Shown one piece after another: positions 1 through 64,000 of a stretch of DNA of 64,000 nucleotides. The number at the start of each line of letters is the position of its first letter. Position 1 is the first letter of the stretch. Position numbers and translations under genes: made by a program. The notes beneath the pieces were generated by a model. It was not told the DNA's origin and did not search any database. It saw only the letters and a list, made by a program, of their open reading frames with translations. This DNA is from Vibrio sp. YMD68. GTDB taxonomy: Bacteria > Pseudomonadota > Gammaproteobacteria > Enterobacterales > Vibrionaceae. Where the stretch lies: contig NZ_CP124613.1 in NCBI RefSeq assembly GCF_029958905.1, positions 1,178,001 through 1,242,000 on the forward strand. The letters run 5' to 3'.

Positions 1-2046
1 GTCATAATCGACATTGTACGTGCCGTATACTTTGCCCTGGTATTGCTCTCGGAAACCGTCGTTTAACCATGCTCCGAACGCGTCCCTTTCAACCCCGTCC
101 ATCATTCCGCCGCCTATATTTTGACAATACGTGGCCGCTGTCTCCCCATTTGTGTATACGTATCCATTGATCATTTTCACGTTCCCGCTGCCGTCACCGC
201 CTCCTTCTATGTACATAGCCTCAGTGACTATAGGTCCTACCGACAGACTATCATTTATGAATGCTATTCCCTCATCAGCATTCAAAGTAACTCTCAAATC
301 GTCCTCTCCACCGGCTAAACTTCCGACACCTGTCCAACTCAATGTGATACTCACACCCTCTTCACCCAGCGCATTGTTATCCACCCCACTGGTATCCAGC
401 TCCCCCGTCACCGGATCTATCGTCACCCCTAGGTCGGTGGCTGCCTGGTCGACACTCCACGTTCCCAGGGACGCATCCGCTGGCACCACAATACTGCTGC
501 CATCGGCCAATTGCACCGTCGTTTGGCCTGTGATAGTGTCGCCAACATTAATCTCGCTACCCTCTAATGGCGCTCCGTCTTTTAACAGCGCCACCTTGCT
601 GCTCGACACATCTGCCAAGGTCACCGTGAACGTCTGCTCCTGCGACGGCTGACCATCAAACCAACCTCCCTCAACAAAAATCGCCTGCATCGTCAGTGGC
701 TCATCCGCGAACGGCAGCGCCGTTTTCGAGTCAGGAATCGTGACATGACCTTCGCTGGTCGGCGTTAAACCCGCCACAGGGCTGTCGTTGCCATCCAACA
801 CCTGCCACGTCACATGGTTGGCGTCCGGCGCCTCTAGGGTCGAGAACGTGCCTGACTCACCTTGTACCGTAAACTCAATACGCGCCTGCAAACCCATGCC
901 CGGCGTCACCGTGGTGTTGTCCAACGTCAGCGTCGGATTTTGTACATTGTCGGCCGCTATCGGGTTGTTCGGGTCATTATCATTCCAACCTTCTAGCCAC
1001 TCTTTACCCGCTTTGAAACCATCCGCATCGTTATCCGCGTCACCGTTCTCAACTGGGCTGTTCGGGTCGTTCGGGCCCCAACCTTCATGCCACTCTCTCG
1101 CGTTCGTAATGCCATCGCCGTCATCGTCGCCGCTGCCATTCTCAACCGGATTGTCCGGGTCATTATCATCCCAACCTTCTACGGTTTCCAGACCATTAGG
1201 AAGACCATCGCCGTCCTTATCCTCTGCACCATTCGGCACTGGGTCGTTCGCGTTGTTCGGATTGGTGCCATCCACCACTTCTTTACCGTTCTTAATGCCA
1301 TCGCCGTCGTCGTCGCCGCCGCCATTCGGCACCGGATTATTCGGGTCGTTGTCGTCCCAACCTTCTACGGTTTCCAGGCCATTAGGGATACCATCTTTAT
1401 CCTTATCCTCGGCACCATTGGGCACCGGGTCATTCGGGTTGTTCGGGGCGGTACCATCCACCACTTCTTTACCGTTCTTAATGCCATCGCCGTCATCGTC
1501 TTTGTCACCATTTTCTACCGGGTCGTTCGGGTTGTTTTTGTCCCAACCTTCGACTTCTTCCTTACCATTTTTGATGCCATCGCCATCATCGTCTTTGTCA
1601 CCATTTTCTACCGGGTCGTTCGGGTCGTTCGGATTGCTACCATCCACCACTTCTTTACCGTTCTTAATGCCATCGCCGTCATCGTCTTTGTCACCATTTT
1701 CTACCGGGTCGTCGGGGTCGTTCGGATTGCTACCATCCACCACTTCTTTACCGTTCTTAATGCCATCGCCGTCATCGTCTTTGTCACCGTTTTCTACCGG
1801 GTCGTTCGGGTCGTTCGGGTTTGTGCCCGCAGCCCTTTCGTCGTCGTCCGATATGCCATCTTTATCGCTGTCGCATCGCGCTGAAACACCGCCAATGCTT
1901 TCACACACTTGCCCCTGAGCATCTGAAGACAAGTTACCTTGTGAGGGCAGCCCTTTTGTATCGTCGCCCCCACAGGCGCTCAGTAGTAGCGCAGCCATTA
2001 ACGGGGCCACCAGTTTCATTCGTTGTTTATTGGTTATTCTCATCAT
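1..2046 (-). CDS. TSP3-repeat lipoprotein, 3' end beyond window
   Basis: The frame is open from an ATG at 2046 to the left edge of the window (682 codons), so the C-terminus is missing. AAGGA lies 8 bases before this ATG, and a second ATG follows directly. The N-terminus is a lipoprotein signal with lipobox LLLSAC, then GGDDTKGLPSQ, which closely matches the start of the giant lipoprotein at 7604-11122. Residues of about 60-360 are around nine acidic repeats of 33-36 residues (DxDxDGDGIKNGKE...NPNDPNDPVENG), typical of thrombospondin type 3 calcium-binding repeats. A beta-rich, Ig-like region follows, then near the edge a segment (ETAATYCQNIGGGMMDG) that may start a further adhesin-type domain. 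The start lies 12 bases after the ompA-like stop, so the two genes are probably co-transcribed. Role inferred: a calcium-stiffened surface or adhesion protein. Confidence 0.85.
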   Translation of the reverse strand, partial: MMRITNKQRMKLVAPLMAALLLSACGGDDTKGLPSQGNLSSDAQGQVCESIGGVSARCDSDKDGISDDDERAAGTNPNDPNDPVENGDKDDDGDGIKNGKEVVDGSNPNDPDDPVENGDKDDDGDGIKNGKEVVDGSNPNDPNDPVENGDKDDDGDGIKNGKEEVEGWDKNNPNDPVENGDKDDDGDGIKNGKEVVDGTAPNNPNDPVPNGAEDKDKDGIPNGLETVEGWDDNDPNNPVPNGGGDDDGDGIKNGKEVVDGTNPNNANDPVPNGAEDKDGDGLPNGLETVEGWDDNDPDNPVENGSGDDDGDGITNAREWHEGWGPNDPNSPVENGDADNDADGFKAGKEWLEGWNDNDPNNPIAADNVQNPTLTLDNTTVTPGMGLQARIEFTVQGESGTFSTLEAPDANHVTWQVLDGNDSPVAGLTPTSEGHVTIPDSKTALPFADEPLTMQAIFVEGGWFDGQPSQEQTFTVTLADVSSSKVALLKDGAPLEGSEINVGDTITGQTTVQLADGSSIVVPADASLGTWSVDQAATDLGVTIDPVTGELDTSGVDNNALGEEGVSITLSWTGVGSLAGGEDDLRVTLNADEGIAFINDSLSVGPIVTEAMYIEGGGDGSGNVKMINGYVYTNGETAATYCQNIGGGMMDGVERDAFGAWLNDGFREQYQGKVYGTYNVDYD

Positions 2047-2058
2047 TATAATGTTCCT

Positions 2059-3210
2059 TTATTGTTCTTGTTTTTCAATGGTCGTGCTTTGCGTTGTCAC
2101 TGCTGGCGACACGATTTCGACCCGGCGGTTGTGCGCTCGACCACTCGCGGTTTCATTCGACGCGATCGGGTTTAACTCACCCACGCCTTTCACCGTCATG
2201 CGATCACGAGATACCCCCTGAGACGCTAGGTAATCCGCCACTTTTTGTGCGCGCACTTCTGAGAGCGACAGGTTGTAATTGGCGTCGCCCAGGCTGTCGG
2301 TGTGACCAATGAGCTGCACCGTTGTTTCTGGGTAGTGTTGTAAACGCTCGAGTACAGGCTGTAGTTGTACTTTCAGCGCTGCGGACATCTCGGTACTGTT
2401 GCTTTCAAACAAGGCTTCCTTGTTTGACCCACTCAGCAACTGTGTAAACGTTTCAATCACTACGGGGGTCACTAGGACTGCTGCGACTTTTTCTTGCATC
2501 ACGTCTTTGGGCTTTTCTTCCATATCCGTCTTTTCATCCATATCCGTCATTGGCTCGCTCGCTCGGGCTTCAACAGGGGATGGCGACGTTGAATGGTTCG
2601 ACGCGCCTCCAAAACGGTAATCCAGCCCCAAGCTAACAACATGCACATCAGATGAGCCGGTTGAATCATCCCCCACGCTTTCGATGTATTGGTATTCCAA
2701 GCGGGTGCTCAAACTGGGTGACAAACGGTATTCCAACCCGGTGCCCAGCATCAGCGATGCTCCAGAGCCGCTCTCACTGATTGACCCCTTTATCGGCTCG
2801 TTAGCGTCGTTGTCTACCTGCCACAGCATTGTTCCGCCTTTACCAAATAAGGCGAGTCGCTCTGTTAGGGCGTAATCCGCTTTTAGGCCCAATTCAAACC
2901 CCTGCACGGTGCTTTCATAATCAACCTGGCTGTTAGGCTGGTCTATCGCTGGGTAGGTTGCGGTTGGCCCACCGAGGTAGTCATAACCGCCTTCTAACGC
3001 CAGCCATTTGTTGATCTGGTAACCGCCATACAAACCCAGGGCTTCAGTGGCGTCTTCACAATCGACACTGTTGCCGTCGCATGGCTCACCAAAAATAGAG
3101 CCCCCTGCTTTACCGCCCAGGTAAAACTCGCCCTCTTCATGAATGCCCCCTGCTGAGGCCCCTGTAGACAGCAGTAAACTGATGATTACTGCGATTTTTT
3201 GTATCTTCAT
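2059..3210 (-). CDS. OmpA family outer membrane protein
   Basis: A 383-residue protein with a Sec signal peptide ending ASA. Residues of about 20-205 form an OmpA-type eight-strand barrel, recognisable from alternating strands ending in GLDYRFGG. An acidic, methionine-rich linker (MTDMDEKTDMEEKP) follows. Residues of about 252-370 are an OmpA C-terminal peptidoglycan-binding domain with LIGHTDSLGDANYN, LSEVRAQKVADYL and GRAHNRRVEI. AGGAG lies 10 bases before the start. It should sit in the outer membrane and grip peptidoglycan. Because the TSP3 lipoprotein gene follows 12 bases downstream, the two may form one envelope structure. A strong palindrome lies 309 bases upstream. Confidence 0.93.
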   Translation of the reverse strand: MKIQKIAVIISLLLSTGASAGGIHEEGEFYLGGKAGGSIFGEPCDGNSVDCEDATEALGLYGGYQINKWLALEGGYDYLGGPTATYPAIDQPNSQVDYESTVQGFELGLKADYALTERLALFGKGGTMLWQVDNDANEPIKGSISESGSGASLMLGTGLEYRLSPSLSTRLEYQYIESVGDDSTGSSDVHVVSLGLDYRFGGASNHSTSPSPVEARASEPMTDMDEKTDMEEKPKDVMQEKVAAVLVTPVVIETFTQLLSGSNKEALFESNSTEMSAALKVQLQPVLERLQHYPETTVQLIGHTDSLGDANYNLSLSEVRAQKVADYLASQGVSRDRMTVKGVGELNPIASNETASGRAHNRRVEIVSPAVTTQSTTIEKQEQ

Positions 3211-3890
3211 CGTTAAAAACTCCTAGTCATGAACCATGACATTCCGTTTGGTATTCCGTTTAGTTAGTGGTTACGTTTTCAATGGTTACTTTTTTATAGA
3301 TGGCCAAGTTAATCTTTTATAGATGACCAAGGGAGCGCACCAAGGCCGTTCGTGTTTCTCGTTCATTTGAACTTTGAACAGTGAGCGCTGACTTCAAGAG
3401 AGGCTGTTTTTGTCGTGTTGACACTAGACCTTGAAACTAGACCTTTAAATCATGCCTTGAAATCACGCCCGCTCTCACTGAGTTGGAGCGATTCTTACAG
3501 CCGAGGCACAGCGAGACAATGAAACGGCTCGTTTCATGACTAAAAAGGGAACTTGGGGATGGATTTGTATCTAATTGAGCGAAAAAATGGATGGGAAATA
3601 TCGCAAAAATGACAATTAAACACTTATAAAACAACAAATTAAAATAATAACAGGTTAATGTCAGAAATATCACCAACCTAATTTACAAAAACAACATTAG
3701 CGGTGTTTCAGCACACATCACTGTCAATAAAGTGCCTATCTTTTATGAATCATAGTGATTAGGTTATAGGTAGAAAAATTGGGGTACAGTTCCGAATATG
3801 CAGTCTGATGACCACGCACTGTAGATAACTCAATAACACGTTTTACACGTTCATAGTCCATAACCTCTGATATCCAGGAGAAAGTGCTTC
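3211..3890. other. Divergent intergenic region, ompA operon / katG
   Basis: This 680-base gap between the divergent ompA-like operon and katG holds no convincing gene; an open frame at 3437-3676 has no family features. Visible content is the 19-base palindrome at 3519-3537 and A+T-rich sequence after about 3580 that probably contains the katG promoter. A Shine-Dalgarno AGGAG lies just before katG. No clear OxyR or LysR box was recognised. Confidence 0.6.
3519..3537. promoter_or_regulatory. Palindromic operator candidate, copy 1
   Basis: ATGAAACG-GCT-CGTTTCAT is a perfect 8-base inverted repeat with a 3-base centre. The same arms occur at 18031-18049, and a degenerate version at 11183-11201. 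All three lie upstream of TSP3, OmpA or DUF1592 genes on the minus strand. The half-sites recall IclR/KdgR-type boxes (GAAA...TTTC), but 7 bases separate GAAA from TTTC where KdgR sites have 5 or 6, so the regulator is unknown. Confidence 0.6.
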
Positions 3891-6305
3891 ATGATTACTT
3901 CAAAAAAGTTTACCCGTTCCAGTTTCCCCGTACTTAGCCCTTTAACCATTTTGATCAATTTGGTCGCTGTTTTTTTATGGCCGACGGTACTGTTTGCCGC
4001 GCCTCAAGTAGTGTTTGACGAAACTCAACAAGAAACAAGTGATTCTGATTCCGCAAGCTATCACCATGAAGATAAAGCAGGTATGTATCCGCAAGGCAGC
4101 CACGCGAACAGAAATCACGCAAAACCCAACCAATTTTGGTGGCCAGATCAGCTTGATCTATCGTCACTTCGTGACCATGATTCACGTTCCAACCCGTTAG
4201 GAGAAGATTTCAATTATAGGCAAGCCTTTAGCGACATTGATTTGGTTGCTTTGAAAAAGGATATCAATGCAACGCTGACCGATTCTCAGCAATGGTGGCC
4301 CGCAGACTGGGGGAACTATGGCCCGTTTTTTATCCGCATGGCCTGGCATTCCGCAGGCACGTACCGCACGCTTGACGGACGAGGCGGCGCAAGTGGCGCA
4401 CAGCAACGGTTTGCGCCCCTGAACAGTTGGCCTGACAATGCCAGCCTAGATAAAGCAAGGCGCTTGTTGTGGCCAGTGAAGAAAAAGTACGGTGAAAGTA
4501 TTTCGTGGGGGGATTTGATTGTACTTGCAGGCAATGTCTCACTTGAAAATATGGGCTTTACCCCATACGGTTTTGCCGCAGGGCGTGCCGATGATTGGGA
4601 GCCCGATACTGTTTACTGGGGGCCTGAATTAGAAATGCTCGCAAACAATAGGCGCGATGAAAAAGGCGAGTTAATAAAACCGTTAGCCGCCGCCCATATG
4701 GGGTTGATTTATGTGAATCCTGAGGGCCCTAATGGGGTTCCCGATCCTCTCGCTTCCGCTAAAAGCATACGTGAGGCTTTTGGACGTATGTCGATGAATG
4801 ATGAGGAAACCATGGCGCTTGTGGCGGGCGGACATACTTTTGGTAAGATGCACGGCGCTCACAAAGCATCGGAGTGTTTGGGCGCGGAACCCGAAGCCGC
4901 CCCCATAGAACAGCAAGGGCTAGGTTGGCAAAATAAATGCGGTAAAGGCCACTCGGAAGACACGATCACCAGTGGTTTAGAAGGCGCTTGGACTCAAGCC
5001 CCAACACGCTGGACATCACTGTACCTTCAAAATCTGCTTAACTTTGAGTGGAAGCAGGTGCATAGCCCAGCAGGGGCAATTCAGTGGGTGCCGACTGAAG
5101 AATCTTTGCATCAATCGGTTCCTGATGCGCACATTAAGGGGAAGTTTAATCCCCCAGTTATGACGACGGCTGATTTGGCGTTTAAGTTCGACCCTGAGTA
5201 CAAAAAGATTGCAGAGCACTTTTTAGCCGACCCAGATGCGTATCGCCTTTCATTCGCTAAAGCCTGGTACAAACTGACCCACCGAGACATGGGGCCACGC
5301 AGCTACTATTTGGGTGATGATTTTCCAGATGAAGCCTTTGTTTGGCAAGACCCTATTACTGCACCCGATCACCCGCAGATAAGCGACAACGATATTGCGC
5401 TTTTAAAGCGTAAAGTACTCGATTCTGGGTTGGCGATTTCTGAATTGGTGAGTGTTGCCTGGGGAGCGGCTTCGTCTTACCGCGATTCCGATAAACGAGG
5501 CGGTGCTAACGGTGCTCGTATTGCGCTTGAGCCGCAACGGAATTGGCCGGTGAACAATCCAGACCAACTTAAACGCGTGCTGAACCAACTGAAAAAGATT
5601 CAGTCAACGTTTAATGATTCAGCTATGGGCAATAAACAGGTGTCACTTGCCGATTTAATTGTTTTAAGTGGCGCTGCCGCTATCGAGAAAGCCGCCGAAG
5701 AGGCTGGCGTGAAGATCACAGTGCCTTTTACCCCAGGGCGAGGCGATGCGACACAACAAGACACGGATGTGGCTTCTTTTGCCGTGCTTGAACCCCACGC
5801 TGATGGCTTCCGCAATTTTTATCAGGAAGATTTTTATCAGGAAAGCTTTTACAAACAAAATGATAACCAGAGTGGCTATTCCCTGTCTCCGGTTGAGGCA
5901 TTAATCGACAAAGCGGATCAGCTGACGTTAACTGTCCCAGAAATGACGGTGCTTATCGGAGGAATGCGTGCACTGAGTACCAATACAGATCGTAGCGCTC
6001 ATGGTGTGTTTACCGACCAGCCGGGCACGCTCAATAATGATTATTTTGTGCATTTGTTAGATATGTCCATTCAGTGGAGGAAAGCGAAATCAGAAGGCAT
6101 ATATGAGGGGGTGGTGCGAAAAACAGGTGAGGTTAAATACACCGCAACACCTGTTGATTTGATCTTTGGGTCAAATGCTGAGCTTAGAGCCGTTGCGGAA
6201 GTGTATGCATTCGATAATGCAAAAGCCCGTTTTGTTGAAGACTTTACCAACGCGTGGGTGAAAGTGATGCAGCTCGATCGCCCTGAGATTAAATCATTTA
6301 AATAA
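3891..6305 (+). CDS. katG: Catalase-peroxidase with export signal
   Basis: An 804-residue bifunctional catalase-peroxidase that removes H2O2 using heme. The proximal-domain active site [10 protein letters not shown] (about residues 150-159) has the catalytic Arg/Trp/His set. [11 protein letters not shown] and GRMSMNDEE carry the Tyr and Met expected in the Met-Tyr-Trp crosslink. [11 protein letters not shown] (about 313) carries the heme-ligand His. The second, non-catalytic peroxidase half follows from about 510. It is longer than the usual 730-740 residues because of a hydrophobic N-terminal export signal ending LFAAPQ, so it is predicted to be periplasmic, like KatP-type enzymes. The gene stands alone and converges on a LysR gene. 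Confidence 0.95.
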
Positions 6306-6338
6306 CTTGAATGGAATGTACAGTAGACCGTTCAAGTT
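6304..6338. terminator. Hairpin at the katG stop, possible terminator
   Basis: AACTTGAATGG pairs with CCGTTCAAGTT (one mismatch, 13-base loop) and begins at the katG stop codon. It has no T-tract, so intrinsic termination is uncertain. Confidence 0.3.
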
Positions 6339-6366
6339 ATATGAATTAAGCGATAAAGACTAAGAC

Positions 6367-6389
6367 TATTGTATTGTATTGTATTGTAT
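6367..6389 (+). repeat. TATTG pentanucleotide repeat
   Basis: Four tandem TATTG units plus TAT lie in the convergent katG/lysR gap. Such tracts can change length by slippage, but this one is not placed within a recognisable promoter. Confidence 0.8.
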
Positions 6390-6398
6390 AAAATTATC

Positions 6399-6430
6399 GA
6401 ATAGACGGGGGAGCGCTACCTCGTTTATTC
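6399..6430. terminator. Hairpin between katG and the LysR gene
   Basis: A 12-base arm at 6399-6410 (GAATAGACGGGG) pairs with 6419-6430 (CCTCGTTTATTC). It includes two G-U wobbles when read on the plus strand, and the loop is 8 bases. It sits between convergent genes, which suits a terminator, but there is no clear U-tract. Confidence 0.35.
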
Positions 6431-6522
6431 TATCAAGGGTCACCTAAATTCTAGCCTTGGTGTTTGCTCCATAACTTCTAGCCTTATCTCATGCCTCTTA
6501 TCTTCTCTCTTCTTCTAACTTC

Positions 6523-7434
6523 TTAGCTTAGAGCGTCTTGTGTATCGGATAAGTGTCGGCTTGGCGTAATTCTATTGGATCGCTTGAAGTTCTCGTGAAA
6601 CCATTTCACCACGGGCTTGTTGTACAAGGCCGCTTTTGTGGTAATGAAGTACATATTGACGGTCATGAACGAATCGTCGTCGTAAACAAAATACTCTTCT
6701 ACGCTAGGCAGAACATCCGCAGAGCAGATGCCGATAAATCGTGTTTCTTTGATCACGCGAAAGTAATTCGATACGTTTTGTGTGACAAATCCAACCTGCT
6801 TGTCCGGCGCGACCCCAAAGTGCTGGTGAAAATAGGGGCCTGTTTGGCCTAACCAGGTGTATTTAGCGAACTGGGTGTTTTCATTTATGTCAGCCATTGC
6901 AATAGAGTCGTAGTATTTTTTTGACGCAATAAGTGACACGTTGTACTGGCCGATTTTTTCTGACACAAAACTATTGGCGTTGTTGGGTTTATCATCCAGC
7001 ATAAAATCGATTTCGCCATTCACCAATGCAGAATAGGCATCATCTTGATGGTTGAATGTGAACCCTTCATTCATCACCAGTTCTACATCAAACTCTTGAT
7101 TAAAATCGACCAATTTGTCAACCAGGTTATGCGAGGAGAAGTGCGGAGGGATCAAGACGTTCACGAAACGACTGTTGGATTTGAACTGGTTATAGGTATT
7201 CACCAGTTTACCGTTGGTGACCTCGAGTCGGTCGTAAAGAGAATGGGCATAAACGGTGGGTCGAAACTCACCTTTAACATTGATAAACAATTGAACGGCG
7301 CTGTCTTCTTCGAGATCTTTAATGGCCCGAGAAATCGTGGCGATCGACATACCCAGGTTGGCCGATGCGTCACGATAGTTCCCCTGCGAGTATACTTCAC
7401 TAAATATTATGATATTTTTTAACTGCTTACTCAT
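6523..7434 (-). CDS. LysR family transcriptional regulator
   Basis: A 303-residue protein. The N-terminal winged helix-turn-helix (about 1-60) has the LysR pattern FSEVYSQGNYRDASANLGMSIATISRAIKDLE. A periplasmic-binding-protein-like sensor half follows (about 85-285). It is somewhat unusual because the HTH turn and the sensor domain are poorly like the best-known members, so the ligand cannot be named. It converges on katG. Upstream (7435-7603) there is no other gene, and the next minus-strand gene is the giant TSP3 lipoprotein. Whether it controls katG or a distant target is unknown. Confidence 0.85.
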   Translation of the reverse strand: MSKQLKNIIIFSEVYSQGNYRDASANLGMSIATISRAIKDLEEDSAVQLFINVKGEFRPTVYAHSLYDRLEVTNGKLVNTYNQFKSNSRFVNVLIPPHFSSHNLVDKLVDFNQEFDVELVMNEGFTFNHQDDAYSALVNGEIDFMLDDKPNNANSFVSEKIGQYNVSLIASKKYYDSIAMADINENTQFAKYTWLGQTGPYFHQHFGVAPDKQVGFVTQNVSNYFRVIKETRFIGICSADVLPSVEEYFVYDDDSFMTVNMYFITTKAALYNKPVVKWFHENFKRSNRITPSRHLSDTQDALS

Positions 7435-7603
7435 GTCGCCCTACCTAATTGTTAAATAGATCAACAAGAGTATAGCGTAGAAAAATAAAAAGGGATTATT
7501 CGGTAAGTCAATATTTTATATTGTTCATACTATAGTTTAGGGATTCCCTTCCCAGAATAACCAGCCTATAGCAACGTATGACTCAGTAACGAAAACAACG
7601 TCA

Positions 7604-10600
7604 TTACGGGGCCGATTCGTTCTCGACCTTAATGTTCCCTGCCAACGTTGGGCCTGTTATATTGGCATTGTTTGATGGCGTAACCAACAGAGTGTAGGTG
7701 CCAATGTTGTTCAAAACATGACTTGGAATCCCCCCTCCGCTCGTCTCTCCTTCTAGCAATATTGTCCCTTTTGGGGTTTGCCATTGGTACAACACTTTTT
7801 CACCTGGAGCACCCTGGTTTTGCGCCCAGGTATAGGTTGCCCCGACGCTATCGCCTGGCTTAATTGTTGCTTTTGATACATCAAATTGCGTTAGTAACGG
7901 TACGTTTTGAACCAATGGGTCACTGCCTTGGTTATGTTCATCAAGGTTAGATACGCCATCGCCATCGGCATCGCCATTTGGATTCAAATCTGCATCAGCA
8001 CCATTGGGAATACTGTCACCATCGTAATCTTGGTCGCCTTGGTTAATTGGGCTGTTGGGGTTCGCAGGGTCGCTGCCTTGGTGGTACTCGGCCCCATTTT
8101 GAATGCCATCGCCATCAAAGTCGTCTGAGCCGTTGTAGTCAGGATCAATGCCATTAACGCTTCCGTCGCCATCAACATCTAAATCACCACCGATAGTAGG
8201 GTCGTTGGGATCTAAAGGATCACTACCCGTTTGGTATTCGATTTGGTTCCCTAAACCATCACCGTCGGCATCACCGCCGGGTTTGTAATCGCTGTCGATG
8301 CCGTTAGGCACGCCGTCGTTATCCAAATCTTCGTTGCCGGCGAATATTGGGTTGTTGGCGTCTGTAGGGTCGGAGCCTGCGCCGTATTCCTCGCCATTGC
8401 TAAACCCATCGCCGTCGTGGTCGTCGTCAGGGAGGTAGTCTTCATCGACGCCATTGACAAGACCGTCTGCATCAAGATCATCATCCCCAGCATAGACGGG
8501 ATCGTTCGGGTTGGTTGGGTCACTGCCTTCGATGTATTCCTGCTCATTCGTGAGGCCATCACCATCTTGATCGGCATTCGGATCGTAATGTTCATCAACA
8601 CCGTTGGGGATTCTATTGCCGTCTACATCGCTATTACCCGCGTAAATCGGGGAGTTGCCGTCCAGTGGATCACTGCCCGCGGTGGTTTCCTCGCCATTGG
8701 TTAAACCGTCGCCATCTGCGTCGGCACTGGCACTGTAATCTGGGTCAACCCCATTTGGAATGCCGTCATTGTCGTTATCTTCACTTCCGCCTACCACTGG
8801 GTCATTACCATTTAATGGATCCGTTCCATCGGTGTATTCGGCTTCGTTGGTTAGGCCATCCCCATCGCCATCGTGTGATGGTCTGTAGTCTGGATCAACG
8901 CCATTAGGCTCTCCATCATTGTCTAAATCTTGTGCCCCACCTGTCACTGGTTCGTTGGGATCGGCAGGGTTGCTGCCTGACTGATATTCCTCTTCGTTCG
9001 TTAGGCCATCACCATCGAAATCACCACTGGCTTGGTAATCTTCATCAATACCATTGACGGTGCCATCGCCGTCGAGATCTCGGTCACCCGCATAGAGGGG
9101 GTCGTTTGCGTCTGAAGGATCTGAGCCCGATATATATTCGTCTTCGTTATTTAGACCATCGCCATCACTGTCGTTGCCCGGTGCGTAATCTGGGTCGGTT
9201 CCGTTAACAGCCCCATCACCATCTAGGTCTTGATCGCCAAAGGGGACCGGATCGTTCGGGTCTGTTGGGTTGGTACCCTGGCCGTATTCTTGTTCATTGC
9301 TGAGTCCATCGTCATCGTTATCACCTTTGGCGTTGTAGTCAGGATCTACGCCATTAACAGTGCCATCGCCATCAAGATCTTGGTCTCCACCCACTAACGG
9401 GTTATTCGGGTTGCTTGGGTTGTTGCCTGCACCGTATTCTGTTTCGTTACTGTGTCCATCGCTATCTTCGTCAGCATTGGCGCTATAGTCAGGATCGACA
9501 CCATTAGCGATCCCATCTCCATCGATATCATGAGCACCACCCATAACGGGATCATTTGGGTTAGCAGGATCCGTGCCCGATACGTTTTCCGCGCCATTGG
9601 TTTGCCCGTCACCATCACTGTCGGCAGCGGGGTTGTAATCTGGGTCGGCGCCATTTGGGGTACCATCGTTGTCGTCATCTTGTGCGCCACCCGCGACAGG
9701 GCTGTTTGGATCGGTAGGATCAGATCCGTTGCGATATTCGGTTTCGTTGGAATAGCCATCACCGTCAAAATCGTGATCGCCGTGATAATCGGCATCGGTG
9801 CCATTTACGGCACCGTCGCTGTCAATATCTTGATCGCCTGCAAATACGGGATGGTTGGGGTTAACGGGGTCCAATCCATCTCGGTATTCGACCCAATTAC
9901 TAAGACCATCACCATCGTGATCGGCATTGGCGTCGTAATCGACATCTACGCCATTAACGACACCATTACCATCTAAGTCTTGATCACCGGCCAGAACGGG
10001 GACATTGGGGTTTAGTGGATTATTCGCCTCAATATATTCCAGCTCGTTGCTATGCCCGTCGCCATCAGCATCCCCCGCGGGTTCATAATCACTGTCGGCA
10101 CCATTTGGAGTACCATCACCGTCGAGATCGCTGTCGCCTCCTGCCACAGGGTCGTTAGCGTCGTTCGGATCTGTATTGTTTTGATATTCAGAGCCATTGG
10201 TAAGGCCATCTCTATCGGCATCTCCCAGCTCAGAATACTCAGGATCTCTACCGTTTTTAATACCATCTCCATCTAAATCTCCATGTCCACCCATCACTGG
10301 GTTATGTGAATCGTTGGCATCAAATCCATTTTCTACTTCTTCGTTGTTTGTCCAGCCATCCCCATCAGTATCGACCTGTAAGTTGTAATCGGGATCAGCG
10401 CCATTCGGTGTGCCATCGTTATCATGGTCCATATTGCCACCCGCGATAGGGCTGTTCTCATCAAGAGGGTCACTTCCCTGAGCATATTCTGTTTCGTTGG
10501 TGAGGCCGTCGCCATCTGCATCACCGTGCGGATTGTAATCTGAGTCGTTGCCATTAGTGATTTCGTCACCGTCTAAGTCGTGCCCACCGCCAACAAGGGG

Positions 10601-11122
10601 GTCGTTAGGGTTAAGTGGGTCGGTGCCATGTTCATATTCATGGCCATTAGATACCCCATCGTTATCTTCATCGTTACCTGGCAAGTAGTCGGCGTCACTG
10701 CCATTGGGTATGTCATCGCCATCATGATCTTCTCCGCCGCCTGGTAACGGATCGTTGGAATCGAGCGGGTTAGACCCGTTTTCGTATTCACTGCCGTCAG
10801 TCACACCATCGTTATCACTGTCGAGTTCTGGTGAGTAGTCTGGATCAACGCCATTCTGGTCTCCGTCTCCATCATGATCAGAGTCTCCGCCTTGAATAGG
10901 GTCATTGGCGTCGTTTGGGTTTGTTCCGTTTGAAACTTCATTTGAATTACTTTCGCCATCACCATCGCTGTCTGAATAAGCGTCATTTTCTGAATATGCA
11001 TCATTGTCTGAATATGCATCAAAGGCACTTTGTTGCTGGGTCGGTAGCCCTTTAGTGCTTTCTGTGCCACAGGCGGTTAGTAGCAACAATGCCATCAGTG
11101 GAGAAAGTAATCGTGGTCGCAT
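7604..11122 (-). CDS. Giant TSP3-repeat lipoprotein
   Basis: About 1172 residues from the ATG at 11122, which has AAGGA 10 bases upstream. An ATG at 11140 is possible, but the longest open frame (11242) begins inside a terminator hairpin and is rejected. A lipobox LLLTAC is followed by GTESTKGLPTQ, like the lipoprotein at 1-2046. Then come 20 full tandem repeats of about 50 residues and a partial 21st, each with a DGDGLTNExEY half and a DLDGDGxxNGxDPDY half, which are calcium-binding thrombospondin type 3 motifs. The last 100 residues form an Ig-like beta domain. The protein is extremely acidic. It is probably a lipid-anchored, Ca2+-rigidified stalk at the cell surface. It lies just after the DUF1592/DUF1552 operon, beyond that operon's terminator, so it has its own promoter. 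Confidence 0.9.
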   Translation of the reverse strand: MRPRLLSPLMALLLLTACGTESTKGLPTQQQSAFDAYSDNDAYSENDAYSDSDGDGESNSNEVSNGTNPNDANDPIQGGDSDHDGDGDQNGVDPDYSPELDSDNDGVTDGSEYENGSNPLDSNDPLPGGGEDHDGDDIPNGSDADYLPGNDEDNDGVSNGHEYEHGTDPLNPNDPLVGGGHDLDGDEITNGNDSDYNPHGDADGDGLTNETEYAQGSDPLDENSPIAGGNMDHDNDGTPNGADPDYNLQVDTDGDGWTNNEEVENGFDANDSHNPVMGGHGDLDGDGIKNGRDPEYSELGDADRDGLTNGSEYQNNTDPNDANDPVAGGDSDLDGDGTPNGADSDYEPAGDADGDGHSNELEYIEANNPLNPNVPVLAGDQDLDGNGVVNGVDVDYDANADHDGDGLSNWVEYRDGLDPVNPNHPVFAGDQDIDSDGAVNGTDADYHGDHDFDGDGYSNETEYRNGSDPTDPNSPVAGGAQDDDNDGTPNGADPDYNPAADSDGDGQTNGAENVSGTDPANPNDPVMGGAHDIDGDGIANGVDPDYSANADEDSDGHSNETEYGAGNNPSNPNNPLVGGDQDLDGDGTVNGVDPDYNAKGDNDDDGLSNEQEYGQGTNPTDPNDPVPFGDQDLDGDGAVNGTDPDYAPGNDSDGDGLNNEDEYISGSDPSDANDPLYAGDRDLDGDGTVNGIDEDYQASGDFDGDGLTNEEEYQSGSNPADPNEPVTGGAQDLDNDGEPNGVDPDYRPSHDGDGDGLTNEAEYTDGTDPLNGNDPVVGGSEDNDNDGIPNGVDPDYSASADADGDGLTNGEETTAGSDPLDGNSPIYAGNSDVDGNRIPNGVDEHYDPNADQDGDGLTNEQEYIEGSDPTNPNDPVYAGDDDLDADGLVNGVDEDYLPDDDHDGDGFSNGEEYGAGSDPTDANNPIFAGNEDLDNDGVPNGIDSDYKPGGDADGDGLGNQIEYQTGSDPLDPNDPTIGGDLDVDGDGSVNGIDPDYNGSDDFDGDGIQNGAEYHQGSDPANPNSPINQGDQDYDGDSIPNGADADLNPNGDADGDGVSNLDEHNQGSDPLVQNVPLLTQFDVSKATIKPGDSVGATYTWAQNQGAPGEKVLYQWQTPKGTILLEGETSGGGIPSHVLNNIGTYTLLVTPSNNANITGPTLAGNIKVENESAP

Positions 11123-11182
11123 TCTTTGTGTTTCCTTCATTTTTATTCGGTGGGATTTTCGCAGGCGGATCACGCTAACGCC

Positions 11183-11201
11183 ATGAAACAACGCGTTACT
11201 T
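11183..11201. promoter_or_regulatory. Degenerate palindromic operator, copy 3
   Basis: ATGAAACA-ACG-CGTTACTT matches the perfect sites at 3519-3537 and 18031-18049 at about 15 of 19 positions. It lies about 60 bases upstream of the chosen start of the giant TSP3 lipoprotein gene and just past the preceding terminator, where a promoter is expected. Confidence 0.45.
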
Positions 11202-11227
11202 TGAATAGCTGTGATCCGAATGTGAGG

Positions 11228-11265
11228 TAAAAAAGTGGGCATGTCGTTATGACATGCCCACTTTA
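11228..11265 (-). terminator. Rho-independent terminator of the DUF1592/DUF1552 operon
   Basis: A perfect 14-base stem, 11232-11245 (AAAGTGGGCATGTC) with 11251-11264, and a 5-base loop. Read on the minus strand it ends in a run of six T. It lies about 100 bases after the DUF1552 stop. Confidence 0.9.
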
Positions 11266-11362
11266 TTACTGGTTATTTGGAGCTAGGTTTTTCAGAGATA
11301 GCCTTTAAATTGTAGCTTTTTAAGTTCTACGCTTTAGTCCTCCCTTATTCACCTTATTCATT

Positions 11363-12583
11363 TCAAACAAACAAATCATTGATCACAGGACTTCGATAAG
11401 GAGTAGACACCCCATAGGCAGAAGCCATTGATGATAATATCTGCCCTATCGGGCCAACGTTACGGATAATCCGCCCGCCGTTTTGGGTGGCTAGTTTGGA
11501 GTTTTTTCCACCAATCAACATGCAAGGTAAGTCGTTAGAGCTATGCGCTTGTCCATCATCCATTTCGGAGGTGACATAGATAATGCAATCATCATAAACA
11601 CCCATAAGTTTTAAATGTTCAATCAACCGAGTCACTTTACTTACATACCACTGCCTATGAGCAATGTAGGTTTGCTTCAAGCTAGCGGAACCATAATGGG
11701 ATGCGGAATGTGGTGGCGTAGTACTGACGGTTTCCACCACTTTAGAATCATTCGATGTCCCCAACTGCAACGACACGATATTGGTTTTACCACACGATAA
11801 GGCCATAGCTGCGTTGGCAACCTGTAAATCTGCGGTTTTATCTCGGCCATAACTGTCACTCATGTACAAACTGGTCGAGCACTGCCCAGTGTCCATTAGG
11901 GCATTTTCTAACTCTTGTTTAGTTTGTGTTGTCGCTTGACTGTAGGTGTCTAGCTTACGTTGCTCAAGCCCCCCTAGGTTGTCGCTTAAATGAGCCACGT
12001 CTTCTAAATAACTGCTCAATAAAGCAAGCTTACGTTGTTCGACTGGGTCTTGATTTCCTTCCTGTGAGCCATAAAGCTCTGAAAATATGGCATTAGGATC
12101 ATCGTTATGCACTAAGCCACTGCCATTAACGGAACGGCTGGTCACTAACCCACCATGCCCCCAGTATTTGGTGTCGACACCCAGGCGCAGTGCTCGTTTA
12201 GGCATTCCTTGTGCGTAAACCGATTCAAAATGCACATCAATCGAACCTTGGCCGCTTTCTTCTTGCCATACGCCATTGTAACCACTGTGCCCTGTGCCAC
12301 CTTCGCTTCGGCAACCGGCTAGAAACACAATATCGTTTTTATACGCTTCCAATCCTTCTGTACAAGCGTTCATCGTGAGAGCACCGGAATCGCCAGTCGG
12401 ATGCCAGGTGCCCTTTGGGTAGCCATCGGAAAAATTGACAAAGATGAACTTACTTGCGCTGCCATTCGTTCGGGCCTCTGACGCAACGGATTGAGTGGAG
12501 AATTTCGCTAACCCCACCCCCATTCCAGCAAAAACGGAAGCTTTGAGGAATGAACGTCTTGATACCGTTGTTAATTTAGTCAT
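11363..12583 (-). CDS. Tat-exported DUF1552 family protein
   Basis: A 406-residue protein starting at the ATG at 12583, chosen because GAGGAG lies 7 bases upstream and it follows the DUF1592-protein stop by 4 bases. A twin-arginine signal SRRSFLKASVFAGMGVGL is followed by a DUF1552 domain over the rest (FVNFSDGYPKGTWHP, FLAGC near the start, YVTSEMDDGQAHSSNDLPCMLIGG near the end). This family resembles alkaline-phosphatase-fold DUF1501 proteins and is often paired with DUF1592 proteins, best known from Planctomycetes and some marine polysaccharide degraders. Function is undetermined. Tat export suggests it folds, perhaps with a cofactor, before crossing the membrane. It is the second gene of the operon. 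Confidence 0.9.
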   Translation of the reverse strand: MTKLTTVSRRSFLKASVFAGMGVGLAKFSTQSVASEARTNGSASKFIFVNFSDGYPKGTWHPTGDSGALTMNACTEGLEAYKNDIVFLAGCRSEGGTGHSGYNGVWQEESGQGSIDVHFESVYAQGMPKRALRLGVDTKYWGHGGLVTSRSVNGSGLVHNDDPNAIFSELYGSQEGNQDPVEQRKLALLSSYLEDVAHLSDNLGGLEQRKLDTYSQATTQTKQELENALMDTGQCSTSLYMSDSYGRDKTADLQVANAAMALSCGKTNIVSLQLGTSNDSKVVETVSTTPPHSASHYGSASLKQTYIAHRQWYVSKVTRLIEHLKLMGVYDDCIIYVTSEMDDGQAHSSNDLPCMLIGGKNSKLATQNGGRIIRNVGPIGQILSSMASAYGVSTPYRSPVINDLFV

Positions 12584-12587
12584 TTTA

Positions 12588-15500
12588 TTACTCCTCACGT
12601 TCAATAACGGTGGTCGACATTAGTAAATCCTTCATTAGCTGTTTAAATTGTTCAAACGAAGCATATTCAGGGTATAGGGGGGAGAATCTTGCGGATACTT
12701 CACCCAATGTGTAAGACAAGTAGTTTTTAACAAAGGCTTGCTTAGCCTGTTCGCTGTTTGCCAAATAGAGTGAGATATCTTCTAGATCGTCGAACTGCGT
12801 GTCGGTTCCATCTACATCGATCAGTGTTCCTTGTGTTTCGAGCGCAACATTGTTGAACACTTCCCCATGTAGAGACGTATAATCTTCGTAGGCACGGTAA
12901 CGACCTGTTTTATCCAGTACGTCGTAGGCAAAACCCACGTCATTCATTTTCTCGTGACACACCCAACATTCCGTAGATGGCCCTGTCGCTTGTGTCCAGA
13001 AATCTTTGGTAGAGGTGTCATTCACTATGTCGTCTGGGGCTGCGCCAGAAGGTATGGCTTGCTCCCAACCTAGCAACGAATGCTGGACCATTTTTCCACG
13101 TGGAATGAGGCGTGTTTGTTCATCGGTACTGTATGCCACAGCAATCGCCCCTAAGCTCAGTAGGCCAGTACCACGCTCGGCGGGTATTGCGGCTTGTTTG
13201 AATCCGGAATTGAAGCTACCGTTGAATCCGTAGTGGTTAGCCAGTACCTGATTGACGTAGGTATTCTCGTAAGCCATCAGGTCTGAGAAACGCCCCATTT
13301 CTTCGCCAAATACGGTTTCGCGAATGTACGTTGTAAACTCATCCAGCATGGCTTCACCCACATCCGAAGACATCCCATCTCGATCAACGACAACGCGTTC
13401 TTCGTCAAACTCTAGAGTCTGCATCATAAAGTTGGCAAACTGCTCATAAGCTTGTGGGGTTGATAGCAAGCGATCAATTTGCTGCGCCATGACGTCTGAA
13501 CGGATCAAGCTATCGTCTTTTGCGGCTGACCACAATTCTTCATCAGGCACAGATCCGACTACGGTATAAGAAATAACGTTCGCTAACTCATACGCATTGA
13601 GGTGATAATTACCCTCATCATTAAGATTCCCACCTTCTCTTCGGTAAAGGAAGTGCGGTGACACAAGGATCTTAGCTAAACTCAGCTCAATATCGCTGGC
13701 TGGATACAAAGCTTTATCTGTGTCAGTAAGCGGACGCTTGAACATTCTCTCAGCGGTTTCCCAGTACCAGTTTTCCAAGCAGTCAGGGTCGCCAGCCTCA
13801 TAATCTTCGACATAGGTCCACGGTTGGCCATAAGGCGCTGAGTTTTCTTTCGGCGGATTACCTTGTGTCCACCAGTTTGCTCGATACACTTCGCCTCCAT
13901 CAACCACCTTGTCGTCGGCTACGTATACTTGGCTTGCTTGCCATTCAGGCACGCTACCACCGCCGCTTTTACACTGACTTAGTGCATAGATGTCCATATT
14001 GTCTTGTATATACACTGCCGCGTTTAAGTAGCTGTTCATTTTGTCGCTCGATAGATACCCCAACTGGCCTGCGTTGCCATAGAGCGACCCCTCTTTTTCT
14101 TTGTCATCTAACGGCAATAAGGACTTTTCTACCTCGACGTTAAACAGGTCGTTTACCGTATTGATGTATTCAGATTGACCAAGCAAGCGTAAGTGACGAC
14201 TGCCGTAGACTTCTGCACTATCAACAATATTAGGTAGCGCATCCCCCCAAAGGTCATCTTCAAGATAACGAGTCAATGTTTCTTGACAAGTGGAATCACA
14301 GGTGACGCCTGGCATGTCTGTCATTTCTGCAATTTTATCGGCAATAATATTCGGGTTGTCGTAATAGTTTTCAATCAGACCTGTTGACGGACCTTCAGAT
14401 AGGTCAGGTGCGAAGTTACCTCCGTTGTGACACCCTGAACATTCTCCTTCCATGACGGCATTAAAATAGTCTTCATCATTGTCATATTCGGTGTACGTCC
14501 AGTTCAACGTAGCACCTGACGCCGACAAATTGACGTCTTGTTGTTTTGGTGAAGGAATCGCCGTTCCGGTGTATGGGAAATCAACGGTGTATTGACCAAT
14601 GTTCATCTCTGCTGTGGTCGTTTCTCCCCATTCTGAATCGATGTATACCGTGCCCCCTTCTGCTGCTTCCATTTCTAACAAAATGGTCGGTGCTGAATTA
14701 CTTGGCGCACCAGGTGCATTGACAGTCACTGTGCCTAGCGGTTTTTCGTCACCGGAATCATCTTCATAGCTCCAGCTTACTTCACCGAGTGGTTGCTGTT
14801 CATTCACGGTAATCTGGTAAACAGATTCGGTGGGTTCTAGCCCTTCATGAGTTGGAATAACTAGGGTGTAGTCGCCGTATTCCAGGTGATCAATCGTGTA
14901 ACCACCTGACGATAACGACATGAATAAACGTCTTGATACGCCATCACTGTCGGTCAATGTGGCTTCAACCAAAGTATCGGTGTCGGTAATCTCACCTTTT
15001 GTCGGTGAAAGCTCAATTCGGCCTTCTGACGTTGGATTATATTGAAGGCGGTAGAGCGTATTGCCTGCATCGTCAGACACGAGCAAGCTGTTGTCTGGCA
15101 TTACTAGCATTTCTACTGGCTTACCTGAAATGCCCTCAGGTTGTTTCCACCCGGTGATCAATGAGCGATCGAAAATGGGTTTCCCTTCAGAATCCAATGT
15201 CATAATACGCAGTTCATAACCGGCTCTTTTTCCATCGCCTGGCCCATGTGTCGCGTACACGAAAGAACTTTGTCCGTTGGTTGGCGTGATTCCATCTGGC
15301 TGCCAGAACGTCAACCCTAATGGTGCCGAGCCTGCTTCCAGTTCAAACTCTGGCGCTTGGTAATGAGCAGGATCGATGTCCTCGATTAGGATGTCTGAGT
15401 AAATCGCCCCTGGTGGTAGATAATCATAACCACCGGTATAGACGGACGTTCCATTTTCTTGCTCTTCGGTAATGGATAGAGTGTCGACACCAGAGACATA

Positions 15501-17948
15501 AGGGAAGCCAAAGTGTGGCATCTCTTTATCTGCTAACTGTGATGCGGATATTTTGTTGATTTCACCTGGGAAATAGGTGTTATGCCCATCGGTGTTCTGG
15601 GGGTTATTGTCGGTGAACCATAAGTCGCCCAATCTAGGATCCCAGTCAAATCCGACGGTATTTCGAATACCATCTGCAATTTGTTTTACATCGAGGGTCT
15701 GTAAATCGATCGCGAGTATTGATCCGTATTTGACCTCTTCTTCGATCACACAGATGTTGCACGGAGAGCCAATAGAAACGTATAGGTTCTCATCATTATT
15801 ATCAAAAGTGTTAAACTTGAGCGTATGCTTCTGGTGCCAATATAATCCCACTGGCTCTAGCGGGAAGTTGTCGTCACCCGCGGGTAAATCCATCAGCTTT
15901 TCAGGCTCTGACGGTTGACCTAGATTAGACGCGACGTTTTTGATGCGAAACAGTTCGGCTGACGTAGCAAAATAGAGGTCGCCGTTTTTGAACGCAACAC
16001 CATGAGGTTCAACTAAGCCACTGGCGACAATGACCGGATCCCCAGCTAAACCGGTACGATAGTCGTAAGGAATAGCGTAAATTTTGTTACCTCTTGCGCC
16101 ATTCTCTTCGGATATAGCCGATGACCCAACGTACAAATAGCCGTCACCCCAGGTCATTTGACGCGCTTGAAATACGCCATCAATGATAGTGCTAACTTCG
16201 ACGCCATCAATAGTCGAGAGTTTTTCTAAGTCAACACTTGGTTTAACGCGAAATGCCAGTGTCATTGGGCCTTCGTCTGTCACCGCTATCACTCGCGGTA
16301 CGTTTATTGGTTGGTAGTCATCTTCAAATTCTACCCAAACTTGGTACTCATCTGGCGCCAAATCTATAATTTGTTGGTCACCCTGAGCTGTCATCTCAAA
16401 GCGTTGACTCTCTCCAGTTGTTAGAGAGGTTAGTACAACCTCGTAGGTAGAGGTACTCGGAATACCGAGGCCACCTTGATCCATCTCGATGACGATAGAA
16501 CCTGGTTCTTGTTGCTCTAACTCTGCAAGTGCATAAACTTGAACGGTATCCTTTGATGTTGTTTCGCCGTCGCTCACGGCTAATTCAAATGAATAATGGG
16601 ATTCTTGTGATAAACCCGGGATAGAGAAGGTGGCCACCGCTGAATCTGCATTGTTCAATGATACTTCATCACCGGATAGCTGACGCCATTGGTAAGTGAG
16701 TTCGTCACCCTCTGCATCTTGTGAACCCGCGCCATCAAGACGCACGGTAGAAGCTGGGGATTGAACTTCTTGGTCGGTTCCTGCATCCGCAGTTGGTGGG
16801 GTATTTTCTACCACCGCAGCTAAGCCTGTTACTGTTATTTGATCTTGAGACGATGCCTCACCATCATCAACAGTCAGTTGGAAGGCATAGTCGGTATCCT
16901 CCGTCAGTTCAGGTAACGCAAAGGTCGCTTTTGGTTGTTTCGGGTTTTGCAACGTCACCGAAGGGCCCGACACTTGCTGCCAGTGGTAACTCAGAACATC
17001 ACCGTCCTCATCTTGCGAACCCGCGCCATCAAGACTTACCGAAGAATGTGGAGACTGAACTTTTAGGTCAGCGCCTGCGTTCGCAGTGGGTGGCGTATTC
17101 TCAACCACTACGGCTAACCCTTTGACCGTTACCTGATCTTTGGACGATGCCTCACCATCGTCTACGGTCAGTTGGAAGGTATAGTCGGTATCCTTAGCTA
17201 GTTCAGGCATCACGAATGTTGCTTGGGCTTGCTGTGAATTTTTTAGCGACACCGTTGGGCCAGACACTTGCTGCCAGCGATAAACGAGTGGGTCGCCATC
17301 TGCATCTTGTGAACCAGAGCCATCAAGACTGACCGAGGAACGCGGAGACTGAATATTTAGATCAGCGCCTGCGTTCGCAGTAGGTGGCGTATTCTCAACC
17401 ACTACGGCTAACCCTTTGACCGTTACCTGATCTTTGGACGATGCCTCACCATCGTCTACGGTCAGTTGGAAGGTATAATCGGTATCCTTGGCTAGTTCAG
17501 GCATAACGAATGTTGCTTGGGCTTGCTGTGAATTTTTTAGCGACACCGTTGGGCCAGACACTTGCTGCCAGCGATAAATGAGTGGGTCGCCATCTGCATC
17601 CTGTGAACCAGAGCCATCAAGACTGACCGAGGAACGCGGAGACTGAATATTTAGATCAGCGCCTGCATTTGCAATCGGAGCCTGGTTGTCTTGTTCCGCC
17701 CCACACTCACTAGAATCCGGAATGGGCAACCAGGGGTCATTTCCCCATCCCGCCTGACTTGAATTCAACGCTCCTAATGGATTGGGCTCGTTGTACGACC
17801 CAGCCCACCATTTTGATTTAAATAACATTTGCTCATGACACACCTGAACGCCACCTGAGTAACTTTTCTTTTCCCACTCAGGTGCGGCGGTGGCCAATGT
17901 GGAATACGTACCTGCTATCAGTACACATATTGGAACAATTCGCTTCAC
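12588..17948 (-). CDS. Multidomain DUF1592/PKD/propeller/cytochrome protein with chitin-binding modules
   Basis: A 1786-residue protein starting at GTG, with GGAG about 10 bases upstream and a Sec signal ending ATAAPE. Domains in order: a CBM5/12-like module (about 25-78; KSKWWAGSYNEPN), four PKD/K319L-like domains of about 98 residues (86-473), a spacer, a six-bladed SMP30/sorbosone-dehydrogenase-like propeller (about 575-965; VGFDWDPRLGDLWFTDN), two Ig-like domains, a heme motif CSGCH (about 1169), DUF1587, a second CBM5/12 (about 1331-1366; EVYRANWWTQGNPP), DUF1595, DUF1592, DUF1588 with a second CxxCH (CWVCH, about 1661), and DUF1585. It is probably a secreted chitin-attached oxidoreductase or electron carrier. 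The divergent neighbour is a chitinase with the same CBM type. The exact reaction is unknown. Confidence 0.88.
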   Translation of the reverse strand: MKRIVPICVLIAGTYSTLATAAPEWEKKSYSGGVQVCHEQMLFKSKWWAGSYNEPNPLGALNSSQAGWGNDPWLPIPDSSECGAEQDNQAPIANAGADLNIQSPRSSVSLDGSGSQDADGDPLIYRWQQVSGPTVSLKNSQQAQATFVMPELAKDTDYTFQLTVDDGEASSKDQVTVKGLAVVVENTPPTANAGADLNIQSPRSSVSLDGSGSQDADGDPLVYRWQQVSGPTVSLKNSQQAQATFVMPELAKDTDYTFQLTVDDGEASSKDQVTVKGLAVVVENTPPTANAGADLKVQSPHSSVSLDGAGSQDEDGDVLSYHWQQVSGPSVTLQNPKQPKATFALPELTEDTDYAFQLTVDDGEASSQDQITVTGLAAVVENTPPTADAGTDQEVQSPASTVRLDGAGSQDAEGDELTYQWRQLSGDEVSLNNADSAVATFSIPGLSQESHYSFELAVSDGETTSKDTVQVYALAELEQQEPGSIVIEMDQGGLGIPSTSTYEVVLTSLTTGESQRFEMTAQGDQQIIDLAPDEYQVWVEFEDDYQPINVPRVIAVTDEGPMTLAFRVKPSVDLEKLSTIDGVEVSTIIDGVFQARQMTWGDGYLYVGSSAISEENGARGNKIYAIPYDYRTGLAGDPVIVASGLVEPHGVAFKNGDLYFATSAELFRIKNVASNLGQPSEPEKLMDLPAGDDNFPLEPVGLYWHQKHTLKFNTFDNNDENLYVSIGSPCNICVIEEEVKYGSILAIDLQTLDVKQIADGIRNTVGFDWDPRLGDLWFTDNNPQNTDGHNTYFPGEINKISASQLADKEMPHFGFPYVSGVDTLSITEEQENGTSVYTGGYDYLPPGAIYSDILIEDIDPAHYQAPEFELEAGSAPLGLTFWQPDGITPTNGQSSFVYATHGPGDGKRAGYELRIMTLDSEGKPIFDRSLITGWKQPEGISGKPVEMLVMPDNSLLVSDDAGNTLYRLQYNPTSEGRIELSPTKGEITDTDTLVEATLTDSDGVSRRLFMSLSSGGYTIDHLEYGDYTLVIPTHEGLEPTESVYQITVNEQQPLGEVSWSYEDDSGDEKPLGTVTVNAPGAPSNSAPTILLEMEAAEGGTVYIDSEWGETTTAEMNIGQYTVDFPYTGTAIPSPKQQDVNLSASGATLNWTYTEYDNDEDYFNAVMEGECSGCHNGGNFAPDLSEGPSTGLIENYYDNPNIIADKIAEMTDMPGVTCDSTCQETLTRYLEDDLWGDALPNIVDSAEVYGSRHLRLLGQSEYINTVNDLFNVEVEKSLLPLDDKEKEGSLYGNAGQLGYLSSDKMNSYLNAAVYIQDNMDIYALSQCKSGGGSVPEWQASQVYVADDKVVDGGEVYRANWWTQGNPPKENSAPYGQPWTYVEDYEAGDPDCLENWYWETAERMFKRPLTDTDKALYPASDIELSLAKILVSPHFLYRREGGNLNDEGNYHLNAYELANVISYTVVGSVPDEELWSAAKDDSLIRSDVMAQQIDRLLSTPQAYEQFANFMMQTLEFDEERVVVDRDGMSSDVGEAMLDEFTTYIRETVFGEEMGRFSDLMAYENTYVNQVLANHYGFNGSFNSGFKQAAIPAERGTGLLSLGAIAVAYSTDEQTRLIPRGKMVQHSLLGWEQAIPSGAAPDDIVNDTSTKDFWTQATGPSTECWVCHEKMNDVGFAYDVLDKTGRYRAYEDYTSLHGEVFNNVALETQGTLIDVDGTDTQFDDLEDISLYLANSEQAKQAFVKNYLSYTLGEVSARFSPLYPEYASFEQFKQLMKDLLMSTTVIEREE
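17071..17680 (-). repeat. Near-identical tandem PKD-coding repeats
   Basis: Two adjacent units of 294 bases (98 codons) encoding the first two PKD domains are almost identical at DNA level; anchor sequences recur at 17071, 17365 and 17659. The encoded domains differ by about one residue. The third and fourth PKD units are more diverged, so this is a recent duplication. Confidence 0.85.
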
Positions 17949-18277
17949 TTAGACTACTCCATTGCTTGGTTGCCGTTGTTTGACTCACTAATTAATGAAT
18001 GGATTATGAGAGAGAGTGACTTACTTCTGAATGAAACGACTCGTTTCATTGGTTGTTGGCTTTTCTTAACTCAACATAACTTGGCTTTTGAAATCACCTT
18101 GTTTGTTGTCCATCAACACAGACCTTAGCGTTAAGGCCACACAACGAACGGTTACCATTCAGATTTCAGGCGAAAATTCCGTTACACAAACCTTATCTAA
18201 TGAGTTTTATTACCTTGAAAGATAAGCCGTGAGCAGAAATGTACAGCTGCTTATTTGGTTAAATCAGGAGAATTTAT
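17949..18277. other. Divergent regulatory region, DUF1592 operon / chitinase
   Basis: A 329-base gap between the minus-strand DUF1592 operon and the plus-strand GH18 gene. It contains the perfect palindrome at 18030-18050, 82 bases from the DUF1592 start and about 230 bases from the chitinase start. An AGGAG precedes the chitinase ATG. No open frame with gene features was seen. Confidence 0.6.
18030..18050. promoter_or_regulatory. Palindromic operator candidate, copy 2
   Basis: A 21-base perfect palindrome: AATGAAACGA, a central C, then TCGTTTCATT. Its inner 19 bases match the site at 3519-3537 except for one centre base. It lies close to the DUF1592 operon start and could also act on the divergent chitinase. 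Confidence 0.65.
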
Positions 18278-20263
18278 ATGTTCAATATCAAGTCATTACC
18301 TATGGCAATTTGTCTGGGTTTAGCGGCGCTATCGGGTTCAGCCGCGTCTGCTTCAGCCATGGCCGGTGAAATGGTCAACCCAGACGGTAACGTTGTTGTA
18401 GGGTACTGGCACAACTGGTGCGATGGTGCCGGGTATAAAGGAGGCAATTCACCATGCATGTCACTGGATGACATTAACCCTATGTATAATGTCGTCGACA
18501 TTTCTTTTATGAAGGTGTACGACACCGCGGAAGGACGAATTCCCACGTTTAAATTGGACCCAACGGTTGGGTTGTCTGAGCAAGAATTTATTAACCAGAT
18601 TGAGCAACTCAATCAGCAAGGCCGTTCTGTGTTACTTGCGTTAGGCGGCGCTGATGCCCACGTCGAGCTACAAAAAGGCGATGAACAAGCGTTTGCAGAA
18701 GAAATCATTCGTCTTACAGAGCAATACGGCTTTGATGGACTGGACATTGACCTTGAACAAGCCGCGGTGACCGCCGCAGACAACCAAATCGTTATTCCTG
18801 CTGCGCTTAAAATGGTCAAGGATCACTATGCTGCCGAGGGTAAGAACTTTTTAATTACGATGGCACCGGAGTTCCCTTACCTGACACAAGGCGGGAAATA
18901 CGTCCCTTATATTGATAATCTGGCGGGCTATTACGACTGGATCAACCCGCAATTTTACAATCAGGGCGGTGATGGAATCTGGGTAGATAGTGTAGGTTGG
19001 ATTGCTCAGAACAATGACGCACTCAAGCAAGAGTTTATTTACTACATTGCCGATTCGTTATCGAACGGAACGCGTGGATTTCATCAGATCCCGCACAACA
19101 AATTGGTGTTTGGGATTCCTGCCAACAATGATGCGGCAGCAACAGGTTATGTACAAAACCCACAGGATCTTTATGATGCGTTTGAACAGCTCAATCAACA
19201 AGGTCAGCCACTGCGTGGCGTAATGACCTGGTCTGTCAACTGGGACATGGGTACCGATGCTGGCGGTCGCGCTTACAATGAGCAATTTATTCGTGACTAT
19301 GGCCCTTATATTCATGGTCAAACGCCACCACCAGTCACTAGCAATGACCCTGTTCTAAAAGGCATTGATGATGCTCGTGTCGCGCATCAATCGTATTTTG
19401 ACCCGATGTCTGGTGTGACCGCAATGGACGATGAAGATGGTGACCTAACCCACCACATCACCGTTGAAGGCCAAGTTAATACTTCAAGTGTGGGTACCTA
19501 TGCGTTGACTTATCTGGTTGGAGACAGTGATGGCAACCAAACATCGAAAGTGCGTTCGGTTGAAGTGTACAGCTCGAAGCCTATCTTCAAGGGCGTGACC
19601 GATACTAATTTGAAGTTAGGTAGTGAGTTTGACTCGTTAGCTGGGGTGAGCGCCTCTGATGAAGAAGATGGTGATCTCTCTGATGTTATTGAAATTTATG
19701 GAGACGTAGAGGCAAACCGTTTGGGTTCGCAGACGCTGGTATACAGTGTTACAGACAGCGCAAATCAAACCACTACAGTAGAGCGTACGATACGCGTAGT
19801 CGATGAAAGCAGTTGCGCCGCTCCGTGGCAAACCAATAATGTTTATGAAGGCGGAGACCGTGTTTTACACGATGGCACAGTGTATGAGGCGGCATGGTGG
19901 ACACGCGGTGAACAACCGGGAAGCACAGGACAATGGGGCGTTTGGCGCGAAGTGACTGACGCAGGATGTGATGGCACCAATAATGGTGACAATGGCGCCG
20001 GTGATGACAATAGCAGTGGTGATGACAATAACAGTGGTGACACGGATAACGGCAGCGATACGGGTAATGAAAATGGTGACAGTAACGGTGGCAACGGCAA
20101 TACAGACAACGTCACCGAATGGATTCCTGGTCAAACACAAGCAAGCAATGGCGATATGGTTAGTTACCAAGGCTCTTGTTTTGTCGCGAAAAACAACCCA
20201 GGAGTTTGGGAAACGCCAACTCAAAGTGCAACCTGGTTTTGGGATGAAGTGTCTTGCCCATAA
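18278..20263 (+). CDS. Secreted GH18 chitinase with two CBM5/12 modules
   Basis: A 661-residue protein with AGGAG 7-8 bases before the ATG and a Sec signal peptide (SASAMAG). The GH18 barrel (about 36-345) carries the catalytic DxxDxDxE as DGLDIDLE, residues 153-160, with Glu160 the acid/base. Two DUF5011-like Ig domains follow (about 353-515; [20 protein letters not shown] and a second copy). Then come a CBM5/12 module (about 520-565; [28 protein letters not shown]), an Asp/Asn/Gly/Ser-rich linker and a C-terminal CBM5/12-like module ([16 protein letters not shown]). It hydrolyses beta-1,4 GlcNAc chains of chitin outside the cell. The divergent DUF1592 operon product has the same chitin-binding type. 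Confidence 0.94.
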
Positions 20264-20358
20264 TCTAACGTGTCTTAGTACCTAACAAACGTTATTAGCT
20301 AACAAACGTTAATTTCAAATTGCGCATTTGTTAGGTAACACACAAAAGACAGCACACT

Positions 20359-20384
20359 AGAGGCAACAGCATTACGTTGCCTCT
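20359..20384 (+). terminator. Stem-loop terminator after the chitinase gene
   Basis: A 9-base stem AGAGGCAAC / GTTGCCTCT with an 8-base loop, followed by a T-rich stretch. It lies about 95 bases after the chitinase stop and between convergent genes. Confidence 0.6.
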
Positions 20385-20425
20385 TGATTCCTTCCTTTTA
20401 TTACGCTTTGTCCGTTTTATTGAGT

Positions 20426-21214
20426 TTATCTTGAAGCTTCAATACTGGCCTGAGTAAACGCAGGATAACCAGAAGGCCGAGCTTTGTTCAAATTGACTCG
20501 GAAATTGCTGTCTTTCAGCGGAATGGTCGCAGAGCCATAGTTAAAGCTGTTGAGCCTTTTCCTCATTGATTGATTAGATATTCCCTCTCCTGTTAATTGA
20601 TACCAACTGGTGATCGTCGGCGTTACCCAATAGCGGTAATAGTTTTCAGCAAGTTCTGTAGATTTGGCGAACCGAAAGGCGTGTGTTAGGAGCCCTTCTT
20701 TATGGTAAACAAACTTGATGTGATCACCTTGCATTGGCAACTGCCCAAGCGGTTTGGTCGTTAAGTTGCCGTGAGCGCTATAACTGCCGTGAGTAATAGC
20801 GCCATTTTTAGTCCACACAGCAACATACTCCCAATCATGGCGATGGCCAATACCATCCAACCAACGAAGTGCTTGATCTTTTTCAAAGTACAGAGAATAA
20901 AAATGCCCACAATACGAGTCCCCCTGACTTTCTATGCAAGCATAGCGATGCAATGTATTAGAAGTATCGAGGAAGCCTACATCTCGGCAGTTTTTATCCA
21001 ATGGCCCAGAATTATCTAGCCCTGAGTTTTGTTCTCCGCTGCGGCTTACACCAGCTGCCGGATAACAGCCATCCTCGTCAAAATCAAATACGGGCTCTTG
21101 GCCCAGAATCGTTATATCTGACGGTAAAGCTTCAGCCAATCTGCTAAAACCTTCTGCATTCACGTCAAAAGCCACTGAAATTATGGCTAAAGTACATAGA
21201 ATCTCATTTTTCAT
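20426..21214 (-). CDS. NPP1/NLP-family necrosis-inducing cytolysin
   Basis: A 262-residue secreted protein with a Sec signal ending VNAEG. It contains the family's hallmark heptapeptide GHRHDWE followed by YVAVW (about residues 121-132), which lines the metal-dependent membrane-damaging site of Nep1-like proteins. Pairs of cysteines around CRDVGFL, CIESQGDSYCG resemble the family's disulphides. Known family members are secreted toxins of fungi, oomycetes and some bacteria that damage target membranes; a haemolysin of Vibrio pommerensis has been described as NLP-like. The gene is monocistronic, minus strand, and lies just downstream of the split Rhs module, which may be coincidental. Confidence 0.9.
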   Translation of the reverse strand: MKNEILCTLAIISVAFDVNAEGFSRLAEALPSDITILGQEPVFDFDEDGCYPAAGVSRSGEQNSGLDNSGPLDKNCRDVGFLDTSNTLHRYACIESQGDSYCGHFYSLYFEKDQALRWLDGIGHRHDWEYVAVWTKNGAITHGSYSAHGNLTTKPLGQLPMQGDHIKFVYHKEGLLTHAFRFAKSTELAENYYRYWVTPTITSWYQLTGEGISNQSMRKRLNSFNYGSATIPLKDSNFRVNLNKARPSGYPAFTQASIEASR

Positions 21215-21418
21215 TGGTTCACCAATATTTTAAATAGTGATTTTCAAAATAAAATAAAGATCTATGTGGTACAAGAAATCAGAGTGTTTAATAAGTATAT
21301 GATTCATTACCAGTCGTATTTTAATTAGTAAAAATCATTTAATATGAACAGTAAAAAACTCTATCGGCTTATTTATTCGGTACTAAGTGTCATAAACGAT
21401 ACAAAGTGGATATATTTT

Positions 21419-22960
21419 TTATTCTTCTCTTCCGTAGAATGCTTCTTCATGTAAGGGAAGATGTGCATTAAGCGCCCAACTGCCCTTATAACCTATACGA
21501 ACAGTTCTCAACCCCTCTTTTAAAAACTCTAGTTTTGTTCCTTTATTCGCCAATTGCTTACGATTCAGGCTGGCCATGGTGCCATGATTAAATACGGTCA
21601 TCGTCATCGACGCTTTATTCATTGTCGAATCTTGGCCGTAGTAACCGGCTACGGCCAAGTTAGTTGCTGTGCTTTCTAAGGCATTAACGCCTATCGAACT
21701 TAACCGCTCGACGGTATTAGATAAACTTTGCTTTTTATTACTGTTTGTTTTGAGCTTAACCCTATATGTGTAGCTCGTTTTCATCGATTCAAGATTATAT
21801 TTCCCTCTTGATTTCGCAACTTTTAAACTGGCTAATGGAGAACTTGCGAGAACAAGGGTATCTGCTATAGCCCCTAGCCAAAGAGCTGCTTGGGTTAGCT
21901 TAGATGCCGTTAAACTGTTGGATGAACCGATCCCACCGCCGGTTGCCGATACGATTTGTGAAGTCACCCCTAAAGACCCCGCAGCACGACCAAGCTGCCC
22001 AGCAACCTTAACAGCGGTTGTTGCGGTCGATGAAATTGGAAGCAGAGCGGCGGTGAAAAAAAATGCCGCGGCAAAAATGTTGTACGTAATGTTTTCAGCC
22101 AGTTGAGCGGTTTCATCACTGGCGCCTGAAGCCAGTGCTATCGCGCCAGCACTGGCCCTAAAACCCTCGGTTAAGCCTGAAGCCACCCCAGTATAAATGA
22201 TTGCCTTGGTCGCAATGGCTGTAAACGAACCCACACTGGCCGCAGTGGCACCTGTCGCACCCGCTAAGTAACTAGCAGACGCTGCATAAGCACCCGCAAT
22301 GCTGCCTGCATAAGACACTGCGCCTGTTACCGCCCCTGCTGCCGTAGAAATCGCCGAACTCACCGATGCTATTACTGAAGAAATGAACGCGATGATAGCG
22401 GCGATAATGCCGTGCCCCGATGGATCCGTGATTCCGATGGGATTATTCATCGCAAAAGCATAGCCATTCCCCCCACCGACTCCGAACGGCGAAGCATTAC
22501 GATCGTATTGGCAAAATCGCCGTAATACGGGATTGTACCAGCGATACCCTTGGCCTAATGGATATAACCCCGTAGATGGATCCATACGTTCCCCATGAAA
22601 ACCCAGCATATTCCTTTGCAAAATATTGGATTCGAATAACATCGATTGTTCGCTCGCTAGAGCGCTATTACCAGGTATAGGAAGCAGAGAACCACACATC
22701 AAAAGAATGCTATTGTGCAAGAAATCCCGTCGTGATATTTCTGAAGGTCGGCTGCCCAAATTCTTAATGTCGGTAACAACCCATTTATCCTGTTCAGAAC
22801 GAGTGATGATCGCATCCTTCTGTTGTTGACACTTTTTTAGTGGTTGACCATGCCGATCAACCAGACCATGGTCATTATTCGACATCCTGACTCCATTCTT
22901 ATCCACTACTTTAGGCTTGAGAATATGTCGAACAAGAGTATTTAGGTTATCTTCCATCAT
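21419..22960 (-). CDS. Tat-signal Rhs-core protein with variable C-terminus (module A)
   Basis: A 513-residue protein. The start at 22960 was chosen because GAGGG lies 8 bases upstream and longer frames overlap the preceding gene. A long N-region leads to a twin-arginine motif SRRDFLHNSILL (Arg 77-78) and a hydrophobic stretch ending NSALA. Residues of about 118-183 are an Rhs-associated core (LGFHGERMDPSTGLYPLGQG to ITDPSGHG). The remainder is a long Ala/Gly/Ser-rich hydrophobic region, possibly membrane-inserting, and a basic unique C-terminus (about 400-513). In ordinary Rhs/TcC proteins the core is fused to the YD-repeat shell; here that shell is the preceding gene, 22 bases upstream. No immunity-like gene follows. 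Confidence 0.85.
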   Translation of the reverse strand: MMEDNLNTLVRHILKPKVVDKNGVRMSNNDHGLVDRHGQPLKKCQQQKDAIITRSEQDKWVVTDIKNLGSRPSEISRRDFLHNSILLMCGSLLPIPGNSALASEQSMLFESNILQRNMLGFHGERMDPSTGLYPLGQGYRWYNPVLRRFCQYDRNASPFGVGGGNGYAFAMNNPIGITDPSGHGIIAAIIAFISSVIASVSSAISTAAGAVTGAVSYAGSIAGAYAASASYLAGATGATAASVGSFTAIATKAIIYTGVASGLTEGFRASAGAIALASGASDETAQLAENITYNIFAAAFFFTAALLPISSTATTAVKVAGQLGRAAGSLGVTSQIVSATGGGIGSSNSLTASKLTQAALWLGAIADTLVLASSPLASLKVAKSRGKYNLESMKTSYTYRVKLKTNSNKKQSLSNTVERLSSIGVNALESTATNLAVAGYYGQDSTMNKASMTMTVFNHGTMASLNRKQLANKGTKLEFLKEGLRTVRIGYKGSWALNAHLPLHEEAFYGREE

Positions 22961-22982
22961 GTTATTACCCTCTATATAAAAA

Positions 22983-25900
22983 CTAATTGATCGTTTTATA
23001 GCCAAATGGCAAGTAAATATAGTTTTTGTCTTCATATTCCCCGAAACTAATTTCTGAGAGTACGCTACCATTTTTATCAAGTGCGAAAAATTGATGAAGC
23101 ATAGAATTGTTACCATTGTACAAACGAAGTATGGGTTTATTTAAATAGCGAAGGTAGCTAGTACTTCCTTCTTGGCTGACTTCATTAATAAGTTGATCGC
23201 CTCGATATAGGTATGAGATTACACTCCCGTCACCTTCTTTACTGATTAGTTGCCCTTCTGCATTATAAGAATAGTTTGATATTACTTCATCTAATTCATC
23301 TTTCACTGATACTAGATGATCATCGTCATCATAAATATAAGATCGATTTTTTTCATCTACTATAATGTTTCCTCGTTCATCATATTCAACACTGATTGTA
23401 TTCATCTCTGGGTGGCTGTGTTCTATACTGGTTAATTGTGTAGGATCAGATAAATTATCGTAATGGTAGACTTCTATATCTTCACTTTCATCATTAAAAA
23501 TAGAGACAACAGTACTGATATTGTCAAAGCCGTCATAGGTGAAAGTTTGACTCTCAACTTCAAACCCATTAATGTTATTAGGGCGTTCCGACCCCGATAT
23601 ACTATAGCGTAAGAGGCGACTTTTTTCGTCGTAGCTGAATTCTTCTTTCTGTAAAACCACACCTTCTTTTGATTTTTCTTTTGAGATTATTCTATCCGCT
23701 AGATCAAATTCTGTTTTTAGGGAAAATAGGATATTTCCTGATTTTGTTATTATTCTATTTGTTTCTCTAGTGAAACAATCCCAATAGATATGGTGATCCA
23801 CTCGGTTAGTTACTCTTTCATCTAAGTCATGGCAAGACTGAGTGATTAACCTATTATATTTATCGTATTCAAAGTTAGTGACATGAATTTTATTTTTACT
23901 ATTTTTTTCTATTTCAATCAGGTTTTTTTTACTATCATAAGTGTAGCGTTCGATATTACCTAGGTAATCGGTATACGACAGTAAAACACCTAAAATAGAA
24001 TAAGTATATATTGATTCATAATGCGCACCATTTACTGTTCTTATTTCTTTAATAAGCCTTCCTTGCGAGTCATATTCATAGCTGTTTCTGCTATTTTCAT
24101 TCTCACTAGAAATGAGTTTACCTGTCACAGAGTCATACTCAAATTTGAGATGACTCAAGTTTGTGGATGCACTGGTATTTTTTTTCAGTAATGGATCATA
24201 ATCAAATGACCATATTTTTTGTTGCGCTGTAATGAGTTCGCTTGGATTGGTCTGACTGCCTGAGTATGAATAATGCGTTGTATTTCCTCCCTGTGTCTCA
24301 GAGGTGATCCTTTGTAACCCATCATAAACTCGCTCACCGACTACGGTATTGGACACACATATTTCAGTAATCAATGAATCTGTCGAATGCAAAGCGTATT
24401 TTAATGTTTTGACCGAGTTAGTTGGATCTTTAACCGAAAGGCTTCGCCCCAAATAATCGTAAGAATAATAGGAAGAATGCCCAAAAGGATCGGTTGCTTT
24501 GACGGTTTGGCCGTGACTATCGTAGAATCGTTGGCTAATCGAATCGAATTGACCGTCAGAGGTAAACCTCGATTCATTAACCGGTTTACCGTTGATATCA
24601 TATTGAATAATATCGTAAGACAGACCCTCTATTCCCGTTTTTGTCGTTAGTTGTACAGGATCGAACTTACTGAGTAATACGTTTCCATTAGGCATTACCG
24701 TGTGATCCAGTTCCCCAAATATATTGTAATAATATCGCGTGGTATATTCTATTGGCTCACTGTCATGCCAATCACGTTCAATTGAATATAAGACTCGACT
24801 TTCTACATCATAATGAGTTTCGCCAATGGTTCTGAAATTACCTGATTCATCCTCAGACAAATGGTAAACTTCTCGGCCCATGCCGTCATAAATAAATTTC
24901 TGTTGGTGCCCTTTGGAACCGGTGATCAAGAGACTGTTATTACCTTGCGTATAATCGTAATCAAACTTTTTAATGGCGCAGCGATCGGTCTCGGGTGCAA
25001 CCTCTATCATCGTATATTGACCATTTTCGTTGTAAGTATAACGAGTGGCCAAACCTTCGTGATCAACCTTGCTTATTAGGTTTCCAGAATAAATGTCTTG
25101 CGTTTCCATCCGTGTTGCTGACTTTCCATCGAACCCTTTCATGGTAATGTAAGAAATGCGCTCATGATTTATAAATTGGTAATCAAAAGAGATAGAACCA
25201 CAAGCGTTACCTTGCAGTGACACCAGTATGTTTGACACAAGCCCACATGAACCAGGAATAGATAAATCTTGAAAATATGAACTTGCCGTTGTTTCACCAT
25301 AAGAGGTACGAACTTCAGTTTCAACGATACATTCTTTGTCATTTAGGCTTGTGATCAATGCATATCGATACCTTTTCCAGACACTCTCTTCACCATATTC
25401 GGTACTGGCCGGTTGTGTTTCTGTTTTTTCTAAATAACAAATAAAACCATAAGGGTGTGGTGGGCAGTCACCACTTTTCCCTTCAACCGGGTAATAGTCT
25501 AATACGGTTTCGGTCCCATCTTTATCGCGCTCAAAAATACAGTTCCCGTAATCGTCGAATTTGTATTCCAAAACTTCAGAGCGTTGCTCTCCGTTATTGT
25601 AATACGTTGTTTTTTCCTTCTGTATATAAGAATAGTTATCAGGTTGTTCCTCTATACTTTTGTTGAGGTCGGCGAAATACTCGAGGTCAACTTCTTTATA
25701 AAGTGCGCTATCTCTAGTGTATGTTTCCGATTCAAGTAAATGATATTTATTATATGTCCTTTCAATGAGTAATGAACCATCGACGGTTTCCTTACTAGAA
25801 TACCTGTAATCTGATTCCGTTTTAAAAAGCATATCGACACCATCTTCCCATTTAAGATTACTTCCTCGACCAAGATAGTTCGTTAAAGAATATTCGTACT

Positions 25901-26774
25901 GACTCACTATATGAGGCTGATTCAAACCTGGTACAAGTGTATGAATTTTAACGAATGGAACTGATTTTATGCCTTTACTTCCCTTCGGAAGAAGGTGCCC
26001 TTTATAAGAGTAATCTACCCGCTCAATAAGTCCTGAGTGGTGTTCAACTTTTTTAATTAAATAATTGTTTAATTCATCAATATATTGATATTCAATCTTT
26101 GTGTTTAACTGACTGTTATTAACCATAGACATACTACTGAGTAATACACCATGGCCATGTGATCTCTTACTCAGTAAATAAGTTCGAGAATATCCTCCAC
26201 TCACATTTTCACTATTTATGACTGAATAATATTTATGACTCCAATGATCGATTGAAATTGAATGACCATATGAATCACTCACTTTGCTTAAAGAGTAGTT
26301 ACCATTAAAATATTGATAAGAATAATGTATTTCATGCCCTAGATTTGAAACAGTCTTAATCAATTTACCAGAGTCATAATCTATATAATCTATACTACTA
26401 TTTTTATAGACTACTTTTATCGTAGTATTCTTATTTACCAAGTATGCTCTAACATCTTTTGTTTTACGATGTGGCATAAAAAACTCGTTGGAATTATTGC
26501 TAAGTATAGTTTCAAAGCTTTTACCAGAGCCTAACGTTAGCCTTCGATTAATCTTGTTGTAACCAGGCATACTTAATGACCAACCTAAACCAAAACCTTC
26601 ATCATTGTGATTAAGGCAATTATGGCTAATAGATAGTTGAAAATTTGGCCCAGAAAGTCGATTTGAAAGCAATTCTCCCAGAGTAAAACTTATAGAATAA
26701 CTTCCTGTGCGAGGGTCTACACCAGAATTAACAAATTCTGAAAAATTAAATGCATTACTGACTATATCACTCAT
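22983..26774 (-). CDS. Rhs/YD-repeat shell protein lacking its core (module A)
   Basis: A 1263-residue protein (start at MSDIVSNAFN, GGTGG upstream; the ATG at 26789 lacks a ribosome site). The N-terminus NAFNFSEFVNSGVDPRTGSYS, split here by its motif, is typical of the Pseudomonas-like Rhs/TcC family, followed by GFGLGWSLSMPGY. The rest is dense YD repeats (for example YDSQGRLIKEIRT). It ends at YIYLPFGYKTIN, exactly where normal Rhs chains continue into LGFNGE and the core; that part is the next gene. No signal peptide is seen. It is exactly as long as its paralogue at 33525-37316. The likely role is a cocoon-like shell around the C-terminal partner (inferred from TcB/TcC structures). Confidence 0.88.
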   Translation of the reverse strand: MSDIVSNAFNFSEFVNSGVDPRTGSYSISFTLGELLSNRLSGPNFQLSISHNCLNHNDEGFGLGWSLSMPGYNKINRRLTLGSGKSFETILSNNSNEFFMPHRKTKDVRAYLVNKNTTIKVVYKNSSIDYIDYDSGKLIKTVSNLGHEIHYSYQYFNGNYSLSKVSDSYGHSISIDHWSHKYYSVINSENVSGGYSRTYLLSKRSHGHGVLLSSMSMVNNSQLNTKIEYQYIDELNNYLIKKVEHHSGLIERVDYSYKGHLLPKGSKGIKSVPFVKIHTLVPGLNQPHIVSQYEYSLTNYLGRGSNLKWEDGVDMLFKTESDYRYSSKETVDGSLLIERTYNKYHLLESETYTRDSALYKEVDLEYFADLNKSIEEQPDNYSYIQKEKTTYYNNGEQRSEVLEYKFDDYGNCIFERDKDGTETVLDYYPVEGKSGDCPPHPYGFICYLEKTETQPASTEYGEESVWKRYRYALITSLNDKECIVETEVRTSYGETTASSYFQDLSIPGSCGLVSNILVSLQGNACGSISFDYQFINHERISYITMKGFDGKSATRMETQDIYSGNLISKVDHEGLATRYTYNENGQYTMIEVAPETDRCAIKKFDYDYTQGNNSLLITGSKGHQQKFIYDGMGREVYHLSEDESGNFRTIGETHYDVESRVLYSIERDWHDSEPIEYTTRYYYNIFGELDHTVMPNGNVLLSKFDPVQLTTKTGIEGLSYDIIQYDINGKPVNESRFTSDGQFDSISQRFYDSHGQTVKATDPFGHSSYYSYDYLGRSLSVKDPTNSVKTLKYALHSTDSLITEICVSNTVVGERVYDGLQRITSETQGGNTTHYSYSGSQTNPSELITAQQKIWSFDYDPLLKKNTSASTNLSHLKFEYDSVTGKLISSENENSRNSYEYDSQGRLIKEIRTVNGAHYESIYTYSILGVLLSYTDYLGNIERYTYDSKKNLIEIEKNSKNKIHVTNFEYDKYNRLITQSCHDLDERVTNRVDHHIYWDCFTRETNRIITKSGNILFSLKTEFDLADRIISKEKSKEGVVLQKEEFSYDEKSRLLRYSISGSERPNNINGFEVESQTFTYDGFDNISTVVSIFNDESEDIEVYHYDNLSDPTQLTSIEHSHPEMNTISVEYDERGNIIVDEKNRSYIYDDDDHLVSVKDELDEVISNYSYNAEGQLISKEGDGSVISYLYRGDQLINEVSQEGSTSYLRYLNKPILRLYNGNNSMLHQFFALDKNGSVLSEISFGEYEDKNYIYLPFGYKTIN

Positions 26775-26973
26775 GGTAGAACCACCCATTACATTTTATT
26801 ATTGAAAGTTATAATAACATCGACATTATCACTGTTATTGTATATTAAAGTCACTATCAGATAGATAGCCTTTTATTATTATATATCCTTGACGTTTTCA
26901 TATTGGTGATCTCTATTGGTTTTAATACTGTATTACTTTACAGGCTAGATATTTTTAAGACTGCATTATTTTT

Positions 26974-28143
26974 TCAAATTATTCTTCCAACAGAAATTCG
27001 ATGTTCCGTTCCCCACCTGTCGACTATGACTAATTCTGGATGCCGGTTTTTAATTTCTTCAAGTAATTTCTCAGATATTTTTTTTGAACAAGAGTCTGAA
27101 TTGGCACTTATGTAGACCCTTTCTGGGGGTAAGTAGCACCCATTATAAGAAGATTTGTATACACCTCCGTTTTCAACCCATATCGTGTCGTAGGTTGGCC
27201 CTTGCTTGTTATACGGGATAGATAAAACATTCAGAATGTGAGTTGAACCATTCACTAGCGCATTTAATTCTTCAGTTACAGATTTAATATTAATCTCCAG
27301 AAGTCGACCCAAAGTTAAATAATTAAAATATTGCGATTCAGGCATAGAGAAATGATATGTTTTATTATCCGACCAATAGACCGAAGTATCCAATCCGGCA
27401 AATTTTACTTGAGCACTGTTGTAAATTAATACTTGACGATTTTCCGGCGAGCTATCGATATAAATTGAATGGATTGTTCCTTCTAATCGAGCGGGTCCCA
27501 CTAACGCTTTTAGGTTAGTGAAGTGCCGCAGATCATTTTTTTCTTCTAAGTCCTCCTCGTCTATAACCTGGGTGGATGAAAATTGGTTGCTAGGGATAGT
27601 ATTAGGTGCAATTGCTTCCACCGTAATAGTTGGCTCACTGTATTCGCAACTTGTCTCGATGTATCCGCTTTTCAGCGTAACTTCAGCACATATATCAATC
27701 GTTTGAATCACTTCTGACGATAAATAAATAGTTTGTGTATGTTTATGAGTGGAAGTGACATTAATATTCGACATAATCCGATGTGATTGGTATGTATAAC
27801 TCGAACCAAAGGGATTCCCTTGCGTTGTTTTTAAAAATTCATTGGACTGAACGTACTTTCCCTGACTGATATAATACTCGTCTGTTTCTCCCAAGGGGGA
27901 TCGGTATAGCCAGCCTAGATCCTGAATATCAGTTTCATCTTGTTCACGGATTAATTTAATCCAATCAACTTCCTCTCCTTCTTCAAGCTCAACCGATATA
28001 AATATTTCTATCTGATTTTTTCCATTGGAAAATATTTGACCCTGGTCAGAACCAGATAGACTGATGGCAATTTCTTTCACTGAATAATCTGTGGAAAAAG
28101 CCTGTGGAGACAAAAATATGACTAATAAAATTAAAGATTTCAT
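26974..28143 (-). CDS. Secreted beta-rich protein, first gene of module A
   Basis: A 389-residue protein with a Sec signal (MKSLILLVIFLSPQAFSTDYS) and AAGG about 8 bases before the start. No known domain was recognised. It aligns by eye with the product at 37464-38498 over its first half (IFSNGKNQIEIFISV against IYANGNMQVRLNVLY, and QTIYLSSEVIQTIDICAEV against EQFYLSTNSSNADILLCVEL), and both end in a WGT/YGN...I.V/IKR-like strand. It precedes the Rhs shell by about 200 bases in the same direction. Function unknown; because it is exported by Sec it may be an adhesin or a delivery partner. Confidence 0.7.
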   Translation of the reverse strand: MKSLILLVIFLSPQAFSTDYSVKEIAISLSGSDQGQIFSNGKNQIEIFISVELEEGEEVDWIKLIREQDETDIQDLGWLYRSPLGETDEYYISQGKYVQSNEFLKTTQGNPFGSSYTYQSHRIMSNINVTSTHKHTQTIYLSSEVIQTIDICAEVTLKSGYIETSCEYSEPTITVEAIAPNTIPSNQFSSTQVIDEEDLEEKNDLRHFTNLKALVGPARLEGTIHSIYIDSSPENRQVLIYNSAQVKFAGLDTSVYWSDNKTYHFSMPESQYFNYLTLGRLLEINIKSVTEELNALVNGSTHILNVLSIPYNKQGPTYDTIWVENGGVYKSSYNGCYLPPERVYISANSDSCSKKISEKLLEEIKNRHPELVIVDRWGTEHRISVGRII

Positions 28144-28219
28144 ATAAGAGCCTTGTGGTTAAAGGTGCCTATAATTAATATCATCTATAGACACTGGTAA
28201 AGAAACTTATCGATAGGGA

Positions 28220-28669
28220 CTAGTCCACTTCTGGGACCACTATTCGGACCGAAGACACTTTTCCATTTAACCCGTTGTCTTCATAATAAGTGACGCTCAC
28301 TGATTCATCTGAGTAACTCTGTTCAAAACTCCCTATGATATAGTCGGTAAAAATATCTTCCTTCACCTTAATAACTATGTAGTCATCATTTGTTGATAGT
28401 TTTGGGTCATCATAGATTCGGATGCTAGTCCCTTCTGGTACATCTCTTAGTGTTAACGACCTCGCTTCATCATTGTCGCAACCGTAATCATCCTTTTTAA
28501 AATTGACCGTTTCATGAACGCCAGGAAGAACAACTAAATTACAAACTGTATGTTGCGTTGCTTGACTCCCTTCATAAAAAACAAATTCAGGGACTATGGA
28601 AGCATTGGCATTAAGCGTCAATATTGTTGAACACGTGATCAGCATTACTTGTTTAGAGATATATTTCAT
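28220..28669 (-). CDS. Small secreted beta/gamma-crystallin-like protein
   Basis: A 149-residue protein with a Sec signal (LNANAS) and AAGGG 8 bases before the ATG. After it lie FYEGSQATQ, CDNDEARSLTL, IYDDP and NGLNGKVSSVRI, a pattern that suggests a beta/gamma-crystallin-like fold as in some calcium-binding bacterial proteins. It is upstream of and in line with module A (77-base gap). Module B has no equivalent, so it may be an accessory. Function unknown. Confidence 0.6.
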   Translation of the reverse strand: MKYISKQVMLITCSTILTLNANASIVPEFVFYEGSQATQHTVCNLVVLPGVHETVNFKKDDYGCDNDEARSLTLRDVPEGTSIRIYDDPKLSTNDDYIVIKVKEDIFTDYIIGSFEQSYSDESVSVTYYEDNGLNGKVSSVRIVVPEVD

Positions 28670-29133
28670 TTTTATTACCCTTATGTTATTTTTATTTAAA
28701 TGACCCGTAACAACCGGGACAAAATAACGTTACTACTCATTAATATGAATGTACATGCACTGCGAAAGTGTTAAACACAGTGCTTAATTCTTATTTTTGT
28801 AAATAAAATGAGATAATACTCTAAATTTTTAGATTTATATCTATATGATATTTTAAAATTCTCTCTTAAAGTAATATCTTCATCCGAATGGGATTTAATC
28901 TAAACACTGTGTTTAATCTAGACTCCGGCTAATATTAGAGTTGACATCTCAGTGCATTTATTAAACGAAGACATTTTTATATGCTTGGGGTGAGTTTTTA
29001 TAGGGGATGTAAATAACCAAATATTAGATTATTTGCTTTCGTAGTTAATAAAAAAACGGCCAAACATGTTGGCCGCTAGTATTAAAATGTTGCGATTAGA
29101 TTGTATGAATTAGTTATTTTCTGCATTCACTGT
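28670..29133. other. A+T-rich gap upstream of module A
   Basis: 464 bases, strongly A+T-rich, between the crystallin-like gene (read leftward) and the symporter gene's terminator. Apart from the hairpin at 29057-29075, no gene or known operator was recognised. Confidence 0.5.
29050..29076 (-). terminator. Terminator of the symporter gene
   Basis: CGGCCAA and TTGGCCG (29057-29063 and 29069-29075) form a stem with a 5-base loop. On the minus strand it is followed by T residues (complement of A at 29051-29056), about 58 bases after the symporter stop. Confidence 0.75.
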
Positions 29134-30897
29134 TTATGCTGGCTGCTCTATTTTATCGTCAACAGCTTTAACAAGCAGTAATCCAACACCACCCACTATC
29201 ACCCCACATAAGATGAAAACAAAACGTCCCCACATTGGATTGGTTAGTAACGCCATGCACATAATACCGACACCCGCTACTGCGATTAGTTTACCTAGCA
29301 TTTGACGTTGTTTGTTATCTAACTTTTGTTGTTCTACTGATTCAGCCACTAACGGAGTAGATAGATTGCCAAAGAACTTGTCTACATCGGCTTGACGCTT
29401 TTCTGTTAGCGGCTTGTAGAACAAGGTTGATAGCATGAAGAAACCACCGGTTAGCGTGATGTGAGCAATGAGACCAATCGCTACTTTAACATCAGACCAT
29501 TCGCGTCCTGTTAGAGCATCAATACCAAACACCGCTGCTACCATCTCTGCGTTAATAATAAAACCAACGACATAAGAGACAATACCACCAACAACTAGCG
29601 TACCCCAACCAGCCCAGTCTGGCGTCTTCTTGATGAAGAAACCAAGGAAAGCAGGAATCGTCATCGGGAAGCCAATTAACGCACCAACGTACATCATTGT
29701 ATCGAACAGGCTCAGGCCTTTTAGTGAGTTGATGAACTGTGCGATAAGGATGATTGCAAAACCAAACACGGCAGATGTAATCTTAGATACTGTTACCAGT
29801 TCTTTTTCCGTTGCGTTCCCTTTACGAACGATGGGTTCGTAGAAATTCTTAACGAAGATACCAGAGTTACGGTTAAGACCTGAATCCATTGAAGACATGG
29901 TTGCCGCAAACATCGCAGCAACAAGAAGGCCAACCATACCTGCTGGCATATACTCTTGCACAAAGTATAGGTAAGCAAAATCACCGGCCTTTTTTCCTGC
30001 TTCTGGGTAGGCGGCTGCAAGATCAACACCTTGACCCGCAATAAACCAAGAAGGCATAAACCAGATGAACACGCCACCCAACATTAACACACAAGCAAGC
30101 AGTGCTGCTTTCTTAGCGTTCTTCGAGTCTTTTGCCGCTAAGTAACGGTATGAGTTAAGCATGTTGTTCGTAATAGAGAACTGCTTAACAAAGATGAAGA
30201 ATGCCCAGATGCTAAAGATGCTTAGGTAGTTAATATTGTTGCCCCAAAGGAACGAACCACCATCCTGAACTGGGAAGTTATTTACAATTTCACCAACACC
30301 GCCACCTTGAACCACTGCGACAACCGCACACGTTACGGTCACTGCCATGATAATAACCATTTGCATAAAGTCAGAAGCGATAACCGCCCATGACCCGCCC
30401 GTTACTGACATTGCTAATACGACTAAACCTGTCACCCAAATAGTCATGTTCATGTCAAAACCGAAGATGCCAGAAGCGATGATCGCCAGTGCGTTTAACC
30501 ATACACCTGCTGAAACCACCGAATTAGGCATTGATGACCAGGTAAATACTTGTTCGTTCGTTGTACCAAAGCGCATACGAATCGCTTCAATGACTGTGAC
30601 AACGCGAAGTTGACGGAATTTTGGCGCAAAATAGGCGTAGTTCATGAAGTAACCAAAAGCGTTGGCTAAGAAAATCACGGCGACAGCAAAACCATCGTTA
30701 TACGCTTTACCTGCTGCTCCGGTGAATGTCCATGCACTAAACTGCGTCATAAAAGCGGTTGCACCAACCATCCACCACAGCATGTTACCGCCCCCGCGGA
30801 AGTAATCACTGGTTGTACTTGTAAATGTTCTAAACATCCAACCTATCGCAATAAGAAATAGGAAATAGATGCCAACAATCAGGGTATTGAGTTCCAT
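29134..30897 (-). CDS. Sodium:solute symporter (SLC5/SSS family)
   Basis: A 587-residue integral membrane protein with about 14 hydrophobic helices. Typical features include TSDYFRGGGNMLWWMVGATAFMTQFSAWTFTGAAG and AAMFAATMSSMDSGLN. Members next to KdgM porins and DehR-like reductases in vibrios carry unsaturated uronates from alginate breakdown, so that substrate is likely here, though it rests on context. It is divergent from the porin gene at 31421 and shares a regulatory region with it. Confidence 0.85.
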   Translation of the reverse strand: MELNTLIVGIYFLFLIAIGWMFRTFTSTTSDYFRGGGNMLWWMVGATAFMTQFSAWTFTGAAGKAYNDGFAVAVIFLANAFGYFMNYAYFAPKFRQLRVVTVIEAIRMRFGTTNEQVFTWSSMPNSVVSAGVWLNALAIIASGIFGFDMNMTIWVTGLVVLAMSVTGGSWAVIASDFMQMVIIMAVTVTCAVVAVVQGGGVGEIVNNFPVQDGGSFLWGNNINYLSIFSIWAFFIFVKQFSITNNMLNSYRYLAAKDSKNAKKAALLACVLMLGGVFIWFMPSWFIAGQGVDLAAAYPEAGKKAGDFAYLYFVQEYMPAGMVGLLVAAMFAATMSSMDSGLNRNSGIFVKNFYEPIVRKGNATEKELVTVSKITSAVFGFAIILIAQFINSLKGLSLFDTMMYVGALIGFPMTIPAFLGFFIKKTPDWAGWGTLVVGGIVSYVVGFIINAEMVAAVFGIDALTGREWSDVKVAIGLIAHITLTGGFFMLSTLFYKPLTEKRQADVDKFFGNLSTPLVAESVEQQKLDNKQRQMLGKLIAVAGVGIMCMALLTNPMWGRFVFILCGVIVGGVGLLLVKAVDDKIEQPA

Positions 30898-30953
30898 TTT
30901 GTAACCTTAATGTGTCATTTCGTTGCGCCAACTATAATAAGGCCAGGGAATAT

Positions 30954-30964
30954 TTGTAGTACAA
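30954..30964. promoter_or_regulatory. FadR-subfamily operator candidate near the symporter
   Basis: TTGTAGTACAA fits the GntR/FadR-subfamily palindrome TNGTNNNACNA exactly. It lies 57 bases upstream of the symporter start. Confidence 0.45.
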
Positions 30965-31328
30965 TAATTCAAGTGCGTGATGTAGATCCCCAAGTTAACT
31001 ATTTTAATAATAATACAAGTGATCGAGTTCAAAGTTGTATTCCCATAAGAAAAAACCACTAACCAAGTCAAAAGTTCAGATTGCCTGTCGACAAATACAA
31101 GGGTTAATTAGGGTGTTATTCAATAACATTCTGCTCCGTTGCCCATTTAAAATAGCCTAACTGACCATTGATAACTCGAATATGGACAACAATATGAGCG
31201 TGGACAACTGAATTCGGAAGCTTCCCACTATCATTCGATTTTGTTTGATTTTGTTTGATTTTTTTAAGTGACTTTTTCACAACAATCCGATCAAATTCAC
31301 AGACAGGCATTCAAATTACCTATACCAT

Positions 31329-31339
31329 TTGTATTACAT
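31329..31339. promoter_or_regulatory. FadR-subfamily operator candidate near the porin
   Basis: TTGTATTACAT fits TNGTNNNACNA except for the last base. It lies about 80 bases upstream of the porin start. Confidence 0.4.
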
Positions 31340-31420
31340 TAAGACATTAAGACAGTGTCTTTACCCTGTGTACTGTCTCCTGTTCCGAGCAGTGTTAAAT
31401 ATAAAGATGGAATCAATACC

Positions 31421-32113
31421 ATGACTCAAATGAAAACCCTTGTTATCGCCTTAGCTTCTGTAATGGCGGCGGGCGCGGCCTCTGCGGCTTCCTTCGACGT
31501 TCGTCACGAATACAAAAACAGCTCTGAGCAACATGCGACGCGTGTAAAGCTTGGCGATAGCATTGGTAATTTCTTAGTTGACATAGAAGCCAAGTTCAAA
31601 GGAAAAAACGGCGAATTCTTAAAAGACCTACAAAATAATGGCTGGGAGCTAGGTTTAAACTATCGTCAAAAACTAAACGATAACTGGACACTGACCTACG
31701 GTATGCCAATTGAAGGTCGTAGCTCAGGCATGACCTATAAGCCACAGCTTCGTGCAACATATTCACTAGAAAGCATTGAAGGCCTAAGCTTAAGTGCTCG
31801 TTATCGTTATGATATTCGCCAAAACAACACCTCTGATAACGAACGTCGTCACCGCTTAACTGGTAATATAAACTACAGTGTTGATAACTGGCGCTTTGGT
31901 TTAGAGGCAAACTACTACAAAGCGGACGACTATATTTTGTATAAGGATAAAGAAACGAATACCGAATATAATTCAACCGTCCGTTACATCATCGGCCAAT
32001 GGGCGCCGTACGCTGAGTTCGGTTACTCTTCTTACACGAAAGATGACTCTTTTTCCGGTTACAACAATGACTTCGAATTACGTAGCCGTATCGGTGTGAC
32101 TTATAGCTTCTAA
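31421..32113 (+). CDS. kdgM: KdgM-family oligouronide-specific porin
   Basis: A 230-residue outer-membrane beta-barrel with a Sec signal (SVMAAGAASAASFD). The start at 31421 (or ATG 31430) was chosen because the signal peptide begins at MKTLVIAL. The mature part starts FDVRHEYKNSSEQHATRVKLGDSI and ends in RIGVTYSF, the aromatic terminal residue used for outer-membrane assembly. KdgM porins pass unsaturated oligogalacturonates or, in vibrios, oligoalginates. The symporter gene is divergent and the operators between them suggest joint control. Confidence 0.9.
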   Translation: MTQMKTLVIALASVMAAGAASAASFDVRHEYKNSSEQHATRVKLGDSIGNFLVDIEAKFKGKNGEFLKDLQNNGWELGLNYRQKLNDNWTLTYGMPIEGRSSGMTYKPQLRATYSLESIEGLSLSARYRYDIRQNNTSDNERRHRLTGNINYSVDNWRFGLEANYYKADDYILYKDKETNTEYNSTVRYIIGQWAPYAEFGYSSYTKDDSFSGYNNDFELRSRIGVTYSF

Positions 32114-32144
32114 ACTTTTCCACCCTAACCAATTGAACTAGATC

Positions 32145-32172
32145 AAAAAGCCAGCGTAATTGCTGGCTTTTT
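32145..32172. terminator. Bidirectional rho-independent terminator
   Basis: AAAAAGCCAGC (32145-32155), a 6-base loop, and GCTGGCTTTTT (32162-32172). T-runs occur on both strands, ending the porin gene and the convergent Rhs module B. Confidence 0.92.
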
Positions 32173-32234
32173 CGTTGTAACAACAGCGTTATACGGGTAA
32201 ACGCGGGATATTTCCGTTTTCAAGCCTCGCACCA

Positions 32235-33521
32235 TTAAAAGCCGAGCAAATGACTGTCTAGATCGTGATACCGCTTTACATTGTTCCACACCCGTTCTGA
32301 TACACCATATTGCTCCCATAGTGGCTGCTTATTAAAGTGCTTCAGGTGATTTTGAGCATTCAAAGTATAGACTGAGGTAATACCCGTTAAAAATGACACG
32401 GTATTCCATTGTCTATTTTCATCACTTCCAGGTTCGGTAAATAATACCGCTACAAGGCCTGTCACATGAGAAAGGTCAGTAAATCGCCCCGAGATATAGC
32501 CCCCTGGATCAGATTTCAAATTTTTTATCGGATTTAAACTTTTTCCACTTAAAGCGCCAGAAATAGAGCTACCATAATGGAAGAATCGCATGGCTAAATC
32601 ACTGTTGTAACTGTTCTTTCCTAGATGCCCCTTGGTATTAAAAGCAATACCGGCGGATGCACTTGAAATACCACTAGCAATTCCTCCACCCGTAAACACA
32701 GCTTCCCTTAAAGTGATGCACTTATCATTAAATTTTTGATTCCTTTCCCAATGTGACATTTTTCTAAAAACTCTACCTTTGGAGATTGTTTTTCCTAATT
32801 GTGCCGCATTTTTCAAACCATACCCTACGCCTGCAATCGCCAAAGAAAAACCCAGCACCTTGCCAAATATTTGTAAGCCCTTTGAGGCGTCGGGCTGCAT
32901 TGACAACGCGGTTACCGTGGAAATAGGTACAGAAACCAACTCGGCCACTGACGATTTAACGATAGCTAAACCCAACTGTGCACCAGCTTTCGGCGCAGAA
33001 GCCGCTATCCCAATCCCACCAGTAATAAAACCAATCGCAGCTCCAATCGCCACCTGTTTCCAGTCAAATTTATGATCAGGGTTGATGGCCATCTGAATGC
33101 CCTCGGCCGCAACAGAAACTGCAGCGCCGACTACAGCACCGACGATGGCACCGATTAAGATGCTTAGTAGGGCAAAGTGACCACTTGGATCACGCTGATT
33201 AACAGGGTCGCCGAGGCAATAAGCATAACCATTAGTCCCCCCTTTCCCAAAAGGACTCATGGAGTCATACCCATGGAACCGCATCAGTTTAGGGTTGTAA
33301 ACACGACACCCTTTGCCCAAGTGATAGTTACCCGTAACAGGGTCTTGGCGTTCACCATTAAACCCTAACGGATTGTGTTTAATCGCCAAATGGTCAGATG
33401 AAGGCGTTGCAGACAAGGCAACCCCTGGTATTGTCATACCGGATACGGCCAACGTGGATATTCCCCCTGCCTGTTTGAGTAATCGCCTACGATTTGGATT
33501 GAAAATAGTTTTAGGTTGCAT
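32235..33521 (-). CDS. Tat-signal Rhs-core protein with variable C-terminus (module B)
   Basis: A 428-residue protein starting 3 bases after the preceding Rhs-shell stop, with a GGAGAGGG site overlapping that stop. A twin-arginine signal NRRRLLKQAGGIST (Arg 11-13) runs through a hydrophobic stretch to VALSATP. Residues of about 52-115 are an Rhs-associated core: PLGFNGERQDPVTGNYHLGKG to DPVNQRDPSGHF. The rest is a glycine/alanine-rich region (IGAIVGAVVGAAVS, IGAAIGFITGGIGIAAS) and a C-terminus differing from module A (RYHDLDSHLLGF). It lacks an adjacent immunity gene; next downstream is the porin terminator. Toxin activity is inferred only. Confidence 0.86.
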   Translation of the reverse strand: MQPKTIFNPNRRRLLKQAGGISTLAVSGMTIPGVALSATPSSDHLAIKHNPLGFNGERQDPVTGNYHLGKGCRVYNPKLMRFHGYDSMSPFGKGGTNGYAYCLGDPVNQRDPSGHFALLSILIGAIVGAVVGAAVSVAAEGIQMAINPDHKFDWKQVAIGAAIGFITGGIGIAASAPKAGAQLGLAIVKSSVAELVSVPISTVTALSMQPDASKGLQIFGKVLGFSLAIAGVGYGLKNAAQLGKTISKGRVFRKMSHWERNQKFNDKCITLREAVFTGGGIASGISSASAGIAFNTKGHLGKNSYNSDLAMRFFHYGSSISGALSGKSLNPIKNLKSDPGGYISGRFTDLSHVTGLVAVLFTEPGSDENRQWNTVSFLTGITSVYTLNAQNHLKHFNKQPLWEQYGVSERVWNNVKRYHDLDSHLLGF

Positions 33522-33524
33522 AAT

Positions 33525-36500
33525 TCAGCCCTCTCCATAAGGTGTGTATTTTCGCGAGGTTTTCTCTCTAGATTGCCCGTCGGTACTCGTGAAAGTTTCC
33601 AGTACGCTATCTTGACTGTTACCCAGACTAAACTGGTGTATCTCTTCATCTGGTGACGAGACGCTACGAGACGACAAGCCTGAGGCGATATTGTGAAAGC
33701 TGCTATGGGTTGCCCCACTTTTTTCATTCACTAATTGACCGTTGAGGTAAAATAAGTGAATCAGATTCTCTTCAACACTTTGAGCGACTACTCGTCCGCC
33801 CGCATCATATCGATACTGAGATAGCACGTCTCCGTCTTCTTCCACCGAGGTCATCTGATTTAACGCGTTATAGTTGAAGCTTCGTCCTTGCTCATCATTA
33901 AGCAGATTTCCAGCTGCATCATAAGAAAAACTGACACTGCTTGGGTAGCTTACGTGCGTGTTGGTGAGGCTTTCTAAACGCTGTGGATTCAATGTCGCAT
34001 AGTAAAAGCCAGCAACATTAGACGTACCATCATCAAAGACACTGCGTGCTTTCGTTATATTGCCAAAAACATCATGCACAAAACGTTGTTTGCGGATCGT
34101 ATTACCGTAATCATCTACAGGCGCGTTGGGGCCAGTCACTTTGTAACGCTCTAAACGCGCTAAATCATCGTAGAAAAAGGTCTCGTGCGTTGAATCGCTC
34201 CCCTGTGTGAAGGTACGAGAATCAAGTAACATCCGCGGATTAAACACCTGCTCGATAGAAAAGACCACACTTTTATTAAAAGTCGCCTTTCGCCAAATCT
34301 CCATACCAAAACCATTGAACTCAAGTTCAACCTCAGCCTTATCTTCTCCTCGTAACGTCGTGTATTTATAGGGCCGGCTAAACGCATCGTATTCAAATGT
34401 AGTCACTGTACTTGTGTCTAAAAAAACTTCTTCAGAGCGAGCAAGTCGGCCAAGATTATCGAAATGATACGTGCTGGTATTACCAAAAAAATCGCTTTTC
34501 TCGAGTAGCTTACCTTGCTGTGAATACCGAAAGCTCGCCTGGCGCTCCATGCCGTCAATATCCACAGTTTCAGTTAGCACTCTTCCTTGAGAATCTCGAG
34601 TGACGCCCCTCTTGCCAGAGTAATTTTGGTTAGAAAGCGGTAGCGCGGACTTCGTATCATACGTATGCGCACTTCCTAGCTGGCTTTCGCCTTCGACTGA
34701 AATAGTGGTGGGCACTCGCAAGTATTTATTGTTACTAAAATTCACTTGGTCACCGCTGGCGGTGTTAATTGACTTAGCCATTGACGATGTGCCCGAATAG
34801 GAATAATCCACCGTTCCACTGTTTAAGGAGGTTTGATGTTTTAAACGCATTAGGCCATCAAACTCTTGCTGCCCTTGAAGAACATTATTAACAAAAACCT
34901 GACAGGGAATATCGGCGGTAGTGAATTCTGGGTACGTATAACTTTCGCAAATACTTTGCCCATCAATGGTACGTGTTACCTCGACAAGCCTGTCGATATT
35001 ATCATAACGGTAGTCAATGACCCGCCCTTCGGTATCCGTCACGCTGAGCAGATTACCGTACCCATCGTAGCGATAATCGGTACTGGCAATCAAAGAGCCA
35101 TCGGCATCATAAGTTTGCTTATTTAGCTCACGTCCTGAAATATCGAACGTCGTGTTTTCGACCATCAAAGGCCTTTCCCCTTGGCCTGACTGATGTTCAT
35201 AGCGAGTCGTTAGCCTCACCGGGTTCTGAGTAATCAGCTCAAGTCGCCCATCTGGGTGAGTAACCTGAGAGACGTCACCATTAATGTCATATTGATAAAC
35301 CGTCGTCAGTGGTAATGCGATACCATCAAGCCAATCTGTTTCTGTCTTTAACGTCATCATGCCAAAATGATCATACTTACAAGACACAACGACTTTCGGA
35401 ACTTTACCGGGCTGCCCTTGAACCACCTCTAATAACTTACCGGCATTATCAAACCGCTTCTCCACCGTATTGCCCTTAGCATCGACCTGTTTCGTGCTAT
35501 TAACCCCATCCCCAACGCTGTAGCTATACGTTTGAATCACTTCAAAATCAGTGTCTGGCGCCGTCACTGCAGCCACTTTTCGACCCAAGGAATCATAACT
35601 AAATTGGCTCACAACGCCTTCTTCATCAACAAGCTCGATAGCTTGCCCCCAAAAGTAGTCAACGGTTGCCGATTCGGTGACCGTAAGATTGTCGTGGCTC
35701 GTAAACGATGTTGTGGTCTTTAACCCATCATTTAAGAACTGATACTCAACGTCCGTCTTTATCTCATAACCATTAAACATGTTTTTCTGGCGTCGAACTT
35801 GGCCATAAGTCAAAGGATTTTCTGGGTTTTGGTAATAATCAAACGTCGTTGACTGGAATTCATCAGTTTGTGTGCTAAGGACAACAAAAACCTCATTGCT
35901 ATTATCTAAGCGTTTTAACGATCGGTAAGTCATCGTCATAGTTCGAGTTGTTGCGGTGTCATTAGGTACCAAGGTTTCACTTTTTACAAAGGCTACCATT
36001 CCAAATGGATGAGCTGGGCAAGCCCCCTTTGCACCCTGGGATGGATAGTAACGTCTTATCACCTTAGAGCCATCAGCATCTTGTTCAAAAATTGGGTTAG
36101 CGAAATCATCATAGTCGTAATGTTTGCTGAAAGTTCGAGATTGATCCTCATGGTAATGAGTCGTTGCTTGCGACTTTACCAGGCTATAGATAGCAGGCTG
36201 AACTTCAATGTTGGCATTTAAATCTGCAAAGTACTCGAACGATTCTTTTCGATACAATTCACCGTCATCATAATATTTAGCCTCATCTTGCAAGTGGTAC
36301 TTGTTGTATTTACGTACTACTTTTTTTAAGCCGTTAACTATCTCTGTGGTGGTATATGAGTAATTTGCAGAAGATTTAAACAGCGTATCTTCTCCTGCGA
36401 TCCAAACTTTTTCACTGGCAAAACCAAGATAGTTTTTATCTGAATACTCGTATTCTACCTGTGTAACAGGCAAGCTCCCATCTGTTGAAGGGATAATAGT

Positions 36501-37316
36501 ATGAGTTTGAATAAATGGAATTGTTGAAAAAGGGGCTCCTGAGGGAAGGGAATGGCCATTATCAAGATAAACCATCTCTTCAATTAGCCCAGAGGAGTGA
36601 GTGACCGTCTCAACCACATCATAATTTGAGCTCGCTATATAACGATAGCTAAATTCAATGGGAGGTAAATTCTCATTAAGCTTTATGCTAGATAGACGGC
36701 GATATATTCCATTGCCACTTTTCTTTAATCTCATCGACTGAAATATCGTATCATTGAGCTTGTGAACGATATCGACTTTAGTTCTCTCTTTACTCCAGTC
36801 AAAAAGCATCTTACGACCATCTTTGTCATAAATTCGACGTATCCTTCCCGTCCAAGTATCATAGTCGAAATAAATCGATTTCCCTTGCTGTGATACTACC
36901 TTATTTAATCGACCAGAAGACTCATCCAAATACTCACAGAGGCCCTCTTTATTCATCACCTTTAATTCTTTACTGTCATTTAAGTATGTTATTTTTATAT
37001 CTTTAACCCTTCTATAGGGTATTTCGTATTCATTTCCACCCCAGGGTTTATATATTCGAAAAGATTGACCCGTTGAAAGCGATATTTTTCCTGAGGCTTT
37101 ATCGTATTGACTAAGAGAAATAGACCAACCTCGACCAAACCCCATATCTTCTGAGCTTCCCGCACTATATGACAAAAAAACCGGAAAATTAGGCCCTACA
37201 TTTTTGTGCGAGAAAAATTCCCCCAGAGAAACCCGAATAGAATACATTCCAGTTCTCACATCAACAGCTGAACTTAGGCCTTCAACAAAATTAATTGCAT
37301 TAGATTCGATACTCAT
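33525..37316 (-). CDS. Rhs/YD-repeat shell protein lacking its core (module B)
   Basis: A 1263-residue protein from MSIESNAINF at 37316, with AAGGAG 6 bases upstream; the longest frame (37358) is rejected. NAINFVEGLSSAVDVRTGMYS, then GFGRGWSISLSQY, matches the start of the module A paralogue. YD repeats fill the chain (for example YDGYGNLLSVTDTEGRVIDY). It ends at KYTPYGEG, exactly before the place where single-chain Rhs proteins carry LGFNGE, which starts the next gene. No signal peptide was found. The two shells have exactly equal length, supporting the chosen starts. Confidence 0.88.
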   Translation of the reverse strand: MSIESNAINFVEGLSSAVDVRTGMYSIRVSLGEFFSHKNVGPNFPVFLSYSAGSSEDMGFGRGWSISLSQYDKASGKISLSTGQSFRIYKPWGGNEYEIPYRRVKDIKITYLNDSKELKVMNKEGLCEYLDESSGRLNKVVSQQGKSIYFDYDTWTGRIRRIYDKDGRKMLFDWSKERTKVDIVHKLNDTIFQSMRLKKSGNGIYRRLSSIKLNENLPPIEFSYRYIASSNYDVVETVTHSSGLIEEMVYLDNGHSLPSGAPFSTIPFIQTHTIIPSTDGSLPVTQVEYEYSDKNYLGFASEKVWIAGEDTLFKSSANYSYTTTEIVNGLKKVVRKYNKYHLQDEAKYYDDGELYRKESFEYFADLNANIEVQPAIYSLVKSQATTHYHEDQSRTFSKHYDYDDFANPIFEQDADGSKVIRRYYPSQGAKGACPAHPFGMVAFVKSETLVPNDTATTRTMTMTYRSLKRLDNSNEVFVVLSTQTDEFQSTTFDYYQNPENPLTYGQVRRQKNMFNGYEIKTDVEYQFLNDGLKTTTSFTSHDNLTVTESATVDYFWGQAIELVDEEGVVSQFSYDSLGRKVAAVTAPDTDFEVIQTYSYSVGDGVNSTKQVDAKGNTVEKRFDNAGKLLEVVQGQPGKVPKVVVSCKYDHFGMMTLKTETDWLDGIALPLTTVYQYDINGDVSQVTHPDGRLELITQNPVRLTTRYEHQSGQGERPLMVENTTFDISGRELNKQTYDADGSLIASTDYRYDGYGNLLSVTDTEGRVIDYRYDNIDRLVEVTRTIDGQSICESYTYPEFTTADIPCQVFVNNVLQGQQEFDGLMRLKHQTSLNSGTVDYSYSGTSSMAKSINTASGDQVNFSNNKYLRVPTTISVEGESQLGSAHTYDTKSALPLSNQNYSGKRGVTRDSQGRVLTETVDIDGMERQASFRYSQQGKLLEKSDFFGNTSTYHFDNLGRLARSEEVFLDTSTVTTFEYDAFSRPYKYTTLRGEDKAEVELEFNGFGMEIWRKATFNKSVVFSIEQVFNPRMLLDSRTFTQGSDSTHETFFYDDLARLERYKVTGPNAPVDDYGNTIRKQRFVHDVFGNITKARSVFDDGTSNVAGFYYATLNPQRLESLTNTHVSYPSSVSFSYDAAGNLLNDEQGRSFNYNALNQMTSVEEDGDVLSQYRYDAGGRVVAQSVEENLIHLFYLNGQLVNEKSGATHSSFHNIASGLSSRSVSSPDEEIHQFSLGNSQDSVLETFTSTDGQSREKTSRKYTPYGEG

Positions 37317-37463
37317 AATTACTCCTTTTTTATAATATAAAAAATAATTAATAAACATTAATCTAGGATAATAAAGTATTAGGGCATAGGATAATTGATA
37401 TATAAACCTAGACCCTAGAGTTGATTTTTTAGAAAGACTTATTTATCCCGAGGTAAGATTAAT

Positions 37464-38498
37464 TTAGTCAAACCCATAATAAATATTACCCCACCCATCT
37501 TTCCATGGGTTTACTCGTTTTATGTTTATAGTGCCACTGTTACCATAGTTATCTCTAAATGTGACAGTCCGACAATATTTTATTTTATCTTTAGGGTTTG
37601 TTATAACTTCAGTACCAAAGGAAGGATAACCATTAAACCATGCAAAAGTGATAGACTCTGTTGTATTAATCTTTGCCTTTTTCCATCTTATAGACTCCCA
37701 ATTTCTACTATTTTCACGCTTGTACTGGAAGTTTTGATCAGCTATACCTTGATTTGGCTCATATAAAAAAAGGGCGGAATGCGCAAGTAATCCAGGATTA
37801 CTGTCTTTTTCTGAAGCGTAAGATGCAATTAAATTTCTTGGCCGTTGTTTAAGAGAACAACCATTTACATCATGAATTCCTCTGTTATTTTTCAGTGTAA
37901 ATCTTTCTTCATATATAATTAACTTAGGGTGTGAAAATTGAGAAAATACTTCCGTAGTCTCTCGATCAAGGTCATCAAATGTGTAATGCATTTCCGGTAT
38001 AGTAGTAACATGGACAAGTCCATTATTTTTGTCTCCATTGCAAGTCGATTCAGTGTATTCATCTCCGTTAACGTTTGAAAAATTTAACTCTACACATAAT
38101 AAAATATCTGCATTACTGCTGTTCGTAGATAAGTAAAACTGTTCAGTCGTAACATCTTGATTATCGTTACGTAGAGTAGCAGAAGATTGGTATTTCCTAT
38201 AAGTTTCTATATTACCGTCATACCCATTGTAAATTTGGCTCACTTTCCAATCTTGTGGTAAAAAATTATTTGTATAAGCTTGTTTTATCACGATTTGAGT
38301 AACTTCATATCCAGATGGAACATCTCTGTATAAAACATTTAATCTCACCTGCATATTTCCATTCGCGTAGATAGTTGCAGAAGACGAACCAGATTCCGTT
38401 ATAAATATTATGGAAGGATCGGCGGCGTGTGATATCGAAGATATCAAGGATATAACTATAAATAACGTTATAATCTTAAGTTTTTTTAAAAACGACAT
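37464..38498 (-). CDS. Secreted beta-rich protein, first gene of module B
   Basis: A 344-residue protein with a Sec signal ending SHAADPS and GGAG about 7 bases before the start. It has no recognised domain. Its first half aligns by eye with the 26974-28143 product and both share a terminal strand (RDNYGNSGTINIKRVNP against DRWGTEHRISVGRI). It lies about 150 bases upstream of the module B Rhs shell. The repeated position makes it part of the conserved module. Function unknown. Confidence 0.7.
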   Translation of the reverse strand: MSFLKKLKIITLFIVISLISSISHAADPSIIFITESGSSSATIYANGNMQVRLNVLYRDVPSGYEVTQIVIKQAYTNNFLPQDWKVSQIYNGYDGNIETYRKYQSSATLRNDNQDVTTEQFYLSTNSSNADILLCVELNFSNVNGDEYTESTCNGDKNNGLVHVTTIPEMHYTFDDLDRETTEVFSQFSHPKLIIYEERFTLKNNRGIHDVNGCSLKQRPRNLIASYASEKDSNPGLLAHSALFLYEPNQGIADQNFQYKRENSRNWESIRWKKAKINTTESITFAWFNGYPSFGTEVITNPKDKIKYCRTVTFRDNYGNSGTINIKRVNPWKDGWGNIYYGFD

Positions 38499-39190
38499 AA
38501 ATTACTCCGTAAAAATATGATATTATTATAAATGAGTTAATATAGCGGATAGTTATCCACTGCTTAAACATGTCAGCTTAAATTTATAAACCGAGCTGAT
38601 AATAAAAACCCAGCAATGGAATTGTAACATTCTTGCAACAGTTAACAAATCAAACACAATGTTTATTTACCAAAAAAATATATTTTATTTCATATATCTT
38701 TTTAAAATTTTAATATTAATTCTCTAAATCAACAGTATCGAGGGGGAGTTTTACGCCTTTAAAATCCTTAGCATTCGTTAGTTTAGTATTTTATAACACC
38801 TAGCCACTCTATCGCGATTCATTATTGAAACTACACAGAACGCTGCTAAAAGACGCACTTGCAATTAATTATGACTACGCATAATTTATGAATAATAATG
38901 TAAATCTCTGGGGCTTATCTCGTTAAGTAATCCCGCACTAAAGCACAAAAATTACCAAGCGCGGATATATAAAAATATGTGATTACATAAAGAAAAAATA
39001 GGGCTAAGCGTCTGTTGCTGCTACAAATAAATGATGCAACGAATCAAGCTCATTATGGGCATTTAATACGATGAAAACGATAGATGAAATGGGCGAGTAA
39101 GGTCAGGGGGAGTTGTTACTTTTTAATCGGGTTTACTAAGAAAAAATACTGCCACAACCGCATAAGTCATGGCAATAAATCAATGTAGAA
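38499..39190. other. Gap between module B and the DehR-like gene
   Basis: 692 bases, strongly A+T-rich in the first half. No convincing gene, tRNA or transposon end was found. This may be the edge of the module B insertion, with oligouronide genes on both sides. Confidence 0.5.
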
Positions 39191-40072
39191 TTACTTTTTA
39201 AGTTCTGAGAAGTAATCAAAAATTACCGGTACGTCATTTTGCCCAAGGCCCGCATCAACACCCGCTTGAAGTGCTTTAGAAGTACCTTCAGCGATTGGCG
39301 ATTCAGTACCTAAATCAGAAACCATTTGCAGGAAGTAACCCAGATCTTTGTTTGCATTGGCAACAGAGAAACCTAATTTCTCTTCACCATCGACAGCATA
39401 GAACTTAGTGAACTGCATGAATGGTGAGTTAGATGGGCCAGCAGACATGATGTCGAATAATTGCTGACCATCAACACCTGCCGCTTTAGCAACAGCAAAC
39501 GCTTGAGACATTGCTGTCACAGTTGTCATACCGATGAAGTTATTGATTAACTTAGTCGTGTGACCTGCGCCTAGTGCACCTAGGTGGAATACGTTTTCGC
39601 CTTGCTCTTCTAGAACAGGCTTAACTTTGTTGAATGTTTCAACATCGCCAGCTGCCATGATGTTTAGTAGACCATCTTTAGCGTGTGCAGGCGTACGACC
39701 TAAAGGAGCGTCAATCATGCTCGCGCCTTTTTCTGCTAGTGCTGCACCGATTTTTTGAGTAGAAGCTGGGATAGAAGTACCGAAGTCTACAAGTACTGCG
39801 CCTTCTTTAATTCCAGCTAGAACGCCATCTTCACCGTAGACAATCTTTTCAACAACAGCTGAAGTGGTAAGACAGAACTGCACGATGTCACTCGCTGCAG
39901 CTAACTCTTTAGCCGAAGTAAATGCGGTCGCATTGCCACGATCAATAACACGAGCAACAGCTTCTGCATTAAGATCCATCACGTTTACGTGGTAACCGCG
40001 TGTTTGTAGGTTTTCAACCATGTTGCCGCCCATAAGACCAAGGCCGATGAAACCAATGACAGGTTTAGTCAT
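39191..40072 (-). CDS. NAD(P)-dependent beta-hydroxyacid dehydrogenase, DehR-like
   Basis: A 293-residue member of the 6-phosphogluconate/3-hydroxyisobutyrate dehydrogenase family. The start at 40072 has GGAG 6 bases upstream; the longer frame is rejected. The Rossmann motif GFIGLGLMGGNM (about residues 6-17) opens the protein. The substrate-binding DAPLGRTPAHAKDG and catalytic-lysine region GHTTKLINN follow. The family includes tartronate-semialdehyde reductases and the Vibrio DEHU reductase, which reduces the unsaturated uronate from alginate to KDG. With the porin and symporter nearby, the DEHU role is likely but not proven. Confidence 0.85.
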   Translation of the reverse strand: MTKPVIGFIGLGLMGGNMVENLQTRGYHVNVMDLNAEAVARVIDRGNATAFTSAKELAAASDIVQFCLTTSAVVEKIVYGEDGVLAGIKEGAVLVDFGTSIPASTQKIGAALAEKGASMIDAPLGRTPAHAKDGLLNIMAAGDVETFNKVKPVLEEQGENVFHLGALGAGHTTKLINNFIGMTTVTAMSQAFAVAKAAGVDGQQLFDIMSAGPSNSPFMQFTKFYAVDGEEKLGFSVANANKDLGYFLQMVSDLGTESPIAEGTSKALQAGVDAGLGQNDVPVIFDYFSELKK

Positions 40073-40582
40073 GTCTAACTCCAAATATACTATTGTATGA
40101 TTAATTAATATGAAGCATATACGGCTATTCACATTTAATCAATCGTAAATTTATCAAAGTCGTCCAGAAGTAACATTTTTTTGATCGAAGTACCGTTCGA
40201 CGGCAGAAGACGCGCCCAAGCACATAGGATAATCACCCAAAAACGCACATTGAATTAGGCTGGTCCGTGGGTAAGTTTGCCCTCACTGCTTATAGAGATG
40301 GCAGGCATCCTTTCTATAAGAAGCACTTCGAAATAGAACACAACTTGGAAAACCAAAGACGTCACAAAGCAAGGGCGTCTTACTGACGTTAGCGTAGTGA
40401 TAAAACAACCATTATGGTTGAATGATGGCGCCAAACGATGGTTATTCTAGACCATTATTCACTCTAACGCTGATTAACCTATGGTCACCCAACGGCTATT
40501 AGTATGATTTAATAATAGATGAATCGATAGAAACCAACGAATCATTTGAAGACTATGTAGCGATAAACAGCACTGGTATCAC
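40073..40582. other. Gap upstream of the DehR-like gene
   Basis: 510 bases. The left end holds a TTGTATGATTA site at 40093-40103, near the DehR-like start. A short open stretch near 40220-40384 (GWSVGKFALTAYRDGRHPF...) ends in a stop and could be a gene remnant, but it matches no family I recognise. A palindrome CAACCATTATGGTTG lies near 40406-40420. Confidence 0.4.
40093..40103. promoter_or_regulatory. FadR-type operator candidate upstream of the DehR-like gene
   Basis: TTGTATGATTA fits TNGTNNNACNA except T for C, and the extended TATTGTATGATTAATT closely matches 44452-44467. It is about 20 bases upstream of the start. Confidence 0.4.
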
Positions 40583-41314
40583 TCAGCGACTCAACCGATA
40601 CAGAGAGGCAATGGTGACGTCTTTGCGGCTGACGAGTCGTTTATGCTGAGCCAGAAACAGTTCGGCGGTAGAAACCGCATCGGCCAACGCATTATGGCTG
40701 TTGTATTCTGGTAATCCATATCGAGATCGTGTGCTTCCCAGCGTTAAATCAAGATCTTCATGCTGATTGATCGCTTTCTCCATGCTTTTCTCTAAGCACA
40801 AGGTATCGAGCCAGATCAGAGGAAGATCTTGAATGTGATAATGGTTGATGAGGTACTGTTTCATGAAGTTTTCTTCAACGATACAGCCGTGAGCCACAAG
40901 GTATTTCCCTTTCGCCGCTTCAAAAAATGTCATCATCGCATCGTGAATCGACACGCCAGCCGCTAACATTTGTGGGGTAATATGGTTAATGATCGCTGTT
41001 TCTGGGTTGATTTGAGAATCATCGTTAATGTAGAGGTGATGCGCGGATGCGAGATCAACTCGCCCTCCTGATATTTCGACCCAACCCATCGATAGAATAA
41101 TGTCCTTTTCACTGTCTAAACCTGTGGTTTCTATATCCAGTACAATGTATTCGCCACCTTTAGCCAGATCCTCAAACGTTGGTAAAGGCTCTTTGAGTAG
41201 TTGTTCAACAACCGAGGGCAGCTTCATCGTCGCCAAACAGTGCTTACGTTTTCGTTTTAATCGCTCGAGTGGGTGAAAGTAGTGTAATGGTGAAAAGTGT
41301 AATCGTGCTTTCAT
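40583..41314 (-). CDS. DnaQ-like 3'-5' exonuclease
   Basis: A 243-residue DEDDh exonuclease. Motif I is VLDIETTGL, motif II lies around NHITPQM, and motif III is HNALADAVSTAEL (His and Asp). In the middle motif the usual Asp appears as Glu (VAHGCIVEENFM), as in some relatives of this family. The start overlaps the stop of the preceding DUF294 gene (TAATG), so the pair is translationally coupled. This pairing with DUF294 proteins is common in gammaproteobacteria. Its substrate is unknown. Confidence 0.9.
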   Translation of the reverse strand: MKARLHFSPLHYFHPLERLKRKRKHCLATMKLPSVVEQLLKEPLPTFEDLAKGGEYIVLDIETTGLDSEKDIILSMGWVEISGGRVDLASAHHLYINDDSQINPETAIINHITPQMLAAGVSIHDAMMTFFEAAKGKYLVAHGCIVEENFMKQYLINHYHIQDLPLIWLDTLCLEKSMEKAINQHEDLDLTLGSTRSRYGLPEYNSHNALADAVSTAELFLAQHKRLVSRKDVTIASLYRLSR

Positions 41315-43179
41315 TAGCGATTCCCAAAGCGCACTTTAGCGGCATCTTGCAAATCTGCGATGATTCTAAATGCATCTTTCAAATGCTTTCGTTCAAAACT
41401 GCCAAAGCTATTCGGGTTGATGTTGTTATCCGGTATTTGGCCACTTTTTAAGGCTTCAAGCTGGTGATTGAATCGGAAGGATAAAATGAACTGATACGCA
41501 CCTAGGATATTTTTAAGGGCATCTTCACTGAGCAGCCCTTTCTCGTGGGCAGCGGCAAAACGTTCTTCGGTTGCCGACACATCGCTTTCTACCGCTAAGC
41601 CGTAAATTCGCGCTAGATCGATGATAAGGTTAATGGCGTATTTTTTTACATTCAGTGTTTTCTTATTTTCCCCTGACTTTTCCAACACGAGGCTGTTGAA
41701 AATACCCAAAGGCGGATTGGTATTTATCGCATCTTTCACCAGCGTACCCAAGAACTCTCGATTATTCTTGATGTTCGAATGAAGTTCATCACGTAATACC
41801 GTTTCAAACTCTTTATTACCATAAATCGTGCGAATTTCTAGGAAAACGCTGATATTAAGCAAACGCTCGTATTCTGGGTTAGACACCCATTTTTTATAGT
41901 AGTGCTTCCACACGTTTAACGGCTGGCACCATTTTGGTGTCGCGGCCATGTATTTACCTGGACACAATGGATAATCACAACTCGCGAGGCCATTTGTCAC
42001 GATCTGCGCAAAATGCTGGAAATAAACCCGATCATTGTCGGTTGCAGAATCATCAAGAACAATGGCGCTGTCTTGATCTGACAGCATGTGAACTTCGTTT
42101 CGCGCATGCGACCCAGCCACAATCCACGAAAAGTCACACGGTGGCGGCCCTAGCTTGTCAATCGCGAATTGAATGAACCTTCGCGTGTAAGCATCCATGA
42201 TCATGGTCATGACTTTACCTACAGTTTCAGGGGCCACTTTCCCTTCGACCAACGCTTCAAAGATGGCTTGTCTTTCGGCAGTGAAACTCGCGAGTGCACT
42301 TGGTTCCGTGGCATATTTGATTTTTTCAATCAAGAAAATCGCTTGTACACGGTGATTCTGAACCAGGTGAGAAGTGGTTAATAAGCCGATCACCTTATTG
42401 TCTTTTACTACGGGCAGGTTACGAATGTTGAACTGCATCATAACGGAAGCCGCATGAAGGACTAGATCATCTGGCTTGATGGTCAGAGGTGAATGTGTCA
42501 TCACGTCAGATATTGGGCGATCTACATCCACTCGGTGAGCAATAACGCGTTTTGTCATATCTCGATCGGTGATTAAGCCAACAATGTTATCGTTCTCATA
42601 AATGACGGCGCACGATGTACGATGAACAATACGCATTTCATGGGCAACTTGTTGGATCGTCTGATCGGCAGTAACAACGGCCACTTTTCCACTGGCTACG
42701 TCTTCCACTTTGCGAATGAAAAGACCTTTCTCTTTATTCGACCAAACAACATCCAAGGCAGACTTTAGGCGAACTTGCGCTTGTGAGGCAAAATGCTCCG
42801 CGCAGCTCGGAAAGCTTTTGAACAGGGCTTGAAGTGCAGAATGAGGAATAAGATAAAGAAGCGTATTCTCGATGGCCGTTGCCCGGTAACTTTTGTCGGA
42901 ATCAATATTGGTATCAAAGAAGGTGAAGCCAAACAAGTCTTCAGAGCCTAATCTTGCTCTGAGTACACCATCGGATTTTCGTTGTTCCATCGAACCTGTT
43001 CTCACGATGTATAAGAACTTCTCTTTACCTTCATCATCCAGTTCAACCACTTCTCCTTTACTTAGATAAGTAATTTGTACCGTGAAGGCCAGTTCTCGAA
43101 GTGCCTCTTTCGGTATTTTGTCGAAGGGGTCTATTTGACCAATGAACTGAATGATGTTTGGGAGAAGAGATTGAGGCAT
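41314..43179 (-). CDS. cNMP-binding/CBS/DUF294 nucleotidyltransferase-like protein
   Basis: A 621-residue cytoplasmic protein. A cyclic-nucleotide-binding-like domain (about 1-130) leads into two CBS domains (about 165-290, for example RDMTKRVIAHRVDVDRPISDV-type pattern). A DUF294 nucleotidyltransferase-like domain contains GSHARNEVHMLSDQDSAIV near residue 351, with the GS...SDxD pattern. A helical DUF294 C-terminal domain follows. It probably senses nucleotides and may modify a target. It is coupled to the exonuclease gene by a four-base overlap. Such pairs often lie near acetate or acetyl-CoA genes elsewhere, which is not visible here. Confidence 0.9.
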   Translation of the reverse strand: MPQSLLPNIIQFIGQIDPFDKIPKEALRELAFTVQITYLSKGEVVELDDEGKEKFLYIVRTGSMEQRKSDGVLRARLGSEDLFGFTFFDTNIDSDKSYRATAIENTLLYLIPHSALQALFKSFPSCAEHFASQAQVRLKSALDVVWSNKEKGLFIRKVEDVASGKVAVVTADQTIQQVAHEMRIVHRTSCAVIYENDNIVGLITDRDMTKRVIAHRVDVDRPISDVMTHSPLTIKPDDLVLHAASVMMQFNIRNLPVVKDNKVIGLLTTSHLVQNHRVQAIFLIEKIKYATEPSALASFTAERQAIFEALVEGKVAPETVGKVMTMIMDAYTRRFIQFAIDKLGPPPCDFSWIVAGSHARNEVHMLSDQDSAIVLDDSATDNDRVYFQHFAQIVTNGLASCDYPLCPGKYMAATPKWCQPLNVWKHYYKKWVSNPEYERLLNISVFLEIRTIYGNKEFETVLRDELHSNIKNNREFLGTLVKDAINTNPPLGIFNSLVLEKSGENKKTLNVKKYAINLIIDLARIYGLAVESDVSATEERFAAAHEKGLLSEDALKNILGAYQFILSFRFNHQLEALKSGQIPDNNINPNSFGSFERKHLKDAFRIIADLQDAAKVRFGNR

Positions 43180-43390
43180 AGGATGGTCACCACGGATTTA
43201 TTTAGTAGTATTATATAACCAAAAGGGATTGTTTCCAGCACTATCAATTAGAACTGTGCAGCAAAGTTGAATATCACGATGCCAAACGATGCCAAGCAGA
43301 GGAAACACAGAAGCACGTATGGTTTGGAAGAGCGACAGCAGATAAATTGAAGGGGTAGAAAAAGAAGGATTATGAATAGAAGGAGAGCTA

Positions 43391-43414
43391 AAAAAAGCAT
43401 GCGGATGCATGCTT
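43391..43414 (-). terminator. Terminator after the FadR-type gene
   Basis: AAGCATGC/GCATGCTT (43395-43402 and 43407-43414) with a 4-base loop. On the minus strand it is followed by a T-run. It lies about 30 bases after the regulator's stop. Confidence 0.8.
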
Positions 43415-43443
43415 CTTAGAATAAAAATAACGAACTTAACATG

Positions 43444-44163
43444 TTAACTTGCGACAGGAAGCCTGTGGTTCGCCTCTTGTAAATGATTGGCAGAAGCCTC
43501 ACGTGCTTTCGCACTGTTTCCAGCCATTATTGCATCATAAATCTGGCGGTGTTCATTGATACAAGTACTTCCCTCTTCTGAAGAGTGGACAATAAAGTTC
43601 ACAAACATCGTCGTCAGTATATGACCAAAAGGCAGGTAAAAATCGTTCCCTGTTGCGTTAAAAATAAGGCTATGGAACTTCATATCGATATCGGTCCAGA
43701 GATCTTGATCAAACACCTCGGCTTCCGACACTTCGACCATTTTCTGAAAAATTCCAGACAGTTCGATTCGCTGCTCAGCGGTCGCATGGGTCGCGGCAAG
43801 AGCACAAGCTTCAGGCTCGATCGCTCGGCGCAGACCAAGAAATTGTAAGCAGAATTGGTCGATATCGGCCAGTCCATCCATCCACTCAATCAATTGAGGA
43901 TCAAGAAAATTCCAATACGCACGGTTTACTACACGGGTACCCACTTTAGGCTTAGACTCTAATAAGCCCTTAGAAGTCAGCAGTTTCACGGCTTCTCGCA
44001 ACGCAGTACGGCTAATACCAAACTGTTCACACAGCACCATTTCACCCGGAATGATTGAGCCCTGAGGAAGATCTCCAGACAAAATACCCCGTGCTATCTC
44101 TCGGGCTACTTGCACGTGTAGGCTACGTTTTGAACCAGATATTGAGTTAAAAGAACCTGACAT
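43444..44163 (-). CDS. FadR-subfamily GntR regulator 1
   Basis: A 239-residue protein from MSGSFNSISG at 44163; the ribosome site is weak. The N-terminal winged HTH (about 10-75; HVQVAREIARGILSGDL, EMVLCEQFGISRTALREAVKLLTSKGLLESKPKVGTRV) is followed by an FCD ligand-binding domain (about 95-225; FLGLRRAIEPEACALAA, FHSLIFNATGN). It is close to regulator 2 on the opposite strand, with which it shares the divergent gap. By context it may sense a uronate and control the symporter, porin and reductase genes. Confidence 0.9.
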   Translation of the reverse strand: MSGSFNSISGSKRSLHVQVAREIARGILSGDLPQGSIIPGEMVLCEQFGISRTALREAVKLLTSKGLLESKPKVGTRVVNRAYWNFLDPQLIEWMDGLADIDQFCLQFLGLRRAIEPEACALAATHATAEQRIELSGIFQKMVEVSEAEVFDQDLWTDIDMKFHSLIFNATGNDFYLPFGHILTTMFVNFIVHSSEEGSTCINEHRQIYDAIMAGNSAKAREASANHLQEANHRLPVAS

Positions 44164-44182
44164 ATGTTCACAATTCGCTTTT

Positions 44183-44196
44183 AATGTATTATTTAA
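44183..44196. promoter_or_regulatory. FadR-type operator candidate near regulator 1
   Basis: AATGTATTATTTAA shares TGTATKATTWA with sites at 40093 and 44454. It lies about 20 bases upstream of regulator 1, where autoregulation would be expected. Confidence 0.35.
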
Positions 44197-44453
44197 CCTC
44201 AATTGTAACACTTTACTTTACCGACTCCAAACGAGGAAATCGGATAACGTGAGCGCAGAGACAATAAGAGGTTCAAAGCCTTTTCCCATTTTCATCCATT
44301 CATATTTCTTATTGATTCCTCTTATTTATTCATACAAAACCGCCCAGTAGCCACTGTTAAATTGAGAAAAATCACGATATCGGCTTTTTCTTCGATATTT
44401 TTGTGTCTGAAGACGCATTTATGCCTTGCTCACTTTGATTAAATATTATCTTA

Positions 44454-44464
44454 TTGTATTATTT
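44454..44464. promoter_or_regulatory. FadR-type operator candidate near regulator 2
   Basis: TTGTATTATTT, within ATTGTATTATTTATT, matches the DehR-like gene's upstream site at most positions. It is about 90 bases upstream of regulator 2. Confidence 0.35.
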
Positions 44465-44552
44465 ATTGATTCATTTTTAGCATGCTATATGTAACAACAG
44501 CAGTAATCATCGCAAATAGACGCTCTTGTTTACTTGCCTCTAAGGTGGCTTC

Positions 44553-45269
44553 ATGACAATTTTTTCATTGGTGAGTAATTCAAGTCGTAGGATTCATGTG
44601 CAAGTCGCTCGGCAAATCGCACGAAGCATTCTTTCGGGGGAGCTTAAAGAGCATCAAAAGTTACCCAATGAAATCGAACTGTGTGAGATTTTTGGTGTGA
44701 GTAGAACTGCGCTACGTGAATCGACCAAGCTTTTGTCGGCAAAAGGGTTGATATCATCCAAACCCAAGGTAGGGACACATATCTTACCGAGAAATCAGTG
44801 GCATTTTCTGGACCCTCAGCTTTTGGAATGGATCCAAGACCTAGAAGATACTCAGCCATTTTTATCGCAATTTTTGGGATTGAGAAAAGCAATTGAGCCT
44901 GAAGCCTGTGCGCTTGCCGCCATCAACGCGACGGTAGAGCAAAGGAAAACCTTGTCAGTCTTGTTTCAAAAAATGACCATCGCAGCCAATCGTTTTGATT
45001 ATGATGAATGGACAATCTACGACCACTTGTTTCACCAGGCGATATTCGTATCAACCCAAAATCAGTTCTATATCCCTTTTGGAAATATTCTATCTACGAT
45101 TTTTAAGCAATTTATCGACCATTCCGCCGAAGGAGGACGCTTTTGCCTTGCAGAACACAATGCGATTTATGAAGCCATTATGTCGGGAGAACCAGACCGA
45201 GCACGAACGTCTTCTATCGTTCTGCTCAACGATGAGAACCAAAAACTCGCTCAAGTTCCAATTCAATGA
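44553..45269 (+). CDS. FadR-subfamily GntR regulator 2
   Basis: A 238-residue paralogue of the divergent regulator 1. The HTH is in HVQVARQIARSILSGELKEHQ and ELCEIFGVSRTALRESTKLLSAKGL; the FCD domain includes FLGLRKAIEPEACALAA and FHQAIFVSTQNQFYIPFG. AAGGTGG lies upstream of the ATG. It is read towards the MATE gene, which starts 71 bases after its stop. Two divergent paralogues suggest a duplication and shared or nested control. Confidence 0.9.
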   Translation: MTIFSLVSNSSRRIHVQVARQIARSILSGELKEHQKLPNEIELCEIFGVSRTALRESTKLLSAKGLISSKPKVGTHILPRNQWHFLDPQLLEWIQDLEDTQPFLSQFLGLRKAIEPEACALAAINATVEQRKTLSVLFQKMTIAANRFDYDEWTIYDHLFHQAIFVSTQNQFYIPFGNILSTIFKQFIDHSAEGGRFCLAEHNAIYEAIMSGEPDRARTSSIVLLNDENQKLAQVPIQ

Positions 45270-45340
45270 GTTAACGGATAGTCAATCCATCTCATTTCTC
45301 CATTAGTTGATAGAATAACTGCAATTAATAAGGCCCAATC

Positions 45341-46699
45341 GTGTCGTCGCAATCTTACATTAAAAAGAATTTCTCATTAGCCTGGCCACTCGCACTGAAT
45401 GGACTGCTTATGCAGTCTATGCTAATGATTGATACTTATTTGGTTTCCTCTTTAGGTGAAATACCCTTAGCGGCTATGGGTATTTCAACGACCGTAGTTG
45501 CCTTTATTCTCGGCATCCAGATGGCGCTGGCGAACGGTACTCAACTTGTTCTAAGTCGCGCTTTTGGTTCTGGTCTCAAGCAATCTCTTTCAAAAGCTTT
45601 TTGGGCAGGGCTAACACTAAACCTTTCAGCCGCGCTTATTTTCTGGGTGTTGCTTACTTATTTCAATCAGCCATTAATCGACATCCTCACCAAGGATTCA
45701 TCACTTCACCAACAGATATCAAGTTACCTCAACATCACCAAGTATTTAGTGCTTTACACCGCGCTAACGCAAGTGATGATTGCTTTGTTCAACAGTTTAG
45801 GAAAAACCAAGATCCCATTTAAAGGGTACCTGATTGAATTACCGGTGAATGCAATTTTGTCTTACTTCCTGATTCATGGCATTCATGATTTTGATGGCCT
45901 AGGTGTACAAGGAGCAGCGTTGGGCAGCGTGATCGCAATGACTTTGCGTCTAATATACTTAACCCTCTGCGTTCATTACGATCCCAATATCACCCTGTCG
46001 CTTTCTGTCACCAGGCAAGAGTTTCAGACAAACATTAAAAGGCACTTGATTGAAATCTTTCCCGTTGCTGCTAATGTCACGATTTTGTTGATTGGGGCAA
46101 CGCTATATCAGTTGCTTTATTCGCAGCTTAACATCAATGCTTATGTTGCCATTACGTTGGTCATGCCTTGGATTAGAGCGGGCACTCAGTTTATGGCGGC
46201 ATGGGCTCATTCTTCGGCGATCAGTATTAGTCAGGCCATTGGCTCTAAAAAAATGGATGATTTAGCCCAGAATGTTAATACCAGTATTGATGTCACGGTT
46301 GGAATATCGGTGGTATGTGCCGCAGGCTTTGCCGCTCTGTCATTTGTTATTGGTGACATTTACCCTGATCTTGACGAGTCAACCTACATTGCGTTGTCTG
46401 CCATTGCCCCGCTCTACATTTTTTTGCCCATTGTTCGGGGCTATAACACGGTGCATGGAAACGTGCTCCGCGCACTAGGAAAAACAACTGCGGTCTTTAA
46501 AATCAACTTTACTGGGCAGTGGGTTATTTCGATCCCCTTATGTGCCATGATCATATTGGGCTTCGATGGTTCGATTTTCTGGGCCTTTGCCGTTCAGCCT
46601 TTTGAGGAAATAGTTAAAGCTTTGCCGTTTAGACAACTGGCAAGAAAATCGCTTAATGAATTTGATATGCAAAAAGCGGAAAAGCTCATGTACGATTAA
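45341..46699 (+). CDS. MATE family efflux transporter
   Basis: A 452-residue membrane protein starting at GTG (AAGG 6-7 bases upstream). Twelve hydrophobic helices are visible, with the MATE-type FSLAWPLALNGLLMQSMLMIDTYLVSSLGEIPLAAMGIS start and a paired second half (LIGATLYQLLYSQLNI). Such proteins exchange Na+ or H+ for organic cations or drugs. It follows regulator 2 by 71 bases in the same direction, so regulation by it is possible. Confidence 0.9.
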   Translation: MSSQSYIKKNFSLAWPLALNGLLMQSMLMIDTYLVSSLGEIPLAAMGISTTVVAFILGIQMALANGTQLVLSRAFGSGLKQSLSKAFWAGLTLNLSAALIFWVLLTYFNQPLIDILTKDSSLHQQISSYLNITKYLVLYTALTQVMIALFNSLGKTKIPFKGYLIELPVNAILSYFLIHGIHDFDGLGVQGAALGSVIAMTLRLIYLTLCVHYDPNITLSLSVTRQEFQTNIKRHLIEIFPVAANVTILLIGATLYQLLYSQLNINAYVAITLVMPWIRAGTQFMAAWAHSSAISISQAIGSKKMDDLAQNVNTSIDVTVGISVVCAAGFAALSFVIGDIYPDLDESTYIALSAIAPLYIFLPIVRGYNTVHGNVLRALGKTTAVFKINFTGQWVISIPLCAMIILGFDGSIFWAFAVQPFEEIVKALPFRQLARKSLNEFDMQKAEKLMYD

Positions 46700-46738
46700 A
46701 CGCCCGCTACCGGCTCTTGCGAAGGTGTGCCTTAAAAT

Positions 46739-46773
46739 AATAAAGGGACGGTGTTTTTAACCGTCCCTTTATT
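46739..46773. terminator. Terminator between MATE and TetR genes
   Basis: A perfect 14-base stem (46739-46752 with 46760-46773) encloses a 7-base loop. T-rich flanks occur on both strands. It lies about 40 bases after the MATE stop and 60 bases before the TetR stop. Confidence 0.85.
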
Positions 46774-46834
46774 AGCCAAAATTAGATGAACACGCTTTAC
46801 AATCAATTGAAATCAGAAAAACAAAAAGCAGTGA

Positions 46835-47386
46835 TTATTTCTCAGTGACACCACAAGGCAAATTTAAGATCCATCCTGCAATCTCTTCTACCTGAGTCTG
46901 ATTTCCATTCAATAAGCGGGTCATTAGCCCTCCTAGTAATAGCGCATAGGCTTGAGTGGCATTCGCCTCACCAACAAGTTTGCTCAGCTCTGCGAGAAAT
47001 TTGGTATCCGCCATCTTTAGCAGATGATCATTGGCGATATCTTGGCTGTCTCGATTCTTTACGTAATCCAACAGCACCGTCATTTCACCTTTAAAGCGGC
47101 TATCAAGCGCAGTAATCAGTTGGTTAATAGCTTGTTCTTTGTTTTCAGGTAGAGGGCTGCCCTCTTCGATACCATAGAGTGTATGAGGCTCTAGCACTAA
47201 TTCAGTACATGCTGCAAATAACGCTTCTTTACTCGGAAAGTAGTGGTAAAGCGCACTCTTAGAGACACCCAACGCCTCAGCGATGCCTCTCATACCCAGA
47301 CCATTCAATCCATGCTCAGAAAAAATCTCAACCGCTTTGGTTGCAAGCTCCTTGCGGTAAGCATCACGATCTACAACTTTTGGCAT
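46835..47386 (-). CDS. TetR family repressor
   Basis: A 183-residue protein. The N-terminal HTH (about 8-55; VEIFSEHGLNGLGMRGIAEALGVSKSALYHYFPSKEALFAAC) is typical of the family. A helical ligand domain follows. It is divergent from the membrane-protein gene at 47601, and its own upstream region carries several GTCC/GGAC-type inverted repeats, so autoregulation and control of the plus-strand genes are likely. Confidence 0.92.
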   Translation of the reverse strand: MPKVVDRDAYRKELATKAVEIFSEHGLNGLGMRGIAEALGVSKSALYHYFPSKEALFAACTELVLEPHTLYGIEEGSPLPENKEQAINQLITALDSRFKGEMTVLLDYVKNRDSQDIANDHLLKMADTKFLAELSKLVGEANATQAYALLLGGLMTRLLNGNQTQVEEIAGWILNLPCGVTEK

Positions 47387-47408
47387 TCACTTATCACCCT
47401 TTTTAAAT

Positions 47409-47540
47409 GTCCAGTTGGACTCTATTCACTTCAACTTTAAAAGTCCACTGGTCGATAAAAATAATTTATAGACCGATCGGACTATAAAATCATTGACAAC
47501 ACCTTAATGCGTTCGCTATTCTTTTTTAGACCGAATGGAC
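47409..47540. promoter_or_regulatory. Cluster of four TetR-operator-like repeats
   Basis: Inverted repeats lie at 47409-47420 (GTCC-AGTT-GGAC), 47443-47453 (GTCC-ACT-GGTC, one base shorter), 47471-47482 (GACC-GATC-GGAC) and 47529-47540 (GACC-GAAT-GGAC). The last two are flanked by TA on each side. They span the TetR start and the promoter of the plus-strand genes. Confidence 0.7.
47493..47522 (+). promoter_or_regulatory. Sigma-70-like promoter of the TetR-controlled genes
   Basis: TTGACA (47493-47498), an 18-base spacer and TATTCT (47517-47522). It lies between the third and fourth TetR-type repeats, as expected for a repressible promoter. Confidence 0.55.
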
Positions 47541-47600
47541 TAAAAATATCTTCTTCACATACTTCAGCGATTTTTCAATGGCTGTATTAAGGGAATCACA

Positions 47601-48254
47601 ATGTCAGAAGCTACGCCGGTAAAAGAGTCAAAAACAACATCAAAAAATCAAACTACGCGACAAAACGCCCCGATCAACTGGGAATGTACCGGGCAATTCA
47701 ATTTCACGACAGGTTATGGGGCAACGAAAGCAGAAGCCGCCATTGCGCACTATGCCACATTTATTGCCCCTATCGTTTTGTATTTTATCTCTTGGAAAAC
47801 ACTCGATTGGAGTGTTTTCCAACTGGTTGTCGCCAGCTTCTTAACCTTGGATATGATTGGAGGTGTCATCACCAATTCGTTAGGATCAATGAAACGATTT
47901 CTTCACTCGGATCAAAAGATCGAGGTCAATTGGGTTGGTCAGCTCGTCGGCAGCAAGTTTCTATTTCCAGCGACTCACTTCCAATTATTTGCGATACCTT
48001 TGTGTTTCGACATCGCGTGGTCGTATGCGTTTATTTGGTATGCCGTGATGATGATCTCTATTGTGGTCATTCACTGGCTGCCTATGTACCTGCACCGTCC
48101 TATCGCTTTGTTTGTTGTGATGCATTCCATCATCCTTAGTCAATTGATGCCAGCCCCTGAAGGACTTGAGTGGCTTGCCCCTATTTTCATCATGAAGTTG
48201 GTGCTGTCTCATGGAGTAAGAGAAGAGCCCTACCGCCCAACACTGACGAGCTAA
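47601..48254 (+). CDS. Uncharacterised membrane protein, first of TetR-controlled genes
   Basis: A 217-residue protein with a polar Lys/Thr-rich first 25 residues and about five or six hydrophobic helices after residue 45. It has conserved-looking His and Trp residues (AIAHYATFIAPIVLYF, VVIHWLPMYLHRP). I recognise no family. It lies just downstream of the TetR operators and 31 bases before an SDR gene, so it is probably the first gene of a repressed operon. Confidence 0.65.
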   Translation: MSEATPVKESKTTSKNQTTRQNAPINWECTGQFNFTTGYGATKAEAAIAHYATFIAPIVLYFISWKTLDWSVFQLVVASFLTLDMIGGVITNSLGSMKRFLHSDQKIEVNWVGQLVGSKFLFPATHFQLFAIPLCFDIAWSYAFIWYAVMMISIVVIHWLPMYLHRPIALFVVMHSIILSQLMPAPEGLEWLAPIFIMKLVLSHGVREEPYRPTLTS

Positions 48255-48285
48255 AATACGGCGACAACCATAAAGGAAAAATAAC

Positions 48286-49152
48286 ATGACACATTCTTCG
48301 AGAATACTCGTCGTAGGTGCCACAGGCTACCTGGGGCTGCATATGGTAAGACAGCTACAAACCCATAATCTTAGTTTCAAAGCGATCGCTAGAAACAAGA
48401 AAAAGCTTGTAGAGATGGGGGTTTCCAGCGACCAAATTATCGAAGCGCAGGTCACAGACCCTAAGAGCCTTTTGGGAGAGCTTAATGAGATTGATGTGGT
48501 CATCTCATGCTTAGGGATTACCCGTCAGAAAGACGGATTGAAGTATATGGATGTGGATTATCAGGCCAATCTGAATGTGCTTATTGAAGCAGAGCGTTCT
48601 GGTGTAAGTCGATTTATCTACATTTCCGCATTCAACGCCCAAAAGTACCGAAACATTCGTCTATTACAAGCAAAGGAGCAATTTGCTCAACGATTACTGA
48701 ACTCAAAGATACTTGCGCCTTGTGTCATTAGACCCAATGGTTTTTTCTCCGATTTAGAAGAAATCTACCACATGGCAGCGAGTGGACGAGTGTATCTTTT
48801 TGGCTCCAGAACCATCCGCTTAAATCCAATCCATGGCTCGGACCTGGCGACGTTTTGTATAGATGCAGTACGCAGCACAGATCGAGAACTAGAGGTTGGT
48901 GGACCCGAAACACTAACGACAGTAGACATTGCTCAGCAAGCATTTAAAGCACAGAACAAAGAAGCCAATATCGTTTTAATTCCAGATACCATAAGGCGCA
49001 TAGCTTTGTGGCTAATGAAAAAATTACCTGAAAAATGGGGAGGGTCTGGTGAGTTTTTTCTAACAGCCTTAGGCGGTGATGCCATCGCGCCCCAATACGG
49101 AACGCACAAACTCAGCAACCATTATGTACAGATGTTCACCAATAAAGATTAG
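48286..49152 (+). CDS. NmrA-like atypical SDR, NAD(P)-binding
   Basis: A 288-residue protein. The N-terminal glycine motif VVGATGYLGLHMVRQL (about 8-23) is the NmrA/atypical-SDR dinucleotide site. VISCLGITRQKD and FIYISAFNAQKY mark the next strands. The substrate is unknown. It follows the membrane protein at 47601 closely and probably belongs to the same operon. Confidence 0.85.
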   Translation: MTHSSRILVVGATGYLGLHMVRQLQTHNLSFKAIARNKKKLVEMGVSSDQIIEAQVTDPKSLLGELNEIDVVISCLGITRQKDGLKYMDVDYQANLNVLIEAERSGVSRFIYISAFNAQKYRNIRLLQAKEQFAQRLLNSKILAPCVIRPNGFFSDLEEIYHMAASGRVYLFGSRTIRLNPIHGSDLATFCIDAVRSTDRELEVGGPETLTTVDIAQQAFKAQNKEANIVLIPDTIRRIALWLMKKLPEKWGGSGEFFLTALGGDAIAPQYGTHKLSNHYVQMFTNKD

Positions 49153-49529
49153 TGTTCGTTATTGCCATCACTTTAGTTATTGCCGTAACTTTAATTATTG
49201 CCGTAGCTATGGCGAATCGTTATAACGAACAACTGATCTACGAAAAAACGCCTCTGGCTTCTGCTTACTTTCAACCTTATTACAACCTGCTTTATTTCAA
49301 CCTCCTTTCAGCCTCATTCCAACCTCGTTTCACCTCAATATCCTTCCTGCTTCGATTCACTTTCCGCACGCTAACTGGGCTTCTCCTTCACACAACATCA
49401 TCACAAAACGCCATCAGATCCCGTGAACAACGTTACAATATGCTGACACTCAATTTGGCGTAAATATTCAATAGATCATGATGTCTTCTGGTTATCTTAG
49501 GCACTAGACAAGCTAATGAGGACATAATT
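49153..49529. other. Low-complexity gap within the TetR region
   Basis: 377 bases. The first part repeats ATTGCCRT...ACTTTA-like words and the middle part repeats TTTCAACC-like words. An open frame at 49152-49463 begins with GTG in the preceding stop and has no ribosome site, so I do not call it. A GAGG lies at the end, before a TTG start. Confidence 0.5.
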
Positions 49530-50240
49530 TTGAGTAGAGTAAATAGCCAACTAAGCGTTGCGTCAAAAGCAAAGGTATTTGACCAGAAACACCAAAGCGA
49601 ACGAGCAATGTTCGAATACAGTCTCTCCGTAGAGGCAAAAGAAAATGGCACATTTGAAGCGAATCGAACCTGGCTAGGGTTAACCTCTCCCTACATTGCG
49701 AAAGAAACCGTTATTTGGTGCCCAAAACACGGCCTAAAGCGGGTTGAAATGCATCAACCTCATCTGAATGAATCGGGATCGTTGATCGTGACGGCGCAGC
49801 AAGGCCGCTCGGACCTCAACAGTAAAAACACTCAGTATAAACAAAAAAGCAAGACCCTAAGTTTTTCTAAGCGCCCGTGTACTTTGTTGAGTATTCCGTT
49901 TGAGATTGTTCATCATTGGGACGAGTTAGCATCAGGAAACGCTCTCTATTTCGATTATACCGTCCTTAAAGTTCAGGCCCACACTGGGGTGAAATTCACC
50001 ATGCGCGATGAAGGCGAGTTTAAGGTCGTCAGTGTTACGCCAGAAAAATGGTTTTGGCGCTTATTATTTGGTTCGACTGAATATTTCTTTGAAGGTGATG
50101 CACCCAAGCTCACAAAAATAGTGGGGTTGCTAGAACCTAGAGATAGAAATCTTCGTGGTAAATACGTGGAATATTTAGGTCGCGCAATTTTCGATCGTAC
50201 GGTGGATTTTTCAATGATCAAGGAATCAAATCATGCATAA
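49530..50240 (+). CDS. Uncharacterised soluble protein, TTG start
   Basis: A 236-residue protein that appears to start at TTG (TTGAGTAGAGTAAAT), with GAGG 8 bases upstream. No in-frame ATG fits better. It has no signal peptide and no recognised domain; a beta-rich core is likely (LIVTAQQGRSDL, GVKFTMRDEGEFKVVSV). Its last codons overlap the start of the next SDR gene by 8 bases, so the two are coupled. Confidence 0.65.
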   Translation: MSRVNSQLSVASKAKVFDQKHQSERAMFEYSLSVEAKENGTFEANRTWLGLTSPYIAKETVIWCPKHGLKRVEMHQPHLNESGSLIVTAQQGRSDLNSKNTQYKQKSKTLSFSKRPCTLLSIPFEIVHHWDELASGNALYFDYTVLKVQAHTGVKFTMRDEGEFKVVSVTPEKWFWRLLFGSTEYFFEGDAPKLTKIVGLLEPRDRNLRGKYVEYLGRAIFDRTVDFSMIKESNHA

Positions 50241-50955
50241 AACGGTGTTAATTACTGGCGGAACGCGAGGCATCGGTCAAGCTTTAGTCAAACAATATTT
50301 GAATCACGGCTACACAGTGATCGCAACAGGGAGTTCGGAAAAAAGCGTTGTCAGCTGTAAAAAGACACACCCGGAAGTACGTTGGTACGAATGTAATTTA
50401 AAATCGGCCCAAAGCATTGAACAATTTGCTAAGGCTTTAAATGGTGAGCCGCTGTCCTTGGTGATTCACAATGCAGGCGTACAACAAGCTAGAGATCTAT
50501 TTGTTGACACTGATGAAGCCATTAGCGTTGAAGATGAGACGATGATTAACTTTACCGCGCCAATCTTGCTTACGCGCCTCCTGTTTGACAATGTTCAGCG
50601 TGCAACTGGCACCTGGGTTTTTGCAACGTCAGGGTTAGCGATTGCGCCTAAACAAAGCTCACCGGTTTACTGTGCAAACAAAGCCGGACTGAGGACATTT
50701 TGTAAATCTTTTAATGGCCAAATTAGGCGACACAACAGCGATATTAAAGTGTGTGAAGCCATCTTACCCTTGGTGGATACCGAGATGACACACGGGCGTG
50801 GCAAAGGGAAAATTTCACCAGCTCAAGCTGCGCTGGAAATTTTTGAGGGCGCGGAAAAAGGAAAAAAAGAAATTCATATTGGTAAAATCAAACTCGTAAT
50901 GAAGTTACGTGCGTTGTTTCCAAATCTTATCGAAAATATCATGTTAAAAGAATGA
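50233..50955 (+). CDS. Short-chain dehydrogenase/reductase
   Basis: A 240-residue classical SDR. The glycine motif is ITGGTRGIGQAL, then NAGVQ, and the active-site YxxxK appears as YCANK with an upstream serine (ATSGLAIAPKQSSPVYCANK). It transfers hydride between NAD(P) and an unknown carbonyl/hydroxyl substrate. The start overlaps the preceding gene and the next gene starts 11 bases downstream. Confidence 0.88.
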   Translation: MHKTVLITGGTRGIGQALVKQYLNHGYTVIATGSSEKSVVSCKKTHPEVRWYECNLKSAQSIEQFAKALNGEPLSLVIHNAGVQQARDLFVDTDEAISVEDETMINFTAPILLTRLLFDNVQRATGTWVFATSGLAIAPKQSSPVYCANKAGLRTFCKSFNGQIRRHNSDIKVCEAILPLVDTEMTHGRGKGKISPAQAALEIFEGAEKGKKEIHIGKIKLVMKLRALFPNLIENIMLKE

Positions 50956-50965
50956 GGAAGATACG

Positions 50966-51550
50966 ATGAAAAAGAAATCTTCTATTGCTCAGCGGGTATT
51001 GGCGTGGATCGGTAACAATGGCGCGAAAGAGAAAGCTATTCCAATCTTGGCTGGCGTTTCAATCGGTGACTTTTTTGTTCCAGCGTTACCCACACAAACG
51101 TCGGTTATGCTGTTGGCCTGGTTGCAGCCCAAACGAGCAATATGGATTGTGTTCGCTTTTGCCACCGCGGCGGCGGCGGGTGCGGGAATATTAACGTTAC
51201 TGGCCACATTGCTTGAGCACTACTTACAAATGGCCACACCAACGGCAGAATCGAAGGTATACCAACAGTGGTTAACACTACAAGGATACATTCAAGAGTA
51301 CGGATTTCTTGCCTTAGCGGTGATGTCACTGTTTCCAACGCCACCGCGGACAATGGTGGTGCTGAGCTTACTCTCAGGCTTGGCCTGGTTTGGCATTTTA
51401 TTAACGGTTTTTGTCGGTAAATTTGTATGGTTTTCTGTCGTTGTTACTCTAATCACGATTGCTCCCAAATGGTTGATAAAATTGCCAGTGGTTGGCACTA
51501 GGGTACAGACACTATTAGCGCAAAAATCAACGTATGAACAGGTAAGGTAA
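50966..51550 (+). CDS. VTT/DedA-like membrane protein
   Basis: A 194-residue protein with about four or five hydrophobic segments. SVMLLAWLQPK, the glycine/alanine-rich FAFATAAAAGAGILTLLATLL and MSLFPTPPRTMVVLSLLSG recall the VTT/DedA group, though the match is weak. It follows the SDR by 11 bases and precedes an AraC gene by 2. A role in lipid movement or membrane tolerance is possible only by analogy. Confidence 0.65.
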   Translation: MKKKSSIAQRVLAWIGNNGAKEKAIPILAGVSIGDFFVPALPTQTSVMLLAWLQPKRAIWIVFAFATAAAAGAGILTLLATLLEHYLQMATPTAESKVYQQWLTLQGYIQEYGFLALAVMSLFPTPPRTMVVLSLLSGLAWFGILLTVFVGKFVWFSVVVTLITIAPKWLIKLPVVGTRVQTLLAQKSTYEQVR

Positions 51551-51551
51551 T

Positions 51552-52595
51552 ATGGCTAAAATCGCCAACAAAAGCAGTGAGTCAAAAGCGTTTGCAAGTA
51601 AAACTATGTTGAATATTCTTAATGCAGGGTTACATACCTTGCTTGATGACTCTCTGCACCTGAAAACGCATCCTATACAAACCGATCATTTCCTAAACGA
51701 TCAGCTACAAAACGGTCAGTTACAAAGAAAGGCATTGAAGACCAAGCCGTTGCAAAGCAAACAATCGCACGCGCATATTCCACTAGAAACCAAGCGCGAC
51801 TTTATTAATGAGGTAAGCCAACGATACGGGGCCAGTGCATTATTGTGCATTGGCATCGGCGTGAAGCAATTTATAGATTCGCCTGTAGGCCGTGCCCTTT
51901 TAAACGGAAGTGATCCATTCTTGCTACTTAAAAAGTGGCAAAGGCTGGAACGCTACGTACATAGTCAGCACTTTGTTGATTTTGAATATCACGATGATTG
52001 CGTCAAGGTGACACACAAATCCAGTACCACAGAGCCTCCAAGCATAGAAGAGGATTTAGCCGTTCTTGGGGTGTTGTGTGCCCTTCTCTATGAATCATCC
52101 GCTAGAAAGATCGTGATTAGCCATAGTTTAAAAGCTTCTGAAGGTTTTTTCTCTTATCCCAGTTTGCAGTGTAATGCGTCACAGCTTCACCGCGATGCAC
52201 CATGGTATATCCACTTTCAAGTCAGCGAAAACACGAACCCAAGAATTAAAAACGCCGAACAATCGGTAACAAATAACACGCTAAGTGTGGTGAACATGGC
52301 TAAACAAGCCATCATGGATTTAGGGTTACTTGAAGTCGATTTACAACAGGTATCTAGGTGCTTAGCACTCTCTCCGCGCTCTTTACAACGTAAGCTAAGC
52401 GATGAAGGCCATAGTTTTGCCAAATTATTACAAGATGTACGCGTACATTTTGCCAGTCAATCGTTACTCAATGAAGCGTCATGCATTGCCGAGGTAGGCT
52501 TTGTGAGTGGCTTTGCCGATCAAGCCCATTTCACTCGTGTCTTTAAGCAATGGACTGGCATGTCACCGAAGCAATATACGCAGTTTAAAAGCTAA
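51552..52595 (+). CDS. AraC family regulator, last gene of the cluster
   Basis: A 347-residue protein. The C-terminal AraC HTH pair (about 255-345) has SPRSLQRKLSDEGHSFAKLLQDVR and IAEVGFVSGFADQAHFTRVFKQWTGMSPKQYTQF. The N-terminal half is not recognisable as a named sensor domain. It starts 2 bases after the VTT gene and closes the 49530-52595 operon. Confidence 0.9.
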   Translation: MAKIANKSSESKAFASKTMLNILNAGLHTLLDDSLHLKTHPIQTDHFLNDQLQNGQLQRKALKTKPLQSKQSHAHIPLETKRDFINEVSQRYGASALLCIGIGVKQFIDSPVGRALLNGSDPFLLLKKWQRLERYVHSQHFVDFEYHDDCVKVTHKSSTTEPPSIEEDLAVLGVLCALLYESSARKIVISHSLKASEGFFSYPSLQCNASQLHRDAPWYIHFQVSENTNPRIKNAEQSVTNNTLSVVNMAKQAIMDLGLLEVDLQQVSRCLALSPRSLQRKLSDEGHSFAKLLQDVRVHFASQSLLNEASCIAEVGFVSGFADQAHFTRVFKQWTGMSPKQYTQFKS

Positions 52596-52658
52596 GGAGC
52601 CACAGTAATAGAAAGAAAAGGAAGGCAAAGGAAAAAGGAAAATATAAAGAAGAAATAC

Positions 52659-52679
52659 AAACAGGCTTATAGCCTGTTT
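52659..52679 (+). terminator. Probable terminator after the AraC gene
   Basis: AAACAGGC-TTATA-GCCTGTTT (52659-52666 / 52672-52679). It lies about 65 bases after the stop and is followed by AAAATTTTA, a weak T-tract. Confidence 0.55.
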
Positions 52680-52811
52680 AAAATTTTATGATGAGCATAT
52701 AAACCGACCTTGATACACCAGGTGCGGTAAGCCATTCGTGATAAACGCGGTTACATTCATATGTTCATATAGTTTATCCGTATAGCTTACCCATTTAGCT
52801 TAACCATTTAC

Positions 52812-53504
52812 TTACCAGAGAATAGACGTTTTCAATTCGGCAACATCAAGTGGTTCGGCTAGTACCGTCGAAATATTCAGGTAAGCCATTTCACCTTCGA
52901 GGGTTATGGGCGCTGGTGAAACACCACGATACGACAATATTTGTGTGGCATCGGTATTCATACTGATAGAAACCTCATCCATAAAAAACCACATCCCAAT
53001 AGACCCAGGGCCAACTTTGAACAGCAATGCGTTGTCGGTTTGTTTTTCAAGATAGATTTTAAATGGCGCTAATTTTTTTGCCTTGATGATGGGGCCAACA
53101 CATGAGATCGATTGACCTTGTTTTAGCGCCTCTAAATGGGCGCGAATAAATTCGCCAAACAGTTCAGGCAAACAGACCTTTTGATCGACTCGACTGTCTT
53201 CCCATAATAACTGATTTTGCAGATTAAACGCCTGCACTGACGCGCCATTAATCACGATTTCGCCTCGCTGCTTTTCATGGCCTGTTTTGACCACGAGTGA
53301 AAATTGTTCCGGGTTCCACTGCGCTTTTGCCGCATATAACGTCGTGCCAGCTTGGGCTATTTCTAAAGACTGACTGTTTTTCGTAGACGAAGCGCTCATA
53401 GTAATTGGCTCATTCGCCAATACACTAGAACTAACACCTGAACTTAAAGCTGATAAAATAGCCAGGTTAATGACCTTTAAATACGATTTTTTTGTTGGTT
53501 GCAT
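52812..53504 (-). CDS. Uncharacterised secreted protein
   Basis: A 230-residue protein with a Sec signal ending VLANEP. It has two cysteines (VDQKVCLPELFGEF, QSISCVGPI) and a beta-rich C-terminal half (LLFKVGPGSIGMWFFMDEVS). No family was recognised. It is a single gene in a T-rich neighbourhood and lies 129 bases from the PilZ gene end. Function unknown. Confidence 0.65.
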   Translation of the reverse strand: MQPTKKSYLKVINLAILSALSSGVSSSVLANEPITMSASSTKNSQSLEIAQAGTTLYAAKAQWNPEQFSLVVKTGHEKQRGEIVINGASVQAFNLQNQLLWEDSRVDQKVCLPELFGEFIRAHLEALKQGQSISCVGPIIKAKKLAPFKIYLEKQTDNALLFKVGPGSIGMWFFMDEVSISMNTDATQILSYRGVSPAPITLEGEMAYLNISTVLAEPLDVAELKTSILW

Positions 53505-53633
53505 AACATCTCCTTTTTACTTGAGCTTACGCAAAATCATTGAGCAGTAATTGAACATTTACGCCAATAAAAGAGACTTTCTCACTGGTTCAGTCAGAGT
53601 GAAAAGCATACACACAACGCGGTTTGGGGATCG

Positions 53634-54305
53634 TTAGAGTAGCCAGTTACCTCCCATTAACTTAAGATTATCTTCAATGCTGATGACTTTATCGAAACGC
53701 ACTCCTAACACAGTGTAACCATCACGCTCACGTACATTAGCTACGCTGCACTGTGGGCAAGAGTCAGCAATAGTGGCCTTGTCGAACACAATTCTAATTT
53801 CTTCGCCGAGTGCGATGTTGACGGGAGAATCTGACAATTTTATGGCACAACCTGACACTGAAATATCAATGACACGTGCGTGATAACGCTGTTCACTGAT
53901 TGCAACTAACACCGCTAAGTCAACTTTAAACCTTTTGCTAGACCTTAAAGGCTTTTGCTCTATCACTGTTGGGTAATCGATAAACAACATCCAGGAACTC
54001 AGTGTTTTTATGCTCGATATCGTGCTTCTGAACGCAATCACATGCCTTTCAAGATCGCGGCATACCCCTCTAACCACCACTTCACTGCCGATTAAGTTTT
54101 TATAAATCATGTCATTCGACGGTTTGCCATTTAACTCAAATATCAAGTAATGGTTTTTTTTCATTCCAATGAAGGTCACCGCTGACTCGATTTGGTCATC
54201 GTGCCCTATATAAATGGTCAAAAAGGACTTCATTTCAAAGCTCATCAACTCTGTTAAATCGCCTTTCAGTCTACTAGAAGCGATAGAGGCTGCTAATGCA
54301 TCCAT
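53634..54305 (-). CDS. PilZ-domain c-di-GMP-binding protein
   Basis: A 223-residue protein with a YcgR-like N-terminal domain and a PilZ domain (about 120-215). The c-di-GMP motifs RxxxR (RSSKR) and D-x-S-x-x-G (DISVSG) are both present. It probably changes motility or surface attachment when c-di-GMP rises. Its start ATG lies directly next to the stop of the EAL-HDOD gene, so the two are translationally coupled. Confidence 0.9.
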   Translation of the reverse strand: MDALAASIASSRLKGDLTELMSFEMKSFLTIYIGHDDQIESAVTFIGMKKNHYLIFELNGKPSNDMIYKNLIGSEVVVRGVCRDLERHVIAFRSTISSIKTLSSWMLFIDYPTVIEQKPLRSSKRFKVDLAVLVAISEQRYHARVIDISVSGCAIKLSDSPVNIALGEEIRIVFDKATIADSCPQCSVANVRERDGYTVLGVRFDKVISIEDNLKLMGGNWLL

Positions 54306-55505
54306 TTAGTTGACCTCCCATGACAAAGCATCGTAATGACACTCATTAGAGATCATCGGATCCATATTTAGCTTACTATTCAACTGAGACACAGTACGCC
54401 AATCGGCCTTTTCATAAGCTTGGGCCAATTCAAGAAACAAACCGAGTTGCCCGCTCCCATTTTCAAGCGCTTTCTCAATATGTGGCTCGAGTGAAATAGA
54501 AGAAAAAATGGTCTCGAATGGCGTGATCAGCATGACATCTAGTAGGGATAACATTCCTGCTAGATAAGCTTCATTTGAGTTCATTCCGCTATTATGACGT
54601 AAGGCAAGTAATTGGCAAAAACGCCCTCTTGCCACGGAGGTTTGGTAAAGAACTTCTGGCTTATCTTTCGAGACGTTTGCCAAAGCCACCAAAGAGATAA
54701 ACTTTCTTAACTTCACATCACCAAGAAAAGTGAATGCTTGTTTAATTGACTTGATAGAGTTGGCAACATTGGCGGAATTAACACATCTTAGAAGGTTAAA
54801 TGACAACCCAACATCCGACGAGAATATTTTTTCCAGTTCTTGAAGATCTAAGTCGCTTTTAGATATCTCTTTAAAAAGCTTTATCGATGCAAGATCCCCA
54901 GTTGTTAGCACTGAGTTTTTTAACATTTCTGGCTTGGCAAAAAAGTAGCCCTGGAACAACTCAAAACCGATACTCAACGATTTTTGATACTCCTGTTCAG
55001 TTTCTACTTTTTCAGCCAAAAACTGTATTTTGCTGCCTTTCACCTTCCTGATGAAATGTTCAACCTGTTCAAAACGAATAGCTTGAATATCAAATTTAAT
55101 CACATCAATAAAGGGCAAGAATACCCGCCAGGCCGGTGATGGTACAAAGTCATCAAGAGCGATTTTGTACCCTCTTTTCTTCAGCTTTTTGATAGCAAAC
55201 AATAAATCACTCGTTGGCTCACAGGTTTCCAAAATTTCAACGACTAGGTGTTCACTTGGCAATAAGCTGGGTACCAAGTTGACCAAGCTTTGATGAGAGA
55301 AATTAATAAACGCCATTTTGTCATCAAGTAACGATCTATTGTCACTGGTTGTGAAAAAGTTATCGTATATCAATCTATTAGTGGCTTCTTCATCACTTAC
55401 GCTTGGGAACGAATTGTCCTCTCCATCACGAAAAAGTAACTCATAACCGTAGATATTTTTGTTGCTATCTAAAATAGGCTGACGGGCGACAAATGATGTT
55501 TTCAT
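54306..55505 (-). CDS. EAL-HDOD domain protein
   Basis: A 399-residue protein. The EAL part (about 1-195) begins VARQPILDSNKNIYGYELLFRDGE with a degenerate EAL (ELL, although ExLxR is kept), then ALDDFVPSPAWRVF and a KFD motif. The HDOD part follows (about 200-399; IFSSDVGLSFNLLRCVNSA). Some Vibrio EAL-HDOD proteins (CdgJ) affect c-di-GMP and motility, so a similar role is likely. It is immediately upstream of the PilZ gene. Confidence 0.9.
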   Translation of the reverse strand: MKTSFVARQPILDSNKNIYGYELLFRDGEDNSFPSVSDEEATNRLIYDNFFTTSDNRSLLDDKMAFINFSHQSLVNLVPSLLPSEHLVVEILETCEPTSDLLFAIKKLKKRGYKIALDDFVPSPAWRVFLPFIDVIKFDIQAIRFEQVEHFIRKVKGSKIQFLAEKVETEQEYQKSLSIGFELFQGYFFAKPEMLKNSVLTTGDLASIKLFKEISKSDLDLQELEKIFSSDVGLSFNLLRCVNSANVANSIKSIKQAFTFLGDVKLRKFISLVALANVSKDKPEVLYQTSVARGRFCQLLALRHNSGMNSNEAYLAGMLSLLDVMLITPFETIFSSISLEPHIEKALENGSGQLGLFLELAQAYEKADWRTVSQLNSKLNMDPMISNECHYDALSWEVN

Positions 55506-55703
55506 TTCAAATATTAACCTTTCGTTACACTTTAGTGTTGAACATTAATGCGTTTATTATCAATAATTCATAGCGTAAATTAACTGCGGGTGAATCATAG
55601 CTACTGATAATAACACTCATTATTTTTTAGCAATATGCAGAAAACGAAGACACCGCTTTTTAGCGGCTTTTCACCTCAAACTCTATCTATGTAGTTGTGT
55701 AAT

Positions 55704-56666
55704 ATGACCTCAAGCTTTAAAGCGCTATACCGAAAAATTTCTACCGAAAACATTGATGAACTCTCTCAGTTTATTGCGTCAAGGAATAGAGAATACATTC
55801 AAACCAAGCCTGGAAATCTAAAGATTTGCTATCGCGAATTGAACTTAGGTTGCGTACAAATTGTAAGAGAAAAGGTTAGTCGAGGAGCACTTATATCTGC
55901 CTGCCCACCTGCTTCCTTTCTCCCATTTCCTGCACTCATCTCCAATGATACGGAAGGTAAATTCCACGGTAAGAAAATGCTTCCAAACATGATTTATTCT
56001 GCATCAGGTGGTGATTGGGACGTCAATTATTCAAACCACATTGACTACATTGGAGCGAACTTTAACAAAGCGATTTTTTTGAGTGCCTATACTGACCTTC
56101 GAGGTAAAGAACCCCCAAAGCTGTGGAGCACAACGACAGCAACAGTCACAGATGAACGAGCCTTAAACCGCTATAAGAGTGGGTTAGCGCGTATATTGTT
56201 GCTCATAGAGAGACAGCCTGACTTACAACAACACGCTATGGTCATGAAAGCGCTAGGAGAAAGCATATTCAACCTCACTCTCAATATGCTTGAGCCAGCT
56301 CCATTTGTTGACACTAACATGAAACAACCAAATCGAATCGCTGGAGTACGCCGAGCGATCGACTATTTAAAGCAATATGCTAATGAGCTACCAAGCATGC
56401 ATGAATTATGCACGGTATCTCAACTTTCTGAGCGAAACTTACAGTATGGTTTTAAAGACTATACGGGTGTGTCCCCTATGCAATATCGGAAACTGCTTCG
56501 ACTCAACAACGTACGAAAGGAGCTACTTCGCTCATCCAGAAATAACACTCAGGTGATGGATATTGCCTTGAAATGGGGCTTCTTTGAATTGGGCCGTTTC
56601 TCGCGCGACTACAAACTCCTGTTTGAAGAACTGCCTTCCGAAACGCTAAAGCGGTATGTGAATTAG
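55704..56666 (+). CDS. AraC family regulator near the siderophore importer
   Basis: A 320-residue protein starting at ATG 55704; the earlier TTG is weaker. The C-terminal HTH pair has LCTVSQLSERNLQYGFKDYTGVSPMQYRKLLRLNNVRKELL and ALKWGFFELGRFSRDYKLLFEELPSETL. The N-terminal half has no named domain. It reads towards the ABC importer operon, 268 bases away, so siderophore-responsive control is possible but unproved. Confidence 0.88.
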   Translation: MTSSFKALYRKISTENIDELSQFIASRNREYIQTKPGNLKICYRELNLGCVQIVREKVSRGALISACPPASFLPFPALISNDTEGKFHGKKMLPNMIYSASGGDWDVNYSNHIDYIGANFNKAIFLSAYTDLRGKEPPKLWSTTTATVTDERALNRYKSGLARILLLIERQPDLQQHAMVMKALGESIFNLTLNMLEPAPFVDTNMKQPNRIAGVRRAIDYLKQYANELPSMHELCTVSQLSERNLQYGFKDYTGVSPMQYRKLLRLNNVRKELLRSSRNNTQVMDIALKWGFFELGRFSRDYKLLFEELPSETLKRYVN

Positions 56667-56844
56667 GAAATAACGTCCTGAATTCTTTCCTATTTTTCAA
56701 CACAAAAAAGCGAGCTACTACAATTAAGTTCGAATAATTCTCTCATTCTCTACAGCCACACAATAAAAAGACAAATCTATCAAGACGATGTCCCCTTTTT
56801 TACGGATGGGCTTCAAACTCTAGATTAGCGACAAAATAACATTT

Positions 56845-56860
56845 GATATTAATTCTCATT
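56845..56860. promoter_or_regulatory. Fur-box-like site upstream of the ABC importer
   Basis: GATATTAATTCTCATT matches the Fur consensus GATAATGATTATCATT at 13 of 16 positions. It lies about 75 bases upstream of the binding-protein gene. Confidence 0.55.
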
Positions 56861-56934
56861 TGGGTTAATTTTTTCGCGCTAGTGTTGTGTTATAACGTAT
56901 CGTTATTTATTTTAATCAATGGTAGAGAAAATCG

Positions 56935-58044
56935 ATGAAAGGATTGAGCAAATTACTCTTATCCATGGCAATGACGTGTGGCGTTCTCGCGGCACCAGTT
57001 CAAGCGGATATTGAATTCAAAGATGTGATAGGTAGGGAAATCACCTTAGATAAGCCAGCTGAGCGGGTGTTTCTTGGTTTTTATTTTGAGGATTTTCTTG
57101 CCATAGCTGGGCCAGATGCTTACACCAAGGTGGCGATTTTTCCTAAAGCTTCTTGGAAAGATTATCGTCAATCCCAGTGGACAACGTACACAAAAATCAT
57201 ACCTGAGTTAAATACAATCGAAGATTCTGGTTCTATTTATACCGGAACGTTTAATCTAGAGAAATTGCTCACCGTTAAACCCGATGTCGCATTATTGGCG
57301 GCTTGGCAATATAAATCCCTAGGGGAAAAAGTCGATTTATTAGAAAGCACAGGGATCACAGTGGTCGTGGTTGATTTCAATGCTCAAACCGTCGAGAAGC
57401 ATTTAGCCAGTACTCGAGTGATCGGCAAGGTAATGGGCACGGACAGCAGAGCAGAGATAATTGCCAATGAATATGAATCGACGGTGATCGATGTTCAACG
57501 CCGCGTTACTGACTATTTGACAAAAAATCCAGCTCGCCGAGTGTATGTAGAAATCGGCACCGGTGGTGCCGATGAATATGGTAAGAGCTATTCCACCTCG
57601 ATGTGGGGGAAATTGCTCGATCTCGCAGGAGCAAACAATATTGCGGCGGGCAAGTTTGAAGGTTCTGCCCACCTAACGCCTGAATATGTCCTAAGCCAAG
57701 ATCCAGAAGTGATTTTTGTCTCTGGTGCTCATTGGTCTAAATATGACGACAGCGCATTACTAGGATTCGGCACAAGTGAAGAACAAGCCCAAGCTCGCTA
57801 CATGCCTTACTTGAAGCGTCAAGGTTGGGATCAGCTCAGTGCGATAAAGAACCACGAATTTTATGGGATGTATCACTCTGGTACGCGTACTATTTATGAC
57901 CATGTGTTTTTGCAATATCTCGCTAAATCTATTTACCCTGAAGCTTTTAAAGACATTGATCCAAAGAAAACTCACCAAGCCTTTTTTGAGCAATTCATGC
58001 CTCAAAAACTCGACGGTACTTTCATGATTAAGGTTGATGGCTAA
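56935..58044 (+). CDS. ABC importer substrate-binding protein (siderophore/cobalamin class)
   Basis: A 369-residue protein with a Sec signal ending VQADIEF. The TroA/FepB-type fold is seen from FKDVIGREITLDKPAERVF at the start and ARYMPYLKRQGWDQLSAIKNHEFYGMYHSG near the end. It should bind a metal-siderophore in the periplasm. The permease gene overlaps its stop by one base. The Fur-like box upstream suggests iron control. Confidence 0.9.
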   Translation: MKGLSKLLLSMAMTCGVLAAPVQADIEFKDVIGREITLDKPAERVFLGFYFEDFLAIAGPDAYTKVAIFPKASWKDYRQSQWTTYTKIIPELNTIEDSGSIYTGTFNLEKLLTVKPDVALLAAWQYKSLGEKVDLLESTGITVVVVDFNAQTVEKHLASTRVIGKVMGTDSRAEIIANEYESTVIDVQRRVTDYLTKNPARRVYVEIGTGGADEYGKSYSTSMWGKLLDLAGANNIAAGKFEGSAHLTPEYVLSQDPEVIFVSGAHWSKYDDSALLGFGTSEEQAQARYMPYLKRQGWDQLSAIKNHEFYGMYHSGTRTIYDHVFLQYLAKSIYPEAFKDIDPKKTHQAFFEQFMPQKLDGTFMIKVDG

Positions 58045-59108
58045 TGAAAACGGTTGTTGACACTTCTATTTCAGAGATCTCTCCATCTAGCGGCATTTAT
58101 GCAGCACTGAATCGATCGCGATTGCGCTTTATTTGGTTGACGACAGTTGCATTGTGCTTGGTGGTCATTGCTGACCTTGGTATTGGATCTTCCTGGATGG
58201 GTGTCAGCGATATAATGAATACCATATGGCTTGGGCCTAATGGAGACTCTCTTCACTCAACCATTATTTGGCAGTTAAGGCTGCCATTAACGCTGACATG
58301 TTTGGTGGTTGGCGCTTCCTTAGGTCTTGCTGGAGGGTTAATGCAAACCTTGTTGGCAAATCCGTTAGCAAGCCCATACACCTTAGGCGTTTCGGCGGCA
58401 GCGGGGTTTGGAGCGGCGGTCGCGATGTTGTCTGGCCTCACTATTTTTGGGCACGCATGGCTAGGCGTTCCAGTGTCTGCCTTTATTGCTTCTGCACTCT
58501 CTAGTTTCACCATTTTTTCTATCGGAAAGGGGCGCAACATGGACGCAAAAGTGCTGATCCTTGCTGGTATCGTCGTGCTGTTTTTCTTTCAAGCATTGCA
58601 ATCCCTGGTTCAGTACATGGCCTCACCAGAAGTCTTGCAGCAGATTGTTTTTTGGCTGTTTGGCAGTTTACTAAAAGCCAGTTGGACGTCCGTCTGGGTG
58701 GCCGGGGTCATTTTAGTCTTTACACTTGTGTATGTTGCGCCACAAATATGGGCATTGACGGCTTTGTCGACGGGAGATGAACGGGCTCAAAGCCTAGGAA
58801 TTCAAACCGATAAACTCAGGCTACGGATATTTCTTCTTTGTTCAATGTTAACGGCTGGTGCGGTGTCTTTTGTCGGAACAATCGGGTTTGTTGGATTGGT
58901 GGCTCCGCACCTGTCACGCATGTTGGTGGGGGAAGATCAGCGATTTTACTTACCCATGGCCACCATGATGGGCGCACTTGTCTTAACTCTTGCCTCACTC
59001 GTATCCAAATTAGTCGTGCCTGGAACGATCATTCCTATTGGCATTGTCACATCGCTAGTGGGCGTGCCGTTTCTTCTCTATTTGCTGGTCAGTAAAAGGT
59101 TTGCATAA
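58044..59108 (+). CDS. FecCD-family ABC permease
   Basis: A 354-residue membrane protein with about nine or ten helices. RLPLTLTCLVVGASLGLAGGLMQTLLANPLASPYTLGVSAAAGFGAA and GFVGLVAPHLSRMLVGEDQR are hallmark FecCD motifs; the latter holds the ATPase-coupling loop. It forms the membrane path of the importer. Start and stop overlap the neighbours. Confidence 0.93.
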   Translation: MKTVVDTSISEISPSSGIYAALNRSRLRFIWLTTVALCLVVIADLGIGSSWMGVSDIMNTIWLGPNGDSLHSTIIWQLRLPLTLTCLVVGASLGLAGGLMQTLLANPLASPYTLGVSAAAGFGAAVAMLSGLTIFGHAWLGVPVSAFIASALSSFTIFSIGKGRNMDAKVLILAGIVVLFFFQALQSLVQYMASPEVLQQIVFWLFGSLLKASWTSVWVAGVILVFTLVYVAPQIWALTALSTGDERAQSLGIQTDKLRLRIFLLCSMLTAGAVSFVGTIGFVGLVAPHLSRMLVGEDQRFYLPMATMMGALVLTLASLVSKLVVPGTIIPIGIVTSLVGVPFLLYLLVSKRFA

Positions 59109-59893
59109 TGAATTATCTTTGTGTTGAACAACTTTGCGTTTCGTTAGGTGGAAAACCTATTCTTAGTGACCTATCTGCCCAGTTTCAAGGTGGGCAATTC
59201 ACCGCTGTTTTAGGCCCCAATGGCACCGGAAAAACGACTTTGTTGAAGGCCATAATAGGCACCATTCCTTATCACGGTACTGTGTTGAGTCGCAGTGGCT
59301 CAGAGCCGATCCCTATCAGTCGTTTTTCTTATTTATGTCAATTGAACAAATCCCCTAGCCAGCTCACGGTGATCGAAATGGTGCTGCTGGGATTGGTGAA
59401 TCAACTGACATGGCAGATTAGTGAACAGCAACAATTACTTGCCGAAAATATGCTGAAATCCTTAGGTATTTTACCCATTGCGACACGGCGATTCAGTGCA
59501 CTTAGCGGTGGCCAGCAACAAATGGTGGCGATGGCACAAGCACTGATATCGAAACCCAAAATACTGTTGCTCGATGAACCCACCAGCGCGTTGGATTTAC
59601 GCCACCAGGTTCAAGTGTTAGACCTGGCTAAGCAATACACCCGTGAAAGTGGCGCTGTGACTGTAGCGGTATTGCATGATTTATCGTTGGCAGCACGCTA
59701 CAGCGACCAACTTTTATTGCTTAATAAAGGCAACGTGGTCGCATCCGGTGAGCCTAAGGACGTACTCAAACCGGATTTACTTGAACAAGTTTACCAGGTT
59801 GAAGTGGATGTAGGGTGTTGCAACCAAGGCCATTGGCATGTCACGCCGACTCGCCCCACTCGATCCCATAGTCAATACCTAGCGGCTGTTTAG
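59108..59893 (+). CDS. ABC importer ATPase
   Basis: A 261-residue ATPase. Walker A is GPNGTGKTTLLK, the signature LSGGQQQMVAMAQAL, Walker B ILLLDEPTSALD, followed by the switch His in VAVLHD. It powers the siderophore importer. Its start overlaps the permease stop by one base. Confidence 0.94.
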   Translation: MNYLCVEQLCVSLGGKPILSDLSAQFQGGQFTAVLGPNGTGKTTLLKAIIGTIPYHGTVLSRSGSEPIPISRFSYLCQLNKSPSQLTVIEMVLLGLVNQLTWQISEQQQLLAENMLKSLGILPIATRRFSALSGGQQQMVAMAQALISKPKILLLDEPTSALDLRHQVQVLDLAKQYTRESGAVTVAVLHDLSLAARYSDQLLLLNKGNVVASGEPKDVLKPDLLEQVYQVEVDVGCCNQGHWHVTPTRPTRSHSQYLAAV

Positions 59894-59987
59894 CCTGATG
59901 TTTTTATAAATCTAGATTAAGTGATCGCTTAAATACGACGTGATTGTCAGGTATTCGACCAATTTAAAAATTATAAAAGAAATCATA

Positions 59988-60866
59988 ATGAATAAAGGTG
60001 TTTTGTTGGCGATTGCATCCGCACTCGTTTTTAGTGCGATGAACGCACTGATTAAAGCGGCAAGCTTGACGATTCCAAGTGCAGAAATTGTTTTCTTTCG
60101 CAGTATTATTGGTACCTGTTTGGTGCTTTTTTTGATGTTCCAAGCACGAGTTACGTTCTCAAGCCAAGGAGTACCATTATTGGTACTGCGGGGCGTATTT
60201 GGCGCGTTATACCTGCTTGCCTTTGTGTATACCATTGCGCATATTCCACTGGCTGATGCGGCTATTCTGGCCTATTTATCCCCCTTCTTTGTTATCGTGC
60301 TTTCTAACCTTGTGCTAGGAGAACGCTTACCTAACAAAGCCAAGTTATTATTACCCATGATTTTAGTGGGCGTTGCGCTGGTGATTGATCCGTTTGGATT
60401 CAGTGCATTTAATATTTATGCCCTCGCTGGTATTGCGAGCGCGATATTTGCAGCGGGCGCCTCAATAACCATTAAGCAGCTCAGCAAAAACCACCATACA
60501 TATGAAATTGTATTCTACTTTTTAGCAACCGCGACCGTAATATCAGCAGTGTTAATGAAAGGTACGTTTGTCATGCCACAAGGCATCACATGGTTGTACT
60601 TGGTTGCGATTGGTGTGGTTTCGTTACTTGGGCAAATATTCTTAACCAAGGCCTTTACGCATGAAAATGCTGGGGTTGTGGCGGTGACACGCTACATCGG
60701 ACTCGCATTTAATATTTTATGGGGTGTCATTTTTTGGAACGAAATTCCTGATTGGTTAACCGCTTTAGGGGGAACGGTTATTGTAATCTCATGCATTTTA
60801 CTGTCGTGGCCAAGCAAGGATCGCAAGCAAACGAACAATGTCGCACAACGAGAGAATGTTGCATAA
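59988..60866 (+). CDS. EamA/DMT family transporter
   Basis: A 292-residue protein from the ATG at 59988. It has ten helices in two EamA halves (LLAIASALVFSAMNALIKAASLTI; LAGIASAIFAAGASITIKQLS). The export or import substrate is unknown. It follows the ABC ATPase by 94 bases. Its stop lies inside a three-copy tandem repeat. Confidence 0.88.
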   Translation: MNKGVLLAIASALVFSAMNALIKAASLTIPSAEIVFFRSIIGTCLVLFLMFQARVTFSSQGVPLLVLRGVFGALYLLAFVYTIAHIPLADAAILAYLSPFFVIVLSNLVLGERLPNKAKLLLPMILVGVALVIDPFGFSAFNIYALAGIASAIFAAGASITIKQLSKNHHTYEIVFYFLATATVISAVLMKGTFVMPQGITWLYLVAIGVVSLLGQIFLTKAFTHENAGVVAVTRYIGLAFNILWGVIFWNEIPDWLTALGGTVIVISCILLSWPSKDRKQTNNVAQRENVA

Positions 60867-60893
60867 CGAAAGAATGTGCATAACGAAAGAATG
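60844..60893 (+). repeat. Tandem repeat over the EamA stop codon
   Basis: Three imperfect copies of CATAACGAAAGAATG(TG) at 60844-60861, 60862-60878 and 60879-60893. The EamA stop (60864-60866) lies in the second copy, so copy changes would alter the C-terminus. Confidence 0.75.
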
Positions 60894-61017
60894 CATTGAT
60901 CACCTAATTCAGCCGCTTCATCAATCAAATATACACATTGCATGTGATTTCTGTATAGAAGCATGTTAAAAAGTGACAGCTTTAATAAAATGTATTTTAT
61001 CAATTACCGAGAGCGTG

Positions 61018-61590
61018 ATGAAAAAGAGTGGTTTTACATTAATTGAATTAGTGGCTGTTATTGTCATTCTTGGTGTACTCGCTGTCGTTGCTGCACCACG
61101 GTTTCTCAACTTACAAGAGTCTGCGAGAAGTTCGGTACTCGAAGGTGTGGCTGGTGCGATGGAAGGAGTGATCACTCAAGTTAATGCCAAAGCAGCTATT
61201 GCTGGATTAACGCCGAGTAACTCCAACCCCACGGCGGGCTCTGGTAGTAGCGCACAAGATGATTATGTGATCGATTTTGGTATCGGTACAGTCGAAGTTG
61301 ACTGGGCCACACTGTGTCCTGAGAGTGTCGGAGAATCAGGGGGTAAGCTTACCATGCTCCACTTTCTAACATTAGGAACCACTGATGATTTTACTACCGC
61401 AGTTGGTAATCGCCACACTGTCGTTGGTTTTGAGCACAATTTCTCTGACCAAGACCTAGGCAGCAACAATATTGAAGTCCTTCCTGAAGGTTGCTACGTC
61501 ATTTATGACTCATTTGGTGGTAGATCAGGCGCGACCTGCCCGGCTGAAGGTTGTGAATGTACCGTGAGAATTGAAAATACTGGCTGTTAG
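61018..61590 (+). CDS. Type IV prepilin-like protein (MSHA-like)
   Basis: A 190-residue protein from the ATG at 61018. It has a short basic leader, the prepilin peptidase site before GFTLIELVAVIVILGVLAVV, and the typical alpha-helix (APRFLNLQESAR). Cysteines at the C-terminus (GATCPAEGCECTVRIENTGC) may form a disulphide loop. It resembles MSHA-family pilins but no other pilus gene is nearby, so it may be an orphan minor pilin. Confidence 0.85.
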   Translation: MKKSGFTLIELVAVIVILGVLAVVAAPRFLNLQESARSSVLEGVAGAMEGVITQVNAKAAIAGLTPSNSNPTAGSGSSAQDDYVIDFGIGTVEVDWATLCPESVGESGGKLTMLHFLTLGTTDDFTTAVGNRHTVVGFEHNFSDQDLGSNNIEVLPEGCYVIYDSFGGRSGATCPAEGCECTVRIENTGC

Positions 61591-61850
61591 AGCCTCGCCT
61601 TTCTATTATTTCCAGCCGTTGAGACTACAGAAGTACTACCGACGGCTGAGCAATCACAAATTCTTCGTTGGTAGGCAACCCATTAGTAGAACTTGTGCTA
61701 GTAAGTGTTAGAACTATTCAACTAAAAACAGATTCATTGTCTTTAATTATCGTACCGCCCAACCAATTCCCTCTAAATGAACTAAAATATTAGCGTTAGT
61801 GGTTGTATCCATAGAATAACGAATCTATTTAGGCTAGGTAGGATAATAAT
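61591..61850. other. Gap with the first ackA-like scar
   Basis: 260 bases between the prepilin and chemoreceptor genes. It contains the 3'-end scar at 61625-61693 (minus strand) and otherwise A+T-rich sequence with the chemoreceptor's weak leader. Confidence 0.5.
61625..61693 (-). pseudogene. Acetate-kinase-like 3'-end fragment, copy 1
   Basis: Minus-strand translation reads SSTNGLPTNEEFVIAQPSVV then LL and a stop. The PTNEE-x-VIAQ pattern recalls the C-terminus of acetate kinase (AckA). It lacks the rest of the gene. A near-identical piece lies at 63574-63637. Confidence 0.45.
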
Positions 61851-63395
61851 ATGGGAAGACGAAACCAAGATACTATCGACGAGGAGGTCAACTTTGCATC
61901 CTCTGAAGAGCTTGTTTCTACAACAGACCCCAGAGGGGTGATTACCTACGCTAATGACGCGTTTTGCTCAATTTCGGGATACTCACGTGACGAGTTAATC
62001 GGCAAAAACCATAATATGGTTCGACACCCAGATATGCCAAAAGAGGCTTTTTTTGATCTTTGGGAGCACCTTAAACAAGGGCAGCCCTGGCGAGGCGCAG
62101 TAAAAAACCGATGTAAAGATGGTCGCTACTATTGGGTAGATGCTTTTGTTACTCCTATATACAGCAACGGAGAAATCGTTGGCTATCAATCGGTGAGAAG
62201 AAACTTAGACCCTAAGTATAAAAGTGCTGCGGCTAAGATGTACAAAAGAGTTAAGCAAGGAAAGCCTATTCGTCCGACGTCGGTTGACCTATTTGAGAAA
62301 TACAAATTATTGCTATTTTTGGTGTGCGGTATACCCATTATATATTTGACGTCTTATTCTTACCTATTCTCTATCTTATTGCTTCCTATGCCACTTCTTC
62401 TGTTCAGAAACGAAATATTCCGAATGGCTAGTTATACTAAAGAACAGCAAGATAAATACGATAGTGTCTCAAGATACGTCTACTCTGGCGATAAACCTAA
62501 CAGCGTATGCGACTTCCATATAAAACTACTGGAAGGTCAAGTCCGAACGATTATCGGGCGTGTTATCGACTCTAGCCACATACTTGCGGATGGCTCAACA
62601 TCGCTTAACAATACCGTCACTCAATTGAAAAACTCGACAGAGCAAGGTGTGGGAGAGCTATTGCAAATTTCAACCGCATCGGAAGAGATGACTCAAACAA
62701 TCGATGAAGTTGCACAGAATACCATGAGTTCAAGTCACAAAATGGAACAAGCTCATAGTGACTGTGAAGCCGCCACAAAGGCAATGCGACACACGATGGA
62801 CGAAGTCAATGCTTTAGCCAAAGAAGTCGAAGAATCCGCGACGTCAGCCATTGAACTCTCCACTGAAGTAGAAAAAATTAGCGATATTATGCACGAAATA
62901 AAGGGAATATCGGAGCAGACCAACTTACTCGCGCTCAACGCGGCCATTGAAGCCGCTAGAGCAGGAGAACATGGCAGAGGATTCGCTGTTGTAGCCGATG
63001 AAGTGCGGGCTTTATCAACCAGAACACAATCTGCGACCGAGCAAATACACTCATCGGTCTCTGAAATTCATACGACTCTCATTTCGTGGTCAAAAAAAAT
63101 GGAATCTGGGAAAGAAGCCGCTGAAAATTGTGCTACCGAGGCCCAAGAAACAGAACTTCTCGTGGCAAAAGTTTACGATACTATTTCAGATATTTCAGAC
63201 TTAACTATGCAAATATCCACTGCGACCGAGCAGCAAAGTATGGTTTCACAAGAAGTAACCCGAAATATTTCTAATCTCAGAGATGCATCAACAATGAACC
63301 TAGAGCAAACTGAGGGAGTAAATGATCAAGCAGGTATGATCAACCGTCTGTCACATTCACTGGCATCACTTGCTTTATCTTTTCGAGTTAATTGA
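61851..63395 (+). CDS. PAS-containing methyl-accepting chemotaxis protein
   Basis: A 514-residue receptor. PAS domain (about 15-115; [44 protein letters not shown]), a membrane segment pair (about 145-185; [17 protein letters not shown]) and a signalling domain (about 240-510) with the conserved hairpin [32 protein letters not shown]. This is an Aer-like layout, so it may sense redox or oxygen through PAS (no heme or flavin ligand was identified). Duplicated ackA-like scars flank it. Confidence 0.92.
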
Positions 63396-63522
63396 ATACA
63401 GCCTGTCTCTAATAGGCAATACAGAGCTATATGAGTGACTGAGTCAACTAGAGGTGGAAAGAATTTTCGGTGTCCAGCCGGAATGACTTAAAAACTACTG
63501 TAGCCTCAGCATACAAAACCAA

Positions 63523-63549
63523 AAAAGCGAGCCATCATAGCTCGCTTTT
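63523..63549. terminator. Rho-independent terminator
   Basis: AAAAGCGAGC / GCTCGCTTTT (63523-63532 and 63540-63549) with a 7-base loop. T- and A-runs permit use in both directions, ending the chemoreceptor gene or the former ackA-like gene. Confidence 0.85.
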
Positions 63550-63573
63550 CAATATTCTGTATTTTGGAAAAAA

Positions 63574-63637
63574 TTACAACAGTTCGACCGACTGCTGCGC
63601 AATCACGAATTCTTCATTGGTTGGCTAGGTATTAGTA
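63574..63637 (-). pseudogene. Acetate-kinase-like 3'-end fragment, copy 2
   Basis: Minus-strand reading gives PTNEEFVIAQQSVELL and a stop, matching 14 of 16 residues of copy 1. Upstream, an out-of-frame VLIP suggests a broken AckA tail. It follows the terminator at 63523-63549 on the minus strand as a true 3' end would. Confidence 0.45.
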
Positions 63638-63894
63638 CAGCAGACACATTACAGCTTCCTCCTACAAATTTTTGGACAGAAGATTGTTGCATTTTTACTA
63701 ATTTAGCAAAACGCGAATTAATTAAGGTAATGTAAAAAATCGCTTAACTGTATGTCCTGTAATTCTGGAACAGAACTATATTATGGAAACCACTTAACAT
63801 TATATGTCCTCCTGCTGGCTACAGAACACCATAATCAGCTGTAATAATCAGCTATATTCTACATCTGTAACTATATTCCTATTAACAATACCGC

Positions 63895-64000
63895 TTAGAA
63901 TAATTCAACTTCTGTTTCCTGTACCGAAACTGTATTGCTTATTTCAGCCGAGAGCGAGGTAAGTAAGTCAACAACTTCAAAGCTGGCTTTTTCCATAAGA
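63895..64000 (-). CDS. Partial CDS, 3' end only
   Basis: The minus-strand frame from the right edge to the stop at 63895 reads LMEKASFEVVDLLTSLSAEI and continues to QETEVELF. It looks like the helical C-terminal end of a larger protein, perhaps a chemoreceptor, but too little is present to name a family. Confidence 0.45.
   Translation of the reverse strand, partial: LMEKASFEVVDLLTSLSAEISNTVSVQETEVELF

Follow-up and report, generated by a model that had tools for sequence, protein, structure and literature searches.

How could a toxin of the Rhs type leave the cell if its shell and its core are made as separate proteins and, of the two, only the core seems to bear an export signal? The question is raised by the window analysed here, a stretch of 64,000 nucleotides from Vibrio sp. 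YMD68, in which two such modules lie on the minus strand. In module A, a Rhs/YD-repeat shell of 1263 residues without a core (22983-26774, ATG at 26774) ends in YLPFGYKTIN, and no export signal was seen when its N-terminus was inspected by eye. The next gene (21419..22960) encodes a Rhs core and a C-terminal domain, 513 residues from the ATG at 22960, the most likely start because GAGGG precedes ATGATG there (22885 is the alternative). Its predicted Tat-like signal, SRRDFLHNSILLMCGSLLPIPGNSALA (22655..22735, computed coordinates, cleavage by pattern only), lies upstream of LGFHGE, and the core domain, with its motif PxxxxDPSGH, spans 22412..22606. Module B is built alike. Its core-less shell, also of 1263 residues (33525..37316; the frame opens at 37358 and the ATG at 37316 is preceded by a Shine-Dalgarno site), ends in KYTPYGEG. 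The gene of core B (428 residues with its C-terminal domain, 32235..33521) has its ATG at 33521, 3 nt past the shell stop (GGC TGA ATT ATG), and its Shine-Dalgarno site within the last shell codons. Core B reads NRRRLLKQAGG...ALSA and then LGFNGE: the predicted Tat-like signal (33408..33521) has RR at residues 11-12 and ALSA near residue 38, with cleavage again called by pattern only, and is followed by the core domain (33174..33368). Both shells end directly past the strand with Y-x-P-[YF]-G, the last of the shell. The first-pass annotation had described module A as a shell stopping at YLPFGYKTIN before a core behind a twin-arginine signal, with the same split point in module B, and reading the genes of both modules bore it out.

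Profile searches matched RHS/YD repeats in the two shells (PF05593, 3.7e-32 and 3.5e-29; TIGR01643 also matches) and the Rhs core model TIGR03696 in the two cores (1.7e-16 and 1.7e-17), neither core alignment reaching back beyond position 13 of the 76 in the model. TIGR03696 was found to match the genome once more, in a frame of 1398 residues, over positions 1-75. The putative self-cleavage motif PxxxxDPxG is conserved, with D86, P106, D111 and G114 invariant across an alignment of 47 rows. The C-terminal domains of family members vary (Tox-HDC, Scabin-like, ART-type, C80, Stv), and the profile search matched no toxin domain in the C-termini of the two window cores.

The split is widespread. 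In Vibrionaceae, Moritella and Psychromonas we found 46 distinct core-less shells that have a Tat-type core close by, counting the window's two and several near-copies; the 47-row set adds L138, a cut copy of L050. Shell and core are separate genes at all these loci. The core overlaps the shell or lies at most 164 nt downstream of it in 42 cases and 1.5 kb downstream in one (L137), while in the remaining three (L017, L032, L050) it precedes the shell by 21-84 nt and the PYG-type shell end is unchanged. Among 329 Vibrionaceae genomes 33 match the family, and 29 of these have a Tat-type core among the best five candidates scored per genome, which makes the core counts lower bounds. A search for shells in these 29 genomes (G027, G038, G218 and G248, for which no Tat-type core frame was listed, were omitted) found at least one in 28 and none in G208. 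Cores can outnumber shells: one shell is followed by two Tat-cores in L008/L169 and in L115, and we counted at least five cores against one shell in G076, at least five against three in G254 and at least three against two in G252. Conversely, no shell was present in the stretch read beside the Tat-cores L114, L116, L118-L120, L125 and L127. Two plasmids that were typed as conjugative carry the module as well; in their annotation its genes go under no other names than hypothetical protein, "RHS repeat protein" and "RHS repeat-associated core domain-containing protein". The possibility left by the first-pass annotation, that homologues always form one chain, is thus ruled out, and the gene sequences establish both the anatomy of the split between shell and predicted Tat-core and its conservation.

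The signals on the separate cores exceed chance. The twin arginines and moderately hydrophobic h-region typical of Tat substrates were found, by a strict rule, in 53 of the 57 distinct short core proteins from Vibrionaceae, Moritella and Psychromonas loci, in 0 of 58 short cores from other taxa (the taxon groups being our own list of loci) and in 13 of 875 other ORFs of at least 200 residues in the same loci (first 80 residues scored); signals were called here by hydropathy rules of our own, from starts picked by their Shine-Dalgarno sites, rather than with SignalP. Three of the four exceptions carry SRR[LD]FLKQ and the fourth, L166__5, is not a relative. In the alignment, R11 and R12 are as invariant as D86 and D111, and the distance from RR to the core is 36-50 residues in 47/47 rows. 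A permissive small-x-A/G cleavage-type site occurs 17-36 residues past RR in every row, and a strict A-x-A in 21/47. The Pfam TAT_signal model matches 4/47 rows, and KR replaces RR in some relatives (L170, L172, L181). The region past the core is hydrophobic, with a Gly-zipper model matching 13 of the 47 rows (E <=0.01; below the curated cut-off in core B). As far as shell N-termini can be judged by eye, signal-less shells thus neighbour signal-bearing cores, the arrangement known from Tat hitchhikers.

The split modules resemble the single-chain Rhs proteins found in Xenorhabdus, Providencia, Pseudomonas and their relatives (loci between L014 and L075, L163, L164), which mostly have about 1570-1730 residues. 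The shells are of one type, with YD repeats, a Y-x-PYG end and in most cases VDPRTG at the start, and the kind of core and the family of the upstream partner gene are also shared. The single chains differ in having shell and core joined and no Tat signal; as the first-pass annotation had stated, Y-x-PYG runs on into the core, through 8-13 residues in 26/26 rows compared. A split also occurs outside the Tat form, at three loci without such a signal where a core-less shell is followed by one or more separate cores. In L184, on a predicted viral contig, the split point is the same (YTPYG... / MNDIVLGFNGE), and in L036 (Photorhabdus) and L182 (a Pantoea plasmid) the split lies further upstream than in the Tat form. 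There are also close fused relatives, P0133, P0134 and P0136, nested within the Tat clade and lacking a Tat signal in the linker.

The first-pass annotation missed a conserved third gene, from the family that lies upstream of single-chain Rhs shells, whose product carries a Sec-like signal. In the window it encodes 389 residues in module A (26974..28143, minus strand) and 344 in module B (37464..38498, minus strand), the latter with [FY][AS]NG and DxYGN motifs. Beside Tat-type loci the signal was called by rule in 38 of 39 partners (39 by eye; the partner of L123 was called by eye), and beside single-chain loci in 0/18, the one from L014 having two possible starts; these counts omit rows without a recognisable partner (8/47 Tat, 8/26 single-chain). 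In genome G035, for example, the split locus L155 has both signals and the single-chain L164 neither. The partners of the Tat-less splits L036 and L184 have no obvious Sec signal. On the shell tree, which omits L138 (cut) and the fragments L020 and L052, the co-occurrence of Tat and Sec signals amounts to a single independent contrast, so that the association cannot reach significance by that test. A second contrast was sought in the partners of the fused P0133, P0134 and P0136, but P0133 was not found in viral_contigs and no close fused form occurred among the 299 genomes sampled from the phylum.

From these arrangements we infer the assembly, export and toxicity of a shell-core complex. We give an even chance to the reading that the modules make a two-chain Rhs toxin and export its partner, the core plugging the shell in trans and Tat exporting the complex. 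The separate core would insert into the shell in the cytoplasm and help to close the cage, doing in trans the job of the covalently attached core in single-chain Rhs proteins. The toxin would be held within the cage and freed there by the aspartyl protease motif. The assembled complex would then cross the inner membrane on the Tat signal of the core, the signal-less shell hitchhiking; signal peptidase would cut the signal off, and the Sec-exported partner would join in the periplasm. Release from there could be via type II secretion or lysis; TatC and GspD are both encoded in the genome. One shell could take several cores, in which case replacing a small gene might change the warhead. Among the ORFs of at least 90 residues downstream of the cores we saw no immunity-like gene common to the loci, which would agree with a target outside the bacteria.

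Published systems offer precedents for the separate steps. PaoB and PaoC hitchhike on PaoA through Tat, as a complex of 135 kDa (PMC4273604), the cocoon of Rhs proteins is sealed by the C-terminal region (PMC8765631), and a TcC encoded at a distant locus is packaged in trans (PMC11067744). Other observations weigh against co-export. The ORF masses of module B (144.5 and 45.5 kDa) add up to about 190 kDa for the unprocessed complex, more than the usual Tat range, stated as "up to 150 kDa" (PMC6708511), and the RR pair of core A lies about 77 residues in (about 52 from the start at 22885), which makes an unusually long n-region. The shells give no sign of adaptation to the periplasm, since their cysteine content does not differ (median 7.6 per 1000 in 46 Tat-split shells vs 7.7 in 23 single-chain ones, p = 0.51; L138, L020, L052 and L165 omitted). 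The sealing region of Rhs is described as 14 repeats (PMC8765631), more than the roughly 65 residues of the second-chain core, so part of the seal would stay on the shell. In its full form, where a cocoon of about 185-190 kDa would be loaded, closed in trans, exported whole by Tat and met in the periplasm by the Sec-exported partner, the proposal is tentative and somewhat less probable than its opposite.

Would the core-toxin perhaps cross by Tat alone, and the shell remain in the cytoplasm as a chaperone that keeps the toxin safe before export? The lack of a visible signal on the shells inspected and their seemingly unchanged cysteine content speak for this, as does the size of the core, which at about 45 kDa is well below the stated Tat limit (PMC6708511). 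Yet in Rhs proteins the C-terminal region acts as a seal on the inner side of the shell (PMC8765631), so that release would require the cage to reopen, and the partner family, also found beside single-chain shells, is Sec-tagged in Tat loci, which suggests that its binding partner is exported too. We consider this unlikely, though the most serious of the alternatives. Shell and core might instead come together only outside the cell after leaving it separately, the core by Tat and the shell through lysis or in some other way, as the tolerance of reversed gene order and the Tat-cores that have no shell in the stretch read could indicate. The toxin would then have to pass the membrane in folded form and without the shell's protection. 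Folded cargo is accepted by Tat (PMC6708511), and one paper suggests that another toxin class probably lacks Tat signals because its folded domains are toxic in the cytoplasm (PMC12691689). With a shell retained in nearly all the Tat-core genomes searched (28/29), separate exit seems improbable. An equally improbable variant holds that the signal stays uncleaved and anchors the core, perhaps with the shell, to the periplasmic side of the inner membrane. The presence of a strict A-x-A site in fewer than half of the rows and the hydrophobic, partly Gly-zipper-like region past the core agree with it, and the looser site present in every row disagrees, permissive as that pattern is.

More distant from export is the idea that these core genes store toxin cassettes, silent or orphaned, for recombination and that the split yields no working two-chain product. 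Orphan modules are known from polymorphic toxin systems (PMC11067744), and both tandem and orphan cores and the close single-chain relatives P0133, P0134 and P0136 exist here. But both window cores have a start codon, a Shine-Dalgarno site and a Tat-type signal, and the 46 paired shells lack a core of their own, so that without the separate one they would have none at all; we regard this as very unlikely. That the split is a sequencing frameshift, an assembly error or a pseudogene of a single-chain toxin, an explanation that the first-pass annotation had entertained and that single-chain relatives might recommend, can practically be dismissed. The split recurs in two window modules, many genomes and 46 distinct shells, three of which have the core gene first, and the single chains that we read lack the signal of about 40 residues.

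Our analysis suggests that marine Vibrio and their relatives make toxin cage and plug-toxin as two proteins with a Tat tag on the plug, which may represent a new way of export. For Rhs toxins without T6SS parts, for which no export route is known to us, the sequence itself here names candidate routes, Tat for the plug and Sec for the partner. Natural controls are provided by the relatives that lack both signals, the single chains and the splits without Tat. A cage would reconcile Tat's need for folded cargo with the danger of a folded toxin in the cytoplasm. Were the shell co-exported, it would be a natural, closed cargo probing the Tat size limit. If true, the proposal would mean a T6SS-independent Rhs export route, among the largest Tat cargoes, and one shell served by several interchangeable exported warheads. 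We found no description of Tat-signal Rhs cores in the literature searched, in the portions accessible to us, with preprints and most subscription papers outside its scope.

By the domains matched, the modules fit neither of the two established classes of Rhs-like toxins considered. Against Tc membership, the window shells matched no TcB-type domain: they match RHS_repeat only, plus DUF6802 below threshold in shell B. The TcA model PF18276 had no match in the genome, nor in control genomes. T6SS effectors were rejected because no PAAR was found in the window shells and contig C1, to which the window belongs, has none of the genome's five PAAR matches, which are all on C2. The likenesses remain instructive. 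TcB-TcC, including YenB with its separately encoded YenC, forms a two-chain cage with self-cleavage, as proposed for the split modules, and Tc C proteins are exchangeable and encoded at distant loci, but their N-terminal domain has about 680 residues (PMC11067744), whereas the Vibrio second chain contributes only the short core. The T6SS effectors RhsA and TseI likewise have a YD-repeat shell, a sealing C-terminal region and PxxxxDPxG (PMC8765631, PMC7170923); they are single chains, however, RhsA beginning with PAAR and a plug, and the residue past DPxG is W, L or F in them and H in the window cores. Finally, PaoABC and HybOC likewise co-encode one Tat-signal subunit with a signal-less one (PMC4273604), but PaoABC is a cofactor-loaded enzyme, whereas the split Rhs is a predicted toxin cage with a proposed co-export.

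Both Rhs modules of the window encode on the minus strand, in separate genes, a shell (a YD-repeat protein of 1263 aa lacking an Rhs core), a core (the Rhs core with a C-terminal domain) and a partner protein. In module A, the partner gene (26974-28143) is followed by the shell gene (22983-26774; product ending in YLPFGYKTIN) and, after a gap of 22 nt, by the core gene (21419-22960), whose ATG at 22960 is preceded by GAGGG and whose product carries SRRDFLHNSILLMCGSLLPIPGNSALA first and LGFHGE after it. Module B has the same build (partner, 37464-38498; shell, 33525-37316; core, 32235-33521), its core ATG lying 3 nt past the shell stop and the corresponding Shine-Dalgarno site within the final codons of the shell. 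Both cores match TIGR03696, the NCBIfam Rhs core model, only from model position 13 of 76, whereas the genome's third match found (47565-47792 of contig C3 of genome G000, in a 1398-aa frame read as loci L001 and L167), which our Tat-core model did not pick up, is nearly complete and starts at position 1. The split thus cuts through the core domain in both modules and, as the first-pass annotation had noted, at a like point.

The surroundings of the modules include a gene for an NPP1-type (necrosis-inducing) secreted protein directly downstream of core A (20426-21214; Pfam PF05630, 2.4e-43); the A-type module of locus L133 likewise has a similar 262-aa neighbour after it. Upstream of partner A lies a 149-aa protein with a signal-like start and without Pfam or NCBIfam match (28220-28669). 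A 1786-aa protein (11363-17948), unrelated to the Rhs modules, has a CSGCHNGG motif and repeats that we take to be PKD-like; its 413-aa neighbour bears a Tat-like signal of its own, VSRRSFLKASVFAG.

Core-less shells recur in many loci. The fetched neighbourhoods and named genome contigs hold 47 distinct ones with a Tat-type core (a core behind a twin-arginine signal) nearby, or 46 without L138, a cut copy of L050; several are near-copies. The core gene overlaps the shell gene or begins at most 164 nt downstream in 42 of the 46, and lies 1.5 kb downstream in L137. The order is reversed in L017, L032 and L050, with the core 21-84 nt upstream, and these shells still end at the PYG-type strand (YMPYGFRA, YMPYGLRM and YSAYGSTDDI); L132 and L136 are also reversed, their shells being incomplete in the fetched stretch. 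A sequencing frameshift, which the first-pass annotation had named as a possible refutation, is therefore excluded as the cause of the split. The claim of that annotation that the strand continues straight into the core in single-chain proteins, which carry shell and core together, also held: in 26 such rows 8-13 residues separate the equivalent strand from the core.

A search with residues 1-130 of core B matched 169 proteins, the best 120 of which were examined. By a simple rule (motif plus hydrophobic stretch), a Tat-like start is present in 75 of the best 84, the window's own protein included, and in 2 of the next 36; several of the nine misses among the best 84 are truncated or open directly at the core. 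A stricter rule (motif, hydropathy and no charge) accepts 53 of the 57 distinct short cores that come from loci of Vibrionaceae, Moritella and Psychromonas, against 0 of 58 short cores of other taxa and 13 of 875 other ORFs within these loci. Three of its four misses have SRR[LD]FLKQ and the fourth is not a relative. Of 47 members, 4 match the Pfam TAT_signal model. RR and the core are 36-50 residues apart in all 47 rows. A few relatives (L170, L172, L181) have KR in place of RR. D86 and D111 are invariant across the 47 rows, the PxxxxDPxG motif is kept, and the C-terminal domains vary from member to member. Downstream of the cores, inspection by eye of ORFs of at least 90 aa revealed no small ORF common to the loci. 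Genome G667 (L177-L180) has several short core proteins that open with the core itself or close to it (e.g. MNNTMLGF); they lack a Tat signal, and the stretches read contain no shell.

The core alignment is matched by 33 of 329 Vibrionaceae genomes; a Tat-type core was read in 29 of them, and single-chain or longer frames in the remaining four. In the order sample 13 of 394 genomes match, and families f1, f2 and f12 yielded Tat-type cores; in the class sample (369 genomes) the sole match is the window itself. A Microbulbifer protein with a Tat-like start (P0043) is among the core B search matches listed. Plasmids typed as conjugative, from Vibrio cyclitrophicus (L181) and a Vibrio parahaemolyticus shrimp isolate (L183), carry the three-gene Tat module, annotated as hypothetical protein, RHS repeat protein and RHS core protein. 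At least one shell was found in 28 of the 29 Tat-core genomes, and none in the search of the other, G208. One shell may come with several cores: L008 and L169 (Moritella) and L115 have a single shell followed by two Tat-type cores, and such cores number five versus one shell in genome G076, five versus three in G254 and three versus two in G252. Some cores have no shell within the ~10 kb read (L114, L116, L118-L120, L125, L127). On the Pantoea stewartii plasmid pDSJ09 (L182; split, Tat-less), one shell gene precedes three consecutive core genes.

The partner family (mostly 340-440 aa, with [FY][AS]NG towards the N-terminal end and DxYG[NT] towards the C-terminal end), encoded upstream of the shell or, in some loci, downstream, is common to split and single-chain loci (alignment A2, 25 rows). 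With starts chosen by Shine-Dalgarno score, and with a hydrophobic segment free of charge close to the N-terminus taken as a signal, Tat loci have a Sec-type signal on 38 of 39 partners (the 39th, in L123, has one by eye) and single-chain loci on 0 of 18, a count that omits eight rows of each type with no recognisable partner. Genome G035 has both types (L155 and L164), each with the expected partner. The partners of two Tat-less split loci, L036 of Photorhabdus, where the partner start is uncertain, and L184, a predicted viral contig of IMG/VR (shell end YTPYGYRTDVSAGDSVAEVSEGNRDE, core start MNDIVLGFNGE), have no obvious signal. Hence the Sec signal tracks the Tat signal and not the split, a co-occurrence limited by the single independent pair for this trait on the shell tree. 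In L171 and L175, one shell is preceded by two or three consecutive genes for partner-like proteins with a Sec signal.

On that tree, which was built quickly and contains several long branches, the Tat versus single-chain state needs two changes. The second involves P0133, P0134 and P0136, fused proteins nested, where tested, inside the Tat clade, with a linker of ~20-30 residues and no Tat signal. They and the fragments P0135 and P0147 are ~47-52% identical to shell B (P0133 measured over the whole shell). The search for a partner gene of the fused proteins found none. These proteins are an apparent re-fusion.

In the simplest reading, the separate core would seal the shell in trans, like the C-terminal region of RhsA, which is described as spiralling into the cocoon and sealing one end, the toxin being freed inside by an aspartyl dyad (PMC8765631); D86 and D111, we infer, would be this dyad. 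With 14 repeats in that paper, the RhsA sealing region exceeds what the second chain supplies here, so the shell must contribute some of the seal. None of the shells inspected has an export signal, and a shell leaving the cytoplasm by this route must thus ride on the Tat signal of the core. The genome encodes TatC and the type II secretin GspD, and Pseudomonas aeruginosa is known to combine Tat export with subsequent type II secretion (PMC4899797). A study of exported alarmone synthetases found no Tat signals on them and gave as a likely reason that folded domains are toxic in the cytoplasm (PMC12691689); a closed cage would lift this obstacle. Two observations count against co-export: the complex, ~190 kDa before processing, exceeds the size range of Tat cargo, stated as "up to 150 kDa" (PMC6708511), and the cysteine content of the shell shows no sign of adaptation. 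Judged from the sequences, it is likely that the two chains assemble and that the core is targeted to Tat, and the chances that the shell is exported with it are about even.

We found no description of a core-less shell, a Tat-signal plug and a Sec-signal partner together in the literature searched. A large Tc survey took an RHS core into account only where a TcA or TcB gene lay next to it, and it reported the EnteroBase Vibrio set to be free of TcC (PMC7861908); with that rule it would have missed these loci. The elements themselves are already known: Rhs shells and cores, Tc cages, orphan C proteins and Tat hitchhiking. Two-chain cages with exchangeable C proteins are described for Yen-Tc (PMC11067744), and the proposed parallel for a shell riding on its core is PaoABC, where the signal-less PaoB and PaoC are carried by PaoA (PMC4273604).
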